A stretch of DNA of 64,000 bases, taken from positions 172,501 to 236,500 of the forward strand of contig JACVVK020000475.1 in the NCBI GenBank assembly GCA_018292915.2. Reading direction: 5' to 3'. A model generated the notes under the pieces. That model saw only the letters and a program-made list of their open reading frames with translations, searched no databases and was not told the origin of the DNA. Shown here piece after piece: positions 1-64,000 of this stretch; the first letter of the stretch is position 1; each line of letters opens with the position of its first letter. This DNA is from Batillaria attramentaria. Taxonomy: Eukaryota; Mollusca; Gastropoda; Batillariidae. Position numbers and translations under genes: made by a program.

Positions 1-11
1 TCTGTCTTCAG

Positions 12-717
12 GTACAGCCCTGCCGACGAATTAAACGGATATCCCCATCTGGGCCGCCTTGCAGTCTACAGTGGAGGGGGATACGTGGTGAGGCTGCTGG
101 GGTCAAGGCCGGACCTTGCTGACCTGATGAATCGCTTGGAAAAAGAGAAATGGATTGACCGCTACACGCGAGCCGTTATCGTCGAATTCACCACCTACAA
201 CGCTCAAGTAAGAAAACTGTATTGGGCTGCCGTGTTTTCTCCACACACATCTTGGTGCACAAGTAATTCTGAGTTGTTCTGATCGGACCGTGTAGACACC
301 CGCTCTGGTAGACACCCGCTCCGTTAGGCATCCGCTACGTTAGGCATCCGCTATATTTGTTTCCTTCTCATACGTGACATCGTTCATTCCGGGGTTCTCT
401 TCGGGTACTCCGGCTTCCTCCCCCTCTGCTTTGGAAATGTTCAGCCCGCAAAATTTGAAAATAAATGCAATTCTAAATTCCGAAACTTAAATTGCTGAGC
501 TGAACCAGGTGATTTCAATGTGATGTCTGTTTATGTCCAGTGTGCGAGAGAATGCGTGTGGTTCGCGTGAGCGTGCGTGTTGGGTTCAGCTCGTTGCGCT
601 TTGAACCAATTAGAGAAACTGGGTAAAGCGCCTGCACAATACTTATTATTATTATTATTATTATTTAAATTTTTATTATATTATTTATGTAGCCTGGTTT
701 AGGCACGTTAGAAATAG

Positions 718-790
<73 letters not shown>

Positions 791-2379
791 TGTGTCTGTG
801 TGTCTGTGCGTGTCTGTGTCTGTGTGTGTTTCAGGTGAACTTGTTCGGTATCGCCACCATCATCGCTGAGTTCGCCCCGTCTGGTGGCGTTGTTCAGGAG
901 TATCACTTCGAGCCGGCCCTGCTTCTGCCCTACGTCACGACCAGCTTCTACATCCAGGTGGCGTGTGAGATCCTCTACTGTCTCATCATCGTCTTCTTCA
1001 TCGTCCGCCTGCTGATGGTGCTGGTGAGTCCTGTCATTGTCATGGAAATTGTCATTACACGCTCTACGCCGACTAAGAAAAATAAAGCAAGTGAAAATGT
1101 TTCATGTGGAAGACTCGTCACATGGATTAATATTTGTCTGCTGCTAGAAACTGATTGTGAAAAGCTGTGAATAAGACAGGGAGCCACGATAGCCGAATGG
1201 TAGAGCGTTGGACTTTCAATGCTGGTCGTGAGTTCGAATCCCGGCTGGTGCCAAATATTTGTGCTAACCTTTTTCTCGTTGCCCCGTCTTTGAAGTCACC
1301 CATACATGGTGGAAACGGACGTTAAACTCCCAAATACACACCCACCCACCCGACCTGTGAATAACACAGTTGGTGTTGGCTCTGCGTGTGTTGTTTTGTA
1401 TGTTGTCCCATGAAGACGGGGGATGCCGTGACAGCTGAGCGATAGAGCGTTGGACTTTCAATACCCCGGTTGTGAGTTCGATTCCTGGCCGGAGCCAAAC
1501 ATCATTTGCACTGGCCTTTTACTCGTGGCCCCGTATTATGTATCAATCTTATGTGTTGGAAACAGACGTTAAACCCTAAAACTCCTACCCACTTTGAAGA
1601 AGGCTCTTTAGCCTCTTTACCCCCTTATTTGGGATTGGGGGGGTGGGGGTTGAGGGTACTAATGTCTGTCCTCAACTAAACTTGTTCTGAGCTTTTGGTT
1701 TGTTTGGTTGGTTGGTTCGTTCGTTGGTTGGGTTTTTTGTTTGTTTGTTTGTTTGTTTGTTTGTTTGTTTGTGTGGGGTTTTTTTTTTTAAACCCTTTTC
1801 AACGCTCAAGCAGACGTTCGTTCTGGTTACTTTGAAAGCAGAAACTGTGTGACAGGTGAAGGAGAAGGCCGAGTTCTTCTACTGCTTCTGGAATCTGGTG
1901 GACCTGAGCATCATCTCCCTGTCCATCAGCGCCATCGTCATCTACTTCTACCGCCTGTACGAGACCAAGCGGCTGGTGCAGAAGTTCAAGGACACCCAAG
2001 GTGTGGACTACATCAACTTCCAGTACGTCCGCTACTGGAACGAGTTGTTCGGGTACATGGTGGGGTGGACTGTGTTCCTGGCCACACTCAAGTTCCTGCC
2101 TCTGATTCGCTTCAACGAGAAAATGTCGCTGCTTGGAGCAACTCTTAAGAAGAGCTCGAGGAGTCTGATTCAGTTCAGGTGAGCGTTTAGTCTTCTGGGG
2201 CATGGATATCGGGAGACTAAGACGTAAGTCCGAGACTATGCGGTATTAAAGTACTGCGTTAGTCTCGGACTTCGACGGGATAATTGTATCTTTGCTAAGC
2301 CAGTGTATGTTGTAGTATCATTCGTTTTCTTTGCATGCCTTAAGTATTTATGAATAGGTTACAGTACAATAATAATGAT

Positions 2380-2422
<43 letters not shown>

Positions 2423-3652
2423 TTTATTATTGTTGTGCTGTAACCTATTAATAAATACTTAAGGCATGCAAAGAAGTGACCCAACTGTGAGACAGCGTGC
2501 GGAGTGTGCAGTGTACATGTGGTTCTGTTTTGTTTTTTGTTTGTTTGGGTTTTGTTGTCGTTCGCTGGTTACTGCCTTTCTTTCTTTTGTTGTTGTTGTT
2601 GTTGTTATTGCTGCTGTTGTTTTGTTGTTTTCATTCTTCCCATTTCTTGTTGTTTTGGTTAGTGTTTTCCTTCCTTCTGTTACCAATGCTCGGGTCGTGA
2701 GTTCGAATCCCGGCTGGGGCCAAATGTGTGTGCTTGCTTTTTCATCGTTGCCCTGTTTTTGATATCACCCCCTATGAGGTGCAAAAGGACGTTAAACTTC
2801 CAAACACCCACCCTCACCCTTTTACCCACGTTTGACAATAATGTTGTTCATGACGTCTGTCTGGCAGTATCATCTTCTGGATCGTGTTCTTGTCCTTCTC
2901 CTGGCTGTTCCACCTGACCTTCATGAGTGTCGACATCAAGTACTCCTCCTTCATCTCCTCCGTCGTCTCCGGCGTCCTCATGATGATGGGAAAATTTGAG
3001 ATCTACAAGCTGGTCATGGCCGAACCCGTCCTGGCCTTGGTAAGAACTGAGAAGAATGGTGAATTGTGTGGACACCTTCATAGCCTTGTTGTTTGAGGTT
3101 TCGGCGTCACTTGCTATTTATGTGATCAGAATTAATCGTTTACTTAATCAACCAATCAATCAGTTAAATAATCAATGAACGAATCATTGAGTCAATCAAT
3201 GGACTGGCTGATTACTTTCTTGCACCTCTGTCTGTGTGTGTCTCCAACAGATCTTCTTCTTCCTGTTCGTGACCTGCGTAACCTTCATCATCGTCAACAT
3301 GTTCGTGTCTATCCTGAACGACACGTTCTCCGCGGTCCGCCGTGACAAGGCCCTCAAGAACGACCTGGCCATCATCAGCTTCATGTTCGACCGCATCAAA
3401 CGCATGGCCGGTAGGGGAGACAACACCTCAGCAGCCACCGCCACGGTGACGCCCCTTGACGAGACTCCCGGAGAACATGTGGAAGACGTGCAAGACCCGG
3501 CCGTTACGGCGTTCCCAGACCGGGTGGATTGTCTCTTGAGGTCCCTGGCTCGCTACTACGGCAGCAGAGACGACGGCGACTACCAGCAACAACTCGCCGT
3601 GCTCGGCCGTAGTGCTGCTAGCAGGCAAGGGCACAGCACTCCCAGACTTTAG
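12..3652 (+). CDS. Polycystin-1-like (PKD1/PKD1L family) channel protein, last five exons, 5'-partial
   Basis: Five exons join in frame: 12-207, 835-1023, 1856-2178, 2868-3039 and 3251-3652 (TAG), each with AG/GT borders, giving about 427 residues. The first encodes the end of the extracellular polycystin (TOP) domain (TRAVIVEFTTYNAQ), followed by VNLFGIATIIAEFAPSGG and several hydrophobic segments typical of the six-helix channel unit. The fourth holds the pore-region motif MMMGKFEIYKLV and the fifth the last helix (FIIVNMFVSILNDTF), then an acidic, low-complexity cytosolic tail of about 90 residues without a clear EF-hand or coiled coil. Polycystins are cation channels or channel-like receptors of cilia and sensory or fertilisation membranes. 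The strong match to channel motifs makes the family secure; PKD1-like versus PKD2-like is inferred from the VEFTTYNAQVNLF form and the lack of an EF-hand. The N-terminal part lies left of the window. Exons are GC-rich compared with the AT-rich surroundings. Confidence 0.93.
719..834. repeat. (TG)n microsatellite abutting a splice acceptor
   Basis: About 35 TG units, then imperfect TGTC/TGCG variants, run directly into the tttcag acceptor of the polycystin exon starting at 835. The repeat replaces the usual polypyrimidine tract. Confidence 0.95.
1180..1354 (+). mobile_element. tRNA-derived SINE (family 1), full length with target-site duplication
   Basis: The head has tRNA-like A box (tagccgaatggtagagcg) and B box (gagttcgaatcccgg). 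The body reads ttgccccgtctttgaagtca and the tail ggacgttaaactccc followed by CACCC repeats. Flanking 15-bp copies (1165-1179 and 1355-1369, one mismatch) are a target-site duplication. It lies in a polycystin intron. The same family recurs at least ten times in the window. Confidence 0.9.
1418..1592 (+). mobile_element. tRNA-derived SINE (family 1), diverged copy
   Basis: It has the same head (gatagagcgttggactttca, B box gagttcgattcctgg) and tail (cagacgttaaaccc) as the copy at 1180 but is more diverged. It sits 60 bp downstream of that copy in the same intron. Confidence 0.85.
2226..2272. repeat. Short imperfect palindrome
   Basis: Arms reading agtccgagacta and tagtctcggact lie about 20 bp apart in a polycystin intron. 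It could be a decayed inverted-repeat element. Confidence 0.7.
2330..2471. repeat. Inverted repeat with (AGT)n loop
   Basis: Arms of about 46 bp begin tttgcatgccttaagtattt and end in the complementary sequence aaatacttaaggcatgcaaa. The loop is mainly (AGT)n at about 2380-2421. This is a foldback element or hairpin inside a polycystin intron. Confidence 0.85.
2684..2820 (+). mobile_element. SINE family 1, 5'-truncated copy
   Basis: It starts at the B-box region (gtgagttcgaatcccggctg) and carries the standard tail (ggacgttaaacttcc, CACCC repeats). The A box is absent. Confidence 0.85.
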
Positions 3653-6114
3653 ACAGTTCGTTTGTCTACATTTGTCTCTCAGTGCGGTGGGAGTTTTTCG
3701 CGTTACAAAGAGCGTTGCAATTTTTGGTTCGGGACAAAAAAAATACGCCCACTGTAGAACAAAAAAGTTCACAGACAACAACAAACAAACAAACAAACAA
3801 AAAAAAAACGTCCAATGGAACTTTTTTGGCTGAGATTTCAGTCGTGCACCTTGCAAAATGGCCTTGGGATTTTGTGTGTGGGTTTTTATATTTTTTTTTT
3901 CGTATTGCGCAACGCGTCGCATTCGGAATACCAGACAGCAAGAGAGTATAAGTAAGAGCAAGTCACAGTGCTATAGACTCGTATCCGAGTGAGTGGCAAG
4001 ATTTCCCGTGTTTGCCGACTTCCATGACGGCCCGAGAAATCCCGCCAATCAAAGTTTATAGGTCAAGCGTGTCTTTGTGACAGTGTGGTCAGTCGCTACT
4101 ATGTCACGCCGAGTGACCGGCGTGTCTGTGACTGTCCCAAGTTGATCACGCTCCAACGCATACTGGGTCTGTAACACAAAAACCTTCGGCATGGTTCTGT
4201 CTAGGTGTTGTATTTTTCTCCTGCTATGTCGCTGTCTCGGTGCACTCGCAGAGAAGACACGGGATACAACAGGATAGAACTCCAATACTTTATTAACAGA
4301 AGATGCGTGGAGAACAAACTAATGAAAGAAGAAGAAGAGCCCAGAACGCTGTGCAGGGCTGCTTATATACTAAACAGGTCAGATCTAGAACATTCCTTAA
4401 CTTACTGGCAAGTACGGAATCTTTCCAAGGTGACGTAATCTACTGACGTTACTGCACATGTTCTGGGATGGTCTAGAAATTTCCATCGAAATGCAGTGAC
4501 TTTCCGCGGTCTCTACAACACTAGGTGAACCCGAACCTGTCGTACGTGACTTGCTCTAACTTACTTACTCGATTTTGACGACACGAACACAGTGCAGAGG
4601 CAAGCTAGAGCTCCGGTATTTTGAGCTGGGGTCTTTTTCTGCGTTACTGTTGTGATTGTTGTAATAGAACTTTTTCCCCATTAAGTGTTACTTACCATTT
4701 TTAAAGCTTATTGTGATACCGACGACGTAAACTGAAGTTTACGATGAGTGTTCGTGCCTTTAAACAATTGTTTCCGTGTCTGAGAGTCTTTCGAAATTGT
4801 CACCAATTCTCTTCAAGTGATTCAAACAATCGTCCTAAAAAGAGAATCGTTTTATCAAAACAAATTCTTCATAAAAGCGAACAAACCTGTGGCTTTGTCT
4901 TTGGATTTCCGAAATGGCATTTTTTTATTTCTCAGTTTCTGAGATGACAGATTTACTCTTCCAAATTCAGGAAAATGGAGTTTCTCTGACATATTTCATG
5001 CAGGATACCTGTTTATCAAATTCCGTCCAGCTGTGATATATTTTGTAACAGTGTTTTTGCTAAATATCTGGCGTATGTTTTCTAATGTTCGGACATTGTG
5101 AAAAATATGACCAAAATGATTAATGACTCAATTGTTATTCTTTAATAGGCGTTTCTATTTTACATCGTTGTCTTGCTATAATTGGATTTTCTTACTTGAC
5201 TGTTGTATGGCTTTTTGTGTTTTTGTTTTTCAGAAGGAACGTTGTTTTCGGGGGGGGGGGGGGGGTAACATCGGTGGGATTTTCCACACGTGAATGTTTT
5301 CCACGAAACAAACTGAACGAACAGACTTGGACATTGTAAGGGAGGAAACTGTGTTTGCACCCTCCAAGCCTCGATTTTCTTCCCATGATTAATATTTTGC
5401 GCTACAGCATTCACTACTTGCGAAATGTCTATATGTGACGATACACCACGATATGAGTTGTAATCACCTTTTGTTATTGTGAAATATTGGTATTAACAGC
5501 AGAAGAATTGCGCTTTCCAATGGTGTATTTTTTTTTTTTCTTAACGGTGATTTTGGCAGAGTTACAGTAATTCTTCAACAGATACCCCCGAGATCACATT
5601 TTCCCAGAAAACGAGAACAAATGTGAGAAAAGACTTATTTAGAAGTTTTCCATAGAAACCAGTACCAGACAAAATAAAGCATCTCTACGCTTAATCTAAG
5701 AAAATAAAGCCGATGTCATAAGAACAGTTGAGTCCAAATCAAGTGAAATCTCGAAGGCGACCGATCCAGCTTTACCTGTCTATGTTTGGCTGCTAGCCAA
5801 AATGAGGTCAAGTGAAAAGTGACTCATTTTGTGGTGGTTGCCTGGTTGGTCACCTATAAAAACAACCTTGATTTAGACTGTTTTTGTTTGTTATCAACAG
5901 CGATTGAGACCGCAGTTCAAAGTTAATTTTATGAGGATGAGGCTTAGAAATTTGTCGTTTTCTGTAAATCGGACTCTTTTTGGGTGTATGTTTTTGAACT
6001 GTTGTTGTGAGTGGAGAGAACAATTTGTATAACATGTTTTTGTGGTCAATCTTGTTCCTTAGTTGAACACACACACGCGCACGCACGCACCTACACTGAC
6101 ACGTACGCACGCAC

Positions 6115-6147
<33 letters not shown>

Positions 6148-7178
6148 GATGATATTTGATGAAAATAGAATATTTCACAAGGGTTTTTGCTGTTGCGTGG
6201 TACTGCGCAGTGTGCACTTTTCTTTCGTGTGTTGAACAATTTACCACAAGACTTGCCACTGAATTACGTCAGAATATTCCTGCCCTGTTGTGTCTGTTTG
6301 TCGTATAGAATGTTGACCTGCGCAGAATTTATATTCTACGGCAACCCACGGAGAATGCATACTTTCTTTGGACATTTCATTTTGTAGAAGGTGGCGCCGA
6401 TATACTTTCTACGTGTTTTTTCTTGGTGAGTAGTAATCGCAACCTTCAGCATTCAACACTCTATCTGTTTCCCGTCAACATTCTTTGATTTTGCCCATTG
6501 AATGTACACTTTCTGTAATGTATACAACGCCCTCTTTTCGTAGAATGTAAACCTTCTACCGACCATTCGTGTATACATTATATATACGGTTCAACATTCC
6601 ATACAGCGCGCTCTCAATCAGCACTAGTTCTAATTTCACACGTGTCTCAACCAAAACAATTCTTGAGGAAACGTTCATAAAAAAAATTACTAAGCATATG
6701 GTAATGATATTTGTTCCATGTGTATGTGTAAGGGAGAAAAGTGCAGCAAAAGCGCTCAACTCACACTTTTTGAGTTTCGCCAACTTTTTCCTGAATCTGG
6801 AGAAGCATATGAATCATTTCTGTATACCAAGAAATCAACCGGGCAGGAAATATCAGCCCGACTTTCGAAGGTCTGCCATCGAAACTGCTTGAGCGCACTT
6901 TCTGCTCAGTTCCGGCAAATAAATCCTTTGTAGTCGGATACTTTAGTTTTGCCGGGAACTATGATGGGCGGTACTGCTATGCCTCTTCCGTGGTTCGACA
7001 CACGCTGCTCACTCACAACGATTCACTGCTCTTTAGTATTGAAAAAAAAAACCAATCAATTGGGGTTTCGGTTTTTGCTTCTTCTCTTAAAGAAAAATAA
7101 TGTACTTGATCAATGTTGTTATTCGTTTTTACTTTTCTCAATAAACATTTTAAACTCATATCGAACTGCTTCGCGCGT

Positions 7179-7212
<34 letters not shown>

Positions 7213-7354
7213 ACGAAAAGGTTGTGCAGCGAACCTTTCATCCTTGAAAAATATCGATACAAACATGTGAAGGTTGAGAAATTAACTAACAAAGAAAATG
7301 AACACTAGTTGTAAAAGAACACACAATACATACTGAGGTGACTGTAAGTGGTTG
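3653..7354. other. Non-coding region downstream of the polycystin gene
   Basis: No convincing exon or RNA gene was seen. It probably holds the polycystin 3'UTR; AATAAA motifs occur near 5673 and 5703, and which one is used cannot be told. Low-complexity patches are a G run at 5251-5266, (CA)n at about 6118-6146 and (TG)n at about 7182-7210. Confidence 0.6.
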
Positions 7355-7361
7355 GTGAAAT

Positions 7362-7545
7362 CCAAGGAGGACTCGGAAGTTGAGGCGGTGTCGGCCATGT
7401 GATCATTCAAGTCGTGAGATGTGTCATAGCACCCCTAAAGTCGCACCCGTGAAGTGCGTGAGTCTCGGCTGTATGGCAACAACCTCCCCACTGGGCCCCT
7501 AGCACACCCGCTCTGGGTAGGAGCCGACCACCCGCTCCCACCCCT
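7362..7545 (-). mobile_element. SINE family 2, partial copy
   Basis: It shares ggaggactcggaagt and gtcgcacccgtgaagtg...acccgctctgggtaggag with the full-length element at 53413-53917. The tRNA-like head is missing here. Confidence 0.75.
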
Positions 7546-7562
7546 ACATGTATTGTTTTTGT

Positions 7563-7665
7563 TTGTCTGTGATGTCCAACAAATTTCCCGTTTGGGATTA
7601 TAAAGACACATTCAAATTTGACACACCTCCACTGTTTATCACTGATTGCGAAGCTTTTTGCAAAC
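7563..7665 (-). pseudogene. Duplicated 3' tail of the minus-strand GIMAP-like gene
   Basis: This stretch resembles 7804-7905. Both contain the run cccgtttgggat and, on the minus strand, the end of the coding exon: codons for KKLRNQ and a stop are preserved at about 7637-7656. It is a second, truncated copy of the last codons and 3'UTR of the neighbouring GTPase gene, placed just downstream of it. It has no function of its own that I can see. Confidence 0.7.
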
Positions 7666-7877
7666 GTGATGTAGGGAGTGTTTGTGTCTTTAAAAATGGA
7701 AATCTTATCACAACTCATAATTAGTGTGTATTATATATTATGATATCATATGTGTTTGTTATGTTATGCTACATATGTTGTTTTTATGTGTGTTTTTTTT
7801 TTTTGTCCGTGATGTCAGAAAAATGTCCCGTTTGGGATAATAAAGATGAAATAGAGATGAAACATCTCTACTGTTTA

Positions 7878-8656
7878 TCACTGATTGCGAAGTTTTTTGT
7901 AGATGTGAAGCGCGGCCAATCCGATGCCTGATGCTCCACACGTGACCCCGAATAAAGCTGCTGGGACACCCATGTCGGCCGTTAGAAATGCGGCAAATAC
8001 AAGTCCTGACGCGACAGCAACACCCAGCAACACCCACTCCTGCGTGTCGAATCCTTCCGGCTCTTCCTTCTGCACTTCCATGAAGTTAATAATCTTCAAC
8101 AGTTCCTCCGCTTGGCTCTCCTTGTCGGCGACCTAAAAACAACAACAACAACAAAAACATTGAATATAGGACATTGACAGTTTCCCTGATGTTCTCTCAA
8201 CGCTCGGGTCTTCAGTTTGAGTCCCTGCATGGGCCAGATATTTGTACTGGCCTCTTTCTCGTTGCCCCGTCTTTGATATCACCCCTACGTGGAAAAGGAC
8301 GTTAAACTCCCAAACACCGATCCCCCCGCCACGACACCCCACCCTGCTGCTATCTTCCTGGTAGGGGAGCAAGAGACAAAGAAGATAGATGTTTGTTTTA
8401 AATGGGTACATTTCTCTACGCTTGTGTTCTGTTCCGTTGTGATTCGAACTGTTTTCAAACTGCCCGTATAGATACTACTAAAGGAAAGAGAAACGTTTAA
8501 ACATCGTATGTCGACGTTAGAAATACATTTAGTTTGAGGAAAATATACTTACTTACCCGAGAAATAGGAAATGGATAAACACACCAAACGAAACTAGAAC
8601 AAATGACGCCGGCTCTGACTGGCTTCAACTCTGTTAATCCTTCACGGCGTTAAGGC

Positions 8657-8692
<36 letters not shown>

Positions 8693-10430
8693 TAATCCTT
8701 CAGCTAACATCCTGCGGTCTATAATAAAGCTAGCAATATCAGAAAAAGAAAGTTGTCTTCAAAAGAAGACAATGGTCCGATTCTGCAAAACAGTTTCCAT
8801 ACACAAACAATGCAACATACGTTTATGCAAGACGCTATCATTTATAGTAAACATCTATCGTACTGGAATGTTGTACTAGAAACTCTGTGAGCAGTTACCT
8901 GGTTATTGAAAACAACGTATCGCTCCTTAGCATCGTGCAGTACGCTCTTCAGTTCTGGACATACTGTCTCAAGCTCCTGGCTGAGGTTACGGTCCTGACG
9001 GTCACCAAAGGTGAAGGCCACAACGAGCCGTCTATTGAAGGATTCCCCCCAGCACTGTTTGATCTTCTGGTAAATGGCATACTCCTCGGCCGTGTATCTG
9101 ACGTCACATCGAACAGTCAGAAGAATGGCGTTAGGATATGGAGTGGTCAGTGACTTCCACAGCTTCATTTCCTCCTCCAGCGGAACCGGAAGTTCGTCTA
9201 TGTTTGGTGTATCCACTACCTGCATGACATAAATATACTCCAAGCTTAGCAGGTAGCGTTAGCAGAATTGTTAAGACTGTTTTTACCGGCCCCCGTAGTG
9301 TAGTGGTTAGCACTTCGGACGATGGACCGAGAGACCCGGTCATGCATAATATCATAATATCATCATGCATTTAAAAAAATGCCCCAGCTTCCGAGCCCTC
9401 CGTGGATTCCACTCATTACCAGGGAGGAACACCACTGAAACTGGCAAAGAGTTGGGGCAGCAAAAAGAAGACTGTTTTCATTGAAATTATTGTTAAGGTA
9501 CAGTCTGGTAAAAAAAAAAATTAGAATCCTCAAATGAACACATAGCTGAATATCAGCAACTTTATAAAAGCCAGAGACTGTTTCACCGTACAGGAACCGA
9601 ACGAAATATACTATAATCTCACGCATAATAACCTAGACATTATTTTTTGGGGCACACTACACCATAGTCAAAACGGTCACAAGACGCCAAAGAAGGGCAT
9701 ACCTAATAATGTGATGTACGACTAGTTTAATTTCTGACACTTACGCTTTCCGGCTGAACTTAAAAGGATTAAACATTACTCTCTCTGATATGAAGGTATT
9801 TGGCCATGAAGGTTATTTACTGCCACTCAAAAACAAAAAACAAAAAAAAAGATTGTATTGATTTATTTATTTTTATTTTTTATTTATTTATTTCTTTATT
9901 TTTATTTTTATTTATTTATTTTTTTAATTTATTTATTTATTTTTATTTATTTATTTATTTATTTTCTTTCTTTTTTTTTTTCTTTTTTTTTTTTTTTTTG
10001 GGGGGGGGGGGGGGGGCAGTTACGGAAAAATCGACATTTCTGTCATGTCGTTTGTTAATTGTTTTAAACAGGGGATCTGCGCATAACGTTATGTTTGCAC
10101 TGGGCATGCTCACTGAGCTGATCATTTCCTTTGCGGGAAAAAGAACAAGACAAGTAAGGCGTAACGTGGAGGAAATGGAGGAAAGCCACTGACAAAATAA
10201 CTTCGCGCAGCAAAGACGAACCTTGACGAGTATCCCATTTCTTGGGGCGTTACTGTGTTGTGTCTGTGACGTCATGGTGCCCATGCCTCGGCCTGTAGTG
10301 AACACGTCAGTTCCCAGAATAGTGTTGTGCACAATGTTGACTTCCCGTTGCCCGTCTTGCCGATGACCAAGATACGGTACTGGGTGGGTTCAATAGGCAC
10401 TGCTGTGGTACCACTGCCGCTCGCTACCAT
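7878..10430 (-). CDS. AIG1/GIMAP-like GTPase with C-terminal membrane hairpin; frameshift in P-loop exon
   Basis: Three minus-strand exons are seen: 10430-10222 (P-loop), 9219-8899 (rest of the G domain) and 8132-7878 (tail, stop). The P-loop exon reads QYRILVIGKTGNGKST; the second has VVDTPNID where GIMAPs have DTPG, then RCDVRYTAEEYAIY, VVAFTFGDR and a terminal RYVVFNNQ like the GIMAP FNN motif. The tail has two hydrophobic stretches (WVLLGVAVASGLVFAAF and ALFGVTCGASGIGLAALHIY), suggesting a membrane anchor as in several vertebrate GIMAPs. The P-loop exon is 209 nt from its ATG, but the phase-0 junction needs a multiple of three. Against the plus-strand paralogue there are two extra bases just after GKSTLC (about 10330); without correction the frame meets a TGA near 10270. 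It is therefore a recent pseudogene, a polymorphic null or an assembly error. The start is uncertain; an earlier small exon may exist. Confidence 0.82.
8194..8322 (+). mobile_element. SINE family 1, 5'-truncated copy
   Basis: The B-box remnant, gttgccccgtctttgatatc and ggacgttaaactccc are present. It lies in the last intron of the minus-strand GTPase gene. Confidence 0.8.
9286..9467 (+). mobile_element. SINE family 2 with target-site duplication
   Basis: It has a tRNA-like head (gtagtgtagtggttagcac) and a body ending in gttggggcagcaaaaag. Flanking 13-bp copies of aagactgtttt(t/c)a at 9273-9285 and 9468-9480 are a target-site duplication. It is internally deleted compared with the copy at 53413-53917 and lies in an intron of the minus-strand GTPase gene. 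Confidence 0.85.
9848..10016. repeat. T-rich low-complexity tract ending in a G run
   Basis: TTTA/TTTTTA repeats lead into a run of about 18 T and then about 18 G. It lies in the first intron of the minus-strand GTPase gene. Confidence 0.9.
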
Positions 10431-11152
10431 GACAACAGCAGAGGTTTATTACATTCAACAGCACTAACAGACAAAACTATTTCATAAAATAAAATTATTG
10501 TAGAAAATAAATTTGTAAAATCGCCGAATCACGAGACAAACCTACAGGATTACAGAAGTGAATATCAACCTTCAACAAAAACAGAGAGAGAGAGAGAGAG
10601 AGAGTATACCCATTGTTTTGTCAGGTACTGCTGCGCTATCTGCTGACATGAACCCAGATAAGTTTGAACCCTGAAACAGAATTTCAGACGAAAATAATCA
10701 AATACATTTTTGTATTTTACAAAACAACAACAACAAAATACGCGTTTGGCTCTTTTATTCCTACAATATCTAACAAGGATATTTAAATTCAACTTATTTC
10801 ACCCGAGCTACGACAACAGTTGTTTACAGTGTACCTCCCCTTCCGACATACCCGCCGTCAGATTTCCTTTGAAACCCGCTGACGGTGACGTCAAAGTAAA
10901 GTACAACATCTAAGGAACACCGATATTAAATATGACATCATCTGGCCGACATGGTACAACGTCAGCACGGGATCCAGACAGCTGGGGTCAGACGTGTGAC
11001 GGTAGCGACAGTGTAGAAAAGGTTTCACATAAATCTAAATAAGTTTCTTCACAGGAAATGTGGCTACCCGATATGGAGTTCATTGGCCACTCCATTATCT
11101 GACGAGGGCGAATACGGGTAGCAATACAACAGAAAGGAAAGATGATCAGACC
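10431..11152. other. Intergenic, 5' flank of the minus-strand GTPase gene
   Basis: No exon was identified with confidence. A (GA)n tract is at about 10580-10605. A minus-strand ATG followed by four codons and a gtacac donor-like site near 10850 could be a small first exon, but nothing else supports it. Confidence 0.4.
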
Positions 11153-11451
11153 AGGGCCTGTATATAAAACTCGAGGTTAATTTAACCCACGGCTGCGGGC
11201 CTAACCCAGACTAGGACAAAAGAAACCCCAAAACAAAATTAAATTTTAAAAAAGGAAGCGAAGAAAGAAAGACAAAAATTCTTCTATAACGGCATAGGCA
11301 CCTTGCTGGAATGGACCCGCTTCCTGATTTGAAACAAAAACAACAGAAAATCTAACCCTAGAGCCATTAGGATTTAGGAGATAGTTTAGTTCGAGGTTAG
11401 ATTCTAACCCGAGGCTAAACTCCCTAACCCCGACTTTTACATGCGGGCCCA
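11153..11451. mobile_element. MITE-like element with short terminal inverted repeats
   Basis: The left end (gggcctgtatataaaactcg) and the inverted right end (gggcccgcatgtaaaagtcg) match over about 25 bp around a 300-bp non-coding body containing repeated ctaacccnagnnta-type words. Size and ends fit a non-autonomous DNA transposon; the superfamily is unknown. Confidence 0.65.
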
Positions 11452-11702
11452 GAGAGGAGTAAAGGTCACAGGCAATAGGGTGGAGTTATTCAACAGGAAA
11501 ACGGCTAACACGGTGTGTAGAGCTGTCGCCGGCGGCTACTATGGAATACTACAAATACTATGCTAGCATCAAAACAAATCCAAAAACACAAAGAACTTGT
11601 CGCAGCTTTACAGAGCTTTTCATATAAAAGGATGATTAATTATCAGTTTTAAAGAGTCTGGCAATTTTATTTGCTAAAACTTCTGACCAGGCTGAAAAAA
11701 AA

Positions 11703-11848
11703 TTTAACGTCCTTTTCCATCACGTAGGGGTGATATCAGAGACGGGGTAACGAGAAAAAGGCCAACACAAATACTTAGCCCCAGCCAGGATTCAGACTCA
11801 CGACCCGAGCACTGAAAATCCAACGCTCTACCATTCGGCTACCCCGGG
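11703..11848 (-). mobile_element. SINE family 1, minus-strand copy
   Basis: Read on the minus strand it has the A box (tagccgaatggtagagcg), the body cgtctctgatatcacc and the tail ggacgttaaa. Confidence 0.85.
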
Positions 11849-12139
11849 AAAGCCCCAGGTCGGTTCAAATACGTACTGGGACATTCTATCTTCCATGTGG
11901 CGTGTGCTTTAACCAATGCTTATGGGATTTTCCTTTTTTCACTTTCAGTTATTAAGGGCCAGACAAGAAGTTACAAGTGCACTTAAAACTGGGACGCGTG
12001 TGTGGGGTTTTCGACATAATTATTAGGTAGAGAGTAGCGTAGATGCAGAGTGAATGTACATTGCCTATCGAGGCATGATTATCACTGTGGTCGTCGTTGT
12101 TGTGGTAGTCGGTGTCTTCATTGTTGCCTATGGTAACTT

Positions 12140-14085
12140 CAGTCCGTGTCATCATTATCATCAGTCTGTGTCATTATTATCATCAGTCTGTGTCATTATT
12201 ATCATCAGTCTGCGTCATTATTATCATCAATGTCATCATTATCATCAGTCCGTGTCACCATTATCATCAGGCTGTGTCATTATTATCATCAGTCTGTGTC
12301 ATCATTATCATCAGTCTGTGTCATCATTATCATCAGTCTGTGCCATTATTATCATCAATGTCATCATTATCATCAGTCTGTGTCATTAGTATCATCAGTC
12401 TGTGTCGTTATTATCATCAGTGTGTGTCATTATTATCATCAAAAGCATCATTATCATCAGTCCGTGTCACCATTATCATCAGTCTGTGTCATTATTATCA
12501 TCAGTCTGTGTCATTATTATCATCAATGTCATCATTATCATCAGTCCGTGTCATCATTATCATCAGTCTGTGTCATTATTATCATCAGTCTGTCATTATT
12601 ATCATCAATGTCATCATTATCATCAGTCTGTGTCATCATTATCATCAGTCTGTGTCATCATTATCATCAGTCTGTGTCATTATTATCATCAGTCTGTGTC
12701 ATTATTATCATCAGTCTGTGTCAGTATCATCATCAATGTCATCATTATCAACAATCCGTGTCATCATTATCATCAGTCGGTGCCATTATTATCATCAATG
12801 TCATCATTATCATCAGTCCGTGTCAGCATTATCATCAGTCTGTGTCATTATTATCATCAGTCTGTGTCATCATTATCATCAGTCAGTGCTAGTAGTATCA
12901 TCAATGTCATCATTATCATCAGTCTGTGTTATCATTATCATCAGTCAGTGCCATTATTATCATCAATGTCATCATTACCATCAGTCTGTGCCATTATTAT
13001 CATCAGTCTGTGTCGTTATTATCATCAGTCCGTGCCATTATTATCATCAATGTCATCATTATCATCAGACTGTGTTATCATTATCATCAGTCAGTGCCAT
13101 TATTATCATCAATGTCATCATTATTATCAGTCTGTGTCATCATTATCATCAGTCTGTGTCATCATTATCATCAGTCCGTGTCATTATTATCATCAGTGTG
13201 TGTCATTATTATCATCAGTCTGTGCCATTATTATCATCAATGTCATCATTATCATCAGTCTGTGTCAGCATTATCATCAGTCTGTGTCAGTATTATCATC
13301 ATTATCATCAGTCCGTGTCATCATTATCATCAGTCTGTGTCATCATTATCATCAGTCCGTGTCATTATTATCATCAGTCTGTGTCACCATTATCATCAGT
13401 CTGTGTCATTATTATCATCAGTCTGTGTCATTATTATCATCAATGTCATCATTATCATCAGTCTGTGTCATCATTATCATCAGTCCGTGTCATCATTATC
13501 ATCAGTCTGTGTCATTAGTATCATCAGTCTGTGTCAGTATTATCATCATTATCATCAGTCCGTGTCATCATTATCATCAGTCTGTGTCATCATTATCATC
13601 AGTCTGTGTCATCATTATCATCAGTCCGTGTCATTATTATCATCAGTGTGTATCATTATTATCATCAGTCTGTGCTAGTAGTATCATCAATGTCATCATT
13701 ATCATCAGTCTGTGTCATCATTATCATCAGTCTGTGTCAGTATTATCATCATTATCATCAGTCTGTGTCAGTATTATCATCATTATCATCAGTCCGTGTC
13801 ATCATTATCTTCAGTCTGTGTTATCATTATCATCAGTCCGTGTCATCATTATCATCAGTCTGTGTCATCATTATCATCATTATCATCAGTCTGTGTCAGT
13901 ATTATCATCATTATCATCAGTCCGTGTCATCATTATCATCAGTCCGTGTCATTATTATCATCAATGTCAGCATTATCATCAGTCTGTGTCATTATTATCA
14001 TCAGCCCGTGTCATCATTATCATTAGTATCAGAGTCTGTGTTATCATTATCATCAGTCCGTGTCATCATTATCATCAGTCATCGT
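12140..14085. repeat. 22-bp minisatellite, about 1.9 kb
   Basis: The unit is about 22 bp (cagtctgtgtcattattatc plus at), interspersed with shorter variants containing atcaatgtcatc. Because 22 is not a multiple of 3 and the unit lacks stops on the plus strand, all three forward frames stay open for hundreds of codons. It lies between the two divergent GIMAP-like genes. Confidence 0.97.
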
Positions 14086-14993
14086 TCATTGTGGCGATAT
14101 GCATCATTGAACAAGAGACAACCAATAACCATGTTCAACGTTTGTACAAATCTCTCTCCCTACCCTCTTTCACTACAGAGCTCCGGTCAGGTTGTTGTTT
14201 TAGTGTACAGAAACATAAACCGGTACTGGGCGAGCAGTAACAGCTAATGATTTATCTCCGGTTAGCCAGCCTGGTTGGTTGCATCTTGTGATCGGCCATT
14301 TTCCGCTGCAGCCTCATCTAGCTATGTACTACCAAGCGTGTGTATGCCGAAAAGACACAAATAATGGATTACTTAATACTTACATACAGCGGCTGATGAT
14401 GTCGCCTATAGTCGAAAAACGCGACGCAGGACGTCGCGACCCAGAAACGACGTGCTTGAAACAGGCGACTCATTCGGCACTGACAGGGAAGTGATCAATA
14501 CGAGCAGTGACTGATAAAACACATGTGCAAAACTAAACCACTCGGCTGCGTTGTGTGCGGTGCAGTCATGACACACGCGGAAAACCAAGTGTGTTAGCTG
14601 AACTGCCTGTCCTTGAAACGGAAACAGCAGGCAGGGAAATGCAGTGCTCTGTGTAGGTCCGAAGCCGAGTCAAGTGGATCGCTACGTGTAGATGCCTTTA
14701 GATGACTACAAGGCATTCCTCAGAAACTGCAGCAGAACGAGGCTATTTCTGGAAAAAAGGAATCCGATGAGTGTAAAGAGCACTCTTTCTGGTTGCGACG
14801 TTGCAGCTGATTATAGTACAGGACCCACGATACAGAGCGGTACCGCTTTTTCAGAAGAGTTGCTGCAACATTTGCCGGCCAGAATAAAATTTGACTTCGA
14901 CTGACCGTAACTTGCAGTCCTCTGAGGGGGGGGGGGGGGGAGGAGGGAGGAGTGGGAGGAGGGACAGGCGTCACCAGCGCAGCACCGCTACGA

Positions 14994-15033
<40 letters not shown>

Positions 15034-16077
15034 GGGGGGGGAGGGGGTGGAGTGGGGGCGGAGGTTACGGTGAAATCAGTGAGTCATTTTCTCTGTTGCT
15101 GTGACGCTATTGTTGTACATCCCCACACATGTCCGCGATAACACAGCTGCACTGTTCATAATGTAAACTAGGAGTGGGAGGGGCCAGGAGTGGAGGGGGG
15201 GGGGGGGGTGAGTGCGGAAATGTTGAGCTGATATCAAGAAAAAAGTCAATAAAGACACAAGGCTGCATTTTAGTCACAACGGGCTTCAAGCTTATCATGC
15301 ATTACAACTTGTTAATTTTGTTTTGTTTGTTTGTTTGTTGTTCGGATGGTTGGTTGGCTGTTTTTTGCGGTGATGGTTTTAGTGGAGAGAGAGAGAGAGA
15401 GAGAGAGAGATGCATGCAGCTGATTTAGTCTTTTTTTTCTCCATGATTGTAGACACACAAGATATTAACACGCCGAACGGGAATCCCTGTTAAGGGGGCG
15501 TTACCTGAGCGGTAGTATAATTATACCCCATTACTGCCACCCCTTTCACACCACCCCTAGCAAGCCGCCAGTACTAGCCTAGTGTGAGCCGACCCCCCCC
15601 CCCCCCCACACACACACACACCCCGCACACTGGCTTCGTTCAGTAATGTGTCACTCAAACGACTGTGTCCCCAAATCATTGACACGAAGTGTCGTGTGTT
15701 ATGTCATAGACAGAACACGGAAGCAATATATCTCTGTTTGTGTCTTGTTTACTTGGCTGGGACTCCATTTCTCAGACACAGTTGGAGTTGCAGCTGCAAA
15801 AACGCAAGTAAGATAGATCTCACAAGCCAGTGTAAACATTGGAACAATGGAAACATCAACAGTACTGTGAGTAGCTATGATCTCTGACATTAAACTACAT
15901 GTCTGGCGTGACGCACTGGTGTAGAATACAGAAACTGTTTATAGAAACACTCTCCGTTAGCGTATGACAGTATATATATATATGGCAAGCTGACCTGGAG
16001 CGAAGGGTTGGTCGCGTCTTGGATCAAAACACGGGTCGGCGAACAGCAGCTTCGTGGTGTGTAATTTCTTTTTCATC
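14086..16077. other. Intergenic between the divergent GTPase genes
   Basis: No supported gene. It contains G-rich tracts (14927-14945, 15196-15208), (TG)n at 15000-15030, (GA)n at about 15385-15410 and a C run at 15593-15607. Confidence 0.6.
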
Positions 16078-16535
16078 CTTTTTGGTAAGTTTGCGGTGTA
16101 TGTGAGTGTTTTTCCCAGTTCGCGGTGTATTTGAGTGTTTGTGCCAGTTTGCGGTGTATTTGAGGGGTTGTTTGAAGTTTGCGGTGTATGTGAGTGTTTT
16201 TGCTAGTTTGTGATGTATCTGGGTGTTTTTACCAGTTCGTGATGTATCTGAGTGTGGTTTTACCAGTTCGTGAGGTATCTGAGTGTGTTTTTACCAGTTC
16301 GTGATGTATCTGAGTGTGGTTTTACCAGTTCGTGATGTATCTGAGTGTGTTTTTACCACTTCGTGATGTATCTGAGTGTTTTACCAGTTCGTGATGTATC
16401 TGAGTGTGTTTTTACCCCTTCGTGATGTATCTGAGTGTTTTTACCCCTTCGTGATGTATCTGAGTGTTTTTACCAGTTCGTGATGTATCTGAGTGTTTCT
16501 GCCAGTTTGCGGTGTATTTGAGTGTTTCTGTCAGT
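16078..16535. repeat. About 31-bp minisatellite
   Basis: About 14-15 copies of a unit containing ccagttcgtgatgtatctga and gtgtttttac. The first copies carry a gcggtgtat variant instead of gtgatgtat, so the array has two subtypes. Confidence 0.93.
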
Positions 16536-17799
16536 TTATGGCGCTTTTCGGGCGATGTGTCGGGCAGACAGGGCTGATTGCTCCGCTCGATACATGATCC
16601 CCTTGTTATCACAACAAGAAATGTCAGTTCAATCAAAACACACTAAACTTTAATGGAAAGCACTAACTGAAATAATGAAAACTTTGTAATGTTGACCAAA
16701 CAGATATTTTGCAGCAAGAATTTGTGTGAAAAAGTCGGAAGGCGGTGAAACTCGATTGACAAAGCCACTGTCACTCAAAGAGCGGGAACTGGGTTGAACC
16801 GGTTTTCACTGCAAAACCTGCGTCAAGTGCGTTTTCTTTCCGGTAAAAGGCCTTTTGTGCATGTGAACAGTGACCCGAAACATTCACAGACGAAAGTTGA
16901 TCCTTCTTAAAGCTCTGTCAGTTGACAAGATCAGTGTTGTTGCTGATTCGGTAAGCTGCTGGCTACGGTCACAATGTTTGATTCATCAGCAGACGACACT
17001 GAAGCGCGTTTGTACTTTCCATTCTTTTCCATGCCTCAAAAAAGTCGTAATGAATGTCAGCAAATTGATTCTTTTAAGCGAATACTGCATTTGTTGCAGT
17101 GAATTGTGAATGTTCTCTGTGTTGTCGTGGTGTAGGCAGGCCTCAAACAGTGGTATTTCGCGATTGTTTCAAAGATTCAAACGATCGGTCGAAGTGCCCT
17201 GGGAACGAGGCTGACGGAACCACTTCAGCTTTGCCTTTAGCGCTTATTCGGCTAGTTTCGTTGACCTGGCCTTGATTTGAGTATGCAGTGCCTGTTAGGT
17301 AAAACCTACGCCTATTTCAAAGCCAGAAAACGTGTTTATTACGGTGCAATCAGTGAATGTCCGATCGCTACTGGAGAAAACAAACGAATCTTGTACGCAT
17401 TTTCATGTACCACTCGAAACTTGTCTAATGCTTGAGAGCGGACGCGATTACTTATGAACATAGTGTGTGTAAAAATGTAGACTTTCAAGCAAGGCAAATT
17501 ATAGTAGTGGCCCTAAAGATAAAGTATTTTATGTCGTTCCTGTCTCTATAATCAAGAAATGAAAGCGCGATTTCTGCCCCTGCTGAGTCAAGTTGTCCGC
17601 TAACAGTCCATGGGCAGAAGTCGGGGCACAAGTGTGAGCGTAGTAATACGCAAATTGTTCTGTCCTACTTTGCTTATTCCATTAGTGAAATACGAAAAGT
17701 TCCACCACCGGAAACACCAAAAACAGGCCGATTATGAATGACGTAACAAATGGCTCAATAACATTTTTCTGTTTTACAGTCTTTGGCTACTAAACAAAG
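16536..17799. other. 5' flank of the plus-strand GIMAP-like gene
   Basis: No ORF or repeat of note. A possible acceptor (gttttacag, ending at 17779) lies 20 bp before the ATG, which would put the start codon in the second exon with an untranslated first exon somewhere in this stretch. No clear TATA box was seen. Confidence 0.45.
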
Positions 17800-20408
<2,609 letters not shown>

Positions 20409-20849
20409 AGCGCCAGTCATTTGCTTTCTCGGCGATCTATGGGGTTGGTGGGGGAGAGGGGTTGGGGGGGGGGGGGGAATTCAGTATCTATGTATCCATT
20501 GTATGTATTCATTTATTTACTTGTGAATCAGGTTGTGCTGCTGAATACTGATATTTTTAGAGAGTCGGATGGTTTAAGAGGCTGAGCATTGGACAGAGGG
20601 TTTCGGGTTCGAATCCCAAAAGGGGCCAACAATTGAACATGCCAGCCTTTGGAAATCAAACCTCAAAACACCTACACATACTCGCAGGGTTGAATATCAT
20701 ATCTAGTAGTTTAGGTATATCATATGACTGTATACATTAATTGTTCATGGCGATCACGCCACCCCCAACCCCACAAAAATCTTTTCCAGTTCCACCGCGA
20801 TCATTTTCTTTAGGGGTTGTGTCCAGCCTTTAGCCCTTTATTGTGACGC
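20409..20849. other. 3' flank of the GIMAP-like gene with a degenerate tRNA-like fragment
   Basis: A G run lies at 20465-20477. At about 20559-20634 there is a diverged tRNA-like stretch (B box gggttcgaatcccaaaagg), probably a SINE remnant. No coding sequence was seen. Confidence 0.5.
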
Positions 20850-22215
20850 CAACATCTTGAATAGCCTTGACCTTGACTCGAGAAAATTAAATACAAGTAT
20901 GCCAGTACAGGCTTTGTCAATGTCTATTATCATGCAAAGATTGATGCCTCTAGATTCTGAGAAAATTTTAAAATTCCAATGAGACAGCTTTAGTGACCTT
21001 GACCTTCAGTCAAGGTCAATCAATATGATATGTTTTGAAAGGTCTTATGGCTGTCTATCAGCATGCCAAGTTTGGTGCTTCTGCTGTTTATTGTTTCTGA
21101 GCAAATGTCAATGTTAAGGTTTTGGAAGCTTTTCTGCAAACAGCTTGTATGGCCTTGACTTTGACTCAAAGTCACTGAATACATGTGTAGCTGTAAATTT
21201 CTTATCAATGTCTATCATCATGCAAAGTTTGATGTCTCTGGCTTTTCTAGATTCTGAGAAAATGTCAATGCAATATTTCCAAACAGACAGCTTTAGTGTC
21301 CTTGACCTTGGGTCAAGGTCAATCAGTATGATATGTTTTGAAAGGTCTTATTGCTGTCTATCAGCATGCCAAGTTTGGTACCTCAATTGTTCATTGTTTC
21401 TGAGAAAATGCCAATGTTAAGGTTTTGGAAGCTTTTCTGCAAAACCGCTCGTATGGCCTTGAACTTGACTCAAAGTCACTGAATACAGGTATGTCAGTAA
21501 AGGTGTTGTCAACGCCTATCACCTTGCAAAGTTTGATGTCTCTGGCTTTTCTAGATTCTAAGAAATTGCCAATGTAAATTTTCCAAACAGACAGCTTTAG
21601 TGGCCTTGACCTTGGATCAAGGTCAATCAATATGGTATATTTTAAATGACCGTGATCCAAGGTCATTGAAGCAGTCTGTTTGGAAATTGTTACATTTGCA
21701 TTTTCTGAGAATCTAGAAGAACCAGAAGCATCAGACTTTGCATGATGATAGACATTGGCAATACCGTTACTGACATACCTGTCTTAAATGACTGTTAGTC
21801 AAGGTCAAGGCCATGCAAGCTGTATTTGGGAAACTTTAACCTTGGCATTTTCTCCGAAACAACAAACAGTAGAGGCACCAAACGAGGCATGACGATAAAC
21901 AGCAATGAGACCTACCTTTTTGAATGACCTTGACTGAAAGTCAAGGTCATTGAGGCTGTCTGTAGTGAATTTTAAAGCTACCGTTTTTGGAGGAGCTACA
22001 AATACTATAGGCGTCAAACTTGACATAATGAGAGACATTAATGAGATGTCATTGAATGATCTTGGCCCAAGGTCAAGGCCATGCAAACTGTTTTGGGAAA
22101 ATTGTAATATTGCAAGGAACTCGGAACGCCAGAGACACCTTACTTGGCATGATGATAGATATTGGTGAGAGGTTTACTCTTGTGAATGACCTTGACCCTT
22201 GTCACAAGGGAGCCA
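20850..22215. repeat. Satellite-like repeat with TCAAGGTCA motifs, in inverted arrangement
   Basis: Units of roughly 150 bp alternate in two types (about 300 bp per pair). Recurring words are cttgaccttg, tcaaggtcaatca, tgccaagtttggt, atgcaaagtttgatgtctct and attctgagaaaatg. From about 20860 to 21640 they run one way; from about 21645 to 22200 the same units are reverse-complemented, so the block is a large imperfect palindrome. A related block lies at 59640-60490. Confidence 0.88.
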
Positions 22216-22530
22216 TGGAGGCTTCTGCCTCTCTGTTTGGGCATACAAATTGTGAGTGAATTAATTCTAGCATTTCGTTTCATCTTTATTCCCGTCGTCA
22301 ATTTGAACTCATTTGGTCTGTTTGTGTCTATCTTTTACTTTTCTCTCGTTGATCGGTATATCTAGCAAAGGTAACTTCAGACATTGACAAGAATATTACT
22401 CATTTTGTTTCTTATTCAATTGTATTCTTGAAACGCACTGCTGTTCCATGCTGTCTTTGAATTTATTAAACATAACTTATAGAGTAGTTATAGAGCAGTT
22501 TCTGTGGCTAAAATGTCGTTTCATTCTGTG

Positions 22531-22565
<35 letters not shown>

Positions 22566-22755
22566 CTCATTTCCTATGGTTTTATTGCTATTTTGCTTTT
22601 CTCCTGTTGTATTACATGTGTGTGTGTATTTTTCTGTTTAGATACTACTAGAAATAGCAACGGCAGGTATGAAAATTGACTGTTTCACGTTAACTTCCTC
22701 TACCGTTGAAAAAGAAAGTTTTCTTGATTCTCTCTCTCTCTCTCTCTCTCCCCCC

Positions 22756-22825
<70 letters not shown>

Positions 22826-23103
22826 CGCTGAAGGACATCTTTCACCAAATAGCTTGATTTTTCGTTGGTCTGTCAGTTTCGGTGTTCAAGCTTTGGATTC
22901 AGGTGGCACTTTGTGGTCAACACAAACGCTTCGCATTAAAAAAAAAAAAATCACATTGAGTGTCGCACCAACTGTATGGTAACATGCAGAATACACAAGT
23001 TCTATCTTCTTTTGAAAGAGCTCAGCACGAATGAATCTCTTCAGCTGTACCGCACATTGGATGAGTGCTTCTTCCCTATCTTGTAGTGAATTTCCACTGA
23101 ATG
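22216..23103. other. Intergenic with LINE 3'-tail remnant and microsatellites
   Basis: At 22640-22725 a stretch (agcaacggcaggtatgaaaa, then taccgttgaaaaagaaag) resembles the 3' end of the LINE at 40346-41240. (CT)n and (TG)n tracts lie at 22533-22565 and 22724-22823. No gene was seen. Confidence 0.6.
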
Positions 23104-23116
23104 ACAAAAACACCTG

Positions 23117-23299
23117 TGGGTGGGGGGGTGGGTGTTTGGGAGTTTAACATCCTTTTCCACCATATACGGGTGATATCAAAGACGGGGCAACGATGAAAAA
23201 GCCAGCACAAATATTTGGCCCAAGCCGGGATACGAACTCACGACCCGAGTAAGCCTATCAAAAGTCCATCGCTCCACCATTCGGCCACCCCGGCTCCCC
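23117..23299 (-). mobile_element. SINE family 1, full length with target-site duplication
   Basis: On the minus strand: A box, B box, gtctttgatatcacccgta, then the ttaaactccc tail. Flanking 13-bp copies acaa(a/c)aacacctg at 23104-23116 and 23300-23312 are the duplication. Confidence 0.9.
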
Positions 23300-23312
23300 A
23301 CAACAACACCTG

Positions 23313-24399
23313 AGACATTGCATTCTGGAAAGTAGATTTTTTTTTCAGAATCCGTCGCGTACTTTGAAAATTGCCACTCTCGAGAAACGAGCTTTTCCAG
23401 GCAAGCTGCTATTTCTGAGGAACAGTAGTAAAATGAGGTCACCGCGGTGTATGCATTGTGTGTATGGTGTAGCGGGTCGATCTGCGGTGCTGGCAACCTG
23501 ACAAATCAACACACACAGTCTCTTTCTCTCTCTTTCTCTCTCTCTCTCCCCCGTGCGTGCGCGCGCGCGAGAGATAGAGAGTTCACATCAAGTTCAACGA
23601 CAGCTCCAAATGATAACTAATTCAGTCAGTTCTGTTCAAGTACAGTCCACACACTAAAGAGTCATGTAATTATGTGTCTCTAGTTTTTAAAGTTTGAAAT
23701 ATTTGTGTGCTGCGTGTGACAGCCGAAGCCGGAAAGACATCTTACTAAACTCCATTCCGTGTCCATCTTCCGCCGCTACTGCCAGGCATGACTAAACATC
23801 AACTATGGTGATCGGTATGGCTCAGTGGATCCACGCACAGTAAGTGTTACTGTCACCCTGAAACAGTAGTCACACTACACGACCCATTCATTGTAAGGAA
23901 TCCACTGTGTTATCGGGGTTCATACTGCTGCAGCTTGGCTCCGCCCTCTCCCGACATAGCCCCGCCTTCCGCTAACAAGGTCGTCTCTGGGTCACCGTTT
24001 CTATTCTTGTGTCTCACTCTAGCTGGTGCACAGTGTCACATACGTGTGCGTCCAAACAGCGCTGCACATTCGCCCAGATTGTCAGTTAGTGCATATTCAT
24101 ATCCCCCCCCCTCCCCTCCTGCCCGCCCCAAGTTTCTGAATAAACTGATTTGAACTTGAATTTGGGAATTGAAATGGAGTTGTGGTAGGACAGGGACACA
24201 AACGACTAAACACTAGTACAGGCAAGTTTGCACATGAAAGCGGCGAGTTTGGACCCACACTGAATGAAGATCAAAACAGCACACTCAGTGAAGAGGTGGA
24301 GTCCATTCCACCGGAAGAGAAGACTTCAACAGAGGTTGGAGGAGGCAGTTGTGCGTGAGACCACAGACAGTTTGCGGACTCTGAGAACGACGATGTGTC
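23313..24399. other. Intergenic
   Basis: (CT)n and (GC)n low-complexity sequence lies at 23520-23575. Nothing else could be supported until the AIG1 remnant near 24400. Confidence 0.5.
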
Positions 24400-24574
24400 A
24401 AAAGACGTTCAGTGTGAAGCGCGAGCGAGTGATCCCAGTAATCGGGAAAACTGGAAACTGGAAAAGCACGATGGGAAACATACAGCTGGTGGAAAACAAG
24501 TTTCGTGTAGGCAAGGGAATGTCCTCCACACTGTTCACAGCTCTTGCATGATGGAGACAGATTGTACAATCAAG
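24400..24574 (+). pseudogene. Decayed AIG1/GIMAP P-loop exon
   Basis: The frame reads KRERVIPVIGKTGNWKSTMG, then ENKFRVGKGMSST, close to the P-loop exons at 39323-39537 and 42911-43125. The P-loop glycine before GKS is Trp (GNWKS), which should prevent nucleotide binding. After MSST the frame hits TGA, while the adjacent frame continues TVHSSCMMETDCTIK up to a donor (caag|gtgcgt, 24574), matching the end of the paralogous exons; one base has been lost. No matching second AIG1 exon follows before the caspase gene at 25920. It is a relic, perhaps of an AIG1 module once upstream of that caspase gene. Confidence 0.82.
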
Positions 24575-24813
24575 GTGCGTATTTGCTTGAGTACTGGTGA
24601 GGCTTGATTGATCATTGAGTCGCTAATTATTTTGTGTGAAACTGAATTTGCGAATGTTCATATCTGACACACTTGCTTGTTTGTGAGAATTCGTTTCGTA
24701 TTTCATTGTTTTTTTTAATAAAAATTTGAGATAGAAAGTGCATAGCTTTGCAAAACGTTTTAACATGTAGTGACAAACCCGTAGGGTGCAGAGTGTGTGG
24801 ACACCGATATGTA

Positions 24814-24850
24814 TGACGTCATGGTTTGTGCCGTGCCTACCGCCATATTG
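24814..24850. promoter_or_regulatory. CRE-like and YY1-like motifs, possible promoter
   Basis: A tgacgtca palindrome (cAMP-response-element consensus) lies about 25 bp before accgccatattg, a YY1/initiator-like word that recurs at 32315-32327 (tccgccatattgg) upstream of the next caspase gene. This is motif evidence only. Confidence 0.25.
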
Positions 24851-25560
24851 TTCTCTCAGGTCGGGCTCTCATGGTACGTTGACTTTTGGAAGGCACGGGG
24901 GACATCCGAAGCTGTGATTTTTGCATCAGTGGGGTTATAGACTTATCGAACTCTGCTATTGTAGTTTCAGCATTGGCTTACTTTATTATATCTGTACTCA
25001 GCATCCGCCTGCAGCCTTGTGGCTTCAGTTTTCAACTCGACTGTCAGCTGGAAAAGTCAAGATTTTCGTTGTCGAAAATATAGAATAATTTTTTCAAACT
25101 CATTGAATACTACCATACAGAAGATAATCTTTATGTCATAACATATACTTAGACCTCTTAAGCTGCATTTGTCTCGCTCTACGCGTACGATAAATTCTCA
25201 CCTAGCTTAGGCTGTCATGGTATGTCATGCTGACTTTGTGTGAATGTACGGGGTATATTTAGACATCCAAACACCCAAAACTTGGAATTTTGCATCAGTG
25301 GGGTTATGGGCCGAATTTTCCTGTTTTAATTTCAGCACCAGCGTACTTTATGCCTGATGTCTGTACTTAGCGTCTGCCTTCAATCGTGGCTTTTTCAAGT
25401 TGGAAAAGACAACCTTCTCATCGCTTAGTTGTCGGAGATTTCACTAAATAATTCAAACTGTTTGAATATTACCACATACAAGATAGCCTTTCGGCCATAG
25501 CATACTCATATATAGTCCTTTGAACCTGCATAAGCATCGGTCTTTGTGTGTGATAAAATA
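24840..25560. repeat. Diverged tandem duplication of about 360 bp
   Basis: Roughly 24840-25195 and 25200-25560 share long words, such as ttttgcatcagtggggttat, tctgtactnagc and ttggaaaag, and continue similar to the end of each unit. It lies in the upstream region of the first caspase gene and is non-coding as far as I can see. Confidence 0.75.
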
Positions 25561-25919
25561 TCACATAGCATTGATATTATTGCGTATACGCTCGTTTTTC
25601 GGGAATTCCCGTTTCGTGTTTATCCCGTGTTCAGGTTGCCGGTGTATAACTCCAGGTATGCTCCAACGAGAGAAACGTTGTATTCACATCGCATATTCTG
25701 AAAGCGCAAACAGAACCAAGCAAAAAGAATAACAATATCATTTACAAACAGCGTGCGCTCTGTATATTTGTTTGTTGGATTTTGTTGTTGTGTTTGTGTT
25801 TGTTTGTTGGTTTTCTTTTCATCATCATGGTGCGTCTGACGTTTGCTGTTCACGTTCACGTTGGTATTGTGACGTTTTGTTGTTGCTAGATGCACAGGAG
25901 ATAGTCACTTGATGGGACA

Positions 25920-26095
25920 ATGCAGGAGACGGGAAGCGGCTATCATGCTGCTGGAGAGGAACGTGATCATCGTTACAAGATGATTGCTGATCCACGGGGT
26001 AAAGTCAAGTAAAATGATAGCTAGATGATACAGTGATTTCAGTGAATGGTTTATCGAAATTCAATCATGGTTCTTTTTCTGCAGTTTCTACAATG

Positions 26096-26147
<52 letters not shown>

Positions 26148-27025
26148 GCTGGGTGGATGGGTAGGTGTAGTGGGTGTCTGGAGGTTCAACGTCCTTTTCC
26201 ACCACATGCGGGTGATATCAAAGACAGATCAACCAGGAAAACGTCAGCGGGAGATAACAATCAGAGAATAATCTGACAATAAAAACAGTGTATTTTCTTA
26301 TGCTTTTTTTTTTTTTTTTTTTTGGGGGGGGGGGGGAGGGGGGTTTGTTTTGTTTGTCATGCTTTTGTTTAGTGTTGTTGTTGTTGTTGTTGTTGTTGTT
26401 TTTAACGAAGCTGCTTCATTTTTCAGGTCCATGTCTGATATTTAACAACAAAACGTTCACAGCAGCCAACGGGGCTCCCATACCTGATCTTCCTACAAGA
26501 GAAGGCACTGACATCGACAGAGGTTTGGAAATCAGTTTTGTTGTTGTTTAGTTGGAGTTGTTGCTGCCACTTGGTGTTATTGCCGCCATTATCCCCATAT
26601 ATTTCAAGGTGTCTAATGCGACTTTTCAACAGTCAAAACATGCTTTTGATTATTGTAACGACATGTTTGAGGCGAGTCAATTTGATATATATATATATAT
26701 TTAAAACGGGTTGCAGACAAACTGAGCACAGTATTCAGCACTTTGAAGTTTGGCGTGCAATGGTATGAAAACGTGACAAGCACACAGATGCTTCGAATTC
26801 TGACACGGGTTGCTGACGACGACAACCAGAATAAGGATTTCGACTGTTTCGTCTGCTGCATCCTGTCACACGGCGATGAAGGCCATGTCTATGGATCCGA
26901 TGGAGTTTCCATTAGAATCCAACAGCTGGTGGATAGAGTGTCTACACATGGTTCACCAAAGTTTGCGGGAAAACCAAAACTGTTCTTCATTCAGGCGTGC
27001 CAAGGCGCATTCGTACAAGGAGGTG

Positions 27026-27059
<34 letters not shown>

Positions 27060-30012
27060 CGAACATGGTATTGATGCCAAAACTCTCTCTCTCTCTCTGT
27101 TCGAACATGGTATTGATGCCAAATCTTTTACCGTTCGAAAATAAAGATTATTGTCATTCCCATTGTGATTGTCTCTCAACACCAATACACATTCCTATAT
27201 GACGTAAATGTGTTTATAGTCATCTTTATTTTTCTGTGTTTATATACAGTTGTGCACGTCAAATGGCAGTAAGTGTATCTGCATCTGCATCTGAAGCAAC
27301 AAAAAAAAAGTCTGGTAAGAATTTTGAAAATGTTCTGCGCAGGTCGTCCTGTTCATGAGTCTGACTCAGCGCCAGACATGCAGCGGTTCATCCCCGAGAA
27401 TACTGACTTCCTGATCGCCCACTCTACTCTTCCCGGGTATAAAGCCTTCAGGGATCCCGCAAACGGCTCTCTCTTTATTGCCAAGCTGACTGAAGTACTC
27501 AACTCTGAAGCCCATAGGTAATAATGTGAATGCTCGAATATTTCGTACGCAGCAGTAAATAAATTAATAAATAAATGTCGGATTTTTCCAGCAGTAAAAA
27601 ACAACCTTCTTTATTTCCAAGATCACGGAGACCAAGTCGTCTAAGCAGATGTTTAACATATCGGCAAGTTGACTGCTAGAAATGATCCCTCCCCACTACC
27701 AACCATCTTTCCACCTGTCGAGTGCTGAGTTTAGATGCTGACAAAGTTGAGAAAGAACTATCTTCTCAGTGATTTTGAACAGGAGTGGAAGTTTGCACAC
27801 TGGCCGATAGTTCTTGATACTGTTCGGATCAAGAGAGGGTATCTTAAAGAGCGGTTTCGCTTAAACAGTTTTGAACACAGAGGGGAATGAGCCAGAGGAC
27901 AGAGATTCATTGTTCCTATTTGTCACTGCTGGCAACAGCTCATCAAGACACTCATGGAGAAAACTGGTAAGATGTGGGTGTTTTCCACATCTTTTGTGCA
28001 GTCTTCATCCTGTGTCTTTTGTGCAACCTCTTGTTCAGTGTCAGGCGTGAAGGCAGTAAGGGGGGCGGAGGGGGGAGGGGGGGGGGCTCACCGTATATAG
28101 TGTAACACAATCACGTTTGCGTTTGACGCTGTCTTTGGTCAGCGCATCAAACACTACAGAACTTCTCGGTGGTCATTGTGGCAGTGGAGCCGTCTGATGC
28201 CCGACTTTCTGATCTCACTTCCGACATCGTGTCAGTGATTTACCTCAGTACTTAGTTCTTCCGGTCGCTTCTATCATTTAATTAGATGAAGGTTGTTCCC
28301 ACTTTCATGAAATCGTCATCCGTTGACTCCAGGCGGGACATCGTGAAGATGCTGACAATGGTGAACGACAAGCTGGCGGACGTAGACGTGACTTTACCCG
28401 GCTATCGAGGCATCTCCAAACAGGCGTCTGTGTTCCAGAGTTCGCTTCGGAAGGACCTGTATTTTTATCCCGACCAGATAACCTACAGGGCTACTGTGAC
28501 CGGTATGTTCGACTCATACACACCAAGTGCCAACCATACCCACATTAGTACAAAAAATAATTCATACAAACATCTTTTTCGTTCTGCTTCTGCTAGTCTG
28601 ACAGACAGCTTCTTATAATGAGTTGTTTTCGTTTGAATAATTATTAGCGCTTTGCAAACGTTGTCTTATCGAAATTGTTTTCATTATGTAGCCCCAGTTC
28701 ATATGCATCGTACTAAAGATGTGTCTTCCTTCCCCAAACAGAAACAGGACCTGTCGAGACTTGCAAAGTGTCTAGGCCGATAGACTATCGATGTGACGAC
28801 CTGTCGGCTATTCCTGCTGCAAGACCAGAGTATAGTGGTGAGGCAAAACGTTTTGCAATTAATCCTCATAGACAAGTCAAGATTTGTAGACATCTAAACA
28901 CTCGCGCGCGCGCTGATATCCAAGAGGTATACAAATAGTCTTTGCTTGTGAAACAGTAGCCGTGTTATCCCAACCAGATAACCTACAGTCCTACTATGAC
29001 CGGCACACCCGACGCATACACACCACGTTCCAACCATACCCACAGAAGTAACAAACACAATTCTTACGAACATGAATGTCCTTTTCGTTCTGCTGCTGCT
29101 AGCCTGACAGACAGTTTGTTGTGATTATCCTATAAGTTATTTTCGTCTGAATAATTATTAGCGCTTTGCAAGAGTTGTCTCATCGCCTTTGCTAGATTTA
29201 AAACCATTTTATTTTGTAGCCCAAGTTCATTGCAACGTACAAAAGATATGTCTTGCTTCCCCAATCAGAAACAGGACGTATTGAGATATGCCAAGTGTCC
29301 AGGCCGACAGACTATCGATGTGACGACCTGTCGACTGGTCCTGTGGCAAGACCAGAGTATAGTGGTGAGGCAAAGCGTTTTGTGATTAACCCTTACTATA
29401 CATAAAACAAGATTTGTAGACATCAAAACACTCTCGCGAGCGATGATATCCAAGACGTATACGAGTAGTGTTTGCTTTTGAAACAGCAGCCTGGTTGGTT
29501 GGTTGCTTGGTTTTTTGGTCGGTTGGTTGGTTGGTTGTTGGCTTTTGGAAGGAAAATTTTAGAATGCTTACGTACCTTCATTTCTCGGTGAATTAGGTCA
29601 TGTCAGTAGTGCGGGAAATGTTCCTGTCGATCCCAGCCCATTACCCTGACCACACCCCGTACGTCGTAAAACCTGTGATGTGATGTCGTTCCTGGATAGA
29701 TGCACTTTACATTTAGAGAACATGAGTTTTATTCAAGTTTGTATTTCCCCTCTTATAACAGGTTCCACCATGCAGGTGTACGTAAGTACCCTCACTGGCC
29801 AACCTTTCACACTGACTGTGGAGGAAAGTGAAACCATCAGAGCAGTAAAGTCCAAGATTCACCACCAAGAAGGAACACCACCGAGCCAGCAGCGTCTGAT
29901 CTACGGTGCCAAGCAGCTGAAGGACGAGTGTACACTAAAGGACTACAACATTGAGAACGAGGCCACACTACGCTTGGCTGTTCGCCGGCCTGGTGAGACT
30001 AATGGTGGTTAG
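25920..30012 (+). CDS. Caspase with C-terminal ubiquitin-like domain (caspase gene A)
   Basis: Eight exons join in phase: 25920-25998, 26427-26522, 26717-27022, 27343-27517, 28333-28502, 28742-28837, 29269-29364 and 29762-30012 (about 422 residues). An in-frame TAG at 25902 fixes the start, so there is no prodomain. The protease domain begins HRYKMIADPRG. P1-binding Arg is in TREGTDIDR, catalytic His in CCILSHGDEG (about residue 110), Cys in FFIQACQG (about 153), and the second P1 Arg in PGYKAFRDP of the small subunit, which ends SSLRKDLYF. Asp residues in HESDSAPD between the subunits are likely processing sites. Two near-identical 32-residue exons (PxDYRCDDLS) follow, then a ubiquitin fold starting MQVYVSTLTGQPFTLTVEE. 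The Ile44-type patch and Lys27/29/48 equivalents are kept, Lys63 is not, and the chain ends in Gly-Gly. An alternative donor (29992|gtgaga) could skip the final residues. The role is inferred: a death or immune protease carrying a ubiquitin-like tag. Confidence 0.9.
26098..26147. repeat. (TG)n microsatellite
   Basis: About 24 TG units in the first intron of caspase gene A. Confidence 0.95.
26165..26250 (-). mobile_element. SINE family 1, truncated to its 3' part
   Basis: On the minus strand the body (gtctttgatatcacccgcat) and tail (ggacgttgaa) are seen; the tRNA-like head is missing. It lies in the first intron of caspase gene A. Confidence 0.75.
27023..27155. repeat. (CT)n with a 48-bp direct duplication at a splice donor
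   Basis: Two copies of a unit made of (CT)n followed by gttcgaacatggtattgatg start within 10 bp of the caspase exon donor at 27022. The second runs into taccgttcgaaaataaagat, resembling LINE 3' tails elsewhere in the window. Confidence 0.8.
27690..28000 (-). mobile_element. LINE reverse-transcriptase fragment
   Basis: The minus-strand frame reads PLFKIPSLDPNSIKNYRPV, then CKLPLLFKITEKIVLSQL, the N-terminal reverse-transcriptase motif of CR1/Jockey-type non-LTR elements (usually NYRPISNLPFLSKILEKVV). It is short and interrupted. It lies in an intron of caspase gene A, antisense to it. Confidence 0.8.
28480..29470. repeat. Tandem duplication of about 500 bp carrying one coding exon
   Basis: About 28480-28970 and 28975-29470 are clearly related from the gaccagataacctac word at the end of the caspase exon through the small exon (28742-28837 and 29269-29364) and its downstream intron. 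Both exon copies keep open frames and intact splice sites. Confidence 0.85.
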
Positions 30013-30497
30013 TGATAACTACGACATCAGAACTTCCACACGGACCATGAGGGTTTTGTCCGGTGAATAAGCCTTCACAATTTGAACGAAGGGCTTCTCA
30101 GTTAATTGGGTTCTTATCGTCGGTTTGATGATAGATATGTGGAGATTCTCACATCCTTTTGGGTAGTGAACAACCCTCAAGTTTTCAACAATACTGCCAG
30201 TGTGCTGACCAATTTCCTATGTGTATCCTAGTGCTGGCCAGCTATTCCTTACCTAAACGTGCCCTTCAGGTCGCGAATCCGACAGACCTGGGTGGAAAGC
30301 CCTGACTGGAAGGAGTTTGGGTGGGAGGTTTTCTCGCTATATCGAGTGACAGATCCGACTGCACCACTGTTTCACACAAGTCGTGGAACAGTAGGGTAGT
30401 GGTGCCAGCGATGTGATGCTGCTAAAGAGTTTCACTCAGAGATGCACGGAGTACGAACGATGTTTTATTAAAGTTCTTATTTACATGTTTATTGTAG

Positions 30498-30822
30498 GTT
30501 CTTCCACGGCGAACTCCAGCATAGAAAGCGGTCCCACGGAGGCCAGAAGAAGCGCTTCAAAGACACCCTAAAAGTATTCCTGGAAGCGTTTGAAATCAGC
30601 GCGGACTCGTGGGAAGAGACTACCATGTGGACCTGTCTGGGTGACGCTCCTCCATCAACGAAGGTGCCAACAGGACATCAGCAGCAGAACAACAGAGACA
30701 ATGAAGCCAGGAAGGCCAGAGCCAGAATCCTCCAGGATGACGTCCCTCTCATTCCCTGTGCTACTTGCCAAAGTACTTACCGTGCACGGATCGGTCTTGT
30801 TAGCCATCTACGCACACATTGA
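30498..30822 (+). mobile_element. LINE ORF2 3' end with terminal zinc-finger-like motif
   Basis: The frame starts FFHGELQHRKRSHGGQKKRF and ends PCATCQSTYRARIGLVSHLR then TH and a stop, the usual C-terminus of many non-LTR retrotransposon polyproteins. A frameshift near 30625 separates the halves, so it is a dead 5'-truncated copy. It begins about 485 bp after the ubiquitin-like exon of caspase gene A. A tttattgtag sequence at its left edge mimics a splice acceptor. Confidence 0.82.
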
Positions 30823-31079
30823 CAGATCCCACCTCCCCCCCCCCCTGCCCCCCCCCCCCCCCCCCAGACACACACACACAACTCGAATGGCTAATGTGGT
30901 CTAAAACGAGTCGGCGGACAAACAACACATTGCCTGAGAAAGGCAAATGAAGATCAGTGACAATGAAGAGTTCGGTAATGATATCAGTCGAGTTAATAAG
31001 GAATCAGGGGTCATGTTGTTTTGTGTGATAATCTAATTAGAATTATATTTATATTTCGATAACTGTTTTGTTGGTTTAT

Positions 31080-31151
<72 letters not shown>

Positions 31152-31902
31152 TCTGAATAACAATAAAAGGGCAATGACTCTGACAGCAATATTTCCATTG
31201 CATGAGTTACTGCCCCTGCGTAACTGAGGGTTTCTGGTTGATAATTATTGCCCATTATCTGAACCTGTCAAAATATCCGTATTCCATATACCACAGGCCA
31301 TTTGCATACACACCACACACAGCTAAACACTGAACAGTTTTTTTTTTCATTCAGTGTATGCTGTACGCCTAACTGTACCAACAAAATAGTATCTCCGTGG
31401 TGGAAATTTGCAGTAGTTTCTTGAAAAAAAAAGAAGAAGAAACAACACACATGTTCATTTAAAAGAGCTTGTAGCCCGACCACATGTAAAAATAGCACAG
31501 GGTAATCCCATAGGTAAATGACAATAAAAACTCTACCAATCGTTGTGCAATGCTGAAGTGCAGGGCACGTCTCAAGACACCGGGCCACCTCATTCATGGA
31601 CCATTTACTCGGACAACTGGTTTGTGTGGTTCGCGTGTGTTGGGGCGAAGAAGGGGAGTACACAGAAACAACATAAAAACTAAATTGTTCCGATTAGATT
31701 GTGAGATCCATGATCATGGTGAAACAAACAGACCCCCCCCCCCCAAAAAAAAAAAAAAAAAAAAAACTTATGGAGTGTACTGATTACAGCACTCGATCAA
31801 CTGGAGAACTCTTTGAAAGCTTCAGTGGTATTAATTTTATTTGTTCCATACCCCGGGGCAGCACGTAGGCAGATAACCCAAAATGATCAAGAAATCTTGC
31901 TG

Positions 31903-31969
<67 letters not shown>

Positions 31970-32987
31970 GGTTTTGTCAGTCGAGATGGCGTACAACAAC
32001 ATCAACTAAAAAAGTAGGAGGGGAATTCCCTGCCTGGCTGATTCACGCATCTAAAAGTCTGTACCGCCAGAGTGCAATCTGTAGTGCAGACTGTAGCGTG
32101 TTCACAACTTGACGCTGATCAGAATTAGTTGTGCAGCAAGCGATTGACAAGGCGCATGTTTGTACCTGATCATCATCCTGCACATTTCCATAACCAATGC
32201 TGGCTATGAGCTAAACTCTGTCAGAAGGCAAACTCTACAGCTGTATGCTAACCTCCCTTGCGTTAACCTTTTTATATTCTACTCAGTTCTACTCATATCC
32301 GTTTAGTCATACCGTCCGCCATATTGGCTCGTCGTCAGTTTACTCGGGATTCCCTTTCGGTGAGTTTCGTTCATTGTCGTTCAGACTTCATTTCCTTTCA
32401 GTAAGTACGTATACGATAATGATGCAAGATTCGGCATTGCTTCTTCTCCTTACTATACCGAAGACACTATTCACTGATCAGCTCCTATTTATAACATTAG
32501 CACTCACACAAAATGGTGGATTGCGTTTGTATTGCGTCGTATGAAATAGGTCAGGTACGCTTGGAGCAAAGCTGACGCCAAGAAGAAAGCAAAGACAGGA
32601 GATATGCGGTCTAAAACGGGATTTGTTTGCTTTTTTTTTATTGCAGACGTGTTTGGAGAAGGCGTGTTGTTGATTTTGTAGGCGGTACTTTGCATCGGTT
32701 AAGATTTGTGCAGATGATTCGAAGATACGGTGACACACAGGCCCGGGCACGTTCTGGCGAGCTTTTTGTACACGTTGACTGTGGTTAACCCGGCCGCCTG
32801 CAGACATGACTCATTGGGTTACTTGTACAGAGTAATGTTCTGGCCGTCAACTTGAGCACAACCCGAGAGAAAATCAAAAAGCCACTGTTCGTGGTAGCTC
32901 GAAATGCGTTGAATCGTGATTTTCCTATGTTCACTTTTAATTTTAGTCACTGCGAAACATGAACTGAAAGTGAAATTCATACTTTGA

Positions 32988-33055
<68 letters not shown>

Positions 33056-34147
33056 CCTAATTCGGTCAGATTTCGATCAGAGTTTGGTCTGTTTCTTGTC
33101 CAGTTGTTGTTCATATCACTGTATTCTCCACGCATAAGTTGTATTACATGTACATGGAATTAGGTGCATGTATTACGCAGGATGTGTCACATGAAGTCAT
33201 TTTTGTTGTTGTTGTTGTTGTTGTTTTGCTTGTTTAGCTCGTAAATAAGCAAGGATTTCAATACATGTACAAATGGGTATGCCCGTTTAGTGTCACACAC
33301 TTACTGAACAACTTTTATTAACTGTTCTCTTTCCTGAAAGTGTAATTTACATGTCCCAGTTTTAAAGTTTTTTTTCAATTTGTGCCACATACTTGTCTCA
33401 GCAAAAATTAGTTGAGCTTTAAAAGACACATCAGACAACAGGGTGGGTGAGTGGGTGTTTGGGGGACATCAGACAACAGAAAGTGCACAACAATAATACT
33501 GGCACTGCAGTGACTTTGGGATTTCTTTGTGGGCTTGCATCTACACATCGATCCCGCAATATATTCTGTATGATTTTTATAAGTATGATGATGGTATCTT
33601 GTAACGCGCTGAAAAAACTCCTTGCACAGAATGCTCTTAGAAAGGCACTGAAACTGCTTTTTAGTTTTACTAAATTCTGGACGAATACGCGGGGTTTTTA
33701 CTGGAGATATAGATCACTGCTGCAGATACCGAGGCCCAGATATAGCTAGCCCGATGTGTGTTGCTTGCTAGCACCAATATAGTGTCCACAGCTTGCAAAA
33801 CATACAAAAACATCTTCAATGCCACCATGTCACACATCATATCAGAGACCATTATGAAATACTTTCAGAGGAGACCTAGATCAAGTGAAATGTTTGTGAA
33901 TGACAATTTTACTGTCTGAATTATGCTGGACTTTCTTTTTCTAGACTACTGTTTTTGGCGAACGATGAACACACACTGTCGCACGTACAACACCTGCAGG
34001 TTACACGCCACTAACAGCTTCCTTGGGCCTTGGGCTACAACCTTCCTGAAAACATACCATCCCCCTGGAACTACACCTACGGCCCTACCCCCCAAAACCA
34101 ACCTATAATAGAAAAGGAAACGGTAATGACTGCGAAGTGGTTACAAG
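30823..34147. other. Intergenic between caspase genes A and B
   Basis: A C run with CA repeats is at 30833-30880, (TG)n at 31083-31150, (CA)n at 31905-31966 and 32992-33052. A polyadenylation-type AATAAA at 31162-31167 could serve gene A. No credible exon was found. At 32315-32327 there is a YY1-like word (tccgccatattgg) and nearby gtgagt-type donors, so a promoter or untranslated first exon of gene B may lie around 32300-32400; this is weak evidence. Confidence 0.45.
33442..33465 (-). mobile_element. Ultra-truncated SINE family 1 insertion with target-site duplication
   Basis: Only 24 bp of the SINE 3' tail (GGTGGG repeats, then gtgtttggg) lie between two perfect 14-bp copies of acatcagacaacag at 33428-33441 and 33466-33479. 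Confidence 0.8.
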
Positions 34148-34663
34148 TTAAGCAAATAAAAGCGACATGAAAGAGACAGAAACCACTTAACTTTGACAAA
34201 GGACGGCACAGGTCAACGTTTCGGCTTTCGCCTTCCTCAGGACACAAACAAATGGGACATAACTTCAACAAACAAACAAAAGGTAACTCTGCGGACGTAC
34301 TGACATACACGGCGCGGGGACAAAAAACCCGGGGCGAGAAAAGGACCAGAAAACAATAGTAAAATTATCACAACACCCATCCTTTGGTGACAGAAGACCA
34401 TGGACTGTGTGTGAAAAAAAAGTGGGGCAGAAAAGAACAGAAAAGAATAGTAAAAATTAGCAGACATCACAACACCCATCCTTTGGTGACACAAGACCAT
34501 GGACTGTGTGTGAAAAAAGTTCAGAGGGTTATGTTACGGCTTTTCGTTCAAACCACCCGGGGCCTGGCTTCCCAGGAAGGCGAAAGCCGAAACGTTGACC
34601 TGTGCCGTCCTTTGTGAAAGTTAAAGGGTTTCTGTCCCTTTTATGTCGCTTTTATTTGCTCAA
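34148..34663. mobile_element. MITE-like element with about 95-bp terminal inverted repeats
   Basis: The left arm (about 34148-34242: agcaaataaaagcgacat ... aacgtttcggctttcgcctt) is the reverse complement of the right arm (about 34569-34663). The interior holds two direct repeats of a roughly 90-bp unit (acccatcctttggtgacaga ...). It is non-coding and lies about 180 bp upstream of the start exon of caspase gene B. Confidence 0.85.
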
Positions 34664-34809
34664 CATATAATAGTATATTATCCTTTCTCCCGCCCCCCCC
34701 CCTCTCCACCCCCTCCCCAGTACATCTCAGCACTTAAAAAGTTTCTTAGAGTGGTGACATCCACGTTCCTTAGAGCGACGTAAATACATGTGATCTGTGC
34801 CTTTTTCAG

Positions 34810-34844
34810 CTCACAGACGATGAAGTAATCAACCAGAAAAAGCG
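34810..34844 (+). promoter_or_regulatory. 5' leader of caspase gene B with a two-codon upstream ORF
   Basis: A ctttttcag acceptor ends at 34809. The leader then contains ATGAAGTAA (34820-34828) before the start ATG at 34845; its TGA at 34821 also closes the main frame upstream. The minimal uORF could lower translation of the caspase. Confidence 0.5.
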
Positions 34845-37359
34845 ATGGCTCTGTCACACCCAGCTCTGCCTGAGCGTTATAAGATGACAGCTGATCCACA
34901 TGGTAAGTGTTTGTTTCCGCACTATCTATTCTCTATCATGAATACTGACCAACGAAGCTTTTCAGTTTAGTAGTTTCGCCTTGTGATTTTAGGCTGTATC
35001 ACTGTTGTTGTTGTTGTTGTTGTTGTTGTTTTCTCTTGTAAACCTACAGCACCTGCAGTGCGGAACAGGTTTATTTCTTGAAAATATCCGTCCAACTGAT
35101 TGAAATTGTAATCAGAGTAAGAAGTGTTTTATTTTGCACTCTTTGCCTTGAATGATATGTAAAAGCGTTATCGCTTTCATGAAAACATTCAATCAAGACA
35201 CACTCAGTCAACATTACTGAATGTTCTACTATTTAAAAACAAAACAAAACAAAAAAACCACCGTTATCGTTATGTTTTGCATGTGTCATTTTTTTCTCTT
35301 TAAGGGATTTGCATTATCATCAACAACAAAAATTTCAAAGGAGGAGATGGAGACTTAACTCCGGAACAGCTTACACGAGAAGGAACAGATATTGACAGAG
35401 GTACGTTTGATGTGTATGGTGTAAGCTCTGGCACAAAACAATTTCTTATACTCTTATAGTTCTCTCCGCATTTCTCTCTTTGCATTTCTTTTTCACCTTC
35501 TTAGGATACGTGCCCCCCCCCCCCCCCCACACACACACACGTTTGAAATTTGAGGGGCACAGGCTGTATCGAAGCTATATGGGTATTTGGCATTTTGTTT
35601 GGATGTGAATAGACAGCTGTAATTTCGAGTGAGGAATCGGGATTTATTCATCTAGAGTGCACAGTTCAGGGGAGACAATCCGCTCCTGAGTTCTCCCTTC
35701 AGGAAACCCATCTGTAATGATTGTGTTTGATGTAATCGAATTAAGAGTTAGTTTAAGGACTTAAATTTTAACTGATTTGTAACATTTTAACATCTTGAAT
35801 ATTCTTATTCTTTCTTATATTCCAATTCTTTTGGCTATTTTTAAAACAACAGAACTGTACAGGTTGTGCTGATGTGTATTGGTAAGTGCGAGAGCTTGTG
35901 CTTGGTTGTTGCATGAGAAATTCCCACCATGCATAGCGGTTTATCCCTGTCTTTGTAGTGGTGCAGTTATAGTTTCTCATCAAAGAATGGTATTTGACCG
36001 TCACTGCATTTTGATTGGTTACACCCTCTGCACGACCTTGACTGACTGCCTTTCTGTTTGGGTTGGACAATATTTTGCTGTGGGTAGTTTGACAGCTGCT
36101 TTTTCGTCGGTTTGGTGGAGACTTTATAGACTGGGCAGTAGAAATTGCAATGGAAACGGATCTGTATGGCTTTACCTTTTTGGCCGTGGTCGTTGTTTAT
36201 CTGTACTTGGCTGGTTTTAAACAATTTGCATATGCGTAAACATGACTGAATATACTCATATATCATGGGCATCAAATTATGAAGGAGTCACTTATAAATG
36301 TGATGTTAAGAAATTGGTTGGTTTTATTGATAGGATTTAATTTAAAGATGTCATAAACATGAAGATGATGATACTGGCTGAGGATTGGAAATTCACAGAA
36401 TTTCCAGGGGAACCGGGATAGCCGAATGGTAGAGTGTTGGACTCTCAATGCTCGGGTCCTGAGTTCGAATCCCAGCTGGGGCCAAATATTTGTGCTGGCC
36501 TTTTTCTTGTTGCCCCGTCTTTGATATCACCCTTACTTGGTGGAAAAGGACGTTAAACTCCTAAACACCCACCGACCCACCCAGAGAATTTTCAACGATT
36601 GGCGAATGGCTCACACTTGAAGAGTAAATTTCTGACTGAAACCTCTATCGTCAAATTGTAAAAAAGATCAAAGTACGTGGCGGATCCAAGGCGCTTATTC
36701 CCTTTTACACAATGGAAAAAGTCAAGTATCTAGCATTTATGAAAGAATCTAAACAATCACTACTTGCACTCGATGCCATCACAATATGTTACTTTTTTTT
36801 AAAAATGTCATCTGCAAGTTGTTTCCCCCCGCCCCACCCCTCCCCGTTACTGTAACTGACTTATAGGCGACCTACTAACTACGTACAGGTAAAATTGTAT
36901 TTTGATTCCTTTCCAGATAAGCTGAAAGATACTTTTAACAGGCTGAAATTTGACGTGATTTGTCATGAGGATGTCACGGACGAGGAAATGCTCCGGATTG
37001 TGTCGGAAGCTGGGCTCAAAGACCACTCAGAGTCTGATTGTATAGTCATCTGCATTTTGTCACACGGTAACAGAGGTGGAGTCTTCGGATGCAATGGCAG
37101 GGTCGTCTCCATTCAGAAGCTGACAGAGAGACTCTGCCCACAATCCTGCCCATCACTGTGTGATAAGCCTAAACTATTTTTTATACAGGCCTGCCAAGGC
37201 AGCAACATCCAAAGAGGCAAGTCTTTTGCAGTTTTGGTTACACATTTGTTTGTTACATTCGGATAGCGTTAACGTTCCTAGCAATGTTTAATTTGAACCT
37301 TTCACATTTCATAAATACTACTTTGTTTTGTACATCGGAGAATATCCACAAAAGCCCCA

Positions 37360-37391
<32 letters not shown>

Positions 37392-39687
37392 CAAGCCACC
37401 AATTTGTTTGGGAGCCAGAGTAGCCGAATGGTAGAGCGTTGGACTTTCAATGCGGTCGTGAGTTCGAATCCCGGCTGTGACCAAATATTTGTGCTGGCTT
37501 TTTTCTCGTTGCTGCGTCTTTGATATCACCCACATGTGGGGGGAAAGGACGTTAAACTCCCACCCACTCACCCACCCACCCATCAATTATTTGAAATTCC
37601 TGACGTGGCGACATGGGAACCAGAGGCTTGATGCATGTGTTGTGCAGGTTATCCAAGCGCTGTCTCTGACACTGACCCAGAAGCGGAGAAACTGATCCCT
37701 GGTGCCGCTGATTTCCTTCTGGCATATTCAACAGTCCCGGGCTACGTTGCTTTCCGAGATGGGAAAGGCGGTTCATATTTCATCTGCAAACTCACAGAAA
37801 TCCTCGACACACATGCAGACAGGTACATATAACCATTAACACGTTCCACGTGATCAAATGCATGTGTGTGGAGTTGATAATCTGATTACAGAGAGCATGT
37901 TTCTATAAGGAGTGGAAATTGTGAGGCTTTTGTGTAAAATCTTGAATTCTGTTAATTTTGTTGTTTTGTTTTTGATAGAGGGCGTATGTGTTCAGGTGTG
38001 GAATGTATATCTCGTTTGCCAAGTATCTACATTATCACTTGATTATCCATTCTGTCAACTTTGCCCGGCTTTCTGCGGGGAAAATCTGTAATCGCGGTGC
38101 TGCGCTGCCCATCTACCCATTTTTAAATTGCCGTGGGAAATGGGCGGGGAGGGGGGGGGGGTTGAAGAGAAGGGAAGGGGGATGCAGTCCCGTGAAGAAA
38201 CTCCTGATGAGCTGTCCAGAGGCCAGGAAAATCGTATGTGCCACAGCGTGGCCGCAGGTCCAACTTCACCATGACACTTGTGGCGGCCGTTTAGTCACGC
38301 CAAAGTCGGACGCCCTACCTACAAAATCACAGACCATCCCCTAAATCAAGACTGTTGAAACTTACGAGTGTTGCGTATCCGGTAGCGCCCTTCTAAACGG
38401 TTAAATACCATGTGTCACCAGCAGCGTTTTTCTTTCGTTTTCCAGACTTGACATCATAAAGATTCTGACAATGGTGAATAAGGAATTGTCGACCCTCGAC
38501 ATTTACGTAGACACACATGGCCATTGCAAACAATGCCCAGGGCAGCTCACTACACTGACAAAGGATCTTTACCTCGGCTGTACTCCAGTAACTGCTGCAT
38601 CTTCTGCAGGAGGTAAGACATGGAAATCATCACAAAAATAAAATATAATGTCTTAAAGCGAATCAGGAGCATCTGTTTAGACATTTTGTTGTCAACTTAC
38701 CCCCCATGGTTGCTGCTCTGTTTACAGACGATGGCTTGAATGAAGTCCGAAATTTGCCGATGGATGAGTCTGGCAACGTTTTCTCAGATCCTGAAGCAGA
38801 GCGGGAACATCCAGGTGAGCCCAGTTTAGGCAGTACAGTTTTAATAACTGTATTTTCTGAGATTTTCAGACATGTACTAACTGTATGAAGAAGCTCAAAC
38901 ACCATAATGTATTCAGTTAATAGGTAAACCTGTTGTGTGTATCTGAAACCAGTATAAGAGTGAAAAATTGTAATGGTTTTCAGCTTGATCACACGTAAAC
39001 CTTCATTATACCCAAGGGTAGTAAGTTTAAACTCAAACCGTTAAATCCTGTTTGAATCTGATTAAGATGATTTTGTGTCAAGATATAAGATGTTACTGAC
39101 TGCAAACGGATTGCATTACAATTTTGTTACCGCTATACGATAGTGCTAATTAAGCTGTCAGAACAAATGAATGTCTTGTGTTCTGTGTACTTATTCAATT
39201 AATTTTCCGTAAACTTTGTGTTTGCCGCTAGCTTAGATTTGCTCCCATTTACAGTGCGCTTCCCTGAGAGATTTTATGGAAAGGCCAATAACTTTTCTTG
39301 TGTGATGTCAATTCTTGTACAGATGCAAATGAGCATGAAGTGAACAACGAAGGAAACGAAGACTTCGAACTGGTGGAACGCGAGCGACTGATCCTGATCA
39401 TCGGGAAAACCGGAACCGGGAAAAGTACTGTGGGGAATATTCTCGTCGGTGGTGAAACGTTTCGGGTGGGCCAGGAAGGCCAGTCTTCTACCACTGTACC
39501 CAGCCTTTGTACACCAAGCACCGAATGTCTGTTGAAGGTATGCGTAGCCATGACGCTTTTTATCCGCACTAATGTTTGCATATATTATGCAAACTTAAGT
39601 TCATGGTTATTAACACTTAACAAGATCTACCATATCAACTCTGACCAGCCAGTACCAACCAATTAAATATTCCTGAAAAATGAATTG

Positions 39688-39766
<79 letters not shown>

Positions 39767-40293
39767 AAAAAAAAATTATGGGTTTCAAAAATTGTATGAT
39801 TTCCTTAAACTGTTGGAAAGTTCATTTCGACCAATAGCACCAGTATGCTAGTATCTCTTTCAGCTCACTAACAGTACACCGGTGTTTTACTGTTAATTGT
39901 TTCAGGTGGTGGACACAATCGACATTGACAATATGAAGCTAAAGTACCAAGGGAGAAAAGACGAGGTTTCCCGATGGAAGACTATCTGTGGAGGAGAACC
40001 CGACATCATCCTGCTGACTGCCAGATGTGACATTCCCTACACCGCTGAAGATTACGACTTCTACTGCCAAATGAAACGACTGTGGGGAGATGAGAAAGAG
40101 TTCTGCAGTCATCTCGTCGTTGGCTTCACTTTTGGTGATCGCCTGCAATTCGACATCGCGGGGAAAACGGCTGAGTGCCCTGAACTGGAACAAGTACTGA
40201 AAGATGCTGGGGGGCATTATGTCGTTTTCAACAGCAAAGCCGATAGTGCATTTAAAATGCAACAAAAAAGGAATCTCTTGACTATAGGTACAT

Positions 40294-40353
<60 letters not shown>

Positions 40354-41260
40354 GAAATGGGAGTACCACATCAATGCATTATGCCGTACAATCTCAAAAA
40401 ATGTATTTTTGTTGTCACAACTAAGAGATATCACTGACATTCACAGTCGCACTCTCTTCTTTCACGCACACATCAAGTCCCACGTCAACTATGCTTCCAC
40501 CATTTGGGACAACTGCACTGAAGTGCATTTCAACAGACTGAATTCGTTATACAAACGAGCGGTAAAAATGGTTATTCCTGGACCTATTCCGACTATACAA
40601 AAAATGAAACGGATGAACATTCTTAGTCTCCGAGAACAGCTCATGTTTAACAAATGTGTGTTCATGCATAAAATTCTCCATAATGCGGTTCCACCTTATT
40701 TAACATCTCTTGTCGGACTGGACCATACGCGTGTGAGGACTTCGAGGAATAACACTCTTCCCCTACCCCTACCTCGCATAGATTTGTTTAAAACTAGTCT
40801 CTCTTTCGCAGGAGCTTTTCTCTGGAATTCATTGCCATCATGTATTAAAACGGTCCATTCACTGCGAACATTTAAGCAGTTACTTACGCAGTACCTTGCA
40901 AACCTCATGTAGCTCGAAAGCACATGCTAAAACTGAAGGACACCCATTACCTCACTGTTCGAGGTTTCTGATATATGTAGTATCATGCTCTTTCAAAATT
41001 TCAAATGTAAATGCATATAGACATGTACATGTATGTATTAGTCCACGCTGAAACTTGCTAACTTGATGAGTGCTTGAGAGAGAGAGAGAGAGAGTCACCT
41101 GTAAATATTTGATCTCAATGTTTTAATTTTCTTTGCTAGATGTGTTTTAGTAGTGTGTAGCAACGGCAAGTTTGTAAATTGACGATTTTCTCTGTCAAAA
41201 CTTTAACCGTTGGAAAATAAAGTTTCATCATCATCATCATCTCTCTCTCTTTATAGGTAC

Positions 41261-41313
<53 letters not shown>

Positions 41314-43650
41314 ACCACTAAGTATCCAAAACATTTCCAAATTCACTGACTTCAAACAAATTCTACACGACACGCTCATCTGACCATGTAGGTAGATATG
41401 TGTTATATGCATGTTTTCGAATGTTAGTGACGACTTTGAAGTTCTTACTTGGCATACAGCCAACTTGTATCATCGACAAATGCCACGTGTGTTTTGATTT
41501 TTTATCATGTCTACTTTTCTCTTCTTCATTTTTTTTTTAGATAGTTAATACTTTTGTTTGTCTTTTTTCTCTCTTACCCCCCCCCCCCCCTTTCCCCCCC
41601 TTGTTTTGATGTTGTCTTTTTACCCTTTAACGTAGACTAGCAGGACAGCTTGTAAGACAGGCAGTAATGCCTAAATGCTTTATCCTGAATTAAAAAAAAC
41701 GTTTCATCATCATCATCTCTCTCTCTCTCTCGTAGATGTACAAGTGCATGAACATGTTTCGTACATGAAGTTCTTTTTGTACATTTTTTTGTTGTTGCGA
41801 GGTCATACAGAAAGCATCAAGAACACATCGAATATGATGGAAATATATCAAACGCAAATCAAAAGTGCACCCAAAAACAATACACAATACACGAATGTAA
41901 CTGTTTGGGTTTTTTTCTGTCTTTTCTCGAGCAGATCAAGAGAAATGCAAATGGGCGACCGAACCTGATCACTCTTTGATCTCCTTTCTGGTCGCATCGG
42001 TGGAGAACTACTTCTGTGAGATTTTATTAATTTTTCGTTTAGCGATTACATTTTTTCTATTTTTTGATTTGAGATTCCGTACAGTAATGGCCTGCTTTCA
42101 TGAGTCTTGGTCTAGAATACAGTAATGGGACAAGGGGAAGAAAAGAAAGTGGCAGAGGAGTGCTGAAGTAATCCACAGGTTATGAACTGGAAGTGATAGG
42201 TGAAGGACAGAGAGCCAGAGAGTCAAAGACACTATGCAAAAATATTCCTCTTCATATGTCTGCAGCCGGCAGTAGCAGATCTGAGCCAATGGATGAATCC
42301 GTCTACTTCCCATCAGCCCACGAAGCAGGGTTGGAACATGCAGGTTAGCTCAACCAATCTGCTACCACGATATGCGATCTCACGGGAAAGGACATACATG
42401 CTCCTCCAAAGCTCGACGGCTGATTCTGTATTAACGTGTGACTAGTTTAGTGAGTGATAACATTTCAGAGAATGTATTCAAAATGATTTTAGCTGTTTCT
42501 TGAACAAATATGAGAACAATGTCCTACTTCTTCACATTTTCTAATTCTTCTACTTCCTCCTCAGCTTCTTCCAGTAGTACTAGCAGTGTTACGTACGTTA
42601 TTCTCAGGAGAAGAGATCAGTGTCTAAATGAAGTTTAGATCTTGAAACATGTTTCAAGTCGGCCCATTTCGGTCTCAGGTTGAAAAACAAAAAAACAAAA
42701 AAACAATCATTCATCCCGGCTGTTTGCCCTTGTAAAGCGGTATAGAGCATCTCAAGGCAGGGGTGGATGAGTGGTTACTCGGGCGGGAGTTTAACGTCCT
42801 TAAGAAAAAGAAAAGAAAAAGGCCAGTACAAATATTTGGCCCCAGCCGGGATTCGAACACTACACACGCTACAGGCAGTAGCACGTGTCATAATCTGTTG
42901 TCATGTGCAGGCGAACAAATGCAGTCTGAAAACAACGACGATCTGGAAGATGACTTCGAGCACATCGACAATGAACGAGTGGTCATCATATTCGGAAAGA
43001 CCGCAAGCGGAAAGAGCTCTGTGGGGAACATTCTGCTTAATGAAGAAAAGTTCCGGGTGGGCCAACCAGACATGTCTCCCACCGATGCCCACAGCTGTTG
43101 TTCACCAGGTGCATGTAGTATCAAGGTATGATAGACATTTTTTTTTTTCTCCAAAATAAACGTTAACTTTAGGCGTGCCATGTTAGCCCCCTTCCTCTGA
43201 AAGTATTGCCGTGCAAGGCATTTCATATTTCAGAACTTTACTGTTCATTTTTTTTTCTGCTTAAGGTGGTGGACACAATCGACATTGACAATATGGAACT
43301 CACCTACGAAGGGAGAAAAGACGAGGTTTCCCGATGGAAGACTATCTGTGGAGGAGAACCCGACATCATCCTGCTGACTGCCAGATGTGACATTCCCTAC
43401 ACCGCTGAAGATTACGACTTCTACTGCCAAATAAAACGACTGTGGGGAGATGAGAAAGAGTTCTGCAGTCATCTCGTCGTCGGCTTCACTTTTGGTGATC
43501 GCCTGCAATTCGACATCGCGGGGAAAACGGCTGAGTGCCCTGAACTGGAACAAGTACTGAAAGATGCTGGGGGACATTATGTCGTTTTCAACAGCAAAGC
43601 CGATACCGACCACAAAATGCAACAGAAGTCCAACCTCATGGCGATAGGTA

Positions 43651-43729
<79 letters not shown>

Positions 43730-46620
43730 CAAATAACAACAGTATTCAGTCTCTTATAATAATAATAATAACAACAACAGAAGGAAAAATTGTAACCGTG
43801 TGTTTTTATCCGATCAGATAGAAAGAAATGCGAAGAATGGGTCGTGCCAGAGTCCGGTAGCCCTTCCGGCCTTCTCTCAATCAGCATGTCGGAGAGTGTC
43901 CTATCATGTGAGACAATTCTCTTTTATTCTTTATATGCAAACCTGACGTCGCTGTGAGGAACATGCTTCGTGATAGTCTTGCCTCCGCTTAGTTTCCTTT
44001 AGTGTCCCTCCACGCCATCCCCCCCCCCCCCCCCTCCTTCTTTCTAATCATTTTCTAATCATTTTTTTCCTGTGCTGGGAACTCCTAGTTCCCGTGATCA
44101 CTCTTCCCATGCAGACACAGTTCTCTCCCTTGCAGCGTCCACTTACCTATTCACTCCCTTCGAGTTGCTGGTTTTGTTAGTTAGTTATTCTGTGTCCTAC
44201 ACGGCATGGAGGGGTATGGAACAATCCATAATTTTGCTTTCAACATGTTAAAATTGATCGTCATGTATTCTTCCATGCATTATCTCTAGATGCAATTGTA
44301 GCCGCATGTGTCGTAAATGGCAAGGACAATTTTGCACTAGGGGCCTGAGTGACTGACAACCTCTTTTCCTTGAACAAAAAGTCAGTCAGTCAGTCAGTCG
44401 GTCAGTTGTTGTGTGTTTATTTGTTTTGTTTGTTTTTTGTTATTTTGTTGTTGTTGTTGTGGGGCTTTTTGTTTGTTTGGTTTTTTCTTTTCTTTTTTGT
44501 TTGTTTGTTTGTTTGTTTGTTTGTTTGTTGTTGCTGTTGTTGTTGTTTTGGGGGGCGTGTTTCAACATATGGTTATTGGTAAATCCATCGGATTATGACT
44601 GCCGAAGCTAGTCCTGTATGTACCAGATATAGCTCAAATCCCCCAGATAAAGTGTATGAACGGATGTTTTGGTGAACATTGTCCCATAAAAATCCCATCA
44701 CCTAGAGTTTTCTACCAAAATATATCAAGCTAGTTTTGAGATATATGGCAATGAATATAATGTAAATTATGAAAGAAAAGTTAAACAAGTACCTATGATA
44801 CATGAAAAGGCACTGCCAAATACCAAACGATACAACCAAACAATCGAATTAAAAAGAAATGAAGCAAGAACATAGGTGGGCGAATATGCCTGGAGTTATA
44901 CGGAAAAGTAAATCTTAAAACTCCAAACGCATTGCCAATTTCGGTTTCACTAGAGAAATCCTCAGAATATATATATATATATATATAATTATATATAATT
45001 AAGCAATATATATATATATTGCTTAATTTTCCAGGACAGTCCTGACATTAGGTAAATTTTGAGGCGGGTGTTACGAGCGTGGCTGTGCCTTTTTGTTTGT
45101 GTTGTGTTTTGTATGCTGTAGGATAACAGCTGTAATGTTTTTTTGTAGTTTTAGTGAGATAGAGAAGTCGCCATGTTTAGTTCATATTCTGTTTTAGAAA
45201 TGTAAATCTGTTTCCAACACATCTCCACACGTAACAGCGGGCTTGAAACCATAACTGTGCTGTGATTATGCCATTGTTGATGAATGAATGAAGTACCACC
45301 GATACGCACTAGATCGTAGTTGTTTGTCTTCTTGTTGTTTTATTGATTAATACTCAGACATGTAAATACAAATTAGCATTTTGGTGACGTATGATTTCAT
45401 TTCATTTCCTTACAGTCGCATTCCCTGAGGTCTCCAACTCGATCATTGCCAGTTACAACAAATTCTGGTCACTGGCAGGCTTCTCTGGTGAGGATGCGTG
45501 CACTGGCTTGTTTTGTGGTAGCAAGAAATGTTCAGTCTTCCATGTGAATCTAGCTATCTAGTAACACAGATTTTCGTATGGAAGGGTTTAAGGGGAAAGG
45601 TAGAGGAGGGTAGAGGGTGGGGGCGGTGCCAAGCAGAGACATGAGGCACCTATTCACATGAATTTTTGAGACATTCTTTTTAGGAAACAGTTCTTTGTTT
45701 TTACAAAGGGTCCAAAGAAGAGATCAAAACACACAAGCATTGAACAGTTTTGCAGGGAAAAAAGTTATCATGTTCGATGCTGTCTCACTTTGGGTTGACT
45801 TGTTTCTCAGTTTTGTCTGTTTGTATGCTTTTTTGTTTGCCTTTTGTTGGAACCGCGAAATAGTCCTTGTTGCTTGCTCGGCGTAAAGCCCTAAATAACT
45901 AACTAACTTGCCTTTTGTTGATTTTTCTGACAACCTGTTTCTCCTCTGTTTTCAGTGGACAGTGACGCTGGCGACCTTGTCTCAGTTCCCGATGCAGAGC
46001 AGGAACACGCCGGTGTACTCCTTTCAGGTAGTGGACACACAGACTGATTGTGTGATAGTAGTGGACACACAGACTGATTGTGTGATAGTAGTGGACACAC
46101 AGACTGATTGTGTGATAGTAGTGGACACACAGACTGATTGTGTGATAGTAGTGGACACACAGACTGATTGTGTGATAGTAGTGGACACACAGACTGATTG
46201 TGTGATAGTAGTGGACACACAGACTGATTGTGTGATAGTAGTGGACACACAGACTGATTGTGTGATAGTAGTGGACACACAGACTGATTGTGTGATAGTA
46301 GTGGACACACAGACTGATTGTGTGATAGTAGTGGACACACAGACTGATTGTGTGATAGTAGTGGACACACAGACTGATTGTGTGATAGTAGTGGACACAC
46401 AGACTGATTGTGTGATAATCGTTTCTATATCATTCTTAGGTGCAAACAATGCCGAGTATAATCATAGGCAATCGGCGGTATTCACATTTCTAAAACAATG
46501 CCACACTTATGCCATTCTGTTTTCAGTGTAGCGTATGCTACGTGCTTGCAAGGTATGCCACCGAAAACTCTAACATATGGAACTGTTATTATTGTTGCAG
46601 AGGACATTCGAGGCGTGTAA
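34845..46620 (+). CDS. Caspase fused to two AIG1/GIMAP GTPase modules (caspase gene B)
   Basis: Exons: 34845-34902, 35305-35400, 36917-37216, 37648-37822, 38446-38612, 38728-38814, 39323-39537, 39906-40287, 41935-42015, 42266-42343, 42911-43125, 43266-43647, 43818-43907, 45416-45487, 45956-46012; the terminal exon(s) are uncertain, possibly ending GTG TAA at 46619. All joins keep phase, giving over 800 residues. The caspase starts MALSHPALPERYKMTADP with no prodomain; catalytic His is in CILSHGNRGG (about 101) and Cys in FFIQACQG (about 144), with P1 Arg in TREGTDIDR and YVAFRDG. After a linker exon, AIG1 module 1 has GKTGTGKST (about 322) and VVDTIDIDN; module 2 has GKTASGKSS and the same G-domain exon. 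Acidic linkers (SDPEAEREHPG, AHEAGLEHAG, PDAEQEHAG) precede each module, including a third whose AIG1 part is missing. The intron after 37216 uses a GC donor. Inferred role: a GTPase-regulated caspase. Confidence 0.9.
36406..36582 (+). mobile_element. SINE family 1, full length
   Basis: A and B boxes, gtctttgatatcaccctta and ggacgttaaactcct are present. Imperfect flanking copies of agaatttcca/agaattttca suggest a target-site duplication. It lies in an intron of caspase gene B. Confidence 0.88.
37410..37581 (+). mobile_element. SINE family 1, full length
   Basis: It has the complete head, body and ggacgttaaactccc tail, with approximate flanking repeats (ccaatttgtttg and tcaattatttga). It lies in the GC-AG intron of caspase gene B, 60 bp before the next exon. 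Confidence 0.88.
39691..39764. repeat. (TG)n(GA)n microsatellite
   Basis: About 20 TG and 17 GA units in the intron that splits AIG1 module 1. Confidence 0.95.
40346..41240 (+). mobile_element. 5'-truncated LINE (non-LTR retrotransposon) 3' end
   Basis: An open frame of about 186 codons to 40912 encodes the C-terminal reverse-transcriptase 'thumb' region (WEYHINALCRTISKNVFLL, VNYASTIWDNCTEVHFNRLN, LFKTSLSFAGAFLWNSLPS), followed by a 3'UTR and a (CAT)n/(CT)n tail. The family looks CR1/Jockey-like. It sits in the intron after AIG1 module 1 of caspase gene B. The open frame suggests a fairly recent insertion. Related tails occur at 41640-41735 and 22640-22725. Confidence 0.87.
41250..41735. other. 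(CT)n tracts and a second LINE 3' tail
   Basis: (CT)n at 41262-41310 and a C run at 41578-41590 precede gactagcaggacagcttgta ... and a (CAT)n(CT)n end at 41703-41732, resembling the tail of the neighbouring LINE. It is intronic in caspase gene B. Confidence 0.6.
42760..42859 (-). mobile_element. SINE family 1, internally deleted
   Basis: On the minus strand: B box (ttcgaatcccggctggggcc), then ttaaactccc after a deletion of the gtctttgatatc body. It ends about 50 bp before an AIG1 exon of caspase gene B. Confidence 0.8.
43651..43727. repeat. (CT)n(CA)n microsatellite at a splice donor
   Basis: It starts 3 bp after the donor of the second AIG1 G-domain exon (43647). The first module has a matching (CT)n tract (40298-40349) after its donor. 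Confidence 0.95.
43908..45415. other. Long intron of caspase gene B
   Basis: It contains a C run (44022-44035), T/TTG-rich sequence (44430-44550) and a perfect AT-rich palindrome, ttaagcaatatatatat and its complement, at about 44999-45027. No other exon was recognised. Confidence 0.6.
46028..46417. repeat. 13 perfect copies of a 30-bp repeat resembling the start of an AIG1 exon
   Basis: The unit starts gtagtggacacacagactga, continues ttgtgtgata, and repeats 13 times without a difference. The sequence leading into it (tttcag|gtagtggacacaca) mirrors the acceptor and first codons of the AIG1 G-domain exons (tttcag|gtggtggacacaat, 39906). In that frame a unit reads VVDTQTDCVI. It lies where a third AIG1 module of caspase gene B would be expected. 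Confidence 0.93.
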
Positions 46621-47017
46621 ATCACTTGAGCGGGTACCGTAGAAGACATGGTGTACAGTCCACAGACTAGTCTACACACGTACTGACTGCTACGGATTCA
46701 AGTTGACGGATCTCTTTCGGACTCACCAGGCAGCTCCAGGAAGATGCTTGGCCTACTGCGACTGAAAGGTTGAACTGTAGAAGTGCAAAGGTTTTAATGT
46801 CTATATGTACAATGTGTTCATTTGTCTAACATGTTGTTTTTCGTACCTATGGGAACTTTTCACGTCATCACCTTTCCCGTGGATGTGCGGCGCGGGCGAG
46901 ACTTTTTCCTCCGTATAGAATACTAGTTCACTATGTCTATATAATATGTTCGAGTATGTCAACTACTGTTTTGTGAGGTTCTCAGTAAGGGAGTTTCCCA
47001 CTTTGTTATATCAAAGA

Positions 47018-47023
47018 AATAAA
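47018..47023 (+). terminator. Candidate polyadenylation signal of caspase gene B
   Basis: AATAAA about 400 bp after the likely stop of caspase gene B, in AT-rich sequence. Confidence 0.5.
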
Positions 47024-47989
47024 ATGAAAGTTCCTGCTTAAACCATTTCTAGTCGGTTGACAACTCTTAAAGTCAAATCATTATGAAAAAATGTTTTATT
47101 GTTGTACATGTCTCTGAATTGCAAACAAGACGCGTAAGTTAAAAAGGATTTCATTACAATGGAATTCCGCAAAGGTTTTTTTTTTATTATTTCCGTGCGA
47201 TCTTTGAATTTATTCAAATTGTAGGGTGATTGGCATTCTCGAATTTCCTAACGCAAGAGCAATTTCCCGTCTTTGTTGGTTTATGATATTGACTGTCAGT
47301 ATCCAATGCATGTTTTCTGTCGTTGTTTTTTCCATGGCTAAGATAGGAGAGGGCTGTTTATTTGTTCCTTCACAAATTTGTGCAGGTTTTACATATTGGA
47401 TCACTTACGTTGCATCTTGAAGATAGGTGTCCACACTTTCATTGAGTAGCTTCCTAGTTAAGTATTTTCGTCTGTCTGTTTTCTCTTCAAAACGTTCAGA
47501 AATCAAACGTTATCGTTAGGTTTCGCCCAGGACTGTTTACCTGTAGATACCTCACGCGTGCAGCACAGTGTGGTTACGTTTTAACGCTGAACAGGTCTAA
47601 GGCATACATCAACCAGTTTAATCGATTCAAGTTAACATATCAAAAACATGACCAGAATGTAGTTGTAGATCACTTCTTGCAAAGCCTGTGTAATTGGATA
47701 TTATCAGAACAAAATAACGCTGCTCCTAAACACTTCCTATCAAATCAAAATAAATGATTTCGTAGGTAAATACTGGGCGGAAGTGCAAGGGTTAAACAAG
47801 AAGTGTGCATGGAGAATTTTGGCAGAGCCGACCCACCACATGTGTTCATGAGCCATTTGATTACCTCTAACGATTTATTTGTCTTTCCAAAAAACAAAAA
47901 AAAACAACAAAAAACAAATTCGTACTCTTTGCAAAAAGATACATTATTTGTGAAAACGTTTATACACTAGTCAAAAAACAAGGTTTGCC

Positions 47990-48190
47990 GATTTAGACGG
48001 TAACAATGGATTTTTCGGTCCCTGCCACAAATCTCATCTCCAGCACACGTTTCACAGGTCTGCTGCGTGGAATGCTTTGCCAAGACACTTTAGAGATTTG
48101 TCAGACGGTGTGGTTTTTTTCAAACCTAAACTGAAGACACACTTGTTCTTGAAGTACTTCTCGGCAATAGAAAGACTGCATATGTAATGA
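47990..48190 (+). mobile_element. LINE reverse-transcriptase C-terminal fragment
   Basis: The frame TFHRSAAWNALPRHFRDLSD ... FKPKLKTHLFLKYFS and a stop at 48187 match the end of CR1/Rex-type LINE proteins. Only about 50 codons remain. Confidence 0.75.
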
Positions 48191-49488
48191 TATGAGCTAT
48201 TGAACTCACAAAACAAAAGTGCAAAACTTGAAAGTGCTTTTGTTTCCTTGCTAGGATTGTTTGCCGTCTGAATGAAAGCGGTCGCTTTTGTTTGTTATTG
48301 TTACCGTTTTATTTCATTTGTTTCGTTTTTGGTCTTCGTTTGAATAATACAGTTGCACGTGTTTTAGTTTACAACTTATTTTTGTTAAGGCCACACAAAT
48401 TGTAGGGCTTTGCTGTTTAATGTAAATGTGAATGACCACGAGGTGTTTGTTGTTTCTGTTCGAAGATTTTTTTTTTTTCGTATGGTCAGGTGGTTAACAG
48501 GGATATTAGTAATATTACTATTAGTATTATGACATTTAATTATTTGATTGCTTTTTTTCCTGTTTGTGTATTATATTGTTGGTGTTATTGATGCATGTAT
48601 TACAATAACATTCCGGATGTGGCCGTTTTGCCACTATATCTGACATAATGGCAGCACGTGTGGGTGCTGACATTACTCACAGGGTCAGCTCAGGTTAGGT
48701 CTAGGTATTCCGTGCACTGAATAGACCTCTCGGACTCTGTCTTTTTATCCTAAAATCATCATTATCATTACCATTATTATTATCATCATTATCTTGTTTA
48801 TTGATCTGTCTCTTTATCACTCAGCGTATTTGTTGCGACTGAAGTTTATCATCAATGCTTTGTGACTGGTCACACTGGGTTCAGATGGTGGGTTGCAAGT
48901 AATGGACCTAGTTTACATTTCTCCCCCCAAGATGTTTCTTACAAAACACTTTCCGCCTTTGACCATTGCTGGTTGTAGAGAAACAAGGAGGAATGGATCA
49001 TCCCATAAACTCGAAAATTCTGGAAACTGTCACATGTCTCAATCATTTTATATCAATTACATTTGAAGTTCTTAAAATAACCCTTATAGGAGAAATCTTG
49101 TATTTTCATCCACATAAGTCGTCTACAACGAGCTCCAACAAATTCGTTTGTTAGTTGCACTTCAAATTTTTCAAAAGGGCATAAATTTAATTTATTGTAT
49201 TATCAGAGGTTTTGTCAACGTGGTCTAATAAAGCGTTGACGTAAACTAGTTTACAAATCGCAGTATTTCAGTATCACACCGTACTGATAGCTACTGCCCC
49301 AGTATAAATCATATATGAAGATATGCTATTTCGGAGGCATGTCTGTTGTTGTTGTTTGTCTGTTATATTTATTTTGGTATGGTTACTGTGTACGCTCACA
49401 AGGCAGCATTTTACCAGTGTCCCAGTTGCCAGATGTCCTAATAAAAATTCTCGTCGGCAGTTGTCTCAAGTTCGATCTTTATTTTAAC

Positions 49489-49582
<94 letters not shown>

Positions 49583-50309
49583 CTACAGGAGTGGTCAAAT
49601 GCATTATCGGATGTGGAAGTCAGCTCAGCATGTGGTCAGACAGGTGGTTTACTATCATGCTTGTAGTTTATCGTGTGCTTATACAGTCTGTGATTTCGGC
49701 AGAAATGAAACAATTTCTGCAAACTGAACCAAACAAGGAAGTGTAGCAAAGGAATTTTTAGAACTACTTGTAATAAGAGGATTCTTTAATAAGAATTTCC
49801 TAGTGAACTGACAACAATCAGCATCATTTTGAAATACATGAGTACATTACTGCCCTAGCAATTGACAGAGATACAAGAAAATGCGGTGCAAGCAAGCCTA
49901 GAGTCACTGCAGACGGCACGTATCAGATCAGAGGTAGACAAGAAGAATGATGTTGCACACATACACATTATGCTGCACATTATGTGTTTATAGTTAACTG
50001 TATGTATGAAGGAATGTTTCGTGTGTTTCCGTTTCTGTGTGAGAGAGTGCGTGTTGACTGTAAGGCGCCTTGAGCTCCTGCGGGAGGGAGGGCGTCCCTT
50101 AAATATCCATTATTATTATTATTATACACAGACACCTCTAGGCTAGATGTTCGGCAGATCGGCGTACGGGACACACGCCTACAATCGGAATAATATTGTT
50201 GCCAGAGCATTTTTGTTACGCATGCGTCAGCAACGGGTATCACTGATCTATTTACACACGAACTAGCGGTGCATTTCTGCACGTAAGAATTTCAGACTCT
50301 GGAGTTGTT

Positions 50310-50384
<75 letters not shown>

Positions 50385-51612
50385 ACTGATGTTTGACTTG
50401 ACAGTTGTGAATCTACTTCAGTCAGTCAGTACCTCTCAAAGCACATGATTGTACCGATAAATTTACAGAACTAGCTGACAACGACTCTAATCAGTAGACA
50501 TTCTGTTTACGAACTTTTGACTCAGTCTACACATTTCTGAGTCTGAAGTCGGCTCACGGTCAACAACTTGACCATTTGACAGTATCTATTCAGGCTATTA
50601 TGTGTACATTTCCCTCATTTTCTCAAACACCTTTTCTGCATTAGAGAGGAGGACAGTGCGAGTTGGGCATAATGAGGAAAACTTACACCACACACAAGCT
50701 GAGGCGCCACGTGCTGTGTTTCGATTCACAAAGCCCCTAACTCGCCAGTATTCTCTGGTATAAAAAAGTGAATAGTCAACAACGCTATTTCTTTCGATGG
50801 GCAGTCATGCACTGATTGCGTTCTTTGCCCGGTGTGCATATAATGTGATTCAAGCTGGGTTATGTTGCTGGGTTGTGTCACCCTGAAATGAAAAATACAC
50901 GCTTGGTGTTGACCCAGAAAGAGCCATGTCAAATAACAGGGGATTTCTGAACTGGTTTTTCCAAAGCAAACATATCTTACGCACATTGAAGTGTTCAAGT
51001 GCGCACACCGAAGGTCTTGTTAGCGCGGTGGTACACAGCACAAAGGTAAGTTTCAAATCTAACATTGTGCTAGGGTGGACTGGCTATGTGGAAAGGAGGA
51101 GAGTGGAAGCAATGTCTGTTCTGTGCATGATGTGTTTGTAGATTAAATGTCCGTGTGGAGACGTCACAGTGCTGTCTGTGTTTCCCTGTGGGCGTGCGTG
51201 TGTTGAATGTAAGGGGTCTTCATGTACTGCTGGAGGGAGGGCGTTGTGTAAAACATCTATTATTATGATTGTTACTGCTGTACAAGTCGCCCCATTTGCA
51301 GATCCGTTAACTACACGAATAGGCAGGGTGGGTGGGTGGGTGGGTGGGAGTTAACATCCTTTCCCTCAAAGTATACACGAACAGGCAGACTTCTATATAA
51401 ATATTACATATTTGCCATGTTCTTGCCCTAATAACAGCTAGTGATGACTACTGGTGGTTCAACTAGAAGTCAATGAAGACACTGTCATGACCACACTATC
51501 ATGACGTCAGTGTTAGATAATAAGAGGGATATAACAGGCTTAGTAGCTTATTTTTCATGGTAATCTCATGTCGTGAAAAGTCAACATCACTTTTGAGGTT
51601 GTGATGCGATAT

Positions 51613-51614
<2 letters not shown>

Positions 51615-51682
<68 letters not shown>
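51615..51682. repeat. (TG)n microsatellite at a splice acceptor
   Basis: About 34 TG units end 10 bp before the gtgtgcag acceptor preceding the start exon of caspase gene C. Confidence 0.95.
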
Positions 51683-51687
<5 letters not shown>

Positions 51688-51715
51688 GTGCAGTTAGGCA
51701 CATACCAGAGAGACA

Positions 51716-53261
51716 ATGCAGAAGGCAGGAAATGGACAGCAGGGTCCAAGGGAGGAAACCCGCTACAGGATGACTGCAGATCCAAGGGGTAAACAATTAT
51801 TCAATTGTACAATTATTTGCACAATTATCGCTGAAATATATATACAAAGTTGTAGTGTTTTTGCCATGGCACTTATTCTTAAACCATACCTCAAGACAAC
51901 CGTTTCAGTAACCCCTCTCTCTCTCTCTCGCTCTATGTGTGTGAAAGTGTGTTTATCCAACAAGTGTTTATTTAGATCGATATCATTTTTGTGTGCAAAG
52001 ACGTGTATAAAAAATTATTATTATTATTATTATCATAAGGATTTGACAGTTAAAATGTTCATCATTCTGTAAATACTCTGACTGATTTGTTAATTAGTCG
52101 GGTTTGTCATTTCCAGGACTGTGTCTGATATTCAACAACAAAATATTCAGAACGGCTGACGGGTTTCCCATACCTGATCTACCGACAAGGGAAGGAACTG
52201 ACGTCGACAGAGGTTAGAACATCATCAATATCTGGTAGGCCCGGTGTCACATGGCAGACGAAACTCCCGGCAGGAATGACACCGGGGCTGCTCCAGCATT
52301 AAGCTGTATTGGCATGGGTCACTTTAAGCTTACACATACACATAGCTTCATTCATAAGCCGGAAGTGCATCTTAGCAGTGGAATCAAATATACCGTCTAC
52401 ACCGGTGTGTTATGAAGAGGCCTTTATATATATTCACGTTTGCTGTGTATTAGAGTAAAAAACAACAACAAAAAACCCTTTCATTCTTTGTTCAGCTTCA
52501 GGTCCGGACAAAATTAGTGTGTCCTTTACAGACAAAGCTGCCTTCGCCCTGTGGGAAGAGGGGGGGGGGGGTCATGTCCAGTGTATGAGAGAATGCGTGT
52601 GATTCGCGTGAGCGTGCGTGTTGGGTTCAGCTCGCGGCGCTATGATCCAGATCGAGAAATATCAATTGCAATTGGGTAAAAGCGCCCACAAAATACACAG
52701 TTGTTTATTATTATTATGAAACACGATCGTTTTCTTCTGCTCTACAGACAAACTGAAAACGACATTCAGCGCTTTGAGGTTTGAGGTTCGATGCCACGAA
52801 AACAAAACAGACATGCAGATGATCAGGATTTTGGACGACGTTGCTCGTGACGATGACAAAAATAGACAGATGGATTGTTTTGTCTGCTGCATCCTGTCAC
52901 ATGGCAGTAAAGGCCGCGTGTTCAGCTCCAATGGAGGTCTGATTAAAATCCAACATCTGACCGACAGAATGTCCGGTCTGTCATCACCAGAGCTTGCAGG
53001 AAAACCCAAGCTGTTCTTCATTCAGGCCTGCCAGGGTCCGGTCGCACAAAGAGGTAAAATGTACTTTAATCAAACGTGCAAGAGTAGTTGTAGTGGAGGT
53101 AGTGGTAGAGGTAGTGGTAGCAGTAGTAGGTTAAAAAGTACAATGCACGAGGCATCAAAATGCCCATATAATAATAATAATACATTCTTATATAGCGCAG
53201 TATCCCCACAAGGTGAGCTCAACGCGCTTCACAATTTCCGACTAAACTAATAAGAGTCTAC

Positions 53262-53315
<54 letters not shown>

Positions 53316-55254
53316 GCCATTCCACCAGCAACAGGGCTTAGGACGCGTCAAAATCTGTTCCCATATGTTCCCTATTAGCGTCAGGCATCATAGTCACCCT
53401 TCAAAATGCTTTTTTTTTTTTTTTTTGCTGCCCCAACTCTTTGCTTGCTCCAGTGGTGTTCCTCCCAGGTCATGGGTGGAACCCACGAACCCACGGAGGA
53501 CTCGGAAGCTAGGGCAATTTTTTATTATGCATGATGATGGAGATGAGGATGATAGTAAGATGATGCTATGGAGGTCCATGTGGTTTGGGACTGCGAGCCA
53601 GGGCCGCATTCCACGCTTCCTGTCGTAAATAACCCGGCATTAACCAGGCCCGGGAACTACGGCACCTGCGGTGCCGGCCGTGTAATCATCCACATCATAA
53701 GACGTGTCATACTAAGGGAAGCACCCCCAAAGTCGCACCCGTGAAGTGGGTGAAACTCGGCTGTGTGGCAACAGCCTCCCCATCGGGCCCATAGCACACC
53801 CGCTCTGGGTAGGAGCCGACCTAGGTAGGAAAAATCCCGCTTGCCTCGGCTGGGATTCGAACCCGGGTCTCCCGGTCCATGATCCGAAGTGCTAACCACT
53901 ACACTACGGGGGCCGGTAAAATGCTTTCATCTGGAAGTGAAATTTCCATGCACAAACCATTCAAGGGTGCGTACCTCACAGGATTTTAAAAACAATTCAA
54001 TGTCTCCTTTCCGCTCAGGCTTCACTAGCGTAATGCTAGTCTACTTTCTATTCAGACCAGAAAGCCACTTCACCCAAATACATCTTTGCCTCTCTAGTGC
54101 GCAAAAAGTCCCAGCTTCACTGGCATCTTGCCTCCCCTTGCAACCCCCTGGCACGCACCTTTTCCCACCAAATACAAAAATCCCGCTTTTTCAGAAATCA
54201 CTACAAACTAGCACACTCGCAAAACAGTGGCGCGTTTTATAGAACGAGGAAAACAAGCCCCTACGTAGCGGGAGAGCAGCTAGGCGTTTTAAAGGTCAAG
54301 GCGACTTGGCACCCTTGCCAAACACAAAATATCAGTTACAAACTCACGAAAATCACGCTCTTCCTTGACAACAAAATCACTACAAACTAGCACACTCGCA
54401 AACCAGGGTCTTTCAAATAAACACCAAACCTGACACCACGGTCAGTTTGTCATTACACCTGTAGTAGCAGTGGTGGAAGAAGAAGAAGAAGAAGAGATGG
54501 AGGAGCAGTAGAGATCGGAATGTTATTTGTGTAAGGTGAATCTTGCCCACATTGTGCGCAGGGTGTCCAGTTCAGATAGACGCGACTCCTGACGACCACG
54601 TTTTCATCCCTGAGCACACTGACTTCCTGATCGCCCATTCCACCCTGCCAGAGTTTGCATCTTTCAGGATTCCACAGAACGGCTCCTTCTTCGTTGACAA
54701 GCTGACTGAAGTACTCAACAATCACGCGCACAGGTTCGGGACGTTGTTATTGTTGGGTCTACTGTATTGTATGCTTGGGAGTTCAGTTGTCAGGTTGTCT
54801 TCTATCAGAGGACGCCCGTTACTGTAGTGCAGCGCCAACCACAGTAACCACATGTTTTGAATGTTGTGGTGGGGGGATGGTGGAGGGGTGGTGGGGTGAA
54901 GAGAGCCGAAGAATCTGGAGAAAAAAAAACCTTTAAGCAGCCCGGGGTTCAGGAAACATTAGTATCACACATATAATTATATCCTAGCTCGGTAGGACCA
55001 TCTCAGTCTAGACGACCGTTTAGTGACCAATCTTTCAAAAGTTGTCCGCGCTAACAGTTGAGTCACTTCTGGTTGGGTACAATTGCGTTGAACAGCGTCA
55101 CTGAGTTTTGTTGTTGTTATTGTTCTTATGGGTTGTTGTGGTGGTGTTTTGTTTGCTTATTTGTTTGTTTGGTTTCGTGTCTGAGAAAACTAATGCTTTG
55201 GTATTCCTCTATGATCTGTTGATCCCGGCTTTAGGTTTGTCTGTCAGGTAGTTC

Positions 55255-55305
<51 letters not shown>

Positions 55306-55564
55306 CCTAACCTCCTTCCTTCCTTATCTACTTACTTACCCAGTGTTCACATAGTTGCTCCGTTAATCACTAAGAAACTGGTATTTGTAGTAAAAAAGAG
55401 TCTCCTTCATTTTGTTTTCTAAAGCCAGGACATTGTGAAGATGTTGACAATGGTGAACGACAAGATTGCCTCTGTGGACCTATTCCATGCCCACGTGACA
55501 GGCATCTCCAAACAGGCGTCTGTCTTCTCCAGTTCACTTCGGAAAGATCTGTACTTCAACACCG
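51716..55564 (+). CDS. Caspase domain of caspase gene C (5' half of a probable caspase-SH2-ZU5 gene)
   Basis: Five exons join in phase: 51716-51788, 52117-52212, 52748-53053, 54562-54733 and 55425-55564, identical in number, borders and nearly in size to genes A and B. An in-frame TAG at 51695 supports the start, so again there is no prodomain. The protein starts MQKAGNGQQGPREETRYRMT. P1 Arg is in TREGTDVDR, catalytic His in CCILSHGSKG (about 108), Cys in FFIQACQG (about 151), and the small subunit has the second Arg in FASFRIPQ and ends SSLRKDLYF. Acidic residues in VQIDATPDDHV between the subunits may be the processing sites. The last exon either ends at a gtcaga donor (55564, phase 1), joining the linker exon at about 56153, or reads through to TGA at 55618-55620, giving a stand-alone caspase. 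Phase agreement and the plan of its sister genes favour the fusion, but the donor is weak. Confidence 0.88.
53263..53312. repeat. (CA)n microsatellite
   Basis: About 25 CA units in an intron of caspase gene C. Confidence 0.95.
53413..53917 (-). mobile_element. SINE family 2, full length (505 bp) with target-site duplication
   Basis: The minus-strand head has a tRNA-like A box (gtagtgtagtggttagcac) and B box (gggttcgaatcccagccg), then a body shared with 7362-7545, and a 3' part (gttggggcagc) shared with 9286-9467. Ten-bp copies of aaaatgcttt flank it (53403-53412 and 53918-53927). It lies in an intron of caspase gene C. Confidence 0.9.
54734..55424. other. Intron of caspase gene C
   Basis: T/TTG-rich sequence at 55108-55175 and a (TAGT)n repeat at 55255-55306. 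No exon was seen. Confidence 0.6.
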
Positions 55565-56124
55565 GTCAGATACTTCATATTTCTACATGTAAACGCACTA
55601 AGATATGGCATGTTTTATGAATATGTTCTTACTTGCACCAATCTTCGTTTACGCAACGTTTCTCGCTGTTAAACATTATTTCTATTGTTTGTTTACTATT
55701 GTGCTTACATTCAAATCATACGATGTTAAGTCAGCACTTCCCCCAAACCGTACTGGTTTAAACAAGTTGATTGCAACAGAGGTTGTAGAAACGTGACAAA
55801 TAATGAGCATGAACAAGCACGGCTTATGGTAATACTCAGGGTGGAACAGATACATTGTGACAAACTTCACTGAGAAAGTCACGAAGTTTCGTCGATACAT
55901 CATGAACATTGACGAAGGTACGGACGTTTGAATGAAAGTGCGGGTGAAATTGTACCCATGGTGTACGGCAAAGGTTAACTAATGAACAAGAGTTCGGTAT
56001 CCTTCATGCCAGTCTCCTATGCAGTTTATTAAATTTTTATTATATTCATAATATTTTTGGTTGTTGTTTGTTTGTTTGTTTTTTCTATTTTCACAACTTA
56101 TGTGGGTGAAATGCTGAATGTCTG

Positions 56125-63955
<7,831 letters not shown>

Positions 63956-64000
63956 GTAAATAAATTATTTATATTCTCACAACTTATTAGGTTTCACAGT

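What the first reader, a model, noticed from the sequence alone, without database searches (positions are those of the whole stretch)
34845..46620. Caspase-GIMAP fusion: one protease followed by two AIG1 GTPase modules
Fifteen exons connect in a single reading phase from a prodomain-less caspase with intact SHG and QACQG motifs, through acidic linkers, to two AIG1 G domains with intact GKTGTGKST and GKTASGKSS P-loops. AIG1/GIMAP and caspase domains are both linked to lymphocyte or immune cell death but, to my knowledge, not described in one polypeptide. A GTPase placed C-terminal to a caspase suggests nucleotide-driven assembly or membrane scaffolding that activates the protease.
Basis: partly seen in the sequence, partly recalled or inferred. 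Interest (0 to 1): 0.9.

Follow-up and report, generated by a model that had tools for sequence, protein, structure and literature searches.

The report
Snail caspase fused to GTPase domains
In the genome of a mud snail, exons for a cell-death protease (caspase) and for two immune-type GTPase domains join in one open reading frame and are likely made as a single protein, whose GTPase part would gather and switch on the protease; sister caspase genes nearby appear to carry other add-on domains.

Summary
In Batillaria attramentaria, 16 exons at 34845-46620 join with matching splice phases into one 824-codon frame: a caspase without prodomain (PF00656, E 2.7e-51, SHG and QACQG intact), then two AIG1 domains (PF04548, E 4.6e-41). 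One intron is GC-AG. The deposited model (BaRGS_00035479) skips the catalytic exon but still joins caspase to both AIG1 domains.

It is not a one-off. Two genes on another contig share the caspase exon lengths and phases and run into AIG1. Of 60 caspase loci picked from the genome search, 6 have AIG1 within 6 kb downstream on the same strand, 0 on the opposite strand. P0122, a caspase-AIG1 frame on a 1,282-base contig of unnamed source, suggests spliced mRNA in a relative.

The window-type caspases form one clade, while their AIG1 halves fall on both sides of a deep split; sister caspases are followed by ubiquitin-like or SH2 exons. I read this as one caspase cassette with exchangeable C-terminal modules. 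Activation by GTP-driven gathering is inferred; the window's AIG1 domains have odd G3 and G4 motifs, and no B. attramentaria transcript was seen.

The parts
34845..34902 (+). exon 1: start codon and MALSHPALPERYKM, caspase N-terminus without death-fold prodomain
   Evidence: gene model; same N-terminus in deposited P0001
35305..35400 (+). exon 2 of caspase (96 nt, phase 1-1)
   Evidence: 96 nt in P0005, 105 nt in C128_2
36917..37216 (+). exon 3, catalytic p20 exon with SHG and QACQG (300 nt, phase 1-1), GC donor
   Evidence: 300 nt in P0005 and C128_2 too
37648..37822 (+). exon 4, p20/p10 linker and start of p10 (175 nt)
   Evidence: 175 nt in both C128 genes
38446..38612 (+). exon 5, end of p10 (167 nt), phase-1 donor before the next in-frame stop
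   Evidence: 167 nt in both C128 genes
38728..38814 (+). exon 6, linker L1 (87 nt, phase 1-1)
39323..39537 (+). exon 7, AIG1-1 P-loop exon (GKTGTGKST), phase 1-0
   Evidence: no in-frame Met before the P-loop
39906..40287 (+). exon 8, rest of AIG1-1 G domain
41935..42015 (+). exon 9, AIG1-1 C-terminal exon
42266..42343 (+). exon 10, linker L2 (78 nt, phase 1-1)
42911..43125 (+). exon 11, AIG1-2 P-loop exon (GKTASGKSS), phase 1-0
43266..43647 (+). exon 12, rest of AIG1-2 G domain
43818..43907 (+). exon 13, AIG1-2 C-terminal exon
45416..45487 (+). exon 14, extra C-terminal exon
   Evidence: present in P0001
45956..46012 (+). exon 15, linker L3, similar to L1 and L2
   Evidence: P0001 reads this stretch in another frame
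46601..46620 (+). exon 16, DIRGV and stop codon; least certain exon
   Evidence: AATAAA at 47018 downstream
25920..29997 (+). neighbouring caspase gene with linker exons, followed by a ubiquitin-like exon (about 29762-29997) whose phase fits as read by eye
   Evidence: deposited P0231 covers caspase and linkers, not the ubiquitin-like exon
51761..59694 (+). neighbouring caspase exons followed by SH2 exons; the join is not resolved (the SH2 exon asks for phase 2, caspase exon 5 seems to end in phase 1)

Best explanation
The window holds a 16-exon open frame that encodes a prodomain-less caspase followed by two AIG1 domains, most likely expressed as one protein in which the AIG1 part would bind nucleotide, self-associate and so bring caspase domains together to switch them on. 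Shown: the exons, phases, catalytic residues, P-loops, and sister genes with the same structure. Inferred: expression as one mRNA in this species, nucleotide binding, self-association and proximity-driven activation. The wider reading, also inferred, is that a five-exon caspase cassette ending in a phase-1 splice donor has repeatedly taken on C-terminal modules (two kinds of AIG1, ubiquitin-like, perhaps SH2) in place of the N-terminal DED or CARD of ordinary initiator caspases, giving different triggers to one type of death protease.
Against: No B. attramentaria transcript was seen: no 'lgn' row among the 120 listed in each exceeds 57% identity to its query (fragments outside the length limits could not show). 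Four deposited models (P0001, P0231, P0239, P0258) skip the catalytic exon, so a dead isoform is possible. G3 (DTID) and G4 (FTFGDR) of the window's AIG1 domains differ from GIMAPs of known structure, so GTP binding or hydrolysis may be lost. An AATAAA lies at 38637, just after caspase exon 5, so a caspase-only isoform is possible. The species of P0122 is not named and its frame stops near the border of the first AIG1 exon.
Confidence: 0.6

Rival explanations
1. Two neighbouring genes, a short caspase and a tandem AIG1 gene, that gene predictors and this model have wrongly joined.
For: Deposited models of this locus conflict (P0001 against P0002); AATAAA at 38637, an in-frame Met in linker exon 6 and one in exon 11; AIG1 exons also lie upstream of a caspase on the same strand twice, one of them belonging to the neighbouring fusion gene.
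Against: Same structure at two C128 genes; P0122 contig frame; no in-frame Met before the AIG1-1 P-loop in exon 7; only 115 bases between caspase exon 5 and linker exon 6.
Confidence: 0.13
2. The C-terminal modules are bait: they imitate host immune or ubiquitin-system proteins that pathogens attack, and tampering with them releases the caspase (integrated decoy).
For: One caspase clade with AIG1, ubiquitin-like and perhaps SH2 modules; odd G3/G4 in the window's AIG1 would suit a bait that need not act as an enzyme; bacterial caspases with up to 50 alternative C-terminal domains are described (passage of PMC7159879).
Against: No evidence of a pathogen factor that touches these domains was looked for or found; the predicted AIG1 folds look complete.
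Confidence: 0.2
3. Regulator or decoy caspase: splicing out the symmetric 300-nt catalytic exon makes a protein without protease that uses AIG1 to block the active form.
For: P0001, P0231, P0239, P0258 all lack that exon, whose removal keeps the frame.
Against: P0005 and the proteins P0122, P0121 and P0007 keep it; the caspase part of P0001 without it is not folded with confidence (pLDDT about 30 over most of residues 1-86); a non-canonical donor (window gene) or repeat masking before gene prediction may explain the skips.
Confidence: 0.12

Closest known systems
Caspase-8/10-like initiator caspases of molluscs (DED-DED-C14), e.g. Pomacea, Littorina, Gigantopelta
   Same: C14 domain; up to 54% identity to C128_2, the first sequence of the profile query (Pomacea P0243)
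   Different: They carry DED (Pfam PF01335); none was found near the window gene with one DED query, which has C-terminal AIG1 instead; window-type caspases form their own clade
GIMAP/AIG1 GTPases (human GIMAP2, 4, 7; Biomphalaria AIG genes)
   Same: PF04548, P-loop, FNSK where GIMAP4 has LNNK; GIMAP2 is the best structural match of the AIG1 part
   Different: Fused behind a caspase; G3 DTID and G4 FTFGDR; Biomphalaria AIG genes carry death, CARD, kinase, ARM or Hint domains, no caspase in the passages read (PMC7053062)
Amphioxus CARD+AIG1 and TNFR-caspase proteins
   Same: Domain-shuffled immune and death proteins in a marine invertebrate (passages of PMC12373286; PMC2575513)
   Different: AIG1 joins CARD there, not the protease; caspase joins receptor domains there, not a GTPase
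Bacterial EACC1-caspase systems
   Same: Constant caspase with alternative domains fused to its C-terminus (passage of PMC7159879)
   Different: Bacterial two-gene systems; likeness of layout only, kinship not tested

Membership tests
Caspase (C14A) | Pfam Peptidase_C14 over p20 and p10 | tested here: met
   E 2.7e-51, residues 20-252, profile 2-233 of 233
Caspase (C14A) | Catalytic His (SHG) and Cys (QACxG), substrate-pocket Arg residues | tested here: met
   SHG, QACQG and the Arg columns R54 and R198 invariant in four fusions; alignment to caspase-3; that these Arg residues line the S1 pocket is recalled
Caspase (C14A) | Protease activity | not testable with these tools
   no assay
DED/CARD initiator caspase | N-terminal death-fold prodomain | tested here: not met
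   one DED query (from P0013) gave no hit at E 1e-3 in 114 kb around the gene, of which 5 kb read N; the model and P0001 start 10 residues before the RYKM caspase start; CARD not searched
AIG1/GIMAP | PF04548 above curated cut-off | tested here: met
   140.9 bits for both modules, 74.1 bits for module 1 alone, cut-off 27
AIG1/GIMAP | G1 P-loop GxxxxGK[ST] | tested here: met
   GKTGTGKST and GKTASGKSS
AIG1/GIMAP | G3 DxxG | tested here: not met
   DTID where GIMAP4 has DTPG; 7 of 9 other rows on that side of the AIG1 tree show DTPD, in the other 2 the text pattern hit elsewhere
AIG1/GIMAP | G4 [NT]KxD-like | tested here: inconclusive
   FTFGDR aligned to FTRKDD; TFGD could serve with a shift of one residue
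AIG1/GIMAP | GTP binding, dimerisation | not testable with these tools
   no assay
Single fused polypeptide | Phase-matched splice sites across the caspase/AIG1 junction | tested here: met
   window gene, P0005, C128_2
Single fused polypeptide | Transcript spanning the junction | tested here: inconclusive
   only P0122 from another, unnamed source; no B. attramentaria transcript among the listed rows

The most novel reading that the evidence does not exclude
Snails have a constant-caspase, variable-module immune system: one five-exon protease cassette, ending in a phase-1 splice donor, plugs into AIG1 GTPases, ubiquitin-like or SH2 modules, so that different intracellular cues or tampered decoys each fire the same death protease, an animal counterpart of bacterial caspases with exchangeable C-terminal domains.
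Probability: 0.4. Interest if true: 0.86.

Novelty: new variant of a known kind. Interest (0 to 1): 0.72.

Why it matters
GIMAPs and caspases are both tied to immune-cell survival and death, but how GIMAPs meet the death machinery is, to my knowledge, unsettled. A natural fusion would put the two in direct contact and make the question testable: does nucleotide-driven GIMAP assembly switch a caspase on? The differing modules would also show how caspases can gain new triggers without DED or CARD prodomains, in an animal with a large AIG1 repertoire.

Tried and rejected
Standalone neighbouring genes: weakened by the conserved structure at C128 and by the P0122 contig, not excluded without RNA.

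Chance adjacency: 6 downstream same-strand pairs against 0.07 expected for random placement. Limits: I picked 60 p20-type loci from the 114 matches; AIG1 positions were typed only for contigs that carry both families, whose lists are capped (150 of 526 and 150 of 308 candidates scored); the figure of about 280 AIG1 loci is a rough guess; one of the six pairs (C289:194487) showed only in the closer scan of fetched contigs. Both families cluster, so the 0 opposite-strand pairs are the better control; 2 same-strand upstream cases also occur.

Caspase-SH2 as a settled fusion: rejected for now, because the SH2 exon asks for phase 2 while caspase exon 5 seems to end in phase 1 (read by eye). tRNA genes: none at 34000-47000. 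The rows of the VIA-align look at the P0005 model spanned residues of the caspase part only, so the AIG1 part of P0005 was not matched there; AIG1 structure rests on P0001. In the caspase tree three intended rows (P0252, P0271, P0283) dropped out because the motif search failed. In the AIG1 tree 11 proteins were tried besides the fusions, of which P0153, P0174 and P0241 gave no row. Proteins with both C14 and AIG1 among listed homologues: 3 of 120 listed (245 found), 2 of 120 (581), 5 of 120 (671); together six (P0001, P0002, P0005, P0122, P0239, P0258), all from Batillaria but P0122; the unlisted hits were not seen. 'lgn' is recalled as the Logan assembly of public read archives; no call says so.

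Papers: passages only of PMC10382545, PMC7053062, PMC12373286, PMC7836458, PMC8195603, PMC7159879, PMC3482391, PMC8201404, PMC2575513; others in the listings only; one search listed none.

Full report
Where it is. The window is part of scaffold C475 of a genome with 863 contigs and 715 Mb, which matches the Batillaria attramentaria assembly (863 scaffolds, 0.715 Gb; passage of PMC10382545). The deposited protein P0001, BaRGS_00035479, from a contig of the same length as C475 (506,417 bases), has the same domains.

The gene. Sixteen exons from ATG 34845 to TAA 46618-46620 splice into 824 codons with one terminal stop and matched phases. Fourteen introns are GT-AG and one, after exon 3, is GC-AG. 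Pfam finds Peptidase_C14 at 20-252 and AIG1 in two stretches. The caspase aligns with caspase-3 and caspase-8 and keeps SHG, QACQG and Arg residues that align with caspase-3 (their pocket role is recalled). One DED query found no such domain nearby. The AIG1 part is an exon module repeated twice: linker, P-loop exon, G-domain exon, C-terminal exon; a third linker exon follows. Between the two modules the P-loop exons differ strongly (63% nt identity, dS 0.73), whereas the G-domain exons are 93% identical, with 3 mismatches in the 297 bases at exon positions 44-340, which looks like a gene-conversion tract.

GTPase motifs. Both P-loops are intact. G3 reads DTID where GIMAP4 has DTPG, and G4 reads FTFGDR where GIMAP4 has FTRKDD. 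On the side of the AIG1 tree where the window's modules lie, 7 of 9 other rows show DTPD. The AIG1 domains of P0001 are modelled with high confidence over most of their length, and GIMAP2 is the best structural match. Nucleotide binding is plausible; hydrolysis and guanine choice are open.

One gene or two. For one gene: (a) the caspase exons keep the lengths 300, 175 and 167 and the phases in the window gene and two genes on C128, and each runs on into AIG1 exons; the first of these is deposited as P0005 with all its exons, the second as P0239 without two. (b) P0122 is a 311-residue frame on a 1,282-base contig with a complete caspase domain and the first 51 positions of AIG1, aligning with C128_2 at 53% over 322 columns; it spans what are six exons in C128_2, so it is most likely a cDNA, though its source is unnamed. 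(c) AIG1-1 has no in-frame Met before its P-loop within its exon. Against: conflicting deposited models, an AATAAA at 38637, and no B. attramentaria transcript: no 'lgn' row among the 120 listed in each exceeds 57% identity to its query.

A family. Mapping caspase, AIG1, ubiquitin-like and SH2 queries shows six caspase-then-AIG1 pairs on C475, C128 and C289. A further deposited fusion, P0258, matches exon 2 of the caspase locus near C289:184340 exactly (residues 31-63); its AIG1 may lie in the downstream stretch that reads N. The pair at C475:239017-243386 looks incomplete. A caspase followed by a ubiquitin-like exon occurs in the window at 25920-29997 and on C128; P0121 and P0007 show the two joined on contigs of 1,219 and 1,489 bases. 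Caspase then SH2 exons occur twice on C475, but the join is unresolved. In the tally, 6 of 60 p20-type loci picked from the 114 matches have AIG1 within 6 kb downstream on the same strand, 0 have it on the opposite strand on either side, and 2 have it upstream on the same strand; its limits are told under Tried and rejected.

Swapped modules. The caspase domains of the window-type genes (AIG1, ubiquitin-like and SH2 neighbours, with P0121, P0122 and P0007) form one clade of nine rows (100/99), apart from DED caspases; within it the window's ubiquitin-like and SH2 caspases group with the AIG1-bearing P0005 (98/91). The AIG1 domains are parted by a split with 100/96 support: the window's pair on one side; P0005, C128_2 and P0258 on the other. 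The simplest reading is repeated joining or exchange of C-terminal modules at a phase-1 intron. The C289 caspases lie outside the nine-row clade, so they may be a separate joining.

Mechanism. Initiator caspases are switched on by being brought together (established knowledge). GIMAP2 dimerises on GTP binding (passage of PMC8201404). A caspase that lacks a prodomain and carries AIG1 behind a likely flexible linker (pLDDT under 50 at 276-304 in P0005) would most simply be gathered by AIG1 assembly. That the modules are bait is a serious alternative given the variety of modules. All functional steps are untested.

The skipped exon. Four deposited models leave out the 300-nt catalytic exon (P0001, P0231, P0239, P0258). 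It is symmetric, so skipping keeps the frame. The GC donor may explain P0001 only. A dead isoform is possible; the caspase part of P0001 is mostly not folded with confidence.

Literature. Searches for caspase with GIMAP or AIG1 in several wordings listed no paper that, in its listing or in the passages read, describes a caspase-AIG1 protein. Biomphalaria AIG genes join death, CARD, kinase, ARM and Hint domains, amphioxus joins CARD to AIG1, and bivalve caspases have CARD, DED, DD or dsRNA-binding prodomains. The library holds open-licence papers only.

Noticed in passing
window 36917-37216 and paralogues: The catalytic caspase exon is missing from four deposited Batillaria models (P0001, P0231, P0239, P0258) although an open copy lies in the genome at their loci; it is a symmetric 300-nt exon in the three gene models made.
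   Followed up: partly
window 39906-40287 and 43266-43647: The two AIG1 G-domain exons differ at 3 of 297 central bases while their P-loop exons and exon ends are more diverged: a likely gene-conversion tract.
   Followed up: partly
window 40256-40912 (intron 8): An open frame that looks like a piece of a non-LTR reverse transcriptase (recalled likeness, not searched).
   Followed up: no
window 36418-36485, 37415-37485, about 42830-42870: tRNA-like repeats (likely SINEs) in introns, seen by eye; ARAGORN finds no tRNA gene there.
   Followed up: no
window 46028-46417: Thirteen exact copies of a 30-base minisatellite whose unit begins much like the start of the AIG1 G-domain exon (GTGGTGGACACA); perhaps a relic of a third module.
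   Followed up: partly
C289, protein P0258: The P-loop reads GKTGAAKSS, with Ala for the usual Gly, in one deposited caspase-AIG1 fusion.
   Followed up: no
window 18572-19394 and 24414-24548: AIG1 exons upstream of the caspase with the ubiquitin-like exon; the caspase queries found nothing before them in the window.
   Followed up: no
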